64,000 nt of DNA from Thuidium tamariscinum. Its lineage: Eukaryota > Streptophyta > Bryopsida > Hypnales > Thuidiaceae. Made by a program: the position numbers and the translations under genes. This document shows positions 1 through 64,000 of the stretch, one piece after another. Position 1 is the stretch's first letter. Each line of letters opens with the position of its first letter. The stretch is taken from contig OX344749.2 in the NCBI GenBank assembly GCA_947034885.2, positions 36,158,682 through 36,222,681 of the forward strand, written 5' to 3'. A model generated the notes under the pieces. The model was not told the origin of the DNA. It saw only the letters and a program-made list of their open reading frames with translations, and made no database searches.

Positions 1-2467
1 AACATGTGACCGAGGAGTAGCTTGAAGGTGCAACAATTTTTGTAATATTTGACCACATTGTTAAAAAATTATTGTATGATAAAATTTTGTTTTTCATCAT
101 TTATATATACATGGAAAGCTTTTAATCATTCCATATTGATCAATGAGATGAAAGTTATCAAGAACTATAGTTTGTAGGTACTTTTGAAATCTCTACTCTG
201 AAAATTTTTTTTTTCTATTCAAACCTAGAGTTTATTCTTACAAAGATACCAAAAACAAATAGTAAAAAGCCAAGGGCATAACTCTAGAGACAAAAAACAA
301 TGAGCGACACACAAAAAATCAAACAACTTTAAATTGTACTCCCTTTGTTCCCAAATGATCTTCCTCTTGCACTTCGTGACATGCAAATTTGTTAAATTTG
401 GATTTCAATTGTTGTCTCAGGCTAGCAAAACAACTCTAAACAATTACCCCTCCCCTACATTCATGCATTCATCAATTAAAAAAAAATGAAATGACTAAAG
501 CAGTCAATCAACACTTTTCGTTTGTATTTTTTGCATCTCTTTTAGTGTTGCCCAACTGAAGGATATGAAGCTTTGGAAGGCGGCATAGAATTCTATACAT
601 GGTCTTATACCCGTATTAATTGCCTACAAAATGAAAACCTCAAACTCAAAATTTAAGTGCTCATTTGTATTCTTTGCAAATGCCTCCAAAATTCCACTTT
701 TCTATATTTTAAATTGCACTTTGAAAAGGGCCTTGAAACTTAAAGTTTCTAGGATGCAAAGAGTGCACCAAGCTTTGTTTAATATGCCAAAGAAGATTTT
801 TAAATGATATTTTTAGCCTTAAACTTGATTATTTTGTTGAATAGGAGATCATTTTGAAATGGAGGTAGTATGAAGGATTTACAAATGACTTTCTTGAAGT
901 TCCACATGATGACTCTAAAATAAATTTTGAAGCTCTTTAGTTAACTCAATTTTCAATATTTTGAAAAAAACCATAACTTTAGGGTGTAGATCTTTTATTA
1001 AATTACCACCATTGAAATTGGCATTTTTCAAATTGTATGACTACATTCTTAACAATTTAGTACTTTAAATCAATTTCTTCTTCTCTCTACTTACTATTTT
1101 TTGAAGCATGAATACAAAATTTTGTTTCTAAAATGTCATTGTTGCTTTTTTTAACATAGTAAAATTTATCAAATTTTGGAGGATATAATTTTAACTTCAA
1201 CCGGTGCTTGAGAGAATTTTTTCCCTATTGGTACAATAATCCTAAAACAAGTGAGAGTTGGCAACAAAAAAAACTCAAAAACTTGAAGAGTATTAGAACT
1301 TTAATTTCTTATATATAGACTATATTTTCTTCTATATGGAAAGACTTCATTCATACCATTTGAATAAGTAATGTGAAAGCTAGAAAGCTTCTTGTTTTGT
1401 GTTCAATCTTAACAAGTCCTTGGGAAAATAAATTGTACCAAATCCATTTTGGAATCAACTTTAACAATTAAAAAGAAAGTTATACATAGTTTAGTTTGTT
1501 TTCTATAACAATTCTACTATTTGAAGTAGCATATTTTGGTTCATCTTGAAGCTATCAACAATATAGGTTTTCCTTCTATTTCATATCTTCTTTGCTTTAG
1601 TAATTTATTGAAGAAAACAATCACAAGAAGGGTCCAAGGTAAATTTTTGTTTAAGCCATCAATTAGATTCTTGAATATTAAAGTGAATGGACAATCTATA
1701 GTACAAAAATTTGAAGTTAAGAAAAATCAAAGCTTCACAATCTAGTAAGGCTAGGAGCAAAAAAACTTGTTTTTTTACTATTTACACTTGTATCTTGTGA
1801 TCAATATAGTCAAAGTTTTTAAAATTTCTCCCGGAAATTTTTATACAAGTCTTGTGCAAGATTGTACAATTGGATATGCTATAGAATTTGGGATTAGAAG
1901 TTGGAGAGTTTTTTGAATTCCTAAATGGTGTAGGAACTAGAATCCAAAAGCTTCGTGTTATAAGTTTTGTTAAAAACAACAACAAATGAAATCATTATGA
2001 ATTTCAAAATCAAGTTTTATAGAAAAGAAACTCAAAATATCAAAATACATTACTAACATTGTTTATTATTTTGGGGGACAAACTACCCCATATTTCAATA
2101 GAGTGGATATAGTATCAATAAAGCAATATTCAATAAACTATATGCAGCTTGAGGTTAAGGACAAAGACTCATGGTTTGAAATAACTACATTGATTGATCA
2201 TATTGTAGAAGTATATATATATATACAAACTCAAGAAATTAGAAGCCTTAGAGACAGGGGTGCAAGAGCAAGCAAGAATAAAGGTATAATTTATTTTTGT
2301 CCAATCATGTACTTAAATGTCATGCTATCCAAAGTCCTACAAGCAACACAAAAAAATTTAAATAACGTGTGTAAAATTCCTATTCTACTTTTGAAATTTG
2401 TTATGTATATAATTAGCATAATGTAAGATGCAATTGTTCAAAAAATTCCATAGGTAGTATAAAAAGC
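1..2467. other. Gene-free AT-rich repeat DNA
   Basis: I see no gene. Positions 1-190 are a diverged copy of the dispersed repeat also found at 20.7-21.5 kb, with shared words such as GAGGAGTAGCTT and AATGAGATGAAAGTTAT. Positions 1,290-1,830 align in order with 39,160-39,700, sharing a word near TAGTACAAAA followed by AAGTTAAGAAAAATCAAAG. The short open frames here have no recognisable domain and the base composition of their surroundings. Confidence 0.6.
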
Positions 2468-2493
2468 TTAGTTGGGTGTAAGTATGCTAGACC
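2468..2493 (+). repeat. Left TSD (TTAG) plus left 22-bp terminal inverted repeat
   Basis: TTAG occupies 2,468-2,471 and the TIR 2,472-2,493. The core TGGGTGTAAGTA is identical to the right end in inverted orientation. After about 22 bp the similarity stops. Confidence 0.68.
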
Positions 2494-2664
2494 CCATACT
2501 TTTTTGAGTCACAAAGCCAATTTTCTAGAAAACTCGACTTTGCACTTGTGATTGTGATTACTTAGGGGTGTTTTTTTGCCAATTTTTTTTAATTTGCTAG
2601 ACTTGTTACATGTTAAGTTCATGTGCATGTTGTCCCTTTCTTGAATTACCAAGTTCAATGAGAG

Positions 2665-3075
2665 AAATTTGTACTTTTAGTATGCTCAGTAAATTGTCAC
2701 AGTACACTTTTTTGAAGGAAAGTACAAATATCTTAGAGGTGGGAAGTCAAAGTACTTCTTTTCTTCTTGCAATGAAGATAAGCAATGGCAGCGTATTCGA
2801 ATCTACCCTCACTTTTGTATTTACAGCTTTAGTTTGGCCGAAATCTTCAAAATAAGTCAGTTTTTGTTTGCAAGTTATATCTGGTGGAAAAATCCATCTT
2901 TTCCAATTAGATTGAAGATTCTAGATGTTGGCACCTAGTTCTAGAATGGCGTCTAGTGCATTAAAGAAAAAACAAAATTTTCCGTTAGTTATTTTTTGGC
3001 GCTTCTATACGTTGTTCAGATACCAAGAGTACTCTTAGTACACTTTTGTACTTTGATAGAAGGAACATTCCTTAA
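2665..3075. promoter_or_regulatory. Left subterminal GTAC-rich region, likely transposase promoter
   Basis: This stretch lies between the left TIR and the transposase gene. It contains repeated GTAC-centred words such as AGTACACTTTTTT, AAAGTACTTC and TTTTGTACTTTG. A GC-richer stretch at 3,105-3,340 with CGGCGGCGCC follows and leads into the first candidate start codon. A promoter or transposase-binding role is inferred from position and repetition only. Confidence 0.4.
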
Positions 3076-3337
3076 TTGCGCATCCTGACAAATTTGATTT
3101 GTCTTAGACGCCGGTTTGTTGTGGCGGCGCCATTGTTTTCTTCGGCCACGTCATCGTTGTCTCTCTCCTGAGTCTGGGCTGCATTTGCTGTGCACCTTCG
3201 GCTTGGTTTGTGATTCCCTATGCTGTTAGGTTGTATGGAATCAAAGTTTTCCTTGAATTTTTAGTGCTTTGAAACTTCTGTGCAATGGTCAATACTTGGT
3301 GATGTTTGCGCAAGCTGTTTGTCTTGGTTTGTGAAAG

Positions 3338-3704
3338 ATGGCGACGTCTACACAACGCCCAGCTGTCCTGGTTCAAAAACTTATTACCTCATATTTCACT
3401 GCAAGTCTTCCTATTGATTTGGGTTCTCGTTGTTTTGAGTCAATTAGTGCTTAGACTAGTGACTGGTTACATTTCAGAAACCCCAGTGTCCAAGCAAGGA
3501 AACATTAATTTCTATTTAGGCTTGTGCAACACACAGGACGAGTCCTCCAGGCGATCTCTATTCACTAGCTCAGATCCAACATCATATCCCACCACAAGTT
3601 CGGACTTCACACCTTCTTTTTCTTCCGTGAGACTTCCAACTGGGCCTTCAACTGTTAGCTGCGAATCCCTTTTGTTGAGGAAGTGACATCGGCTATTTAT
3701 GAGG
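3338..3704 (+). pseudogene. Candidate first exon of the transposase-like gene
   Basis: An ATG at 3,338 opens a frame starting MATSTQRPAVLVQKL. It runs to GAG-G at 3,704, followed by a GTGAGT donor. The frame reads like protein but is cut by four stops (TAG, TAA, TAG, TAG). The overlapping frame at 3,306-3,686 is open for 126 codons but is hydrophobic at its start and then low in complexity, so I prefer the ATG frame weakly. I could not find a splice into the next exon that keeps frame. The link to the gene downstream rests on proximity and strand. Confidence 0.3.
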
Positions 3705-4662
3705 GTGAGTTCTGTCAAATTCTCTTGAAACGATGCTCCTCAGACCTTCCTGCATGCAATGCTTACATTAGATCTTGTCATCTTCACAACTTCTGAACTA
3801 CATACTCTGGTTTATGGTAGATGACTAACGTGCGTGTGCCATTGATTGTCTGTTCTTTTGTTTAAGAATGGGTAACACTGCCAAGAGACAACGAGTACGA
3901 CATGGCATTAGTCGTCTAGGTCCAGCAGTTAGGGCCAATGTAGCTCGCTTGCAAGAAGAGCAACAGATTTTGGTAACTGAGAACGCAAGAGTAAGAAAGT
4001 CTTTGCAGAGGTCACAAGAAAGACAAAGGCAAAAAGAGGCACTTATTTTAGCTTCTGTAGCACTAGGTGTTTTGGAAGACAGTCTATCACCGAGAGACTC
4101 TAATCGAATCTCACTTCGTTTAGTGCAATATTTAGGGCAGGAGTTGAGAGGCTGTCCCGGTCCACAAAGTAGGAGAGATGTTGTGGAGAGGTTATTGCGC
4201 CACAATAGTCTTTCCCCTTTGCTGCCTGAGTACTATGCACGGCCGCAAGAAGCTAAGATCATTCACTCATTCATTGAGAGCTTCAAGAATGAATTGCAAT
4301 TAGTAAAGGTAGCAAACTCCAATGAGTTGTTAGCCATGAAGAGTGCTCTGTTGGATGCAGCAGTAAGCTTGGGAATTGATGGGGTGAGGCCATTGTCTTG
4401 TATTTTGGAAACATCAACAGAGAGTATCAATATTGCTTTGAATAGAAGGATTGAGCTCCTTGATTATGAGGAAACAGTTTTAGGGCTTCGCTTACATCGT
4501 AAGAAGAAAGGGGGACTCTCTGACTACGTCAAACAATGCATTCATGTATGGTGAAATGCCCAGACTAAGGTCTCTCCAAACAAAAAGGACGTGATCAAAC
4601 ACCGAGTAGACCGAAAGGATTGGACGGAGCCTCATCCGACGCATTATCTGTGTGATTCTCAA

Positions 4663-5334
4663 GTATGTTGGAATTTACAATTGAGGTGTTGTCTTTTTAC
4701 TTATGTTCTGGAGTCCAAATTCATGTTAGTCAAAGTAGTTTTGCTAGAATTTGCTTAGAAGAGAACAGAATGAGTTCTACAATAATTGGACCTCGTGTCC
4801 TACGAGTATTAAAAGTACATCAATAGCTCATGGCATGAGGAGTACTGTGCATGTTTAATACTGTTCATGTAGTGGTTAAGGTGTTAATATGTAGTCATGA
4901 GCACTTGGGGATCATGTTGTACAAAATGGAATTTTAGCTTGTACATATTCGACTTTAAACTCGAAGGATGACCCTGAACCTAGGTGTAGTAGGTACTCTT
5001 GTACTTTGTTTCTCTAGTTACATACCCTTTGTACATATGGCATTGTTAGTGGTCATACGAATCAAAGTACAAATGGTACTGGGATGGTTTTGTACTTTTC
5101 AATTTTCATAATAATCTACCACTGTTATGAACTTTATGTAATATAAAATGTACATATTGTATAATGTCTTCTTCGAAACCTGAAGGTGGTATTGCAGTGT
5201 GTAATACATGCATGACTCCTAGTACATTGTCATGGTACTTTTCTACAATTAGTACATTCTGTATATTTCTCACGTACAAGGTTTGCAAAAAAGGTTCTTA
5301 TTGTACATGTTTTACATGTCTTTGAGTTTTGCAG
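4663..5334 (+). other. GTAC-saturated intron of the transposase-like gene
   Basis: This intron starts GTATGT and ends TTTTGCAG. By eye it contains about 15-18 GTAC tetramers, several as paired words such as TGTACAAAATGG and AAAGTACAAATGGTACTGG. A random sequence of this AT content would carry about two. No coding sequence is seen. Confidence 0.6.
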
Positions 5335-7289
5335 ACCTCATTTTTTTTGCCCTTTAAGGAAGTCCACCCTGAATGTAGTGTGCGGCAAAGGGCATTTGAG
5401 AGGTTGAAGCCGTGGTGGGTGCGGAAACTAAAGGAGCGAAATACATGTTGTTGTATTTACCATGTTCAAACCGATTTCATGAAGATTGGATTGAGGAATC
5501 TAAGAGACAAGCTCAGAGGGCTGCATGTTAACTGTATTTGTGCTTGTATTATTTGCAAAGGCAATGAAGAGGGGGGTTGTTGTGCACATGAACACATTTT
5601 TGAGCGGATAACCTTACTGTGGAAAGCATGCGTGTGTCCGAAAGGGGAGTTTGATGTTTGGCACAAACTGGAATGCCTTATAGGAGAGTGTTCTAGTTGT
5701 GGTTTTCGTTTGCTTTTGTTTTGTCCTCTTGAATTATCTACTTCTAACACGTTTACCTTGAAGTGGAAGTGCTTTGAATACTACCAGGTGGGAGTGGATT
5801 CTCAGACCGGAAGAGCCAAAAAAAGAATTAGGGAGGCTTTCAAAGAGACACCTGCACACGAATTCCTGTCATACATGGAGAAAACCGTCACTACATTTGT
5901 CACGCACAACTTCAAGGCTCGATGGCAGAATGAGCAGTGCCAGCTGATGATGCAAAATGTGCCCGAGGGGGTTGTTGTATCCCACATTGACTATGCTGAA
6001 AATTACTCCTTTGCCATCTAAAATGAGGTGCAGAGCTTGTATTATCACAATACAAGTGTGACCATATTGGTTCACATTACGATGTGGAAAGAAGGAGACC
6101 AGACTATGAAGCAGACCTACTTTTATATTTCTAATGATAAATCCCACGACTCTGCTTTTGTTCAGCATTGCTTGATGTTGCATTGGGATTGGCTAACTGA
6201 CTCTAGATTCACTCCGGAGGAGTATTGGGTGTTCAGTGACGGCTGTAGTACATAGTTCAAGTGTGCAACAACTATGTATTTTGTGGCACGCTACCCTGGG
6301 CTCATTGGAGGTTGCAAGATGAATTGGAATTTCTTTGAATCCGCTCATGGAAAGGGAGAATGGGATGGGGCAGGTGCCGTGGTGAAAAGGGCATTGGCTG
6401 CTGAGCAGATTGAGAATCCCTTGAGGCCGTTACGGAATGCTGGTGATGTGGTGGATTTTCTGGATGAGAAATACACCGAACATGTACCCAGCTCATACAC
6501 ACGAGCTACAACTTCCCTTCTTTCTTGTGTTTTTTGGCTGATTGGAGATTCATATGTCGATCATGTTGATAATAGTATCAAATGCCAGACTCTGCCAGGC
6601 TCCAAAAGTCTTTATTCCATTTCAGGCTTTTCTATAACTAACCCTACCCTCCTTAGGACTCGTGAATTGTCATGCTTTTGTATCCCATGTATTGATGGTG
6701 ATTGGACTGAGTGTGAAAAGTCAGCACATGTGCAGGAATGGCGGGTTCAAAGGTTGCAGCCTTTCAATACTGCTGCTGTAGCTCAACAAGTCGAAAAGAT
6801 GGACAATGAAGCAAACTGGGCGTATAATGGTATTTCGGAAGAGGTTGGTGACTTGGTAGAAATTGGCGACAACTTCATGATACCTGCAGAGGAGGATAAC
6901 GAAGATGGGGTGGAATACTACATCCTCCAATGTGTGGCCAAGAAGTTTGTGTTACAAGAGTCCATAATATGTCCATGGGGGGGATTTTTGGGAGCTGGAG
7001 ACGCTGTGATTTGAGCACAATACTTCAAGAAGTACGGGCGTGGAGAGAAGACCTATGTGCTTTGTGATAGGACATTTGATGCTCATGTAGAGGCTCATCT
7101 AGTTCGGGCTTGCAAATTCCCTATGGTTCTAGCTTCTCATAGGGTGAAAGGAACTCCTGTATACAAGGTGTCTAGTGAAACACAACGGATATGTGAAGAT
7201 GCCTTACGGGAGTGGTGGGCATCAATGGTGATTAACTATGTTGCATTGTAGCATTGATCATTCAAGGAGGTCCTTAGGGCTGTGGGAAC

Positions 7290-7450
7290 TCAAAGCATAT
7301 TTAGAAGTATTAGTAGATACTTTGAGTACTATGAGAGCTTCAAGCCAGGTATGCCTTACAAGTACTCTATGTGCTACATGTACCATATGTACAAGATGCA
7401 CTATATGTACTATATGTTCTGTATATTATATGTATTGTATGAACTAATAA
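7290..7450. repeat. GTAC/TGTAC-rich 3' end of transposase gene
   Basis: The stretch is dense in TGTAC and CTATATGTACTATATG-like words just downstream of the last large transposase exon. The short open frames here arise from this simple composition. Confidence 0.4.
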
Positions 7451-7984
7451 ATAGTTGTGAGTTTTTAAACTCACTTTTAAGTGTAATATTTCTTATCTGA
7501 AGTTGTGTTATAGGTGAGAAATGAGATGTTTATTTACTAGTTGCCCTCTGATTTGGATATACCTATAGTTAATCACAAACTCATCTTAACCTACATTGAT
7601 TCGTGGTTTGGGTATTGAAGCTATGGTACATGGAAGAGCACCAGAAGCTTTTTTCCACTAATTGTATGGCTCCAAATATAAATCTCAGAGTTTTTACAAC
7701 TTTTAATTTTAAGAAAATAATCCAATGATATACTAATGAAGCACTTAACGATTGGATTAATGAGCATATTTAATATGCTTATTAATCATATTCCTACTAA
7801 TTGCACAAAAGAATGGAGAATGAATTTAGTTAAAGTGAATATATTAGATATTAAAAAAAGGACCTTTGCACTAGTACAACACCAAATATAGGAAACGAAT
7901 ACCAAAGACACCTATAAGAAACTCAAAAAGGAAAAAAAGGTGAAGGGCACAAATGCTAGTGACAACAAATTGAAACATTCAAAA

Positions 7985-8400
7985 GGGAAAAAAGTAGGGA
8001 GCTAATGAATGCCAACATCTAAGAAAACATTTACTAGACTGTTTTCTTTTTCTTTAGGTGATGAAAAAAATTGGGTGATGATGGTATGCACCCATCACTA
8101 TATAAGAAAAAATTCGAAAGAAATAAAAAATGGGAAGGTAATGAATGCCAAAACCTAAGAAAATATTCATGAGAATGTTCTCTTAAGTGATGAAAAAAAT
8201 TGGGTGATGGTATGCACCCATTACCTATATAAGAAAATTTTTGAAAGAAAAAAATGGGAAGGTAATGAATGTCAACCCCTAAGAAAACATTCACAAGAAT
8301 GTTTTCTTAGGTGGTGAAAAAAATTGGGTGATGATGGAATGCACACATCACCTAAATATGAAAACATTCAAAAAATAAATAAATAAATAGGAAGGTATGG
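7985..8400. repeat. Tandem repeat, ~125-bp unit, about three copies
   Basis: A unit containing GATGAAAAAAATTGGGTGATG, TATGCACCCAT, a TATAAGAAAA word and AAAATGGGAAGGTAATGAATG recurs near 8,058, 8,187 and 8,311, with spacings of 129 and 124 bp. The third unit is truncated. Nothing suggests coding. It sits in the spacer between the two convergent genes of the large element. Confidence 0.7.
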
Positions 8401-9250
8401 ATTGTAGACCCTATAATGAGGATTAGAAGAAATAAAGATTAATGGTGTCATCAGATTTTTTGTATAGATCATGGGAGTTGGGATGCTAAGTAGTCCCACA
8501 CTAGCTTTGCCATAATTTGTTTGCATTCCTTACTCTAGAAAGATGATCACATGTTGGGCTTGAATTTATAGAGGCAAAATAATTGACCAAGAATATACAA
8601 AGAGTTGTTTTAGAATGAATGTTTGAATGAATGTTCATCTCTAAAGGGGACATTCTTGAAGAACAAGTGGAAAGCTAAATGGTCAATCGATACAATGACA
8701 ATGACCTTTCTTTCAAAGAATGTAACTTTTGCATTCAAGAACCTTGTCTGATTACATTTACACATAAATTGAATGTAATCTTGTGCACTGTGGAACGGGG
8801 TAATGACAATATGGCCGTGGCTTTAATATTTGCACGCACAATGGACAAAACATCCTCTACAATTCACTCTAAAGTAGCAAAACTGGGAGCTAGAACTTTG
8901 TTATTGCATGACTTACTCCTCTTGTTCCATGTACAAAATTGGTCCATATACTTCAACGAACAAGAGTGTTTTACACATGAAAGAGGCTGATGAGAACATT
9001 GGTAGTCCGCAAGTGACCAGTTAAATTAGAAATCACTATTAATTCACACTAAACAAGATTGCAATAGTGATTCCTTAAAATATCAAAAAACAATACATTT
9101 TTACATAGAGTACACTTTCTATATATAGTACACACTTTGTACATATAGTAGATATTACATTTTTATATATAGTACATGTACATGGAGTACATGGAGTACA
9201 AATATCACTAAAACACTCCTACCTCTAAAAGCCTCATTGCAAAGTCCTAA
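8400..9250. other. Intergenic spacer between convergent transposon genes
   Basis: The stretch at 9,095-9,220 is GTAC-rich, with several AGTACAC, TGTACAT and GGAGTACA words, and lies just beyond the stop of the SET gene. A 103-codon frame at 8,679-8,990 on + has no recognisable domain and no gene-like context. I do not call it a gene. Confidence 0.45.
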
Positions 9251-10541
9251 TTCATTTGGTCCTACGTGGTTTAGATGGGTCTGCGAGAAATTTTCGATGT
9301 GCAGTAGCCAACAACTTGGCTACAGTCATTGAAGTGTCACCCACCTCGTCTTTGGGCAAGTTAGTGTTACACAACTTTTTCTTGCATAAGACACTGTTGC
9401 ACCTACAAGCAAAAGAAGATTGTGATGTTTCAGAGTCATTAAACGTTGTGCCATAATCCCACATCAACTCTTCTCCAACTTCAACTCTTCGATTCGTAAA
9501 GAAGGCAATATGATAGAAACGGCGGTCGATACTTCCAATTGAGACAGGCATGTCTACTAGATTCGGATCTCCACATCTGTAATGTCCAATTGCAAGGGTC
9601 AATGCATCAAAGGTATTGAACATTGAGAAACAATTTAAAGGCAAACGTTGCCCAACTCTATCGCGAGGTTCAAGAATGTAGACACATTGTTAAATTTTGA
9701 AGAGACCAAGTCTATGACCCCTAAACCACAGTTGTAATTAAAGCCATAACACCCAATAAAAAATGGACAGTCTTCCCAAAGAAGTAATTTAAAGCGAAAG
9801 AAATTAACAAAAAATGAATTGTAAATTGTACCTGTGGTTCAAAAATCTGGCCACGTTTCCAAAGCAAGTGGAATCCAAGTTCAAAGCACTATTGTCGTCC
9901 ACAATGTGCTCAGTAGCCCAGTCAACATCAAGAGCCATACTATAGGAGAGTAAGCCCTTTGCCCGCTTATTTCTATCAATAAGTTCAGCAGTAGTCAAAA
10001 TCTCACCCGTCAACTCAAAAACGAATGCACCTCTAGGTATATGCTCAGCTGCTCGAATCCCCCATCCCGTGAGGGCTTTATGAAAGACCTCTACTTGAAA
10101 CTTCATCCCCTACTGAACAACACGATTGCGACAGTCACTGCCACATGCACACTTCACATTGCACTCCTTAAGGAAAGTACGAGGAACATGACCCTTGCAC
10201 TGATCTCCACCCCTCATACATGGGGTCCCTTTCTTACAAAAATGAGGAGTACCATCGTCACCTCCCTCGATTAACTGATTTGCTAGAATGCCTCCGGGAT
10301 ATGCACCTCCACCTCCAACATGTGCTTGGCATGGACAACTACCATCCATGCAGCTGTTGGAACATTGACAGTAGTCCCCATGGTGCAGGCTCTTCGAGGT
10401 GGGAAATATCTGCGCTTGATCATAAATTAGACTACAATTCATATACTGAAAATAAGGCAAAGGCACGTCAGAGTTAGCAACTTTGATAGGAGTCCCTTCC
10501 ATCCCCTTAGACAAATCTTCAGGATCATACCAAATCTCTTC

Positions 10542-10909
10542 CTGGTTATTACCCCATCCCACAAACCAAAGTACCCACGTTATACTTCAAAAAGACAAGT
10601 AAATTGAAGTCTTAGCCAATGCTTTGGAGTACCAACTGTACTAGTTCAATTAAATCACGAACTTTGCATACATTAAAAAACCACAAGTCACTCAATAGTC
10701 TCACAAGAATTTGGAGTGACAATTTTGAATGAGGGAGGGCCCTTACAAATCTTCTCTAATAGATATAGAATATAGCTGCATACTAAGAGCTGACCAACGC
10801 AGTTCAATGGACCAAATACAAAAATAAATACAAAGCAAAAATAGACTATGCGGTTGAACTGTTTTGCAGTGGCATCTCTCCCTCGTTTCAGCGAGGAAGG
10901 GCCACCTAC
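10542..10909 (-). other. Intron between linker and SET exons
   Basis: The donor GAGAAG|GTAGGT and the acceptor AATAACCAG|GAAGAG are both in phase 0, which ties the SET exons to the upstream linker exon in one gene. A methionine at 10,562 lies in the intron and opens the same frame. A shorter SET-only protein is therefore possible if the intron is retained. Confidence 0.5.
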
Positions 10910-12225
10910 CTTCTCACCCCTTCTCTTTTTTCCTTTAGCCTTGTTAACTGCTGCTGCATCCACCTCTTTAGCAACACGTGCTCTGGTCCGAACACTGCTC
11001 TCCGGAGCAACAACTGCACTATCACTAACACCAACAGCAAGCTGGGGTAAGTCTTTAAAAGTTCTCTTATCCACAGAGTACAGATTCTCAGGGGCGGACA
11101 TATTTTCCACCTCCTCATCATCCGACAATGTTAGACCTCTCAGCCTCTTGGCCTTCACCTTGAATGGCGACCTTGCTGGATGGGGAACAACCGCAATTTC
11201 TTCCATCTGCATGGCCACACCTTCTGCTTGCACAGCCACAACTCCCGCCTCTAATGCCACTGCTGTGCTCTCCACCACCTTTGACTTTGGAGACGTTGGA
11301 ACCAGGGCCTTACCTGTAGTTGCTTCAGCTTGTACTTCTGTTGTTCCATCGTACACACCCTTTACCCCAGCCTCCAACTCTTATAGCATAGGATCCGCAC
11401 CCCTCTCACAACCCTCCACCACTTTGGCCACATCCTGTACCACGTGGTTATCCTCCAAACCTTTTGCAGTACCCTCCATGTCGGCGACATTGCTCCCAAC
11501 ATCCATCTCTCTTCCTCGTTGCCCCACCAAGCATTGTGAATCCGGTTTGGGTACCACCGGGCTTGCAACTTTGGGCTCCGACGTCTTCTCAGGCACCAGT
11601 CCCTCTTCTGTCACAGAAAGACCTGAATTTAGCCGAGGACGCAACTTAACATAAAACATAACGCCAGCAGGGTCGCTATCCTCAGAAGTCAACCCAAATT
11701 CTGAGGACTTGGCCACCTCACCTTGTGCGACTTCTGGTATCGGACCCTCCTGGCCTTGCCTCTCTAAGTTCTTGGGACCCAAATCTACCGATTTGATGAT
11801 GTCCCCACTCCCTTGTGCGGCAATTTCCGGCTCACCGTCTCCTTCTTCCTTGGTAGATGAAAGGCTGGTGCCTGAGGATGAACACAAAGCAGGCACCGTG
11901 GTGTCTACTTCGTCATCTGATGAAGATGAGTCTGAATCTAGAAGAGTTTCAGAGGCGTGGCCACTCTTACCATCATCTAAGCACTCCATGACACACACCT
12001 CAGTTGAGCGTTGCGGCTCCTCTTGTTCAAGAAACTGAGGACTGCTCTACTTCCGGATCTCAGCAGGTCCTTCCCCTAAACCGTCAACATCCCTTTCCGA
12101 GCAGGTCCTTTGACTTGTCTCTCCCTCGGCTAGACAAAGTGGTTCAGTATACACTGATGCATGAGGGACAAATTCTAAAGAGAAGTCTGTCATAACGCTC
12201 AAAAGATTAGTGACTGGCGTAGCAT

Positions 12226-12840
12226 CTTACAGAAAGGAGAAGTACATAATGTACCCCTGATACAAAAAGCCTCATTACAAAAAGTACAAAAACACAAATG
12301 AAGGGAGAAATGGTTGTACTAAGAATACAAATGTACAAAGAACACAATGGATTAAGCAAAAAGAATGTACAAAAAATCCAAATGTACTCCTCAAATAAGT
12401 ATTCCATGAACCCAAATGTACTTAGGATACTAGGTATTAAAATATCAATGTACTAAATATACTAGCTAACTGATAATACAAAATGCACAACTAGTACAAA
12501 CAGTTCTATAGGATGTCTTTCGAATGGAGCTCATAGTTCAATAGTACTAGGTTGGGGTACCCAGAAGTATTGTATGTACTCAGATACCAATTGTTCAGTA
12601 CTACTTTGTTCATAGTACCTTAGAAATGAAGCGCAAAAAAAAGAGAAATACCTGTTGTAGGTCCTCCTAGTACATTCTTGTCCGTGGACCCTGTTGTCAG
12701 TACCATTCCAATGTCAAGAGATAAGTACAAAAATAGACAATTTGAGGAAGCAAGTACTTGAAGACACCCTCATATACAATAAGCACATGAGCATACAATT
12801 CAAATTACAAGAGACAACATGAATTCAAATGTGAACTTAC
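12226..12840 (-). other. GTAC-saturated intron of the RING/SET gene
   Basis: The donor ATTG|GTAAGT and the acceptor TTCTGTAAG|AT join in phase 1 (codon G|AT). About 17 GTAC tetramers lie in this 615-bp interval, for example AATGTACTTAGG and CAGTACTACTTTG. This is the same anomaly as in the transposase intron. Confidence 0.5.
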
Positions 12841-13716
12841 CAATTGTCGGTACCCTTGATCTAGCTCGGTCTGTTCTTTCCCTCATTAGTCTCCTTCTTT
12901 CTTCAGGCAGCCCAAGCATTGATTCTCTCTGTGATAGCTCTGCATTTGGCTCTCCCCACCCAAAGCTTCGATACCACTCCGGATGTGACAATTCTTGGCA
13001 ACCCTCTGCCACGCACTTGCAATGTCTAGCAAAAACTACTGAAGCACAAAAAGAATGATACAAATGCTTACATGAGGAGACTACAATGTCATTCTGAGGA
13101 AATGAGAATGAACACAAGCTGCACCCTGTAATTCTAATGAATTTGCTCTCACACCCAAAATCACATGATGGTGAAGGAGGATCTTGGGCTGAGTACACCA
13201 TGGGCCTTGGGAACAAGTTCAAATTACTCCTCCCTGCCTTCAACTGGAATTTCTCTGCTGCTAGGGCATCGAATTGCAATTGACTACTTTCCAAACCTCT
13301 TGTCATTGACGCCATGGCAACTTCAGCTTCGTCCACCTCCTGTCTTGCAGCGTTCACCTTCAAAGACTCCTCCTGCATTTGCTCTTGAATTCCTTCCATC
13401 TTTATCATTTCCTTGAAAGCATCTTTGCCTTCCTCCTCCAGTGTCTTGATGAGTGCCTTCTTCTATAGCTCTTACTTCTATAACGACCCCATTCCCCATT
13501 CAGATTGCTTGAGATTCAAGTGGGCTCCTTCAAGCCGTTGTCCTGCCTCTTTCTTCAATCCCCGAAGGTGTTGCTGCTCGAAGCGGATCACTTCCATCAA
13601 TTGGTGAACGTCCATCAAGCGCTCCTCAGCAACAGACTTCTTCAAAGTCACCCTTGCGACCCCCCCAACAGCAACGTCTGGCGCGCAAATCCCTGAAGCC
13701 ATTCCGGATTCAAATC

Positions 13717-14607
13717 CTACACCATCACACTCAGCCATCGATAGAAGACGCGATTTAGAAGCTCTTCCCTTCTCTCTACGGCATCGACTAGGGCTCGCTT
13801 CTTGTCGCTACCCTCCTTCTCCCCTTCCATCTTCACCTGTACACCAGGCTCCACCTTGAATCCGCGCCACTCCTTCCTGCGGACTGGGGCTCGCTTTCCA
13901 TCTGTGGTACTGGACACCACTGCTTTCTTCAATTCGTCCAATTTGTTCCGATCCAGCGTGTGACGGCTGCGTTGGCGTTTGTTAGTCTCTTCACCAAACG
14001 CGCACCAGTTCACCTTGCCACTCCCTTCTTCGTACTCTCGAACCACCCCTTCGGCAAAGCGAATCATGACCAAAGTCGGGGTTTTGTCCTCGGGATGCTA
14101 GTAGAGGATCGGGTGCAAAAATTTCACCCTATCCACTACCTCTTCTACACTACATCCACCCCAAGCATACCCGGCCTGCCCACCCTCACCATACGGATTC
14201 CCAAAGAGCTTCCTCAAAGACTCGGCACTTACCGTATTCTTGCGGAAGTGATGCGGGTTGTCTCCCTCGTTGGCGAGTCCATACTCCGTCTCAAAATCAC
14301 GCTTCTTGAGCAATTGGGGTGGTTTCTTCAACCTCGCGATTTCCTCCTCAACATCTTCAGCAGAAGTGAAGACTTTCAGCGACCTTAGCTGCTTCTCTTT
14401 CCCCTTGATCTTCGCAACAACTCTGGATGCACCCTCGAGAACTTGGACGTCTTCTTCATCGCCACTCGCCAAACCCGATCTCGTGGCACCTGACCCTACA
14501 TCGGCAGACTTGGACCGCTTGGTTTCAGACTTCACCGTCACCTCCTCGTCCTCTAAACCTTTCTCTCTAACGTGCACACGCCCCATTGTGTCCCTCGCAC
14601 CACTCAC
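13717..14607 (-). pseudogene. Upstream ORF or N-terminal part of the RING/SET gene
   Basis: The frame starts MSGARDTMGRVHV at 14,607 and runs to 13,717, with a single stop (TAG, 14,098-14,100) followed at once by more protein-like sequence (HPEDKTPTLVMIRFAEG). The product is lysine/glutamate-rich and includes GYAWGGCSVEEVVDRV and KVNWCAFGEETNKRQRSR. I do not recognise the family. It lies in a different frame from the next exon and overlaps MAECDGVGF (13,738) by 22 nt. It could be a separate gene, or the true N-terminus of the SET protein separated by a one-base shift. Its promoter would lie near the minisatellite at 14.64-14.81 kb. Confidence 0.4.
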
Positions 14608-14639
14608 ACCGTAGGAACTTTCTCAAAAAAAAACCTAAC

Positions 14640-14815
14640 TCCCGATCGCCCAACTCACCAATGGAAAGCTCGCCAATTGCCCAGCTCGACGATCGCCCAA
14701 CTCGCCAATGGAGAGTTTGCCAATCGTCCAGCTTGCCGATCGCCCAACTTGCCGATCGCCACCTCGCCAATCACCACCACGCCGATCACCACCTCGCCAA
14801 ATTTCGAAGGTGAGG
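14640..14815. repeat. Short GC-rich repeat (CGATCGCCCAACTCGCCAATGG-like words)
   Basis: Units built from GATCGCCCAACTCGCCAA recur about six to eight times with drift, immediately upstream of the 14,607 start codon. Several frames stay open through it on both strands because the unit lacks stops. These are not genes. It may overlap the promoter of the minus-strand gene. Confidence 0.55.
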
Positions 14816-15189
14816 GAAGATGGCTTTGGCGCCAGCCTCCTGAGAGAGACGAAGGTGACCGGGGGTCACCAGTCACCTCCCCTAGGCAGCTCAAGAAGTA
14901 ACTGGTGACCACCAGTCGCCTTAACCTACTAAGCCGGTTTTGGGCTTAGGTGTGACGCAGATGAATTGTGAATTTTTATTTAAATCATATAACCTACCAA
15001 CTTTATCTACAAAATGAACTAATGTTTTATTTCTAAAATTGAAAACATATTAAATAATGGGAAGCATTTGATTAAAAAAAATCGATGAAAAAAATAAGAA
15101 GCATTTGATTACACAAAATAGAAAACAATTGATATTAAAAATAAGAAGCATAATTTGATTACCCATTTGAATAGGAAGCAATTGATAAA

Positions 15190-16945
15190 AAAAATTGGGA
15201 AGTGGATTTGAGGATCCTATTATCAATTTCTACACTCTAAATGAAAATAGAAACATTTAGTGTTCAAACTAACAAAAAGGGGGAGTAGATTAGTGGTACC
15301 CACCATTAGTTTTCACATGCTATTTTAAAATGAACAATAGAAACTCTTTGTATTCAAATTTAAAAAATGGGAAGTAGATTTGTGGAACCTAGAATATCAT
15401 TTTGATACTCTAAAATGAAAAATGGAAACTCTAAGACTTATTCAATAAAAAAAATTGGGGAATAGATTTGTGGAACCCACAATCAATTTTCACACATTGA
15501 ATGAAAAATAGAAACTCTTAGACTTATTCAATAAAAAAAATAGGGAATAGATTTGTGGAATCCACAATCAATTTTCACACATTGAATGGAAAATGGAAAC
15601 TCTTAGACTTATTCAATAAAAAAAATGGGGAATAGATTTGTGGAACCCACAATCAATTTTCACATATTGAATGGAAAATGGAAACTCTTAGACTTATTCA
15701 ATAAAAAAAATGGGGAATAGATAATTTGTGGAACCCAGAATATCATTTTGATACTCTAAAATGAAAAATGGAAACTCTTAGACTTGTTCAATAAAAAAAA
15801 TGGGGAATAGATAATTTGTGGAACCTAGAATATCATTTTGATACTCTAAAATGGAAAATGGAAACTCTTAGACTTGTTCAATAAAAAAAATTGGGGAATA
15901 GATTTGTGGAACCTAGAATATCACTTTGATACTCTAAATGAAAAATAGAAACTCTTAGTATTCAAATAAAAGAAATGGGGAGTAGATTTGTAGAACCTAG
16001 AGTATCACTTTATTACTCTAAATGAAAAATAGAAACTCTCAGTATTCAAATTAGAAAATGGGAAGTGGATTTATGGAATCTAGAGTATCATTTTGATACT
16101 CTAAAATGAAAAATGGAAACTATGAGTATTCAAATTTTAAAAAATGGGATATAGATTTGTAGAACCTAGAGTATCATTTTGATACTCTAAATGAAAATAC
16201 TCCTAGACTTATTCAATAGAGATACTTGGAAGTGCATATGTGGAACCTAGAGTATATTTTTGATACTCTAAATGAAAAAAAGAATTATTTAGTTTTCAAA
16301 TTTAAAAAATGGAAAGTAGATTTGTTGTACTCACAATCAATTTTCACACATTGAATAGAAAATAGAAACATTGAGTTTTCAAATTAAAAAAATGGTAAGT
16401 ACATTTGTGGAACCCACAATCAATTTTCACACACTAAATGAAAAATGGAAACTCTGAGTATTCAAATTTTAAAAAATGGGATATAGATTTGTAGAACCTA
16501 GAGTATCATTTTGATACACTAAAATGAAAAATTGGAACTCTTAGTATTCAAATTTTAAAAAATGGAATGTAGATTTGTGGAACTTAGAGTAGCATTTTAA
16601 TATACTGAAATGAAAAATAGGAACCCTTAGTATTCAAATAAAAGAAATGGGGAGTAGATTTGTGGAACTTGGAAGTGGATTTGTGGAACCTAGAGTATCA
16701 CTTTATTACTCTAAATGAAAAATAGAAACCCTTAGTATTCAAATTAGAAAATGGGAAGTGGATTTGTGGAACCTAGAGTATCACTTTATTATTCTAAATG
16801 AAAAATAGAAACTCTTAGTATTCAAATAATTAAATGGGAAGTAGATTTGTGGAACCTAGAGTATCACTTTGATACTCTAAATAAAAAATAGAATCTCTTA
16901 GTATTCAAATAAAAAAATGGGAAGTGGATTTGTAGAATCCTTATC
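15190..16945. repeat. Minisatellite, ~83-90-bp unit, about 20 copies, with internal hairpin
   Basis: The unit reads roughly GAAACTCTTAGTATTCAAAT, an A-run, ATGGGGAGTAGATTTGTGGA, ACCTAGAGTATCATTTTGATACTCTAAATGAAAAAT. Many copies carry a perfect inverted repeat TAGAGTATCA-TTT-TGATACTCTA. A variant subtype instead has ACCCACAATCAATTTTCACACATTGAATG, and subtypes occur in runs (15,470-15,720 versus 15,720-15,960). That pattern suggests expansion by local duplication. It lies in the right arm of the large transposon. Confidence 0.85.
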
Positions 16946-17432
16946 ATCTCTAATCCTAAATCAAAATGAGTACGTTGAATCCATTTTTAATTCTAGTTTC
17001 CACATGTTTGAACTAAAATGATAGGATTTCAATTTAAGTCCTACATGTATAATTGTAATAATGATATGAATGGCTATTATAATCCACATGCTCTATTTTT
17101 TTGAAATTTTTGGTGAATTCATTTATAAAATGTTGCAAGTTTGAAAACTTTATCTCTACATATTCTAATAGCTTAGAAATTTCATCTAAAAATTTTAATC
17201 AGTAATTAATCCTTTAGCAAATTAACAAATAACATGGGCAAATTTAAGATCAGCCCTTGGATGCTCATCAAGGCCATACGATTTTGGCCTTTGGATGCTT
17301 CAAGATCCAACTAGCGGGAAGGTTGAGGTGGGCTAATTCAAATCCAGCCCTTGGATTGCCCATTGGGAATCAAATTCATTCTAGGCCCTCCGATTTTCCA
17401 TGAACAATCTTAAAAATTGGCCCTGACGGACA
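16946..17432. other. Gene-free right arm of large transposon
   Basis: No open frame or repeat stands out. A locally repeated word, CAGCCCTTGGAT, occurs near 17,253 and 17,347. Confidence 0.4.
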
Positions 17433-17448
17433 CAATCAAGTCGGTATT

Positions 17449-17627
17449 TTTTTTTTAAACACATGGACAATTTCCATTGCATAAAGGAAATAGTACACAG
17501 CAACCAAAGGCAAGAGCCTCGGCGAAGCATCATTTTAGTTTTTCTCTTTTTTTTAAGGTAAGCCTAACCAGATCACCCACCTTAGGTCACGACCCCAGAC
17601 AGCACAGTGCGTCAGCATTAGCCACCT
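17449..17627 (-). mobile_element. tRNA-like SINE with 16-bp target duplication
   Basis: Direct repeats CAATCARGTCGGTATT flank the element at 17,433-17,448 and 17,628-17,643, with one mismatch. On the minus strand the element starts with an A-box-like TGGCTAATGCTGACG and a B-box-like GGTCGTGACC, and ends in an A-run beside the duplication. These are the hallmarks of a tRNA-derived SINE moved by target-primed reverse transcription. It inserted into the right arm of the large transposon and is therefore younger. Confidence 0.7.
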
Positions 17628-17882
17628 CAATCAGGTCGGTATTGAATGGCATGGCTTTTAAAAGACTGTGTGGCAGTTTAACAACATGAATTATCCTTTA
17701 CACAACTAGCACATTCAATTAAGTTTGCTTAGGATTCAGAATCATCTCGCACTTTGCTCCCGAACAAATGTATCTCTGACATCAAAAATCAACGGCCTAG
17801 ATCTACTTTGCTGAAGTACATTACGTACTAATTTGTACTTTGAATACAGAACAGTACAGGGAGATTTTGCCTAAACTGCTTA

Positions 17883-17908
17883 GGTATAGCGTACTTACAC
17901 CCAGTTAG
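17883..17908 (-). repeat. Right terminal inverted repeat plus TSD (TTAG)
   Basis: Read on the minus strand, 17,904-17,883 begins CTGGGTGTAAGTACGC. It mismatches the left TIR at three positions. TTAG follows at 17,905-17,908. GTAC words just inside (17,810-17,895) match the composition just inside the left end. Confidence 0.68.
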
Positions 17909-18060
17909 GAGGCAAAGTCAAATGACTTTGTTGAACAAGGTGTGTGTATATATATTAAATTTTTTAAATTTTAAATTTATTTATTTATTTTTAAATTTAA
18001 AAAAATCAAATGCTATAATTTCTCAATTATTGATGTTATCAAAAATTCTTAACTCCTAAA

Positions 18061-18125
18061 GGTTTTGGACTAAGGTAGGAGGTTCTTAAATTGCACAGGC
18101 ATTAAAAATCACCCTTATAAATGCT
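18061..18125 (+). repeat. Terminal fragment of AAGGTAGG-TIR MITE
   Basis: CTAAGGTAGGAGGTTCTTAA matches the left end of the element at 41,060. Only the first ~60 bp is recognisable. Confidence 0.4.
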
Positions 18126-18638
18126 ATGAAATGGAGATGAAATGGTTTTTAAATTGACCTTTAGAATCATTGAATGAATCAAGGAAAAAAAACATTATTA
18201 ATTGCAAGAGTCAATCATTCTCTTTGTTTTCTCCATCTTTTTAAAAAGTTGCAAGTGAATGGTTTACGGAAGACCTAGGGTCACAAAAAGGGGCCTATGA
18301 CACAATTCATTTGGAAATTCATAACTAATTCAATAATTCTTCAAAAAATATGAAAATACTTGTGTTAGATTCCTCATCTATTTCTCTTAGATTGAGAAAT
18401 GAGCTAAAAATATTTTCATCTAATTCAATATATGAAAAAGGCAAATTAACCCTTAGATGAATGGTTTCTAAGCATCATAGCTTATGTTTTCACCAAAAAT
18501 GCTCCAAAACTATTATTTCCAGTACAAGTATCAACTTCTAGAAGAAAAAAACAACATTTTTGGACACATTTAACCATTGGGCCTTGTAATGAACTAGTTT
18601 GGGAAGATGTAGAAAAAACTTCAAAGGAGTAGAGATTT

Positions 18639-18854
18639 CACGGTTGCTAGTGTGTGAGCACTAAAAGTGTAAGCCTATGAGCCTAAAATTCTATACACCT
18701 ATAGGATAGATGTCCATATCATAGACACCTCAATGGTTATAGTCTATTCATGTTATAAACACCTTCAATGAGTGTAGGATACTTACTTATACTTAGGCTT
18801 AAGGCTCATAGGCTCATAGGCTCACACTTCTATGCTCACATACTAGCATCGTTG
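18639..18854 (+). mobile_element. Mutator-like MITE, 216 bp, 10-bp TSD
   Basis: Ends of about 40 bp are inverted (GCTAGTGTGTGAGC ... GTAAGCCTATGAGCC against GGCTCATAGGCTCACAC ... CTAGC). The element is flanked by perfect direct repeats GTAGAGATTT at 18,629-18,638 and 18,855-18,864. Long TIRs with a 9-10-bp duplication are typical of Mutator-type elements. It encodes no protein. Related copies lie at 23,813 and 42,855. Confidence 0.75.
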
Positions 18855-18879
18855 GTAGAGATTTTAGGATTATCGGCAA

Positions 18880-19230
18880 ACTATATCAAACTAAAACTCC
18901 TCATAACTTTTGGCTCATTGATAAAAAAAAATTAAAAAAATATAATAATTCAGCCTTCCACTTAGATACAAATCTGAAAATAATTTAATTTAATTTAATT
19001 CTTAAGAAAAAGATTTCATAAAGTTCTTTTAATTTTGTTGCATGAGTTTTTCACGAAGTAATGAAAATTCCATATCATACAAAAATCTTTTAACTATGTT
19101 GTCAAAAGTTATGAAAATTATTGGGCCATAAAGGTACTCCTCAATAAAATGTTGTGTAAAAAAATAGAAATAAAAAATCTATTGGTAGTGAGTTGCCCAA
19201 AATTACTATGTTGCCAAAAATTAGAGTTTA
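18880..19230 (-). repeat. Dispersed repeat R1, inverted copy
   Basis: Its reverse complement follows the order of the copies at 20,720-21,076 and 21,089-21,470: TTGGCAACATAG, CAACTCACTA, AAGGAGTAGCTTT/GGCCCAA, CATAACTTTTGA, then the GAAAGTTAT tail. No protein-coding potential is seen. Confidence 0.6.
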
Positions 19231-19677
19231 GTGCTTTAGGGGTTAATTTTTTTCCCACTTGTTCTTATAGTAGTGTATTATCAATTTGTACAATTGAATC
19301 TAATTATCCAAAATAAATAAATTCTCAATACCCCCATAAGTCGCAATTTTTGACAATTTGTGCCTAAAATGTGCCATAGTCCTTAAGAAATAAATTTGCA
19401 AAGTTGTGAGACATTTACTTTTTCTAGAATTTTATTAAAAGATCTATTATTTATATCATGGTTGTATAGCCAAACAAATTGACAACTTGACAAACACGTC
19501 AAAATCGACAAGAATTTTATCCCTTGTTTGTTTAATAGAACCAAACTTGTCTTTGACTTTTGAATAAAAAATTTGGCCTACCCACTGGCCACGTGGCTTC
19601 CATGTGGCACAATATGGGGTGCATGTGGGTAGGGTGACTGCAGATAGGGCATCTAAAAGTAAGGATCATAAATTAAC

Positions 19678-19816
19678 TTCTTTTGCAATTTTTCATTGCA
19701 ATTTTTAGAATCTTGGGGTGTGTAATATACCATTAAAAAGGTATTGAAATCATCTTTCCAAATATACATTACACGCTCAATAATTCCCAAAATTGCAATG
19801 AAAAATTGCAAAAGAA
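19678..19816. mobile_element. Short foldback MITE, ~140 bp, 28-bp perfect arms
   Basis: The arm TTCTTTTGCAATTTTTCATT... at 19,678-19,705 is repeated in perfect inversion at 19,789-19,816. I could not define a target duplication. Confidence 0.6.
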
Positions 19817-19853
19817 GAACTCCTACTTACAATTAGGTTCAAGGCTCATAGAC

Positions 19854-20700
19854 TCATGTGCTATCATCATTGAGTCTTTGTTCAAGTCCATTAATATATT
19901 CATGTGAAAGAGTCATAAACTCATAAAGTGGGTCACACAATTTTTCATGAGGCATACTTAAATTGTGGTCCAGGGTAGTTGACAAATCATTCAGCCATGA
20001 AAGACAAGCCACCTGACTGGTGCTCAAAAGAAGGGAAAAAATTAATCCTTTTTGTGATGTAAGAATACACACATCATTCCATGACTTGCTTGTGAAGGAT
20101 GCTGAGTTGCCACCGTATCTGTGGTACTATCCTCATTCATTTGATCATTCACAGCAAGGCCATGACTGACAATGAAAGCTGCCCTAACATCCAATAACTT
20201 ATTGTAAAAGGATGGACCAACAAAAGAAGAAAAAAAAATTAGTCCAAGATGACAAGCTCTAAAAAACCCAAACTTTGTGCCAACATTAGAACTCTTTATT
20301 GTGAGTGGTTGGGTTTTATTTTCAACTAAGTACTTATGTAACTATTGCTTAATTGCCGATTGGTTGTGACTCTTAATTATGATTTATTTTCTTATAGTGT
20401 ACGCATTCTGAATAATTATGTGAATCGAGGGTATGTTGTTCACCTTGGATATACCTATAATTGAAACTTTGGTTATATTCTTATATAGTGTGCATTAATA
20501 TATTCCCAAAAAATTTAGGATCTTCTCATATTGTCAAATTATGCCTTGAAATTATTAAGATGATTTAATGATAGGAGTTACTTTGTATTTTTAAATGCTT
20601 ATTTGGACACTATTTTACTAGGTCTTTTACCAGATTGTATTTGAAAACGTTTCAAAATCTAAGATCGTGCACAATATGAGATTATAAGAGCATGGCCACT
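19854..20700. other. Gene-free stretch with degraded MITE end
   Basis: At 19,826-19,870 the words GGCTCATAGACTCATG and TATCATCATTG echo the right end of the Mutator-like MITE at 18,639. The rest shows no gene, repeat or motif I can support. Confidence 0.4.
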
Positions 20701-20719
20701 ATTACACAGGCAAATTGGT

Positions 20720-21470
20720 GCATTAACCCCTAAAGCCCTAGCTGCGTTTTTTGGCAACATAGCGATTTCAGGCAACTCACTACAAATGGAGTTATATTTT
20801 TTTTCTTTGAAATTTTGACACAACATGTATCCAAGGAGTAGCTTTAAGGCCCAAAAATTTTCATAACTTTTGATTACACAGTTAAGAAGTTATGGCATGA
20901 TATGTTGTTTTATTTGAACGTTGGGCAACTGAAGAAACTTCTTTAAAAAAACTTTTTTTTCAAAAGTGAAATTTCAAATTTTATTATTCTTTAAGTTTTT
21001 ACAGACATGGGAAGCTTTGAATCATTCCATTCGGATAAAAGAGTCGAAAGTTATTTTAGTTTGCGGGTAGGTATGGTTTTGAAAGACTCCATACCTACCC
21101 GCAAACTAAAATTCCCCACAACATAGCTACATTTTTTGGCATCATAGGAATTTTGGGCAATTCACTATAGATGGAGTTTTTATTTATTTTTCTTTAAAAT
21201 TTTCACACAATCTATGCCCGAGGAATAGCTTTAAGGTTCAACAATTTTCATAATTTTTCACTACATGGTTAAAAGTTTATTGCATAATACATAATTTTCA
21301 TTCAATGGCAAGCACTCTAGGCAACTCAAAAAACTCCTAAAAAAATCACTCTAAAAAAAATAAAAATTTCAACTTGATTCTTTAGATTTATATATACGTA
21401 GGAAGATTTTAATCATTCCTTTTTTATTAATGAGATGAAAGTTATGAGGAGTTTTAGTTTCTAGGTAGCA
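20720..21470 (+). repeat. Two dispersed R1 repeats in direct tandem joined by a hairpin
   Basis: Copy one (20,720-21,076) and copy two (21,089-21,470) share the same word order: TTTTTTGGCA-CATAG, CAACTCACTA, ATGGAGTT, GAATAGCTTTAAGG, TTTTCATAA, GATGAAAGTTAT. The junction is a perfect 23-bp inverted repeat at 21,054-21,076 and 21,089-21,111 with a 12-base loop. Confidence 0.7.
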
Positions 21471-21830
21471 AAGATTTAATACATATCAACTATATAATAA
21501 AATACATTTAGCTTGATAGTGAAATTTGACTTCAAAGTCATTGTGTGGAAGGTATATTGGATGTAAAAAATAAAACAACTAATTGAAAAAATTTACACTA
21601 ATCACCATTGCTACTTCTACCTTTTGAAACAATTTCAACTTGAATGAATTTTTTAATATATATTTAGTATTGCATTTTCAGTTTTTGTAACAAAAATTTT
21701 AACTACGACAATTCTTTATGAAACATAGTGAAAATTTTCATAATGATTGGCAATTCATAGTTTCATGTAACAAAAAATATAAGGATGTTGTTTGACTACA
21801 ATTGAAAAGTGAAAATTTAGCTAGACCTAA

Positions 21831-22100
21831 GTTAGGTACACCCAAAAGCGCCCTGTTCCTAAAAGCGCCATCTACAATGCACATACATTTCTAAAATCAG
21901 TCATGTTCACAGAGTGTAAATGGCGCTTTCAGAAACAGACTTTGACTGTTAATAACTTTTGCATACGATATCCAAATCCTGCATTCTTTGGTGCATTAGA
22001 ACATGCTTTCACTTTCCCACAAGATTGCATAAAATTTGAACTAGCTAATAACAAGAACTAGGCACAGTATGAAAAACTGGCGCTTTGGGGTGTACCTACC
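21831..22100 (+). mobile_element. TTAA-target MITE (family K1), 270 bp
   Basis: The TIRs start GGTAGGTACACCC and continue into AAAGCGCC on both ends. TTAA follows on the right and CTAA stands on the left. The interior is colinear with the inverted copy at 29,696-29,967, for example ATGCACATACATTTC and AACATGCTTTCACTT. A TTAA target is typical of piggyBac and Kolobok elements. No ORF of the right kind is present. Confidence 0.75.
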
Positions 22101-22119
22101 TTAATGCTCGACTGTTTTG

Positions 22120-23110
22120 CAGCAAATCTAGTCCTTTAGCAGTTAAAAAGATATTGCAATCGAAAATCTAAATTTTCACATAGATTTTCAGCTTTAAATA
22201 TTTAAAAATTAATTAGGAAATATACATCTAATAATCTATTTCTATTCCATTAAAACACACTTGAACTTCTTCCATTGAACTTCTCTCGGTGTGAGTCCAA
22301 AGTATATATAAATCAATCAATAATAATTTTCACTATTATTTCTACTTTTCTTAATAATTTCATACTATTTCAAGCATTTTTGTAATTTGTATGATTTTTA
22401 CAAAGAATTTTTTTTAATACTTAGAATTTTCATTGACCATAATATGGTTGACCCATTATTAAAACATCCATTTCTAGACTTAAAAATGTAAAAAGTCACT
22501 TATTCTTGGGTTTATGATCAAGAGAATAAAGATAGCTATGAACTTGTATATTCAAATTTAGAAAAAGATTTATGACTGAATTTATGAAAAAATTCAAAGC
22601 ATGGGTGCTCTAGAGATAAAGAATCAAAGTCATTGAATAGAGAGTTTTGGCCAATGAGGTAGAGGCATGTGTTTTTTTACCTCTTTTTGGTATGTATCTA
22701 TAAACAACCATTGGAATATACATCTTGTACTTCCATTTGAAATGTTTTTCAAATTTTTCATATTGTGTGCCTTTTATTTTATTCTATCACACTACAATGT
22801 TTGATCTTGAATTTTGGCTTCAAATTTGTAACAAATTTGATTTGTCTCATAGTTTTTTGAAATTTAATAATGAAATAGTCACTATTGCAAGACAATTTTC
22901 TCAATCATTTTTGGTCTTAAAAATATGAGACTTATTTTTATATACGTAGAATTTAATTTCCTTGAAAATGAGTGTAGGATGCCAACTTCCTAAAATGTTA
23001 TATGTCCAAAAGAGCCAATCATTGCACAATTTTAGTTACGCCAATATAGATTTTATTGAAGTAACCTTTACTTTTATATTATAATCTTGCAATTTATAAA
23101 TTGGATTGAA
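22120..23110. other. Gene-free AT-rich stretch
   Basis: No gene, TIR element or tandem repeat is supported here. The 67-codon frame at 22,725 is AT-rich and phenylalanine-rich with no domain. Confidence 0.45.
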
Positions 23111-23124
23111 ACCAAACTTTGTAG

Positions 23125-23216
23125 GGGTGTCCCGTCTCCCTACCAAGCCACTTATGGCTGTCAGGTTTTGTATTTTATCCTTGCAATGAAATTCTATTTC
23201 GTTCGTGCCAAAAAAA
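23125..23216 (+). mobile_element. Short SINE (family S2), 92 bp, 14-bp TSD
   Basis: Direct repeats ACYAAACTTTGTAG lie at 23,111-23,124 and 23,217-23,230. The body, CCAAGCCACTTATGGCTG through TGAAATTCTATTTCGTTCG, ends in an A-run. A relative lies at 45,875-45,965. The short length suggests a 5'-truncated copy. Confidence 0.6.
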
Positions 23217-23812
23217 ACTAAACTTTGTAGTGATAATAAAGACTTAGCTTTCTATAAGATCCAATTGTTAATTTTGCCTAAAATGATTCATCACCTTCTA
23301 AGCTTCAATTCTTCATAACTTACAAAATTGGGATTCAAAACACCTTGAAAGTTGCTAAAAAAATTTTAAGGTGAAAAAATCATATAAAACTCAATTTCTT
23401 GTTTTTAACTATGAAAATACAAGATTAAATTTTATACATACATTAATATATATAAAAAGTATCACAATTTGAAATGTGTATATTAGTGAAGAAATCTAAA
23501 GAAGTTTGACCAAGCCTAGACATAAAATGTTTTTTTAAGGATTATATACACTTGCATTTTTAGTAAAGATGTTCACTTGGTAATTACGCTCCTTGATTGC
23601 ATTGTATTGAATTTCTTCTCCCTAATAACTTGTTTATATAATTTATATAAATTAAAAGTTAAATTTTTATTTATTTATTTATATTTTATTGAAGATTCTT
23701 TATAAGGAACTAATTAGATCATCACAACTCCTACACTAAATGTCAAAAAATTTAAGTGAATCTTCCAAATTCATTTAAATTATAATAAGTCCTATCTATG
23801 CCTCTTAGAAAC

Positions 23813-24042
23813 AAAGGTTGCTAAGAATATAAGCCTATGAGTCTGGAAGATTATATATCCATGGTATAAGTATCTATAATATGGAAACCTTCTATGATTA
23901 TAGTACATCTATTTTATAGACACCTATATTATAAATGTTTATGTTATATATAAGCATGTTTTATGTTTATAAGAAATCTAATTATATACATATTCAAGGC
24001 TTACATGCTCACATTTTCATGCTTACATACTAGCACCTTTGT
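23813..24042 (+). mobile_element. Mutator-like MITE, 230 bp, 9-bp TSD
   Basis: This belongs to the same family as 18,639-18,854 (GGTTGCTAAG...AAGCCTATGAG at left, CTTACATACTAGCACC at right). It is flanked by CTTAGAAAC at 23,804-23,812 and CTTGGAAAC at 24,043-24,051, one mismatch in nine. Confidence 0.65.
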
Positions 24043-24964
24043 CTTGGAAACTAGTACAATAATTTATTTGTAAGAATCAAATTAAACTTAACTCCAATTC
24101 ATTTTATAAATTAGATATGAATTTTTTGGGTCACTATACCTATGCTATATTCTCCAAATCTACTCCCAAACTATGTTAAGCCTTTGAGAATTACTTTAAT
24201 TACTAACTCAAATGCATTTATTTTGTAGTATACACTAATCATTAACTTTACAAAATGTACAAAAATTTGAAAAAAAATCTAGGTTTCCTCAAGGTTCAAT
24301 CTTTATCAACAATTTCAATATATAGATATACTTTTCACGTCTTGTTTTCCCCAAAACCATTTATATATTATTTTATCTATTTGTATAAAATAATTTAAAT
24401 TGGAATGTATATGAATAGGTATCATTACAAAACAATATGGCTTTGTAATAACAACAATTTTTAAGAGCACACAAGAATGTTATGTGCAAAGAACTAATTG
24501 AAAACAATTCTCATTTGGTATGAATGAGACCAAACTTCCATAAGATGCTTAGAAATTCACTAGAAAAAAAAGCCTACCTCAGGCATACAACATCAAAAAT
24601 TTAGTTATGATGATAAGTCAACAGGAATTGCACAATTATCTTCAGACACTACTTTTATGTGACATTCATTCATTTGGAAATATTGTTACAACATAATATT
24701 TATATTCATTAATATCATGTAGTTTAAGCATGTCATTGATATTTGAGTTTGAAGTGCTATAGTTGCACAATAACTATGTGTGACAAATGTATGATTTCAA
24801 TGGTTTAGTGATATAACCATTGACTTTGTGCAACATTATTGCTTATTTAAGACATATAAAGTTACTAAAATAATCACACAACATCATCTTTATGCATGGT
24901 TATTGTATTAACAATGTATTTTTTATCTTTCACAATTTCAATATTGAGTCAATTGAAAAGGAAG

Positions 24965-25350
24965 AATTATGTTCAAAGCAAAAATTCAAACTTCATTTAG
25001 GCATAGTAGAATTTTTTTTTCAAAAAACTTTAAACTACGAAGAGTTTTTGAATCAAACAAAGTTTTATCTCCAAAAATTTGTTTGATTTTTTTTTATCAT
25101 TCTAACTCAAACTTATGAACAAATATCAGAGAAGGGTTGGATGGACATTTTCAGAGACATTTTCGGGGACATTTTCAAACACTCTATGAGATTTGTTTAG
25201 AATTTTTAGTCTAAGTCATGAAAACACAAATGAATTTTTGGAGATAAAACTTTGCTTGATTCTACAACTTCTATTGGCTTAAAGTTTTTTGAAAAAAATA
25301 ATTCTACTATGCCAAATAAAAGTTTAAATTTTTGCTTTGAGCACAATTCC
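24965..25350. mobile_element. Foldback element, ~120-bp imperfect inverted arms
   Basis: 24,965-25,085 and the reverse complement of 25,226-25,350 are about 80% alike. Shared words include CTCAAAGCAAAAATT, GGCATAGTAGAATT and AAAGTTTTATCTCCAAAAATT. The spacer contains a duplicated GGACATTTTC word. No coding capacity is seen, and the 64-codon frame at 24,892 is an arm artefact. Confidence 0.65.
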
Positions 25351-25839
25351 TAAGTTTTCTATTGACAACTAAATGAGTAGTCAAGCTCTCATCAAGTTTA
25401 GTTATCCCATATCCTTTCAATATTCATGACAGATGATGAATTTTAGTATAAGAAGGATCCATCCACCCTCCATTCTCACCAAGTGCCAATGAAGTAATTC
25501 CTTCACTAGGTCATTAAGTTTCCTAATGGATTCAATTGGAGCTGAAATTTGAAGTTATTCCTTCTCTATACTATAAAGTTTTATTTTGTGGCATATTGAT
25601 GGATTTGGTTCAATCATTTTTTACAATTATTAATCAAGTGTTGACAAACAAAAAGCAAGAAATTTAGTTAAGAAAAAAATTATTGTTAATTAGAATGGCA
25701 ATCAACAATTTAACATTGGCAATACTTTTTGAAACATTGATACCCATTTCATAACCATTATTGTAGTACAAATAGTAATGATATTGTTGTCATGGATTTT
25801 TTGTACACTATAAAATGCATGACAAAGCATAAGAGGTTT

Positions 25840-26030
25840 TCTCACCATGTTGGGAGACTGTGAGTTCCCGGACTGTGGGAACTCGCTGAAAACAGTCCCA
25901 GTAGCAGATCTGATGTGGCACAGAGATTGCCACATCAGATAATAATATTTTATTAAATTAAAAAAATATCTTTTTATTAATTTTTTATTAACTTTTTATT
26001 AATTTTTTAAAATTCTGACCAGCAGCGGCT
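25840..26030. repeat. Double-hairpin repeat
   Basis: There are two adjacent perfect stems: GAGTTCCC...GGGAACTC (25,862-25,884) and ATCTGATGTGGCA...TGCCACATCAGAT (25,908-25,940). Weaker relatives with CTATAGAAG-TTGTGAATTCCC and GCCACATC occur at 32,865-32,950 and 33,660-33,775. Probably a MITE remnant. Confidence 0.5.
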
Positions 26031-26188
26031 GGTTCACAAAATGGAGAATGAGGTTGAAACAATCTCTCAATACCCCGAAAAAACCTCTTATGATAATAAA
26101 ATTTTGTGCATAATTTGTGTCTTTTTCACAATTGTGATTAACTTCTAGAAGTCATATAGTAGTAGTGGGATGAGGTAGTGACTGCCTC

Positions 26189-26231
26189 TTTTGAGCTCAT
26201 TGTGACAAACTGTGTCACAATGAGCTCAAAA
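26189..26231. repeat. Perfect 19-bp hairpin
   Basis: The arms TTTTGAGCTCATTGTGACA and its complement are separated by five bases. C-rich low-complexity runs follow to 26,400. It might be the fused ends of a lost element. No terminator role is implied in this plant context. Confidence 0.6.
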
Positions 26232-26437
26232 ACTAAAAAAATTTAAAAATTGACTAAACCCCCCCCCAATCTGATTTAAACATTAAATTAAATTTCTTTT
26301 AACCCCCCTCCCCACCTAATCTGATATAAGTATTAAATTTTAAATTTTAAAATTGTTTAAACTTATGAATCCCCCCTCCCCCCACCCTCTTATAATTCTG
26401 AGAGGGTGGGCTGGGAGACAAAGAATATGGGATAAAT

Positions 26438-27165
26438 GACATTCAGTATCAGTACCCGTATATTGTATTCGTACCCGTATTTTGTACCGTATCGATATCC
26501 GACGGTTGTTGATTTTTCTTGGAAGGGGGGTGGGATTTTTTTTAATTCAAATCCAATGGCTGCTGATTTTTCTGATGAGGGAGGGGGTAGGAAAATTAAT
26601 AAAAAACTGTAACAGCCACTTTTTGTCACATTGTTAGTATTGAATACAAAAGAGTGCCAATTCTTTGCATTAATCATGTGCTTTACAACAATGCGATAAA
26701 TTATAAATTAGCATGTGTATTCATGAAATAATAGTAACCACACAATACTCATTGGCAATCCATAGGTTCTAAACTTTATAATGAAGGAAAATAATCCACA
26801 CTATCCTCTCAAAAGATGCAACCCTCCTTGGTTTGCATTTGCCCCCCCCCCCCCCTCTCCTTCTCAAAAAATTTATAGGTTGTCAATTGTTTTTAAAAGA
26901 AAATGATGACCTTCGAAATTACTGTTGATTTACTTAAAAATCACAAGCCATTGATTTTGTGAGAATTAATCTGAGCCATCCAGATACGGATATGGATACA
27001 ATATGGATACTATGGATACAAATATGGATAGTATACGGATACAATATTATACTAATACGATTACAGATATAGTATTTTATACATATATAGATGTGTGTAT
27101 AGATATGGATATAGTATTTCATATGTATACAAATTCGTATATAGGTACTTGATACGGGATTGAAA
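26438..27165. repeat. Degenerate GTATCC/GGATAC repeats in opposite orientation
   Basis: 26,440-26,505 has TACCCGTATTTTGTACCGTATCGATATCC. 26,980-27,160 has about ten GGATAC/GGATAT words on the same strand, in inverted orientation to the first. Between them lies a C14 run at 26,842-26,855 and a GGGGGTGGGATTTTT block. The pair may bound one ~0.7-kb element, but I cannot fix the ends. Confidence 0.4.
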
Positions 27166-29030
27166 ATCCCATATTGATTGTCAACTACATTGGTTTGTGA
27201 AAATTACAAGAGAAGGGGGGATTTTTAATTTTAAAATAATTTTTTTGGAGGGTGGGTGAGTGTGAGTTGATAATTTTTTTGTTGATTTAAAATTCTTTTG
27301 GGTGGATAATGAGGGATCATGCCTCACTTATAATAGTTATAGGTCTTCTAGTGGGCATTCTCCTAATCAACATTGACCATATCATTGTCCAAATTTACAA
27401 TAGTAGGTCATCCTTAGTCTAAAGATGTTAAAGCATCCTTTATACTACTGTATGAAGAGAATTTGGTTGAGTGCTCACAAGCTATCGTGCCAACTCAATT
27501 TCAAGTCTTAGTATAAAAAAACTACTATTGTAGGATAAACATTTGCAACACTTGAAGATAAATTTGAAGCTAGGAATTTCTTTCATTTACAATTGATAAG
27601 ACAAAATACAACTATATAGGTGTAAGTCGTAAGATCAAATCATAACTTTTGTGTCTTATTATTTATTTGTTGATCACTACATCTTCATAATTAACTATTA
27701 TTTAGTATGTTTTGATGGTGTGAAGCTTAAAAGTCAACAATATAGAACTAAAAATCCTGCCATTATTTATATATTGCAATAGTTTAGCAATACTTGTAGA
27801 TAAATTGTATTTATATTTTTCTTATTGTTGCAAGATAAAAGGGCAATGGTTTGCTTAGGGTTTTACTTTTGAAACACACTAATTAGGGGATTTTTATTTC
27901 AGACCCACAAAATTTGTTTAATTTGTTCATTTTAATCAAATAAAGAGACTCTAGATGGAAAAAAAATCTTGTTCTTCAACAAGATCAAGATGTATATTTT
28001 GAATGAGTCTTTTTTTTTTCTCAATTTGAATTTTTGATTTTTTGATAGAGGTGAAGAAAATGCTAAATTTTGGGATTTGTACGCACCATAGTGCACAATT
28101 TATCAAGTTTTTATTGATAAAATTAATTATTTTATATGTTGGTATACTAATTAAAAGTTGTATCCAAAAATGATATTAAAATAAAATTGTTTGATAATCT
28201 AAATGCTTATTTTTGAGGATTATAGGTATATAAGCCAAAACTTACTTTTTGAACTAAAAAACTCATTAAAAAATTCTTTGAATTCTTTGATTGTGATGGA
28301 AAAAAAATTCTTGATACATTTCAATTGTAAGAAGTTTAAATTACATTTCATGAAATCATAATTTATTATATTTAAAAGATGAAGTTGTTTGACACGATGT
28401 AAGGGATAGGCATTGTAGTTTAGACAATATTTTTGAATTCTCTAAGAAGAAAATTGCCCAAAGAAGAGTGACTTTTAATGAAGCCTTAAAAGTTGTAATG
28501 AAATGACAATGATATAATTGGTTGTGCCTTGACCTTGATTTTCATAAATCACCACCAATTCTTTAATATATAGGTTTTATGCTTTATTGATGGTAAGACA
28601 AAATGTGAATCTAATACGAAATTGTTGTTGAGAGATTTTGAACGGAATTTCATTTGTTAATGGTCATATTGTCATTCAAGAAATAAAAGTCATTTGACCA
28701 AGCCAATGTGGTTCCAAAAAGTATGCAAGCTTCTATAATGCTAGTATCCATTCATATCACAATAAATTTGTAATTACTACATAAACTAGCTTTTGAAACA
28801 ATGTTATTGAAAAGAATAATCAAGTATCCAACTTTCAAGACAAACTTTTGCACGGTCCAAATGTAGAAGTTTTGAAGAATTTACATGTTTGCTCAAATAA
28901 ATGTTGGCATTTTCTACTTCCACTTCCAAAACTGCAAATATTTGTGACCAAAAGTGTCTAAGAGATACTATATAATAGCTCAAGGATTTGATTGCTAATG
29001 GCATCAACAATATCATTCTTCATTGGTGAC
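27166..29030. other. Gene-free AT-rich stretch
   Basis: I see no gene or defined element. The 70-codon frame at 28,804 on - has no domain. Confidence 0.45.
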
Positions 29031-29200
29031 AATTGTATTTCAACTTCAAAAATCCTTAACTAATTCTACAAAGGTCCAAAAAATATGAAACAACTTGGGT
29101 TGGATGCCAATTCCATTTGTCATTCAAGGAAGATAAAATATACTGAAGAATATTTCAACAATTCAAACCTCCCTAAGTTAATCTTCAGCTCTTCAAGATA
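29030..29200 (+). repeat. Diverged internal part of AAGGTAGG-TIR MITE
   Basis: It is colinear with 41,210-41,370: ACTTCAA-TTC, AAAAATATGAAAC-ACTTG-GTT, TTTCAACAATTCAAACCTCCC. It lacks the TIRs. Confidence 0.5.
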
Positions 29201-29203
29201 GGG

Positions 29204-29440
29204 ATGATCTACCCCCCCTTGCTTGGCCCCTCCAAGTCATTCCAAGGGTGCAAAAGAAAGGAACACCCCCCCCCCCCCCTATTTGGTGCTTGAAAAATGT
29301 ACCTAATTTACTCTGCCTAGCTAATTTGACATCTCTAGTCACAAATATGAATTCAAAATTTGCGAATTTTTTCATGTATAGAGATTTGAAAAATTCAACG
29401 TTTTCTTCAAGGGGTCAATTCACCCGGACCCTCTTCAATG
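29204..29440 (+). mobile_element. MITE of the 41,458 family (Mutator-like), diverged
   Basis: The ends carry CCCCTTGCTTGGCCCCTCC and AAGGGGTCAATTCACCCGG. The interior AATATGAATTCAAAATTTGCGAATTTTTTC matches 41,595-41,625 in part. A C14 run lies at 29,266-29,279. The target duplication is not clear. Confidence 0.5.
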
Positions 29441-29477
29441 GGCACTTTATGGACCTCCTACATTACTTATTCATTAA

Positions 29478-29691
29478 CCCCTAAACAACGAGCCGGTGGC
29501 TGTGGAATTGAGGAATTTTGATACCGTGGGAATCATTGGTTCAAAAAAATCTAAAAACACACATTGGAAGTCAAAGCACTATAGAAGATCTTTCTTTTCC
29601 ACCCCTACTTCCGAGGATGAATGAATGCAATTATGTCCTACATAGAAAGATTCCCTGAAGTTCATCAACTAGAAAATGGCTTCGACGTCGT
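29478..29691 (+). mobile_element. TTAA-bounded MITE (family K2), 214 bp
   Basis: TTAA stands at 29,474-29,477 and 29,692-29,695. The interior words GGGAATCATTGGTT, GGAAGTCAAAGCACTA, TTCCGAGGATGAAT and GTCCTACATAGAAAG recur at 40.44-40.90 kb and 56.35-56.82 kb. The right-hand TTAA is also the left boundary of the next element. Confidence 0.6.
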
Positions 29692-29695
29692 TTAA

Positions 29696-29967
29696 GGTGG
29701 GTACACTTAAAAGTGCCACTTATTCATACTGTACCTAGTAACTGTGATTATATTGTTCAAATTTTTATACAGTCTCGTTGGCAAGTGAAAGCATGTTCCA
29801 ACACACCAAAGAACATAGGATTTGGATACCGCATGCAAAAGTCATTTAACAGCCAAAGTCTATTTCTAAAAGCGTCATCTACAGTTTGAGTACATGACTG
29901 ATTTTGGAAATGTATGCACATTGTAGATGACGCTTTTAGGTCAGATGCCATTTTGGGTGTACCTACC
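29696..29967 (-). mobile_element. TTAA-target MITE (family K1), 272 bp, inverted copy
   Basis: It is flanked by TTAA at 29,692-29,695 and 29,968-29,971. TIRs are GGTGGGTACACTT and GGGTGTACCTACC. It matches 21,831-22,100 in reverse orientation, for example AAGCATGTTCCAAC and AAAGCGTCATCTACA. An 89-codon minus-strand frame crosses it and is not a gene. Confidence 0.75.
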
Positions 29968-29971
29968 TTAA

Positions 29972-30540
29972 GGGTTAACCACCTCACCATCTCATCATCA
30001 CCATCAATTTTCTCATCAGTAGTCACGGACTGACTGCCAATGGATTTTTTTCTTTCTTTTTTCTTTTAACACAAATAAAGGGAATCTTCACTGCAAGGAG
30101 TCAGTTAAAAGATGGCCACTGTCATCCATGTGTTTTAAAAAAAAAATACGGCCACTGCTATTCATTTAATTCAATAATGCATTTCTACCACAGAAGGTCA
30201 AGCACTCATGCCTGATTATGGAGTCAGTAATATATGAGATGGATTTTGTTGTTGAAATTTAAGTTGATGAACGTGCATGTGCAATGTTAGGTCAGATGCA
30301 TCTCAGGGTCACATTTGCATGCAAATTATTTTGGGAATCCCCTTGGAGGTTATGTTTGTTTTTTCTCCGTTTTCTGATCTCTCAGGCCGTAACTTATAGC
30401 CAGTGAGTGGTGGAGCACGGTGGCCATTAAGTTAACCCTGGAGCGCGCCGACCTTCAGTTTCTGCACGATGAACAGATTCGAAATTACTTTTTCTGTCTT
30501 CTTACTGCTTGGATGCGAAAGTGATCTTAATTTTTAGAAA
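29972..30540. other. Gene-free stretch, mildly GC-richer
   Basis: 30,290-30,530 contains GC-richer sequence (TGGAGCGCGCCGACC) but no frame, splice pair or motif that I can support as a gene. Confidence 0.35.
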
Positions 30541-30978
30541 TTCTTTATGAGTTTTTGTTCTATTCAAGGGTTGGATTTGGTATTACTAGAGTACATAATT
30601 TTCTAAAATTACAATTGTGGAAATATGTCAAGTGATTGACTCGCGTTGACTATAAGTTCAAAACCAAATTTGCAAAAATGAGATCATAGAAGTAAAGAAC
30701 AAAAAGATTTCAAAAAATCACCATATGAAGAGAACCTCATTTCAAACCCACTCCAACTGAAGTTTTACTTAAAAAATGACAATATTTTGCTTGTAATTGA
30801 ATTTTGAAGGAATTTTGAAATTTTTCTTTCAAAATTTATAGAAAAATATAGGTGAAAGCATTGGGGAATCTAATTGTGTGGATGGAATCTAAAACTCAAA
30901 ATTTACTACTTTTGTTAGTATCACAATCCCAAAATATTCTTTCAAATAGTAGTTTATAATGATTTTTTTCAAATCGTC
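30541..30978 (+). repeat. Dispersed repeat R2, copy 1 (~430 bp)
   Basis: It is colinear with 43,757-44,186 in the same orientation. Shared words include TTAGATTTGGTGTTACT/TTGGATTTGGTATTACT, AAGAGAACCTCATTTCAAA, TTTCTTTCAAAATT and CCAAAATATTCTTYCAAATAGTA. No TIR or coding frame is evident. Confidence 0.75.
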
Positions 30979-33900
30979 AATTTGAGATATGATTCTATCT
31001 TATTGGGATCATTTCAAATGGAGGATTTTATTAGTGTCTTACCATTAAATCCAACCCATGAAGAAGGCCTAGCATGTTGGATTTACCATGGGGAAAACAC
31101 TAATTTAAAAAAAATTGCACATAATTTTTTTGGCTAATTCTAAATTCATATTTACAATTAGGGACTCCATAGTAGCCAAAGGAGGTTTAAAACATACTCA
31201 AAACACAACAAAAATAGGAGGCTTTTTTTACTTTTATCTGTGAAAACCCCAAAATTATTGCTCTAGTCCCATTTTATGAGATGGATTTAATGCCATGTGT
31301 TGAGCACTTGTATTTTTCCCTTGCAAAAAAGGAAATCCATCAGATTTTTTGTACATGTAAGGGAGAAACACCCATTTCCGTCCCTGTACCTATTCTTGGG
31401 CCATAGAGTGTCACTAAATCTGTCCATAGGCATACATTAAGGCGTCCAACAATTGTTTAATTCTAATTTGCTGACGCAGTTGTAAGACACATGTGTAGTT
31501 TTCATTCACTGACATCTAATTTCAGCAGGTGTTCGGTTTAAGGTACACCTATAGGATGGTTCCAGTGGTCTAGGGAGCCAACACTTTGAAAATTACAAGA
31601 ATTACATACTGATTCCAAAAATTTTAATTTTTTTTTTAATATTCATGATTTTCACTCGCTAATGCTAGAAAAATATTAGTTTTAGAAAAGGCTGCCTCCA
31701 ACTATGTTGAATTCCTTATTCGGACGGTTTTGGGTGTTTCCACTGTATATATGTCTATGTTTAAGGGAAGTAACTCATTTTTTATCACCCCCATTCTCGC
31801 ACAGTAGAGTGGTCTATTTCTAATCAATTCTGACGCATCATAATTAATCAGTGTACTATGGCTTGTTCAGATGGCACATGGCAATGAACTTGCTTGATTG
31901 GTGCTACAATTTTTCTATCACAGTTTTGAAGCACTCTCAATTTTACAATTAGCCCTTGGTTGAAATAGGATGATCTATATGACTATTATGGGATGAATAG
32001 AATCTTCATTTAGAAAATTCATAATAATTTTGTTTTGGGAGATAAAATTTTGGAAAAATATGGAATCCTTTTCAAGTCTATTTTTGCACATGGAATTTTT
32101 TTGCCTTGAACATAAGTTATGTGCACTCTTGATATGCTCAATTGCTTATTTGATCAAAAATGAGTTGCCTCCCTTAGAACATCTCATGTAGCCCTCCAAG
32201 TATCTCTTTTCCTCAAATTTTTGGATGATAAGCAATCAATTCAAGTGTGAGTCAAGTTCAACCTTTACTTTCTTCCCCTAAATAAGCCATGTTTGAAGGG
32301 GTCACTAACCCCTCTACACATTACATATTCTCTTGGGATTAGCAAGTCATTGTAATAAATGATAGGGTACTTATTGCTTTTTTAAGTTCTTTGGCTTGTG
32401 ATTGATTGGATGTATATTTTAGCAAGTTGTATTGTTGGAGATACAAGTGGTCATCCCCTCTAAACTACACAGATCTCAATTGAAGGGGTTGAGATGATTG
32501 GAGGGGTGCAGGAAATACTCTTATGTAGAAGTCTAGCCTTCTAGGGACACACCACAACCTGATTTATAGTAACTTAGTGCAAGGTAGAGGCACCTATTCA
32601 TGTCACTTTATAAGCAGTTCAGTATACTTTGAGGTGGCCTCATCACAAGATTGAAACTATTTCTAAAATATTGAAAATTAAGAAAAATAAAAATAAAAAA
32701 TAAAATATTGATCATTTTTGTGAATATCTAGGAGTATGCTATGAATTTTCAAGGTTCAAACACATTGTGTATACCAAACTAGTTTTTTGCATTTATGGAA
32801 GGCAATTGTACATTTTGGAATTTTCATGGCTACATACATTAGGGGAGATTTGAGACCTCTAGAAGATTGTGAGTTCCTACAATTTGAAATTAAACGTAGA
32901 AACTGCCATGGGAATCCTACGTAGTCAAGAGAATACTACATCATTAAAAAAATTCTATTGAAATTTTGGAGGGGGATTTTTTCATATTTCAGGACCCCCA
33001 ATTTTTTATTTTTTTGGTAGATATTGGCCTAGATATTGGCCTAACAATAGCCAACAATTACAAGAACAATTTTGGGAACAGTCCTGAAACAACCCTTTTG
33101 AGCCCAAATCTCCTCTAATGTTTTTAAGATTGGTATAAGGTACAATTTTTGGGATGGATGTCTCCAATTTAGGAGTCTTTTGGATAGCAAAATTTGGAGC
33201 TCTCGAGGGAGCTCTATACCAATTGGTATTCATTCTACTTCAAATCTTTATTGAAGAAAAAAGACAATAATTGTTTTATTATAGATGATGAAATTTGAAA
33301 TTTTTTAATTTGTATAAGCAAGAATTAGACAAGGTCATAAAATCCAAAAATAAGAGTATAAAATAAGGGACAAATTATATATTCATCTCCAAACATGGGA
33401 TGGAGAATTCTCACCCCACTTTTTCCAAATCCTTGTGCAACAAAGCAATGGAAAATAAATTGATATTTGATGTAGAAAGCATGCATTGTCAACATCAATA
33501 GTGGAATATCCAACAAATTGGTCATCTTTACATCTAATGTCTATTGTCTAATGTATACAAAAAAATTTGTTTTGCTAATATTTTGTGTATGTCCACCTAT
33601 AAAATCACTATAGTATTGCTTGGAATATTAAATTTTGATACACAACCATCATTAGAAGAAAGTTCAAGGCTATAGAAGTTTGTGAATTCCCAAAAGTTCC
33701 AAGATTGTTTTCAAACTACAGAAACTTGCGACATCAATAAGCTGACGTAATGAAGACTATGCCACATCTATTAGTAAGTATTTATTAAATTTTTTGTTGG
33801 ATCAACTTTTAATTTTTTAATACATTATGATTTCTTTATTCAAAAAATCAAACAACACCAGCCAATTTACAACTTTTAGTGAGCATAGGAAATAGAAAGG

Positions 33901-35800
33901 GGAGCCACCCCTAAAATGTCCCTTATTTGCCCTCAAATTTCATCTAATGATAGGTTGATATATTGCAATGGTATTTATTTTGACATCTTACTTCTTATTG
34001 AAGTCTTTTGTCTCTTTTATTTGAAATAAATTCAACACAATATCTGAATCCATAAAAATAGAGGGCAATTTCAAAAATCCACCTAAAGTTTATAAAAAGT
34101 AGACAATCCTGTTACCATGCAAACTACCAATCTTAATATCTTTGGGCCAACTCCAAGAAAGGGTATGTTTTGAGTAGTATGTTCTTGTTAGGCAAATCAA
34201 ATGTAACTAAAATTATAATGTTCCAATTAAAATTGTAAGTTTTGTAAGTTTCTTAGAATCAAATGCCTTGACATTACAAAACTGCTTATAGAATGAAGTC
34301 ATGAACATCCTATGAACAACCTATAATAACTCTCCCATATATCTAATGGCACTTAAAGAGGTTGAAGATGTCATGTGTTGTCCCTAAGAGACTACAATGA
34401 TCCTACCTACAATATACACCTCCCATCTCTATCACCACCCTTTTGCAAATATAAAAATGTTTTGCCTTTGTCCTAATTAAAACACTCAATCACTACAATT
34501 ATTTTTAAAGATTTTTTGGATTTGGATGAAGTGTTGAATGATATTAAGGCCAAAATTAGGAGACAAAATTAGGCACCTAATAAATATATGATGTTCTTCA
34601 TTGAGCTCACTACACCTAAACTAAACTTACAAGTATTTGGGAATCAATTAATTTGACATACATGGCTCAATTTCGGACATGAATCAATGTGAAAATAAAA
34701 GTGAACTCGGATATCTTTAGTAGCAAAATTCTTGATCCAAATCTCCCACAAAAGCAATGGAACTTTTGGAAAAAAATCAAAGACTTTGTATGCAATACAA
34801 TCAATTACAATGTAGATGACATTATATAAATTTGTGAGCAATAATTGATTAAATATGGAAAAATCAAGCTTTGTTACCTTTATTCAAATATGGTTCAAGA
34901 TTGAAAATAATCAAAAGTTAACAATCCATGTTGTTTGCTAGAAATATGAACAATATCGTTTTTGTTTCAATAAAATTTAGTTGGCCAATTGATTCCATTT
35001 GTTGACAAAATAAATTTTTTTTGTTAACACTCTTCAATATAAATAAATTATTATTATCTCTTGTAACCTTATCCAATATCTTTGAGTTATTGATTCATTT
35101 TTTTTTTTAAATTTCCTACAATTGGAGTTTGTATCCAAGCCTCCGTTGTTGCACTATCTTTTAAGAACTAATTTCTACAATGATATGAAGGTTTGAGGAT
35201 ATTGTGCCCTATAAATCCTTTCTTGAATTTTTTGAGTTCTTGAATGAATTACTTACTCAAATTTATCAAATTCATGATATAAAAAGTTAAAAGAGAATAA
35301 GCCAAACATTGATTGGAATGGATGAGAAGTTCACTAGGAAGTTCAATGATCGAAGTTACAACCCTTGGAGCCTCTAATTTCATTGTCTAGATTTTAAATA
35401 TCGAAGTGTTGAGGTTACCTAACTTTTAAAATAACTTCTATAGATATCAAACTTGTCACACAAACTATATTGATAAATTTCTTGAAACCCTAGGTATATA
35501 GAGGCATTAGAGACATCAAGTGTGAAAAGACTAAATGTAAAACCCACACTTCTAAGGACTTAATAATTCTATATACATTTAATTCCCTTTAAATTGCCAA
35601 GCTACATTTCAATTCCAATAACATTAGATGTGTTTTGTAGTAAACAAAGGAGGAGTATTGAATAATGTTGATTATGTATGTCTTGGATTTTACTAACATC
35701 AAAAAAATCAAAGACAATCTAAGAGAACAATCAAAAGTTCAATTGAAATTAATCAAAGAGAATCAAAGAGTTTATTAGAATAGTATTGTGGACTGAATTA
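30979..35800. other. Gene-free AT-rich stretch
   Basis: No host gene, RNA gene or complete element could be supported. Partial relatives of the 25.85-kb double-hairpin repeat occur at 32,865-32,950 and 33,660-33,775. Frames at 33,006, 33,325 and 34,644 on - are short and featureless. Confidence 0.45.
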
Positions 35801-35809
35801 TATTTTTTA

Positions 35810-36790
35810 TTTTGACCAATTGGTGGTTTTTGAGGTTATTTCTGTAGTTTACCAATTGGTAGCGTAATTATAGAGGCTATATAGACTGATTGTATAAGTC
35901 TATGTTGTATTTGCCAATAGGGTATTTCAATGTGATTTGGAAAGGCATTTTCTCGATTATCCAATTGGCGGTTCTAGTCGGTAGGCCGGCTGATGGTTAC
36001 TTAATTGTTTTTCCCGATTGGTTTTTTAGTTGACTTTGTTGAGAGAAAGCAGGCGCTCCTTCCAATTGCCGGAAGTAAAACAATTGTGTGTATTTTTGTG
36101 TTTTTCGATTGAGTAATGAGATACTTGTGTTAGCCGATTGTGAAATTGCGAGTGTGTAATTGTATCTGTGTGTTGTGGCTGTGTGAGTCCGATTGGAATC
36201 TCTGTGTTAATGTTCTGTGTGATTGTGTGTGTGTACCGATTGGAAGTTATGAGTTTCTGTGTGATGTATGTGGATAATGGCCGATTGGATTTAAATTGAG
36301 TATCTGTGTATGTATGGAATGAATTACCGATTGGGGAATTGGCCTGTAGAATCAGCAATACCAATTGGAATAGAGTGGAACTGTGAAGTAGAACCACCAA
36401 TTGGAGATAAATGGATTGTTTGCTATAAAATACCGATTGGAAATTAAATAGAATTTGTGTGTGTGACAAACTATGTATTTGAACGATTGGAAGAAAGTCA
36501 ATAATATCTATAAAATAATAATTGAGAGGATGTGCTTGAAATAGAAAACCAATTGTGTAATGTGTGTATGAATAACCAATTGGAGAAAACTGTGAATCAA
36601 ATTGTAAATTAATTAATACCAATCAGGAGACTGGGAGCAAAGTTGGAAGCCAATTGGGAAAGCAGAAAGATATCAAATCGATTGACTAAGATAATTGGGC
36701 TTCAACCGATTGGACTTGATATAATAGGGACTATAATTATTTTCACAATCTTGCAATTGGTAATTTCCTTTGGGTTACATTTTATAAATC
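35810..36790. repeat. Irregular array of CCAATTGG / CCGATTGG boxes
   Basis: About 24 matches to YCRATTGG occur in just under 1 kb, spaced roughly 30-45 bp, for example TACCAATTGGTAGC, GTCCGATTGGAATC, TACCGATTGGAAG, TACCAATTGGAAT and GAACGATTGGAAG. Intervening sequence is rich in TGTGTGT. The 198-codon minus-strand frame at 36,026-36,622 only mirrors this repetition. Confidence 0.7.
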
Positions 36791-39090
36791 AATTGGGATA
36801 GTTTACCTCCTAGCGTTCGAATCTTATAAAAAGGTTTATTTTTAGAAGCGTTTAAAAATACTTCTACAAGTATCTTGTACGATACAACTATAAAATTGTC
36901 TTTGATAAAAAAAATGTTTATTTCAAAGACACTAAGCTAATAAAGAGAAAGTGCAGTTAGCAAGGTCCAAATTTACTCACATGTAGTAAATATATTACAT
37001 AAATGCTCAATTGAAACATTGCAATTCACTGTATACAAACATTGCCAAATATAATTGAATTTTTCAACTACAAAACTAAATCAATTAATTATTTGATGAA
37101 ATTTCTATTTGTAATACAAATATACATAATGATTGTCCCATAGCATTCAATAGGTATGGAACAATCTAGTTGAATATGAAAAATTAATGATATTTATGAG
37201 GAAATTAATTCTATATATGTACTTTTGAAGTGTTCATTTTGTAAGTAGTTTTAATCCTAAAATTCTTTCAATTCATTCGAAGTTAAGGAAATATTAATTA
37301 TTGAAATTGCACAAAACAAAACCTCAAACAAAAAAAATTGTAAATAAATTTTTATACTTTAAGTCATTTTATAAATGACATCCATGCAACAATGCAAAAT
37401 ATCAACTTTTGCTACTTCACCCCAAGGTCACTACAACAATTCAATATTTTTTTGAATTCAAAAATTCTTGGGAGCAAAGAGAGGCTGGTTGTCTACTACT
37501 TGTGCACTATAGGTAGATATTCTAGGGCTTGCAAGAGTTGTAATTGAATGTCAAAAGTGGTAGGCATATATAAATCTTATGTATGCTCTATCTACCAACA
37601 ATTGCAATATAAAGGTTGCACAAAATTTTTTGGTTGAATTAGAGCATTTCTTGCCACCCTCTTAGTTTGAATCCACTACATGGATTTCCAAAGGAAAAGA
37701 ATGGTAGAATTAAGGATCTAGTAGCAAATTGGGGCTAAAATATCTTTTGCCACCTAGAGCAAGAAATTTAACAAAGGACATCTTTAGCAATAGTTGACCA
37801 TAGGTAACTTGAAGACACCGTGACACGGAAGGTTGCTACAAAGACCTCACTCTTTACAAGCTACCACAAAGATGGGGAGCTTCTTTTAGAGCCTTCTTTT
37901 TTGTTGGTTTCCCATGAACAAAAACTTATTTTCTAATCTAAATTTTGAAAAATTTAAAAAGACCTACAATTACACAAAATTGCACCTAGATATATTAGAT
38001 AGTATACAAAATATGTAAATATTCTAAAAAGTTAAATCCCTCTATGAGACAGTTGTCAAAATTTTATTCAATTGTCACTAATGTGACAAATACTCAAGAG
38101 GGCATTAGTCACATCAATCATGGTTGAGAAAATCATCCACAATTCATACCTCTTAATTCAAAAAAATTGTATAAGACATTCTCAAAATTTGTAATAAATT
38201 CTAAACAAGCATATTAGGAAGGAATTGAGTATGTTACTTACTACAAATTTTATTTACTTCTAGAGTAGAAGTTGAAACAATCCAAAAACTATAAGAAAAT
38301 TAAGTGTCTAATATTCCTACAAATTTGCATTTAGGTCTCTTATATAGTAAAGAAATTTATACACAAATTCTAAGAAAAATTTTCTATTCAAAAATTGTAG
38401 AAAAATTCTTTAGTCATGACTAATGCCTCCAAAGGCACTAGTCAAAATTTCAATCGTTTTCTACAATACCTACTTCTTTATTCAGAAAATATTCTTTTTT
38501 TAACAATGCTTGATTTTTTTTAATACAAATGAAACATGATTTCATTGCAAATGGTGATTTGCTTATCTGTTTTGATTCACAAATGTAACTATAATTTCTA
38601 CATTGGCATTCTCATCATGATGTTGACCTTTGTCTTGTTAGAGCATTGACTTCAATGATGATAAGGGATTGTAAAAGTCTCTTGTACAAAATAAAATTTT
38701 GTTGGACTTGATGATAAAGCTATAGACCCCATACTTCTAATTATGCAATTATCAATATTGTTGGGGATTGAATTTTAGTCAAATGTTTTGGCCATTTCAA
38801 AAATCCAATAGTAGGTTTCTTTTAGTGGTAGGTAGGAGATGCTCCAAAGGCCCTATTTCCAAGGACCCAATTTAAACCTCAAGAGACTTAGGAACATGTA
38901 ATATAAGAATCTATACAACCGGACCTTGAACCTTTAAAGGATTGTTTGCCCCCTTCAAAGTCAATTTGGATCCAAATAGGTTTTAATTGTCTTAATTTGT
39001 AATGAATGTTTTTGAAACTTTTTGAAGACATACTTTGCTATGAGAGCTTTGTATGTATGTATGTATGTATGTAATTTTAATTAGTGGACG
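36791..39090. other. Gene-free AT-rich stretch
   Basis: Slightly GC-richer sequence at 37,480-37,900 has no open frame. A GTAT microsatellite of about five units lies at 39,051-39,072. I see nothing else. Confidence 0.4.
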
Positions 39091-39159
39091 AGACCAAAAA
39101 TTATGGCACAATAAGCAAAAATGGAAATTAGTAGGTAGCACCAAAAATCACAAGAAATC

Positions 39160-39700
39160 AATATAAATGTTTTTTAAATGTTTTTTCTTCAAACATTATA
39201 ATTTTGTCTATATGTAAAGCATTAATTCATTCCATTTAGACTAGTAATGAGAAATTATGAACAATCTTAGTTTTTTGGGTAATCAAATAACTTACAAAAT
39301 TCATATTTTAATGCAATTTTTATAATTTTTTGAAACAATTTGTTAAACAAAGTTAAGTTTTCTTGCTAGAACAATCTTGTTTTTAGGATTATTATGCTTT
39401 GATTCCATCTTAAAGCTTGTAACAATTTAATTTTTGCTTCAATATTGAACCAACCTCTACTTGACAATTCTTAATGATTGAAAGTTTGATGTTCTATTGT
39501 TGTATTTTTTTTAGGTTCTCAATTCAACTATTCAACATGAATGATCAAAAAATAAAAATATTAGTACAAAAGTTTTAAGTTAAAAAGATTCAAAGCCAAA
39601 AAATCTTGTCAAGTGATGTTCAAAACCTTTTTTTTTCACTTTAAATGCAAGTATCTTGCAATCTACACAATCAATGTTTAAAAACAAATTTCACACATTC
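39160..39700 (+). repeat. Dispersed repeat matching 1,290-1,830
   Basis: The word order is shared with the left edge of the window: TCTATATG-AAAG, CATTCCATTT, AGTAATG-GAAA, TAGTACAAAAGTTTTAAGTTAAAAAGATTCAAAG, and CTTGTATCTTG / CAAGTATCTTG. No open frame of interest is present. Confidence 0.55.
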
Positions 39701-40439
39701 TTATACTTGTTTAGTATAAGATCTCATAGTTTGATTTGGAATTTATTGTTTCTCTTTATAATAGAAATGATAGTTTTGAGTGTTTTTTCATAGGAAAATG
39801 GCCTTCGTTCTTTACAAATTAAGCCTAGTTGCCTTATCATTGACAATATGTATATTTTGGGGAATATGTTACTCATTTTTAAATAAAGCATTCTTTCAAA
39901 ATTTGATAGGTTAAATGAAACACCTATTGTAAAAGTAGACATTACGAAAGGACTACTTCAACTCTTTCTAGGAAATTTCAAAATACTTCCTACTATATAG
40001 CTCTTTCAATGGTTTACATGGCATAACCACCTATAGCCAACCAATTGAGCAATTTTGCACATGTTTTGAAGCAATGTAAGGCAATGTTATTTTTCTACCA
40101 TGCACAAAGATAAAAATTATAGGCATGATAAAAATATTTGGTAATTTTATAATTTGAATTGAAATTTCCATGAGTTTTGGAAGCCGAAAGTTGCTCTGAA
40201 TCTATATCCATTGTATAGACTTGTCTTATTCCAATCATTCAAGAACTACTTTCCTACTAACTACTAACTACTTTGTTGCTCACTACTTGGGATATATGTC
40301 ATGATTACATTAGGCCCAACTTTGAAAACAATAATAAAAGAAATATTCAAATTTTAGTTGGAATTTTGTCCCACCCTTGGTTAGAAATAGTTGCACTCAA
40401 TAGGTTAAGTGTGGGTCTCTAGATAGAAATGGGTGGTTT

Positions 40440-40900
40440 TAGCTTAATCCATAAGGGCCACCACGAACGTTTAGTGTTCCATGAATGACAAGGCATTCTC
40501 ATGTGTAGGATAGTTTTGCAACTATTCATCCTCAAATTTAGGGGTAGAAAGGGAAAATTTCCTACATTAGTTTGACTTCAAATGTGTTCTTTCTGGGTTT
40601 TTTATACCTATAACTCCCACAAGTTTAGAAAGGATGATTTCTGAGGTGACTCCTTTGTCATCCTAGGATTAACCTTTAAATGCCCAGGGGGATCACCAAC
40701 GAAATCATCTTTTTTGAAACTATAGGAATCATTGGTATTAAAAAAAATCCATAAGTGTGCATTTGAAGTCAAAGTACTACAGAAGATCTTCCTTTTCCAC
40801 CCTTGATTTTGAAGATGAATACTAACAGTTCTATCCTATGCTGCAAAATGCTCTCTTGTTCATCGACCAAAAAATGGCTTCAGCATTGTTTATGGGTTAA
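40440..40900. mobile_element. K2 foldback dimer (inverted plus direct unit), ~460 bp
   Basis: The left half (40,444-40,668) is a reversed K2 unit with TTCATCCTCAAATTTAGGGGTAG and TTTGACTTCAAATG. The right half (40,669-40,900) is a forward unit with GGAATCATTGGTATT and GAAGTCAAAGTACTACAGAAG. TTAA motifs stand at the outer ends and at the junction. The same arrangement recurs at 56,350-56,820. Confidence 0.6.
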
Positions 40901-41059
40901 GCATGTAAGGTAGGGAGCACAATATGAAGTCCAACCCAATCCTGTCCAAATCTACACGACACTAACATTTCAAACTTATACCATCACTAAGCTTGAACCT
41001 AGTTGTGGGCTTCTTCTCACTATTTCGGTTTCGGATTGATCCTAAGTCCCTGAAAAGCT

Positions 41060-41386
41060 AAGGTAGGAGGTCCTTAAATGGAGTGGGCATTAAAATGGAG
41101 CACCTCCTTAAATGTAGACAGTTTGTACATGTTGCTTTTTCATAGCCTTCAGCAATGTACAAGTTGTGTACATTATAGGAGGTGCTCCATTTTAGAGCCC
41201 TATGCACTTCAACTTCAGAATTTTATAATTAATTCCACAAAGTTCAGAAAAATATGAAACGACTTGAGTTAGATGTCAATTCTACTTGTCTTTCAATCAC
41301 AATTCACTGAAAAATATTTCTACAAGATTTACCTCCCTGAAATTCAGTTTCAGCCTTAGATGGTCCATTATAGGACCTCTTACCTT
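41060..41386 (+). mobile_element. AAGGTAGG-TIR MITE, 327 bp, with internal hairpin
   Basis: Ends AAGGTAGGAGGTCC and GGACCTCTTACCTT are inverted, with AGCT beside both. The interior has a perfect 18-bp inverted repeat, TAAAATGGAGCACCTCCT and its complement, around a TGTACA-rich loop. A full inverted relative is at 45,071-45,388. Confidence 0.75.
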
Positions 41387-41457
41387 AGCTCCAAATACCG
41401 TCTATTCTATTCTGCCTCCACCATGTACCTCGGGGCCCTTTTGACTCGCTAATAATG

Positions 41458-41694
41458 ATCTGGGTGGATTGGCCCCCTCGCTTGGCCTTACCATGTTTTA
41501 CCAGAGGTGCAATCCAAACAAAAAGCCCCCTAGTTTGGGCCATGATCACCCCTACTTTTCTCACCCCCTGGCTAATTTGCGGTCTCTGATCGCAAATATG
41601 AATTCAAAATTTCCAAAAAAGAATTTGTGTGAAAAATAAAAAATTACAGCGTTTTACCCAAGTGGCCGAGCGAGGGGGTCAGTTCTCCCTGCCC
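41458..41694 (+). mobile_element. Mutator-like MITE, 237 bp, 9-bp TSD
   Basis: Perfect direct repeats CTAATAATG lie at 41,449-41,457 and 41,695-41,703. The inverted ends share CCCCCTCGCTYGGCC. It is GC-rich at the ends and AT-rich inside. A diverged relative is at 29,204-29,440. Confidence 0.7.
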
Positions 41695-41751
41695 CTAATA
41701 ATGCTATGACAGTCCCAGGCTAGCTCCCGGCCCTGCTCCCCACACAACATA

Positions 41752-42089
41752 TCATATTTTTATGCTTGCAAATAAGAACCTTTTTAACTTATACTTTTCG
41801 GCTCCATAATCATGGAGTCCCAACTCCCAATGCAACTGCTCTGGAGCCGGCAACGGCCAGTCGCGGCAGCCAGTACGCCTGAAATTAAATCGTCCATCAA
41901 CGCCACTCTCACCTCTCCCTCCCTGCCACTGAACTGCGACTTTTCCCCCTCCACGTAAGAGGTAAGATAACCCGTAACCTGAACAACTGCCCCAAATGCA
42001 ACACCTACATTTGGACCTAAAAGCATCTGCATACTTCTTCTTAGACCTTGGTGTAAGGTAACTGTATCTAAAAACGCACAAATAAGCAA
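41752..42089 (-). CDS. GC-rich orphan exon-like stretch, unknown product
   Basis: Two overlapping minus-strand frames stay open for about 100 codons in a GC-rich patch surrounded by AT-rich DNA. The frame containing LRRSMQMLLGPNVGVAFGAV follows an acceptor-like TTTTTAG near 42,066 and reads most like protein, with no low complexity. I do not recognise a family and see no partner exons. It could be a gene fragment picked up by an element or the relic of a host gene. Confidence 0.3.
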
Positions 42090-42372
42090 TTCAGCATAGT
42101 TTTAGGACTCATTCAGCATGATATTGAAATTTTTTTGAGTTGGTAGTCAAAAAGGGATTCTAGAATCTCTTAGAATGCATTTTTTGGACACCGGATGAAT
42201 AAACTGCAAATCTGCAGCCAGCATGAGTTACTGGAACCACATTAAGTCCATTTATAATAGTTGCAATGAAGATAGACAAGGCCTCCTCACCTAAGAACAG
42301 TTGGTGTAGAAACGAGGTCTTTTGCTCGAGTACTTTCTACAAGCCTAGGTAGCATCTCTCTATCAACCTCCC

Positions 42373-42463
42373 CCCGAGGTTGAACATCCCGTGTGAGCCG
42401 AATTGATTGTTCTTTTTTCCTTTTGGTTTTTAATGGTCACCGCCCGTTTTCCCAAAAAAAAAT
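42373..42463 (+). mobile_element. SINE 3'-end-like fragment (family S3)
   Basis: AGGTTGAACATCCCGTGTG, GATTGTTCTTTTTT, TTTAATGGTCACCG and a final A9 run correspond in order to 43,527-43,610. An A-tail with a conserved body suggests a SINE tail. The 5' end and target duplication were not found. Confidence 0.4.
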
Positions 42464-42854
42464 GAAAATCTACAAAGTCCTTTGAAATAGGTGTTTCTAA
42501 AACCAATTATAGACTCTCATGAATAGTGGGATAGACTACATTTTAGGCAATAATTTGCTGTAGGCGATTTTAGAGAGTTTGTGATTTTTGGTGTAGTTAC
42601 TTCATAGAATCACAACATGAATGTCTACAAAGACCATCTATTGTTGTTTTTTGTATTGCACCTCAAGATTATATTTTGAAAATCCATAATTTATTCATAC
42701 ACTATAATTAATTGTAAAGCTAATGGAGTGAGGGCCTAAGAGAACTAGAGTCTAAGGCTAGGACCTCTTTGCTATATAAGTTACGTGGACAAAATTTGTA
42801 GGGGGTAGCTATAGTGTCAAGTGAGCAATTACACTTCCGTAAGGATGTGCTAGA

Positions 42855-43096
42855 AAGGGTTGCTATTATGTGAATCTAAAAGTGTAAGTTTATGAGCCTA
42901 AAAGACTAAACACCTATAGGATAAGTGTCTATATTATAGAAATCTTCTATAATTATAGTGCATCTATATTATAGATTCCTATATTATAGAGATTTATGCT
43001 ATAAACACCTTCAATGGTTGTAGGATATTTACCTATATATATATGTTCAAGGCTTACATGTTGTCACATTTTCATACTCACATACTAGCATTGTTG
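42855..43096 (+). mobile_element. Mutator-like MITE, third copy, ~240 bp
   Basis: It is colinear with 18,639 and 23,813: GGTTGCTATTATGTGAA, AAGTGTAAG-TTATGAGCC, ATAGGATAAGTGTC, CACCTTCAATGGTTGTAGGA, CTCACATACTAGCATTGTTG. The target duplication is not evident. Confidence 0.6.
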
Positions 43097-43526
43097 TATA
43101 TTGGATGGGTAGAGATCGAGTAAAAATGCCACACATGTTAATTTCCTTCAAACTTAACCAATTTGTATCAATAGTCTTGTCCACTGATTTTAGTGAATTT
43201 TGCAATCATCTTTCTCTGCTCATTGAGGTTGGCAAGACAATTGGTGAAATCTTCTTATCTTCCATTTGAAACTTTTCTTGCTTAGCTCACATAGCAAGAG
43301 GCCTTAAAAAAAACATGAGATGGAACTTCTTGAAGAACCAAACCTTACTTACGGTCTTTTGGAGCTAGGTATTGTGTTTCTTTTGTATTATTCTCAATTA
43401 TTTAAGCCTTCCTCTAACAATCTTCGGAAGCCCTTTATAATGAACTTTAACGTCTAAAGAATGCACTTTGATGTACGTAAGAATCAATCTTCTTTTGATT
43501 GCCAATAAGACCTAACTAATCTTTCA

Positions 43527-43610
43527 AGGTTGAACATTTTGCATGAATTAGATTGATTGGGTTTTTTTTGCCTTTGGTCTTTGAAGATTACTGTCCTTTA
43601 AAAAAAATAA
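43527..43610 (+). mobile_element. SINE 3'-end-like fragment (family S3)
   Basis: AAGGTTGAACATTTTGCATG, GATTGATTGGGTTTTTTT and GAAGATTACTGTCC before an A-run match 42,373-42,463 with drift. Confidence 0.4.
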
Positions 43611-43756
43611 AATTAGACTTAGCTAATTAAAATACAAACAAACTTATGTTTAATCCAAGAGTGCTCCAACATCCAATTTCTAGACAATGTACAAATTGAA
43701 ACGAGGTTTCTTTTTCATTACAGCTTGGATGAAAGTCATCCAAATTTATTTAGATA

Positions 43757-44186
43757 ATTTATGATGTTGTGGTTCTATCTAAAGGTTAGATTTGGTGTTA
43801 CTGGAGCACATATTTTTCCAAAATTACAAATGTGGAAGTATATCAAGTGGTTGACTTGCATCGACTCTAGTTCAAACATGGAATTGCAAAATGAGGTCAT
43901 AGAATCAAAGAACACAAAAATTCCCCAAAATCATCGTGTCAAGAGAACCTCATTTCAAATTCATTGCAACAAGATCTACTCAAAAAATGATAATACTTTG
44001 TGTGTAATTGAATTTAAAAGGAATTTCGAATTTTTTCTTTCAAAATTCATAGAAAAATATTGGTGATAGTCTTGGTGAATCTAACTCAATCGATAGAATT
44101 TGAAACTCAAATTCTACAAGTTTTATTTGCATCTCAATTCCAAAATATTCTTCCAAATAGTATTTTATGACAATTTTTCCAAAATT
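43757..44186 (+). repeat. Dispersed repeat R2, copy 2 (~430 bp)
   Basis: It is the direct relative of 30,541-30,978, see there. A 101-codon frame across it is not shared by the other copy in intact form and is not called. Confidence 0.75.
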
Positions 44187-45070
44187 TTCTGGACACTTAT
44201 TAGGGGTTAATAATAGTAACTGTGCACAATTTTAATTAGTGACAATAATTGGTGCTCATATCATATCATATGGTCCTCATGATTTGCATTTGCAGATTTG
44301 GCAGCCGCAGTCGGGCATGATCATCAGAAGACAAGGTGCAAGAATCTCGCCCTCCCTCCCTGCCTCCCTGCCTCCCTCCCTCGATCGATTCCTCCTTCAG
44401 TCCCTCCTGAACGAGCCCTGACTGCCTGAAGCAAATTCTTCCCTGATCGATCGATGGATCGATCACCTGCCACGGGAAGCGTGGTCTGCTTTTGCAGAGC
44501 CAGCTCAGTAGCTAGCTACAGTAGCTCACCGTCATGCGCGCAGGTATTGAAGACGCAGGTTCCGTAGAAGGTAGAGATCGACTGATCGAAGACGACGGCT
44601 CTTGCTCTGCAGTCGACTGCACCAGTGTCTGTCACACCATGCCAAGGGAGGGAGCTGCCGGTACTGGCGGAAGCGGTTCACATTATTAGACACTCCAGCG
44701 TAATTGCAAGGATTTGAATCATCGTGGTTCAGTTCATTAAATGTCGGATCGGAACCACTGGAGCTGAACGGAAGTCTGAGTGAGTGGGGAAATGAATTTG
44801 AAATTTGAAATTTGAATTTGGAAATCTAATTATTTCCTTAAAGCGTAGAGCTAGGAGATCGATCGAACCCACTGGCATGTTTTTGTTTTGTTTTGATACA
44901 AATGAAACGGATGTTGGAGTTCTCAGAAACCAGCTTCTGCCGTGATGGACTTTTGTCCAAATCCAACAGCCAGATTGTTCTTGTAAGCAGACTTGGCCTT
45001 GTGGAAACTCTTATTTTTGAAAATTGTGAAAATGGAGCTCAATCAGCTCATGCATGCAAGAATTCAAGAC
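44187..45070. other. GC-richer anonymous stretch with CCCTG microsatellite
   Basis: A CCCTCCCTGCCTCCCT microsatellite lies at 44,351-44,390, with GATCGATC words around it. This marks the start of a less repetitive, GC-richer zone leading to the remorin gene. No gene could be supported. Confidence 0.35.
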
Positions 45071-45388
45071 AAGGTAGAAGGTCCATAAATGGAGCATCTC
45101 AGGGTTGGAACTGAATTTTGGGGAGGTGAAACATCTTGAAATATTTTACAATAGATTGTCCTTAAAAGACAAGTGAAATTGACATCTAATACAAGTCATT
45201 TCATATTTTTTGGAGCTTTGTGGATTAATTAATAAAATTTAGAAGTTGAAGTGGTATAGGGCTCTAAAATGGAGCCTCTCCTAAAATGTACATTGTTTGT
45301 ACATTGTTGAAGGCTATGAAAAAGCAACATGTTCATTTAAGGAGGTGCTCCATTTTAGAGCTTGAGCACTTTTAGAACATCCTACCTT
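45071..45388 (-). mobile_element. AAGGTAGG-TIR MITE, 318 bp, inverted copy
   Basis: The TIRs are AAGGTAGAAGGTCC and CATCCTACCTT. The interior matches 41,060-41,386 in reverse, including the GGAGGTGCTCCATTTTA hairpin arm. Confidence 0.7.
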
Positions 45389-45873
45389 TATTACATAGTT
45401 TTCTCAAGGTGTATCTATGATTATCACTCATTTAATTGGAATGAATCTAAGCTTTTCAAATAGGCAAAAGTATACTCTATGGGAGAAAAAAAATTGAACT
45501 TTTTATTTCAAGTTTATGTGAATTTTATTGGTTACTTGGTCTTCTCTATCATGAGCTTATTTTGGTGTAACTTTTATTGCTAGGCATGGATTGAAATAAA
45601 ATCTATATTCTTTGAAAGCTATTATTGATGTGTTTTTCAATCTTAAGAAAAGTTTCCGAAAATCACCTCAAGATTTGAAGTAAGTTACATGCCCCTATGG
45701 CAAAAATTCATTTTGTCCCTGAAGAAAACAAGGGGACTTTAGGGTTTAACTCAACATTTTAGTGAAGTAACAGGACACATGACCATTCGATCACAACATG
45801 ACACGTGACATCATTATCAAGAAAAGAGTCATTTATTGTTTGCCGAAGTCGTGTTATTAAAGTTCAGTGGCAG

Positions 45874-45965
45874 TGAAACCTTGCCATTGTCCACCAGGCC
45901 ACTTGTGTCTGGTAGCTTTGTACTTTGACCTCTTTCTGCAGTGAAATTCCGTGTCATTTGTTTCA
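45874..45965 (+). mobile_element. SINE family S2 copy
   Basis: CCAGGCCACTTGTGTCTG, TTTGTACTTTGACC and TGCAGTGAAATTCCGTGTCATTTG follow the order of 23,125-23,216. The A-rich tail is short. The duplication is not clear. Confidence 0.45.
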
Positions 45966-45999
45966 AGAAACCCAAACCCAAACCCAAACCAAACCACCC

Positions 46000-47544
46000 T
46001 TGCCGAAAGGATTTGGGGAAAAGTAACTTAGTCCAGTTGACTGTATTTTTCGTAACAAACGTACATAAGTTATACGGCAGGTGAAACGAACAGACAGATT
46101 CACAGCAAGTGAGTGATCCGCAAGCAGGGCAACAAGCTCTTGCACCTGCAAGAGCGTGACGACGATGTCTGTTTTACTGTAACCACAACTGGCTGCAGCC
46201 CCCTCTCTTGCCTCGATTGTCCGCAATCCCACCCCCCCACCCCACCCCCGCTTGAATGGCCGCGCTTCCCTAGCTAGCAGGCACCTCTGTCCAGCCCCGT
46301 GCCAACCTGACGCCCCACGTAAGACTCCAATCCTACCACCGCCAACTAAGTTAGCAGCCACCGAGTTTAGCTACGCTTCGCCAAGTTAGCGACGATTCCG
46401 TCGCGAGCAGGACGCAACCAGTTCACCGGCAGCCTCCCACTGCCCATTTGCGTGGCACCGCTGGCACGTCCCGTCCGCGTCCATCACGCTCCAAGCTCAC
46501 AGAACTTGTGTAACGTACTCCCGTAATAAGTTTAGTACCCCCACTCACGCCTTGGATGACGTACATACACCCCTCTGGACATTGCAAGGAATGCTAGGGA
46601 AGCTGGGCTTGCTTCGTCGTCCTTGCGATCGGATCTCTCCGGCAGTCTCAGTTCGTTGTGGTTTTTGTTTGACTAGCTAGCTCAAACTAACGGCGCCGCG
46701 ACCGGGTACGTTACAGTTAGTCATAGCTAAGTTCGTCCTATCCGCGCGAGCTAGATCGAATGTTCCGGAATTTCGGGTGGGAATGAAGACTTGGGGCACT
46801 GGCTAGCTGAAGACCTGGATGGGGCGTCATTGATCGATCAGTTAGAGCTAGCTAACCTTAGTTCTTGTGTGGCGCACTCTAGCTAGAACCAACTTGCTTG
46901 CAGGGCGTGCTGGATTGGACTGGATTGTAGGGGGTCGCTTTGACTTGCCGGCGTGGGCTCTGACATTGTCGTCGAAGGTCTGCCTTGGCTTTGACGGGTG
47001 TGGAGTGATGGATATCGTAAATCCGGGACACCGATGACTCTCCCGTCAGTTTTCGATCAAAGTTGACCAGACGGGTCAAGCTGGAATGAAACTAAACTAG
47101 TACGGGTTTTCTCAAGTTGTGTGAATCACGTTATTCCGTCCAGAGTGGAGCTAGCTAGGTAGTGTATGACTAGTTACACAAGCACTAGCTAGTTGCAGCC
47201 ATGGTATATTTGAACCTTCGATTCTCGGTTTTGCCACAATCTTGTCTTGGTTGTAGAGCCAGCCAACTCTGACCGTGGATCGATCGAATCATGTTGTGTG
47301 ATCAGGGAATGAAGTCTCCAAGAGCCCGAATTCAGTCAGTTGAAACTCCTGTAGGGCTTCTAAAAGGTTTGGTGTGGCAATTGGTGCATGCCACAGACAG
47401 TTGCAAGTCCCGACTGTGAATTGGGCGTTAGCTTGCAGGGTTAAGTCAAATAGCAATCTTTGCTGTAGTTGTGGTGGTGAGAGATCGATCGAAGGTGCCG
47501 CATTGTTAGCGGAGTAGGTTTAGTAGCACTATATATCGGGCTCT
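46000..47544 (+). promoter_or_regulatory. GC-rich upstream region of the remorin gene
   Basis: Unlike its surroundings, this stretch is CpG- and GC-rich, with repeated AGCTAGCT and GATCGATC words. It holds no convincing protein frame. ACTATATATC at 47,527-47,536 looks like a TATA box only ~10 bases before the first ATG. That would favour initiation at the in-frame ATG 47,578, or a transcription start further upstream. GACCGG|GTACGT near 46,705 could be a leader-intron donor. A promoter role is inferred from position and composition. Confidence 0.45.
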
Positions 47545-50500
47545 ATGGTCACCTGCAGTCCGGTTGCCGATGGGGGGATGTGGCAAGAAGGGCAGGCCGA
47601 GGGGGAGCTCCAGCAGCCCAGGAAGCTTTCTCCCTCTGCTTCTTCGGTTTCGTCCCGAACTTTAGTCTACGACATTGGTACTGGAAGCCTTCGCTATTCG
47701 AAACCCAGCTGCCGAGCTGGTTCTCTTCAACCCAGGAGCCCCAAATCTCCTCGCAGCACTGTCTCTAGTTTTAAACTGGAGCCAGAAAATGAACATTTAG
47801 GAGCAGTCGTCGACAGCCATTGTAGCTCTCCGCTTGGCAAGCAGTTCCATTCCGGAAGTTTCTTTGAATCAGGTACCGCGCAGTTATCATTAAATGCTTG
47901 TTTCTGGACGCTGGCCATCATTTCTGTTTAATAAATGAGTAGCCGTAAGCTCAAGAGTGGTTTATGTTTTTCAGGAGACAAAAACTGTTTAAGCTCGAAT
48001 GTAAGTAACTTGAGTCTTTGCTGCAATCCATACACAATGACAGTGAAAATCTTTCTACCTGGTTTTCTGTTGTTGATTTAACATATACATTTGAATAGAA
48101 AGCTCTGTTGAAGTGGGATATGTACATTATTTCTGCCACATACCCGTTTACGTTGAATTTTGAGTGGAATCCACCCGTCCACTCACCTTTCTACTGTGAA
48201 ATGTAGGTGATAGCAGTCCCACATGTGTAATCTTGAACTCAGCCCTGAGGAGCAATTCTAGCAGCCCTACCATGTCCACCATTTCCAAGTCTTCTAGCGA
48301 CGCAGGCAGGAGCTCCCAGGACAGTCTGACTGGGGTATCGACCAAACTGCTGAATGTGGCCACGATATCTCCCCCAGAATCTGACAAGGAAATCATCAGT
48401 TCTGGGCCAAGATCCCCTCGACCGGAGTCTTTGAAGGTAAAATATATTCGTGAGCTGCAAGCTTTTGTTTTTTAAAGCTCAAGAAGATGAATTTCGATTC
48501 CCTCTGCCTCGGACAGAAAGAAAATCATGTTCCATAGCTGTTTTTAAGGAATTCTACCCAAACCTCTAGTCCATGCCTCTGCATTGTACTGTCTTATCAA
48601 TTCCATGAGCAATCTGTCCAGCAGCTTATGCCTTCCCTTATTGATGACGATGCTGACTTCATACTGATTGATACCGATTCTGATTTGGTTTTAGGTCGGG
48701 GATGTTCTTGAACGTGTGAAGAAACTAGAAAGCACGAACTCCACTTCGGGAAAGCCGGGACTGAAAGGTGAAACTTCGTCACTTAAACTACTAATGTCCT
48801 TTTACACTATATCCCTATTCTCTTGCCACACAAATCTAAAATAGAATTGGGTAGCCCACTCTATTGCATTCCCCATGTAATTTTAAATCACTCGTTTCTC
48901 TTTCGTGGTTGCCAATGCTTAGTGAAATGAGTTTCAGCCAATCCTTGAAACCACATATTCAAGGTCTGAAGATTTCATGTTCCCAATCATCAGGAATTTG
49001 AGATGACGGAATGGGGCACTGAGCGTCACAAATGGAAATTAGTGCTGACGACGATATATATGTTTCTTTTCGACACTACTATTGATTAATGTTCGTGTGA
49101 CAAGATTGCTGTTCTCACACATTCAACACTACTTATGAACGTACAATGACGAGGACATCCTCATAGTCTCTAATATAATCATGCATGATCAGTGATAAGA
49201 TGGCTTACGTAAGTTTCCTCACCTGTGTAATTATGTAATAAGCAACGGCCGTATATTGTGGTTGCAGCACCGTCTGTTCTAAGACGTGTAGAACACGACT
49301 CGAAGGAGAACAATGCAGGCTGGTACATGCCGCATGATCCCACCCAAAACCCGCCGTTCAAATCCATTCACTGCGCCGTGGCCATGGAAGCAGGGTTGAA
49401 AAAGTCGAAGCATGGTGGAATCCCGGCCTCACGCCTGGCCGACTCCAGCATCATGAACAGCCACAAGTCGCCTGGCATCTTCAGCTTCAACGCCACTTAC
49501 ATGTCCAGAGTTCCGGACTCGGACCTCGACTTCGATTTCAATGATCCAATTCATAGCCACGCCATAGCCACAGCGCCATCGACAACAACGAAAGCTGTGG
49601 TTTCACAGCAGCAGCAGCAACTGGACGTTTCACGAAGGACTTACCTTACGCCGCTGTTGAAACCGACCCCTTCCAAGTGGGATGATGCTGAGAAATGGTT
49701 GCCAGGTAGTGATTCTTCAACAGTAGCTTTTGGAATTGGATTTTTTGGTATTTGAGTTCATGGTTTAAGTGTGCGGTTTGAGAAGAACTAGGGCAAAATT
49801 TGTGACATTCTCTATATTAATATGACCCCATTCAAAAGATCGCGAATAGCGAGTCCTGAACTGTAGATTGGTTAGTTTCCTCTTAACGTGCTTCTCAATT
49901 TATATGAGTAGGTACATGGATAAGACTTGACCATACACTGGGATGAACTGAAAGTTTGACAGCATTTTGTGATACCATATGATTGATAGAATAGATTATC
50001 AGCTCTTTGTAATTCCATGTTTTTGAAATACTGGTATTTTTTGTGGTTTGAAATTTGTTGCTTTGGTTTTTGATGCGTAATGGGCTGAAGTTTGAGTTGA
50101 ATTCATCCCTGCAGGTAGTGAAAATCAAACTGCCAAGGCCAAGTCTCGGAGTGGACCCTTGTTGGCTCAGATGGTGGCCGCTCAGGCTGGCATGTCCATC
50201 CCCTGGAAAGGACCTCACATTGTTCCCTCGCAAACAGAACGGCACAACACTCCAGGTAACCCTATTTCTTGTATGAAATCCGAAAATATTCATTCGGTTG
50301 AATCTCTCAAATTCAACGAGTTTCTGTTTCCTTCAGAAAGATGAATAGTGAAAGAACTAATCTTGTAGCCACACCACTCGATTTTCTGAAGTTCTTTTGA
50401 AGGATGCAGTCAAAATATACGAGGAAAACCACCAATTCGTTACAAAACTAATCCATATTATAGACTCTTCGAAGAGCTCCCAAAGTGCGCACCAAGAACA

Positions 50501-53500
50501 GCACTCAACATCTCCATCCATGTGGTGGAACCTCACCAGGCTCTTCATCCATGTTGACCTTAGAACCAGATTCACTTTTGTCCTCCACAACAGCTTAACT
50601 TATTGGCTTTACTCTCCTGTATGTCACAAAATTATTCTCTGCACGCACTCAAGAATTGTGAAAGAATAACACAAAAAAGGGTCTCAAAAGTTTGGCTGGA
50701 TGTTGGTGCAATAGGGTTAGCGTTGGGGCAACGCGATCAAGACGCAGCCGAAGTGGACAGTAGTGGCTCGGAGGCTGCCGATGTGAAGGACGTTCACACC
50801 CAGGAGGAGGCTTCCACCCCAAGTCCTACTGGACTTGCGTCAAGTCTCCCAAGTCTCCCCGGGCTTATTGACTTCACAGCTGATGAGAAGAAGCAGCTGA
50901 ATCAATTGCTTGACCGATACGCAGTGCAGAGCTTGAAATCAGGTGAGTTTGGGCTGCTCAGCGATGGCAGCACTTCACCGTCCTGTTTGAAAGGCAGCTT
51001 CCTGAAACTTGGGTCCAGAACGGACAAGCCTGGTGTAGTGGACTTCTCCGCGGGCACCGGTGAGTTGTTGGTCTTGCCCCTCAACTCAGAATAGAGAGTC
51101 CGCATTGTAGTATTGTAGTATTGTAGTATTGTACAAATCTGAAAATCTGAAAATTTTCTCGACCAATCTCAATCACTCAGTGCAACGGAGATTATTTCAT
51201 TTCTCATTCTGGCTTTTGAATATTGAAGTTAATGATAAGCTGGTACTCATGTCTATTAAAATTCAAAACATATAATGTTAGGTTGTGGCTCCCTTGGTTA
51301 TGCAGTCCATTCTCGTACCACAAGTCTTGAATTCCCATAACCCTCCTTTTTTTTGTTGATTTTTGACAGGAGATTATAATTCCAAAAACACTGCAGACTT
51401 GGATTCAAAGTCCAATTCCACACGAGTTTCAACCCGAAATATGGGGACAGAAATGGCACAAGAAGGTTCGACCCCACAAAACTGTTCTTTCTTTGTGAGC
51501 CCTTCAATCAACAAAGAAGTACAAACATTGAATATTGATGCAAATAATCTGACATTTGATCTCACAAATGCCTCGTCACTCGCACAATGATCGCACATAA
51601 CCTTGGTATTTGATTCATTCTTGGAGCACAACCCTCGCACTGTAACATCTCTGATTTTTGAGCGTTTGCAGTAGATTGCACTTCCACGAATTCTCCAGAT
51701 TTGGATGTAAAGCCGAATCTTGCTCGTGTTGCAACCCGCGACATGGGAACAGCAATGACTCCCATCTCGTCTGTGGACCCGTCGCGGACCAGCACCCCTG
51801 TGAAGAGGCCAGGTGATGCAGCAGCTGAGACTCCGAAGGAAACCCCGAAGAAAACTCCAAAGGAAACGACTAAGTTGACTACCCCTTTGGAGTTTCCAAT
51901 GACAGAGAAGGAGTTTCAAGAGAAGACTCGGCAGGAGATTGTGGCCCTGGGAACCCACCTCGGGAAAGCCAACATTGCAGCTACTTGGACTGCCCGGGAG
52001 AAAGAACAGCAGGAGTCGTCCGTGGTGAAACTGAGAAGTAGTAACACCTTGAACTTGGAGACTCTTCGGAGAGATGTGTTTGCCTCAAGAGCTGATGCGT
52101 GGCAGGAAGCGGAAAAGTTAAAGTACACAACCAGGTAGGTCAAATACGCGAAGATCTCTTTCATTTGAACATTTCTTATAAAACAGTCTCGAATAAACTT
52201 GTCACACTATCATTGGGTGTATTATAGTTTTCATGCATTCTAATTATGTCATAGGGTTTGGCATCTTAAGTAGCCCATTTAAGCGTTTGAGTGTTTCTTC
52301 ATGTGGCCATATAGTGAAATTTTGTTCAATAAGATGAGCAAATTGTAGTGAAAGGTATTGCATATGGAACTTGAATTTCTCGCTACTTAGAGAGTATGTA
52401 ATAAGCCTCAACAGAAACAGGCTGTAGGCTCTTACAATTGATCACAGACTCGATAGGATACAACACATTTGGAATCTTGAAGCAACAAAGACTTGCATGA
52501 ATATTGGCACCCTTCGAAGGCCACTTTGATAATGTACTGAAAGTTCTACACAAGGCAGTAGTGGTTTCAGATGCAAATTGGGTTTGTTGTAAGCATAAAA
52601 ATGGGAGTCCGTTTTCCGTACCAAGATAGATGGGGTGTCTGTGCCGGTCCTTCTGGTGACCCAAAGCACCGATGGATTAACCCTTCAAGGCCTGTCAGCC
52701 CTGGGAGACTTGTCCCGCTGTAGTTAATTGTAGCTTATTCGAATCATATTAGAGTCGGTGTTTTAGGACCCAAATACAGTTGGATTTAAAACTTCAAATC
52801 AAGTCCCTAAACTCTTGTCATGCATTCAAATTACGTAGTAATCTGAGTCGGGGACCCAAGCGCAGTTGGACTGACTCCGTTTATCCTCGAGTTGCTAAAG
52901 AAACATGATCTCATGTAAATTGTGAACGCTCGTGGCTTTATTTATGGTCGTAATTGTTTTCTGAGCATTCCAAAATTCTGCAGAATTTCTCTGAAAGGTC
53001 TGATCTGTACAATCTGTTATGAATCCACGTTCAGGTTTGAGCAGGAGAACGCTAAGATTCAGTTATGGGAAGAGCATGAGAAGGCGAAGGCCGAAGCCGA
53101 ACTGCGGAGAATAGAGGTGCTGTTTCTTCTTCGTCTGAGTGATCCAATTTTCTTGTCAAACGTTACCTGTCTCCAACAATCAACACTAAACCTGAAGTTT
53201 AGACTGTACCTTCATTCACTTAATAACCTATAACAGGGTATTGAAGAAAAGTGACGTTGTTAGATGAGAGCCTTGTAATTGAAGAGTTTGTGGAAAGTAG
53301 TTCTACTAATCACATCACATGGACGTGAATCGAAAGTCTATCTTCAGTATTCTCGATCCGAGATCTCTAACACATCTTTCATATCAAGTGCAAACTGTAA
53401 GAGTTTCTTGCGCTCAAGTTCTTATTCGTTCGTTTTCACTGAACCCTGATGACATTCGAACATCTTCTCAATGAAACCTTGCAACTTGATGACCCCTCTT

Positions 53501-53916
53501 TCGTGTCTTTGCTTTCACCAGGCTCTAGTTTCAAACAATAGGAACAAAAGATGATTGAATATTGCATACTAATTACTGAATACAATCCACGTCATGCAGT
53601 CTACTTCCCAAAATGAGGCTCCCAAAATTACACTTGCTAGTTATCAGAGTTTTTCTTCGTCTTGTTTATTCTGTTGACACAGTGCATTGGTGATCAACTT
53701 TGGGTGGTGCAGCTCAAGGCCGAGCGCATGAAGTCTCAGGCTTATGAGAAACTGGATCAGAAGCGGGCAACCATGCAGCGCCAAGCTGAGGAGCTTAGAT
53801 TAGCAGCTGAGACCCGGCGAGCTGAGGCTGCGAAGAAGGTAGCTAGAAAGACTGAAATTCTCAAAACCAATGGCAAAATCTCGAACCTTTTGTTCTTGTC
53901 TTTCCTTTGTACATAG
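47545..53916 (+). CDS. Remorin (long, group 5/6-like), ten exons
   Basis: Exons are 47,545-47,872, 48,207-48,436, 48,695-48,767, 49,268-49,705, 50,115-50,255, 50,715-51,059, 51,370-51,465, 51,672-52,134, 53,035-53,116 and 53,713-53,916. All have GT-AG borders, every phase closes, and they total 2,400 nt (799 residues). The long N-terminus is Ser/Pro-rich and disordered, with KWDDAEKWLPG at the end of exon 4 and ATRDMGTAMTP in exon 8, both typical of large plant remorins. The C-terminal remorin domain (about residues 670-790) is a coiled coil with AWQEAEKLKYTTRFEQE, IQLWEEHEKAKAEAEL and LKAERMKSQAYEKL, ending KTEILKTNGKI. A short hydrophobic tail, NLLFLSFLCT, may anchor it. Remorins are plant-specific scaffolds on the inner face of plasma-membrane nanodomains. 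The start could instead be ATG 47,578. The exon 6 start could instead be 50,748, in the same phase. Confidence 0.88.
50357..50590 (-). other. Unrecognised antisense open stretch within remorin intron 5
   Basis: A 77-codon frame on the minus strand contains LVRFHHMDGDVECCSWCALW, and the plus strand is also open here. Composition is less AT-rich than the rest of the intron. I recognise no family. It may be a captured gene fragment. Confidence 0.2.
51370..51465 (+). other. Duplicated, skippable remorin exon 7
   Basis: Exon 7 encodes DLDSKSNSTRVSTRNMGTEM. The start of exon 8 encodes DLDVKPNLARVATRDMGTAM. The two are clearly homologous, and the flanking intron ends resemble each other. Exon 7 is 96 nt with phase 1 on both sides, so including or skipping it keeps frame. 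The second half of the motif after GTEM differs from exon 8, so this copy may be degenerating or specialised. Confidence 0.65.
52383..52669 (-). other. Unrecognised antisense open stretch within remorin intron 8
   Basis: Two minus-strand frames of 93 and 75 codons overlap in the ~900-bp intron 8. The longer includes HPIYLGTENGLPFLCLQQTQ. I cannot name it. Nearby a phrase around GTCGG, GGACCCAA and CAGTTGGA is repeated at about 52,752 and 52,846. Confidence 0.2.
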
Positions 53917-55344
53917 CAGACACCAGTTTAAGTTCATAAGGGGGTCGATTAAATAATCCTGCCTTTTGTATCTCCACTTTCTAACATACTTACATTAGAT
54001 GGAGAGTATGTGGTATTGGTGTTATAGGGATCCGCCATACCACCAATTCTTTGAAAGTTATCGAGTGGATGGGCTCCATCCAAACTGAAAACATATGATT
54101 GGAAACGCCAATGAGAGTCACCTGATCCTTCAGACGTGTACCAAGAGCCAATCTCTGACGAAGGTTGCGTGTGAGCACGGATTGCGAAGTTTTGAGTTCT
54201 AAGGCAGTGGTGTCAGTGTGTCACTTGGTTGTCACTCAGTGTGTCACTCTTGGTTGTTGGTTAGAACAATGCGGTAATATACTCCGTGTTCTTTCTGCTC
54301 AATGTTAGGCCCTCAGTACAATAAAAATATTTACAATTTCCAAGGCTCAAGATTTTTTGGAATGACTTGACTCTCTACTTGGGTAACATTGTCTTGAAAC
54401 CTTCTAATGACATTCCTTGGTAGTTGCGGAAGGAGTACCCTTCTGGTGTTACCGAACAGTATATATGGCACAGGATTTTGAAGTAAATCCAATTAAAACT
54501 TCGTGAAGTGCATTTTGAATTTGGGCTTCCAGCATTCGCAGCCAGTTCTCCAACAGTTCCCTCAGCGAAGCGGGTTAGTGCGCCAGATTTGGAAAGGTGC
54601 CATGCGCAGTCGCTTGCGAATCCCATGTGTCACCCCCTTTCACTTAATTAGGGCAAGGAGAGTCATTGTTTAGCAACTTTTCGGCACCTGCTGTTTCGTG
54701 ACGGAGAAAGCTGTTTGAATTCCATCTCCTCTGGCGTAGAGCTCACTCTCCATCAATGACGAAGAAAAGAAAATACGTTCCTGGAATCGTATGAGGTCTA
54801 GTCGGTGATGTATGTTACATGCTTACAACAACATTCTTGATTAGTCCACTTGCATGAAGAAATGATATTTTCTTTCGCAGTTGTAGCAACATCCTCGAGT
54901 GGGGGAACAAAAAGAGTAGCTAATCACTAAGCATCTTGGACGCTCTCGATAGTGATTAGCTGTCTTTTATGAATTCCATAACTGCTCAAGAATGGAATGT
55001 TAACAGGGTAAATCGCATCCAAAACCCCTCCTTTTGCCAGCGCGCGCAGTTAGGATTCTCTCACAGAATTGTTTCCCAAACACCCAGACGCAGTTGTACA
55101 GTACAGGAATGTTACATTCCACACGAAATGTTTACTGATACTAGTTTCCCTGGAAATATGAACATGATGGCGGCTCTCAACGAGCTTCAAAGCATGAATT
55201 ACCTCTCGTAGAAAACAGACTTTTCAATGGAGGTTATGTAACAAGCTGCTTGAAGTATACGTAGCCTCATCAAAGAGATTGCAGAGAGTTGATTATCCAC
55301 ACGGCTAGTTTCAAGAGACAGCGGATTCGGTATTACTCCCGTAG
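53917..55344. other. 3' flank of the remorin gene
   Basis: An AATAAA sits at about 54,319 and could serve polyadenylation. A minus-strand frame around 54,000-54,210 stays open for about 70 codons without a recognised domain. No repeat element was delimited here. Confidence 0.35.
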
Positions 55345-55476
55345 CCTGCGGATGAGAAGAAGGCGTGGAATGTTGAGGAGAAGAAGAAGCATGAGGAGGA
55401 GAATGACGAGAAGCAGGCGACTGCGGCGAAGATTGACGCTGGCTCAGAAAGCAAAACTGATGCAGGCCACAGTGAG
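55345..55476 (+). CDS. Orphan Lys/Glu-rich exon, possible alternative remorin 3' exon
   Basis: 132 nt between CCCGTAG and a GTACAG donor are open in phase 0 and encode PADEKKAWNVEEKKKHEEE followed by an acidic, soluble tail. A donor GTAGCT after ...AEAAKK in remorin exon 10 (53,837/53,838) is also phase 0. An alternative transcript could therefore replace the normal remorin C-terminus with this exon. The read-through C-terminus fits the remorin family better, so this is secondary. It could belong to an undetected gene. Confidence 0.3.
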
Positions 55477-55697
55477 GTACAGTAAATTCTTCAATTCCCA
55501 GCATCAGTTCACTAAGAAAAAGAACTTCTTGACATTCTGTAGCATGCACTGTCACTCACTGCTTTGGGTTACTCACAGTAGATTGTGTGGAATATTCCAC
55601 ATCCAATAGTATTGACTGGCGACTGGAGAGGTGGGGGCTCAATGCGAGGAACAAGGAGCATGAAGGAGAGTCAGTGGGCATAGAGGTTGCTTAACCC

Positions 55698-56353
55698 TTA
55701 ACCCCTAACTGCCCAAGGCACCAGAATCTGGTGTTTGCAAAACTTTGAAGTTCAATAAAATCTCACCAACTTGTTATTTTTAGTAATTTGTATTTTTGGA
55801 AAGTTCTTCTAGAAGTCTAGTTTTAGTGTCAAAAATCCGATCTGAAAAATGAATGATAGTGATTTTTCTATACAAGATTTTGTGCAAGGGTAGCCCTTGC
55901 AATCTTGACTTTCCATAGTGTTGAGCACTCTTGAAAATGAGCCTCAAATACACTAGATCCCAGAGAAAAAATTACATTCAAAATTCATTTATAAAAATTG
56001 TAGAGTACATTTTGAGGAGCTATAAATTGATTGGAGTTATGCATGTTAGGCCCTTTCACCTCATATTTTTTTTGGTTCCCAAATTTTTAGATTTAACTTG
56101 CAAAAAGAGGATAGAAACACTTTACATCACTTTTGCATTTTTAACACCCTCATGGTCAAACATTATAATCTTTCACTCCATAAGTGCTATTGTTTGTTTG
56201 TTTTTTCCTATACAATCTCTAACATGTCTAGTTTGAATTTGTACGGTTACAATTCAAAAAAAATTGATACAACTTATCAAAATCTTGGCATTTTGTACAA
56301 CTTAGAGCAAATTTCAAGAAGCTCAAAACAGGCCTTGGGCACTTAGGGGTTAA
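55698..56353. mobile_element. TTAA-bounded MITE (family K3), 656 bp
   Basis: TTAACCCCTAACTGCCCAAG at the left end and its inverted match at the right end (56,332-56,353) differ at one base in 22, and both start with TTAA. The interior is AT-rich with no transposase. The 101-codon frame at 55,931 is featureless. The right TTAA is also the boundary of the next element. Confidence 0.75.
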
Positions 56354-56820
56354 ACGACACCCAAGCCATTTTCTAGTCGATGAACTTCAAGGAATCTTTC
56401 TATGTAGGACAGAATTGCAATCATTTATCCTCGGAATTAGGGGTGGAAAAGGAAGATCTTCTACAATACTTTGACTTCGAATGCATATATTTGGCTTTTT
56501 TAAAGAGGTGATGTCACACGATATCAAAATGCATGGTTTCCGCGGCCACTGGTCCATCCTTCAAGGGTTAACCCTTAAAGGATGGATGGGTGACCATGGA
56601 AATCATGCATTTTGATATTGTGGGAATCATTGGTATACTAAATTTCAAAACCACTCATTGGAAGTCAAAGCACTGTAGAGGATTCTTCCTTCATCCTTAA
56701 AACTGAGGATGAATAGTTGTATTTCTGTCCTATACAAGAGATTCTCTTGTTCTTAAAAACAAGGATGAATAGTTGTATTTTTGTCTTGTATAAGAGATTC
56801 TCTTGTCATTCATCACACGC
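56350..56820. mobile_element. K2 foldback dimer, ~470 bp
   Basis: A reversed K2 unit (56,354-56,567) and a forward unit (56,572-56,820) meet at a near-palindrome around GGGTTAACCC (56,566-56,577), with CCATCCTTCAA and its complement outside. The forward unit contains a 46-bp internal duplication (AGGATGAATAGTTGTATTT ... AAGAGATTCTCTTGT twice, 56,711-56,803). Confidence 0.6.
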
Positions 56821-58050
56821 CAAACATCCATATCGACGTTTATAGGTTTATGGTACAATAGGATGTTTATAATGTGAGCACTCATGAGCTAATTTGCAAT
56901 TCGAAGGGGGACAAAAGTTCTTAATCCTATAATGATGTTGTAAATACTAAGTATCCAATGGATGACAAAGAATCCTTCTATGCAAGACAATAATGCAAAT
57001 GTTCATCCTAGGAATGTTGTATGACCTACATCCTCGCATAGTAGTTTTATCTACAATGACTGTTTTTGGAATTTTTGAGTAAAATGATTCACATAGTATT
57101 AGAAAGCATGGTTACTACAATGATTGACTTAACATTCTAGAGTCAATCGTCTTTGTAAGGAAAATGATTGCAAGCTAACTTGTAAATCGTACAAGTGGTA
57201 TTGTTGGCCATTTGTGTCTTCTTCTACTTCATTTCCTCATCTTTGCAATCCGTCATTTTTTAGCTTCAAATATTTGTTTGCTTTTCAATGATGCCATTTT
57301 TTGAATTCTAACTAGTATTTTTCCTAAAAGGTTTCTAATTATTGTGAGAGCGGAGACAATAAAACCTACAATGTTGTCATTCTTAGAGTAAAAATATTTT
57401 TGCATTTATCTTTTTTATTTTATGGAGTTGTAGAGAAATCACCTCAAATACTAAAGGGTTCAAAATTTGGGATCATTTTTTTCCATACTTATCATTTTTT
57501 GTGCAATCATTCAAAGTGCATGAGATTGTTTGTAGATTACTAATGTAGGAATGGTAGTAACACCATTGCCATTTGAAGAGCAATGGCAATAGTTTCAATC
57601 TAATTCATATTTGCACGACTTGTTAATAAGTCCAATTAGTATGAGTATTGTATTCGGTGGTTTGGATAAGTGAAAATAGTTCTTAAAATAAATTTCAAAT
57701 TTTTAAGAAATTTCTTTTCAAAAAATTAAAATTTTATATTGGAGTTTTTTTGGTCTTTTAAGCATTTACCAAATCACATTCCTTAATTTTAATTGATTAT
57801 TCAATATGGAATGCCAATCTTAATTAATAGGTACAAGACATGAGTTGATGTTGGTAGTATGGATCAAAATAGAAAATTCTATGAGGCTTCTATATCTCTT
57901 TGTCACCACTTGTATAACAAAATTGTAGTAAATTTTATTGGATATTTGTAGTTCCTAAATTAAATTTTTCTTCATGCATTAATTGTAGTCTTTGGATCAT
58001 AAGTGTCTTCTAGTACTTCACTTGACATCATCTTCTTTATCATGATGTAA
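56821..58050. other. Gene-free AT-rich stretch
   Basis: I see no gene or delimited element before the small ORF at 58,054. Confidence 0.4.
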
Positions 58051-58053
58051 TTG

Positions 58054-58362
58054 ATGTTGCAAAGTAGGCGAAAAGAACGGGAACTATTGATGAAAGAGAG
58101 GCAATGTGCACGATTGCAAGAGCACCGTGTCAAAGTCCAAGCAAGGCGGGAGAAGATGATGGAGTTGGCCCGATTGAAACGTATGAAGGAGATGGAGAAA
58201 AGAAGTGACATACGACAACGCATTCAAGCACGGAAAGCCAAAATGAGGAAGAAACAAGCTGAATTACGTAGAATGAAAAAGAAAAAAGAGTTGGCAAAGA
58301 AGCTTAGTTGTTATGAAGTTGGTTCTGAATCAGAGACAAAGGGAAAAGATTGGATTTGCTAA
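58054..58362 (+). CDS. Small basic coiled-coil protein, unknown
   Basis: An ATG at 58,054 (a TAA stands just upstream in frame) opens 102 codons ending in TAA. The product is extremely rich in Arg, Lys, Glu and Met, with a continuous predicted helix: EHRVKVQARREKMMELARL, then IQARKAKMRKKQAELRRMK. It ends in a short acidic tail. Codon composition is GC-richer than either flank, which suggests real or recently real coding sequence. No intron, signal peptide or family is recognised. It could be a retrocopied exon of a larger coiled-coil gene. Confidence 0.4.
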   Translation: MLQSRRKERELLMKERQCARLQEHRVKVQARREKMMELARLKRMKEMEKRSDIRQRIQARKAKMRKKQAELRRMKKKKELAKKLSCYEVGSESETKGKDWIC

Positions 58363-59470
58363 CCTCTAATTTTTGGTACTTATAAATAATCAATTAGAGA
58401 ATTTAAATGCTTTAAATGTTGGATTTTGTACATGAATAGAAGATGGCAAAAGTCTTTGAAATTTTGAAACCCCAGTTCTTTCAATTTTCCATTTAAAAAT
58501 AGATGAATCTTCTCCATTGAAATTACATAAAGGTTAGTTCTTAATTTCATAACCACTTTCTATTTTGTTTAGGTTGGAGACAATATCTTATATTGGAAGA
58601 GTTGTTGAATAACAGATTGCACTATATGGTAAGTTATCATTAGTGATGGAAAACTCCAATATCATAAGTGGCTATATTAAAGTTAATAATACACCATAGT
58701 TTGACTTTGAAAGAATGTTTAGGTTGTTGTAGGAGATGCAACAAAAATTTATTAACAATCCTTCTTGTATGTGTAGTTTGAGCTTCTATGTCTACAATAA
58801 AAGGATGTACAACATGTGTGTTGTATCATTTTTAATACTAGAAACAAATTTTGTATAGTCAACACTTCACAAAGAAGAAAATGCAATTCTTACTTATTGT
58901 TTTAATATACTCTAAACTTTGGTGTGATGTCTTTAACCAAAGAACTTTCATCATTCATCCCAACCAAGGCAAGAATTTTTGTGAATATATTGTACCTAAG
59001 GCTTATTTAGTATTGACCTTCCAAATTTACTATCCTCATATAATTTTGTAAAAGTTCCCATCACTATAATCTTATTGATCACAATATGGTATGCGGCACT
59101 TTTTGACAAAATTACTAAATTTATGTTGACTCTTGTCTTCACATAGGATATATGTTAGAGAAATGACATTCATTGTTGATGACCTATAATTGCACATGGC
59201 AATAATGCTAGTTTATGAGCTAAAAGCGTAAGCTTTAGAGTTGTGAGTATATACTTTGTGAACCTAAAGCATTGATTGAAAAAAAGATTTGAATTTCTTA
59301 GGCCCAAAGAGAAAAAAATGGAGTCATTTCAAAAAAAATCTACTTGTAGTAAAATTTCAGCCCTATTACCACAAACCTATGACAATGGAAGCATGGTTAG
59401 CATGCTGATAGGTGACAATTTCAATTGACCTCCATCCCCATTTTTTTTTCCTCACAAAAATAATTGCTCA
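58363..59470. other. Gene-free stretch with a MITE remnant
   Basis: 59,205-59,245 (AATGCTAGTTTATGAGC, AAAAGCGTAAGC) echoes one end of the Mutator-like MITE at 18,639. The rest is anonymous. Confidence 0.35.
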
Positions 59471-59519
59471 AATTCAAGCCTTTGTAGAGATTCTAAGAAG
59501 AACTGAAAAAATGTTTTGG

Positions 59520-60340
59520 ACAAGTGAGAAAGGACTCATGCGATAAGCACCACCCTCGGGCCATGCATACATTTTTAGATTGATCCATTTTCCAAACCTC
59601 AAAAGGAACTTCATAATGCCCAAAGGGTTTTTTTTAGAGGTAATAAAATCGTAACATGCATACAAACTAAAATAGATTAAAAACTAAAAATTGAAATAAA
59701 AGTTTGAAATTTATATTTTCTAAAGTTTCAAACCTTTGTCTCTTCAAAAGGCCTCTCAATTCTCTCAAAAAAAATTTGAAAAAGAAAATTTTGAGGTTCC
59801 AAATCAACAAGGGACCTCTTAGTACATAGTGGTCACTTGGGAGGTGATGGGGTTGTAGGAAAAAAGGAATTTGTTCTATTTTGTTTTTGTCTCTTTTGAT
59901 CTTGTCACCTCCCAAGTGACCTTTGTGTACCGAGAAAGATTAATGAAGGATTGGTGGTGAAGTCACAAAAAAACTAAACTAAACTAAATTTTATTGTTAT
60001 TAGTTTTATTAGAAAGTCCCAAACCTTAGAATGTCCAAGGACATTTTTGGTAATGAGAGGGATTTCTAGAGGTGATAGAGTCACAATACGAATCATAGAT
60101 TCAAAATAAAAGCCTTAAAAGTTCTAGCCCGTCTACCTCCTAGGAACTTCTTGATACCTAATGGATTTTTGGAAGGTGACAGAATTGCATAAAACAATTG
60201 AAAATAGAAAAAAAATTAGATGAAATTCTTTTTTTAAACAAGAGTTTTAAAAATCCCAAACCACAATCTTCACAAGGGGGATAATTAATAATATAAGAGG
60301 GCTTCTATGAAGGGAGGAAGTTTGGAAGAAGAAAATTGAA
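59520..60340. repeat. Degenerate tandem array, ~150-200-bp units
   Basis: Loosely similar phrases recur: CCCAAAGGGTTTTTTTTAGAGGTAA, CACTTGGGAGGTGATGG, GGGATTTCTAGAGGTGATAG and GGATTTTTGGAAGGTGACAG, each followed by a phrase like AATCGTAACATGCATAC, and with AAACCT/CCAAACC between. Drift is heavy and unit borders are uncertain. Confidence 0.35.
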
Positions 60341-60744
60341 AAAAAAATTGAATTTTTTTAGGGTTGAATGCAAGAAACACTTGTACTATTTTCCATCACA
60401 AGCTAAGTGTTGATATGTTTTTTGGCCATAACTTTTGCATTTTTGCTCGAAATGACTCAAGATTTCTAGAGAAGGTATTCATGTCTATCATATACCTTAC
60501 ATAATTTTTTTAATAATTTTCAAAAATAGTTCAATACTAAAATAGTACTAGTGATTAAATGTCACAAATGAGAATTTAGAGGTTTTTAGTACTAAGGAGT
60601 ACCTTTTTTTTAATGACTTTGAGATGAAATTTGGATGAGATGGTCTTCTAGTAGATTTACATCTCTCCACGTGAGGGATTTTGAAAAAGTTATTTTTATG
60701 TGGTGTGGAAGTCTATAAAGTGAGCTTCTTTCTGCTTGAATTTT

Positions 60745-62087
60745 CACTATAAGAAAACTGCATTTTTGGTGTTGTTAGCAAAAAAAACATGTCATGTTTT
60801 TTGGGACGTCACGTGTCAAATAGTGGACATGTGAAAAAGTGAAAATTTGATGTGATGTCTCAAAAAACATATATAGCTAAATTGGAGAACAAGTAGATGT
60901 TACCATCAACAAACATGTTTATAATGATGTTAAAAAAAAAGTTCATGATTTTTGTAACATCCAAAAAAACATAAACTGCGACGTCAGCAAAAAGTCCATT
61001 TTGATTATAGAATTTTTTTTTAAATTATTGCAGTTAGTAGTAAAATATTGCCCGTAAGTGAAAAAATTTGGAAAAAAATAGCCCCATGGCATGTTTTGTC
61101 CCAAAAAAGGGAATGGATGGATGACTTGAATGTATAAGATGGATGAAAATAGATGGTCTTTATACTAGTATACTGGTAGGAAGAAAAGCAATCTATATGG
61201 GATATAAAAGTCAAGAACTGTATTTAATGTGAAATGTCAAAAACAACATGAAGATGTTTGAAACAACATATACATGTTTGAAAAAACATGTATATGTCTG
61301 AAATGACGTCAACATATTCAATCACTTCAATGGTCAAAGTGCCATATTTTAGAATCCCATATCTTTTGTCTCATCTTAGGCTGGGAAAGGATATAAATAT
61401 AGGCACTCTCCTCTTCATTCTCATTAACTTAAAATGAAGTAATTCCTTCATTTTGCCATCAAAATTTTTCATAATGGTAGATGATAAGTTTTCTTCAATT
61501 CTTGTTGAATTTAATAAATTTCTTTGTTCATTTTTTAATATTATTTTATTTTGTTTTATTTTTTTGTTAATTTTGCCTTATGGATGGAGTATGTAACAAT
61601 TGATGTTTCAAAAAACATCTAATTTGATGTTTCAAAAAACATGATTTCAAATTTCAAAATTTCAAAAATATGTTGACAAAGCATGCTGCATCAGCATAAT
61701 TGGGGTCCACATCTGTATAATTAAAGAGTCCACGTCAGCTTAGTTTGGGGTCCACGTCACTTTTTTTCCAAGTCCACGTCACAACCTTGGTCAAAATGGT
61801 GTTGGATGAAAAATTGTCCCATGTGGCACTGCCCATCCCCAAAAGAGCTTATGTGGCACTTAAGACCCCTCCACATGTAGCCTTTTGCAAAGCTTGCAAG
61901 ACCTTGTTTTATTTGATGTCAAAAAAAAACAAGCCAAATTCAAACACGTCATCTCAAATTTTGGCACATTTTTTTCTTGTCTTTTATAACAGATTTTAGG
62001 TGACATCAATGTTGATCAAATCCTGTCAACAATGACGTATTTCCCTATTTTTTCTAACGTGCCAAAAAACACCTATTTCTTATAGTG
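60745..62087. mobile_element. Non-autonomous CACTA-like element, 1,343 bp
   Basis: The element starts CACTATAAGAAAACTGC and ends GGTGTTTTTTGG-like sequence through TTTCTTATAGTG, the classical plant CACTA terminus. Outside lie TTT and TTC, compatible with a 3-bp duplication with one change. Both subterminal regions are full of AAAAAACATGT, TGTTTGAAACAACAT and GACGTCA words. The right half repeats GTCCACRTC four times at 61,706-61,776. No transposase frame is present, and the 84-codon ORF at 61,745 is not recognised. Confidence 0.78.
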
Positions 62088-64000
62088 TTCGAAACATATA
62101 AAATATTATAATGGGTTTTTTTTTGGTGAATGATCATCTCCGTAGAGTTGTTGCAAATGGCCACATTTTATTTTTTGTATTTACTTATTTTTACTATTTT
62201 TCTCGAATTAAAACATGAAGATATGTATTTTCTTGAGGTTTGGCATTTTTTAAATTCTCCTACTTAGAGAATTTTTCTATCAATTTCCTTCAGTGAAAAG
62301 CTTCATCTTAGAAGTCTATACATTGTTCATATTTTTCAAATTTTTTGAAAATTAATTTTCTAATTTTAAAGTACTCCAGAAAAAGTCATGAGTATTGTAG
62401 TAAAACGCAACAAATAGTACAAGTGTTTCTTGCATTCACCCTTAGAGTCTTGAATTCCAAAACTCCAAAGGAAATTTTGGGCACCAAGAAGGGTCTACAA
62501 TTCTTTAGGAGTATTGGAGTTGAGTGCAACTCAATAGGAAAAAAAATTGGACAAAATGTATAGACAAGGTTTTTGGATAACATTTGAAATGCCTTGATCC
62601 TATTTTATATCAATCAATATGTTTTCTTAAGTTCATTATCTATAAAAAAAAATCCCTAATCCCTTAGCCACGATAATAGGTCAACACTTTAAAAATCACT
62701 AAAAATTATGTGAGAAATTGGAGGTTTTTGGCTTTGGGGCTCTTTGGCTTATAATCCAAGACTCACAATACAGCACCTATGTGGGACAACTACTCATGTT
62801 CAAATTTCCATTATTTCAAATTAGTTCAAGGTAATGTTGACATTCGAAGGCACTCAAATTAAACTAATTTGAAAAAATTGATCACATATGTATATTGTTT
62901 TAGTTGCAATTAGTAGCAATGTCCCGGGGAGATCACTCCTTGTAATTTTAAGCATACACCTGAGTTAAGAGAGTATTTAACATAGGGCTATTTACCTTCA
63001 TTTTAGTAATTAAAATGACTGTATTTTTACATATAAATTCAATCATTTGGTTTTTATAGTTAGGCTATCTTATATACAAAATTTATGTGTCTAATTTTTT
63101 CATATCCATTTACAACACACTATAAAAGTAGTGTCTTACATATACACTATTTTTTTAATATATGCACTACTTGTATTGCAATGCAATTTCAAATGACAAA
63201 TAAAAATGTAAAATGCAACAATAGTTTTAAATATCCTAAACTCTATGCCATGTATTCTAAACAACCTAATATGGTGAATAATAAACATCATAGAAACATT
63301 AAATATAGTTATGATACTAAAACTAAAAAAACAAACAATACTAGCAATATAACATGAACAACATGAGAAATTGACACTCTAAAAACATTGTAGATTAACC
63401 CAAGAATATGACCTCTACTATAATATAGAGACTATATATTTTATTTTTACATATGCATTTACAATGGTTTTGAATTTAGAATCAAAAAATAAAAGAACGT
63501 TTATTAAACACTAGTAAAAAGAAGATGATTCTAAACATTTACAAGTATATGTTCAAGTAGTTGAGGCAAATCTAGAGTTTGTAGTGTCAAAGTATAGAAA
63601 AGATTTCATGCAAATGTTGCACACTCTACACCAATTTCTTAATGGGTACTTTGTGTGAACACAAATCTCCATAGAACAACCTCATTGTAAATTTACAACT
63701 CAATTCTTTTGTCTTGGAACAATAGTTTTTTACATGGTGTTACATAATTGGTATACTGAAGGAAAGATTTGTATGTACAAGCTAGAATTATTTGATGATA
63801 ACAACAAATCTCCTAAAAAACATCCTTAGATTTACTAAATTGTGTAAGTTTTATCATTCAATTAAAAAAGTTTGTTTACATCTATACTCACTGTACTACA
63901 AACTATTTATATAAACCCTATTTGTAACGGCTAATTTATTAATAAAAATTCCTGCTAAATGATATTTATTCAAAGCCTAATTTATATATAATAGGATACG
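62088..64000. other. Gene-free AT-rich stretch
   Basis: No gene, TIR pair or tandem repeat could be supported. Frames at 62,345 and 63,085 are AT-driven and featureless. Confidence 0.45.

Follow-up and report, generated by a model that had tools for sequence, protein, structure and literature searches.

A decayed ~15.4-kb transposon of Thuidium tamariscinum that likely carries its own SUVR-type SET gene

H3K9 methylation is one of the main routes by which plants silence transposons, and a transposon lineage that keeps an H3K9-type enzyme of its own could join in, or bend, its own silencing. The locus described here turns the ensuing question into one that can be tested: are the copies of such an element restrained or freed by the H3K9 methyltransferase that it carries? 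The locus lies in a window of 64,000 nt of Thuidium tamariscinum (the window being the whole stretch of DNA that was analysed), where a single DNA transposon of ~15.4 kb occupies positions 2472-17904. We consider it probable that this is a decayed land-plant transposon whose SET gene belongs to the element and encodes a likely chromatin regulator, one that would methylate H3K9 on copies of the element itself and may be guided to them by GTAC words.

Boundaries of the element

The left terminal inverted repeat (TIR; 2472..2493, plus strand) is identical to the right one (17883..17904, minus strand, containing one GTAC) at 19 of 22 positions with no gap, and the ends of the element read TTGGGTG and CACCCAG. 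Directly outside them stand the two copies of a TTAG target-site duplication (TSD), at 2468..2471 on the left and 17905..17908 on the right. Both the 22-bp inverted ends with their 19 matches and the TTAG duplication had been claimed in an earlier note on this DNA, and both were borne out. When the flanks (1800-3829 versus 14600-20000) were searched for pairs combining a TIR of at least 19/22 with an exact 4-bp duplication, this pair alone was recovered, and none of 200 dinucleotide shuffles of the flanks gave a pair as good.

When the AT-rich window was searched from end to end by this rule, 12 pairs came up, so the combination is not unique window-wide; among the 11 others, nine lie inside long inverted-repeat pairs and two (60362/62441 and 60373/62430) outside such pairs. 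Twelve pairs of this grade, in host DNA rich in inverted repeats, could be taken to mean that two unrelated inverted sequences and a TTAG merely happen to stand on either side of a host SET gene and a neighbouring old transposase gene, but we hold this to be highly improbable in view of the shuffling result, the position of the end pair just outside both genes, and the pairs of module relatives that apparently share contigs elsewhere (contigs of equal size, see below). Inverted repeats abound in the surrounding DNA, and a larger one enclosing the element (1-81 with 19073-19153) was set aside as a dispersed repeat with more copies at 20.7-21.5 kb.

Two broken genes

The gene on the plus strand probably begins with an exon at 3868..4662, its limits drawn from the open reading frame and splice-like sites, which would encode the N-terminal part of the protein; it holds one in-frame stop, and compared with long transposase homologues it gave no significant match (best E 0.31). 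A probable GTAC-rich intron (4663..5334, with 16 GTAC in 4555-5325) separates it from the catalytic exon at 5335..7251, which is interrupted by three premature stops and, read through as protein P0001, carries residues D222, D305 and D347. These three aspartates are kept in more than 90% of 30 aligned rows of transposase homologues, and in the predicted model of P0001 they sit at the RNase H positions of an integrase-type core, the model being less certain near the active site (pLDDT 68 at 221-230 and below 50 at 231-241). The core was clear only in a second look with VIA-align, which gives a fold and no family; plain Foldseek searches with the transposase model gave weak matches, the best in PDB being NurA (E 6.9e-4, probability 0.21), and matches to viral models were weak too. 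By sequence, no PDB match was obtained for the transposase at E<=1, Pfam showed no DDE family in either of the two scanned pieces of the window's gene (E<=1) or in six homologues (E<=0.5), and no transposase family was assigned by Pfam and NCBIfam, in which the two NCBIfam matches were far under the cut-off and neither was meaningful. Searches of genome contigs for transposase relatives yielded none confirmed by tblastn, and Rfam gave 0 matches at its gathering cut-offs. The plus-strand gene encodes a DDD transposase, whose predicted model has an integrase-type core.

On the minus strand, convergent with the first gene, the coding parts probably make up one gene that joins a coiled coil and a RING-like finger to a SUVR-type Pre-SET/SET. 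Its N-terminal exon (12839..14586) covers a conserved first domain, a long coiled coil and a RING-H2-like finger, and contains four premature stops as well as a frame break near 13.72-13.74 kb. The zinc pattern C-x2-C ... C-x-H-x2-H-x2-C of the finger is conserved, its best Pfam match having an E of 0.0012 and scoring 19.5 bits, below the cut-off of 27.3, and the predicted model of the N-terminal protein is poor (mean pLDDT 49.7). There follow a probable intron (12201..12838), perhaps with a small exon inside, which has the highest GTAC density (19 GTAC in 12061-12839), and one or more probable low-complexity linker exons between the RING-like part and SET (approximately 10859..12200), for which no family match was found. 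The Pre-SET and the first half of SET are encoded at 9832..10586, in an exon with one premature stop, the second half and the post-SET cysteines in the last exon at 9252..9576; between them lies an intron (about 9577..9831) immediately after the NHR motif of SET, just past which 13 of 16 SET homologues also stop.

The presence of Pre-SET and of SET with its catalytic motifs is supported by Pfam, PDB matches and an alignment of homologues. By its sequence, the SET part is of the SUV39/SUVR histone methyltransferase type, with putative catalytic activity and putative specificity for H3K9. It resembles SUVR1/2/4 (for example P0046) in the sequence and layout of Pre-SET/SET, and differs from them in its RING-like and coiled-coil parts upstream, in reading NRVVQQGM where P0046 reads NRVVQRGI, and in the matter of the WIYLD domain, of which none was found in the scanned pieces of the window (E<=1; 10587-11380 lies outside the scan) or in three SET homologues.

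The transposase gene and the convergent SUVR-type SET gene that the earlier note had read here are thus both present, though both are broken in this copy by premature stops and one frame break, which leave it unable to act today. The copy at 2472-17904 is dead, and probably the decayed remnant of a once autonomous kind.

Relatives of the modules and the place of the element

The transposase, the N-terminal/RING-like and the SET modules each have relatives in other samples. Partnership between modules was judged from matching contig size and source, and by this measure three pairs of relatives, P0003/P0040, P0018/P0045 and P0051/P0033, fall on contigs apparently shared, being equal in both (two of transposase with SET, one of RING-like with SET), where ~0.05 would be expected, which argues for a conserved gene of the element and against a chance neighbour. 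On one of these contigs, of 213937 bp, the paired genes could be widely separated. In one case P0003 belongs to the window's transposase clade and P0040 to a SET clade other than the window's, a mismatch that suggests either pairing by chance or an exchange of cargo. In viral contigs, no relatives from the transposase, N-terminal and SET alignments were confirmed by tblastn.

Could the SET gene be a mere passenger, a host SUVR gene picked up by chance and useless to the transposon? The SET part still has an intron, it is similar to host SUVR proteins (P0046, for instance), and this copy has decayed; yet 15 of the 16 SET homologues resemble the window SET rather than the WIYLD-bearing P0046, with catalytic motifs kept over 43-69% identity to the window, a persistence over such distances that is not expected of a passenger, and two transposase/SET pairs apparently share contigs (again by equal size). 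We therefore regard a passenger as improbable. Since relatives of both genes seem to co-occur elsewhere, such elements probably form a family equipped with a chromatin-marking enzyme of its own, and the claim of one unit with a SET cargo holds to this extent: the transposon has a genuine transposase and a SUVR-type SET gene, and the relatives of the two apparently lie on shared contigs.

As to superfamily, PIF/Harbinger elements duplicate 3 bp, TTA or TAA, and TTAG includes TTA; the 4-bp reading leaves the TIRs ungapped and a 3-bp reading needs a gap. A check for a Harbinger-type transposase found no Pfam DDE match in the gene pieces and homologues named above. Kolobok, which duplicates TTAA, was rejected on the TTAG found here. 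CACTA/EnSpm, with CACTA/CACTG ends and a 3-bp duplication, and MuDR/VANDAL, with a duplication of 7-12 bp, are so described in the available part of PMC10741241; the former was rejected on the ends TTGGGTG/CACCCAG and the TSD TTAG, the latter on the 4-bp duplication, whose neighbouring bases differ. The ground plan is closest to that of the Sola superfamily, a likeness by description: the same excerpt gives Sola a DDD transposase, a 4-bp duplication, TIRs of at least 11 bp, some elements above 15 kb and a presence in the moss Physcomitrella, and our element shares the DDD transposase, the 4-bp TSD (TTAG, in one copy), the TIRs and the large size. The SET cargo sets it apart, going unmentioned for Sola in that excerpt.

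GTAC words and the proposed role of the SET protein

Within the 64-kb window, GTAC occurs 89 times inside the element (5.8/kb) and 109 times outside (2.2/kb). Noncoding parts of the element reach 9.7/kb (15.0-17.0 kb left out) and coding-like parts, near background, 3.0/kb; in the noncoding DNA, chiefly the two introns, GTAC is the most over-represented tetramer (ratio 4.3, z 10.2, from one copy), with peaks of 20.8/kb at 4555-5325 and 24.4/kb at 12061-12839. The spread is uneven, three of nine noncoding blocks being low. A minisatellite in the right part of the element (15185..16970, units of about 83-90 bp) is also GTAC-low, at 2.2/kb over 15181-16970. The enrichment inside the element that had been proposed stands, but it is not a sharp mark of the ends at which it was said to stop.

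SBP-box transcription factors recognise sites with a GTAC core, and the words might be such host sites, with no relation to the element's proteins. A C before or a G after the core is found at just 4 of 69 noncoding element sites versus 16 of 109 outside, A/T flanks prevailing; with flanking bases that misfit, this quite unlikely reading was dropped.

On the reading we prefer, in which the SET gene serves the element, the DDD transposase would act at the TIRs by cut-and-paste and leave a 4-bp duplication, while the minus-strand gene would yield a coiled-coil/RING-like protein fused to the SUVR-type SET domain. The N-terminal part (or the transposase) may bind the GTAC-centred words, which cluster in the element's introns and ends, and the SET domain would place H3K9 methylation on copies of the element itself. 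Repression is the favoured direction, as self-restraint or copy-number control that would spare the host; the opposite sign is conceivable, with K9 methylation shifted to a state that escapes silencing. In its stronger form, which we offer tentatively as possible though doubtful, a widespread plant transposon lineage would encode a sequence-guided histone methyltransferase: one and the same protein would recognise GTAC arrays within the element's introns and ends and place, or alter, H3K9 methylation at them. The element, rather than the host, would then govern its chromatin state, through a writer counterpart of VANC. A lineage that keeps an H3K9-type enzyme would make a natural, possibly sequence-guided H3K9 writer available for study; it would also place SET-carrying transposons in plants as well as oomycetes, and with a further type of transposase.

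That the SET protein instead counters host silencing, for example by converting the K9 mark that the host reads into some other state or by obstructing host enzymes at GTAC arrays, we find rather unlikely. SUVR4 is reported to convert H3K9me1 to me2/me3 in vitro (PMC7218100, in the part available), and the word enrichment in noncoding DNA resembles the case of VANC21, whose target word lies in the introns and other noncoding DNA of VANDAL21 (PMC5735166, likewise in part); against this, SUV39-type enzymes generally lay down silencing marks, and no VANC-like protein was identified. The likeness to VANDAL/VANC, as far as the accessible text of PMC5735166 and PMC10398659 goes, lies in a short word that is over-represented in noncoding parts of the element, its introns among them, and in a protein that the element encodes and that acts on the element's chromatin, which for our element is a proposal; VANC, however, strips silent marks and is not a SET protein, VANDALs are MuDR elements, and their words differ from GTAC.

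In the open-licence literature, the matches listed for a SET-carrying transposon included none from plants, only oomycete cases (PMC12730594) and SETMAR, and the one paper listed for JmjC capture by CACTA was, judged from its title and abstract, not pertinent. The oomycete cases are the SET-carrying HarbingerS and MuDR elements of Phytophthora (Kojima and Jurka 2014, as cited in the available portion of PMC12730594), which have other transposases; ours lives in a plant, has a transposase that matches nothing in Pfam, and couples its SUVR-type SET to coiled-coil and RING-like parts, the likeness being one of description only; with such transposons already cited, our element is a plant variant of an idea that is not wholly new. 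The same portion reports that fungal transposons of several superfamilies captured a TET/JBP enzyme, likewise an epigenetic one, which in these fungi acts on DNA methylation. In SETMAR, too, a SET domain adjoins a transposase (PMC8994322, in the text available), but there the direction is reversed, a host gene of primates being fused with a mariner transposase, whereas here SET is part of a separate gene within the element.

Ends and word content of the element

The inverted ends that the earlier note described at 2472-17904 were borne out, with 19 of 22 positions identical between the terminal inverted repeats (TIRs) and TTAG directly outside each end; this was the single TIR and duplication pair of such grade in the flanks able to hold the ends, and dinucleotide shuffles gave none (0/200). 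Over the whole window the identical rule yields 12 pairs, nine of the 11 others lying within long inverted-repeat pairs of AT-rich host DNA and two not, and so the ends convince jointly with the genes between them.

The GTAC enrichment noted earlier likewise holds for the element's noncoding positions. We compared 6696 of these (15.0-17.0 kb excluded; the coding/noncoding split was our own) with 48548 positions outside, and GTAC was the tetramer with the strongest enrichment (65 vs 109 outside; ratio 4.3, z 10.2), while among hexamers AGTACA ranked first (21 vs 15). GTAC density peaks in the two long probable introns, 4663..5334 of the transposase gene and 12201..12838 of the SET gene, and the right TIR contains one GTAC. 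Three of the nine noncoding blocks do not exceed background, namely 9601-9803 and 14587-15180 (0 in each) and a minisatellite of ~83-90-bp AT-rich units near the right end (15185-16970; 2.2/kb), which may have been inserted or expanded later, since it is GTAC-poor and has no further copy in the window. This placement of GTAC in noncoding DNA recalls that of the VANC21 binding word, found, according to the excerpt of PMC5735166, in the introns of VANDAL21 and in its intergenic and terminal noncoding stretches. Between the convergent genes, at 7973-8411, lie three diverged ~127-bp units, each with an internal inverted repeat.

The SET gene and its probable transposase partner

A SUVR-type SET gene had been claimed inside the element, and the minus-strand pieces at 10586-9252 indeed match Pfam Pre-SET (E 4.6e-10) and SET (E 6.8e-10), with a last SET piece under the cut-off (E 0.0021); 16 homologues were accepted out of 2622 candidates. 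Fifteen resemble the window protein, and the sixteenth, P0046, is a regular SUVR that carries a WIYLD domain (42% identity to the window, compared to 43-69% for the rest). P0046 stands isolated on a very long branch of the tree, a position that is descriptive and does not prove a single origin, given midpoint rooting and good support at just 3 of the 14 inner branches. The window gene has an intron after NHR, and 13 of the 16 homologues stop just past NHR.

The N-terminal exon at 14586-12839 has 13 homologues, which share a conserved first domain and an extended coiled coil (well predicted at about 401-480 in the model of one of them, P0051), together with a RING-H2-like Cys/His set that scores under Pfam cut-offs. 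Because its 3' limit is a splice-donor-like site oriented towards the SET exons, we infer that they form a single gene. SUVR4, a studied plant relative by family, is reported to convert H3K9me1 to me2/me3 and to bind ubiquitin through a WIYLD domain (excerpt of PMC7218100), whereas the predicted element protein has RING-like and coiled-coil parts upstream instead.

Equally long contigs from the same source carry transposase and SET homologues (P0003 and P0040, 5267 bp; P0018 and P0045, 213937 bp) or N-terminal and SET homologues (P0051 and P0033, 8592 bp). When all 58 contig sizes were jittered, in 5000 runs at each of two widths, coincidences averaged ~0.05 and at least three arose in 0/5000 runs at either width; within any single homologue list no two contigs are equally long. 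In the window, the catalytic exon (5335..7251), the Pre-SET exon and the DNA between them together cover ~5.3 kb, near the length of the 5267-bp contig. Two points count against partnership: P0003 falls in the window's transposase clade and P0040 in a different, supported SET clade, which would reflect either cargo exchanged between lineages or a chance match, and a contig as long as 213937 bp may hold its two genes at a great distance from each other. Another transposase homologue, P0026, comes from the liverwort Riccia sorocarpa; P0027, P0028 and P0030 are distant (21-28% identity; N-terminal C2H2 fingers in one of them), suggesting that the family may reach beyond plants.

Decay of this copy and a proposed role

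Eight premature stops were compared with homologues at matching sites. At six of them the homologues most often have glutamine, and at the other two the runner-up is glutamine (5/13) or arginine (5/20 letters), a pattern that fits a copy silenced for long, in which methylated sites were lost by C-to-T change. Additional stops, outside these eight, lie in the probable transposase exon 1 (3868..4662) and the linker (10859..12200), and some homologues keep their frames open, without the eight stops.

We propose that the SET fusion protein would regulate the element's own chromatin. We lean towards repression of the element's own copies, i.e. self-restraint, the main rival being that the fusion would instead serve anti-silencing. 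SET-carrying DNA transposons are cited for Phytophthora (HarbingerS and MuDR elements, in PMC12730594, the excerpt of which also describes TET/JBP genes as cargo of many fungal transposons); the literature matches listed for SET genes in transposons include no plant case.

Surrounding host DNA

A Remorin_C piece at 52100-53200, close to 53 kb, scores 27.2 bits (E 3.6e-6) against a cut-off of 29.7 and, lying in the GC-richer 46-56 kb stretch, is probably the window's host gene. Remorins are plant proteins, and this piece, like the Riccia sorocarpa match of the transposase, agrees with a land plant as the source. An AT-rich dispersed repeat occurs in both orientations on either side of the element (1-180, 18888-19247 and 20722-21467). 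Self-complementary, foldback or MITE-like stretches lie at 24948-25366, 40506-40838, 56388-56749 and 19677-19817, those at 29.5, 40.5-40.9 and 56.4-56.7 kb being mutually related, and two diverged host repeat pairs (43650-44178/30432-30967 and 45071-45388/41060-41386) share 77-79% identity.
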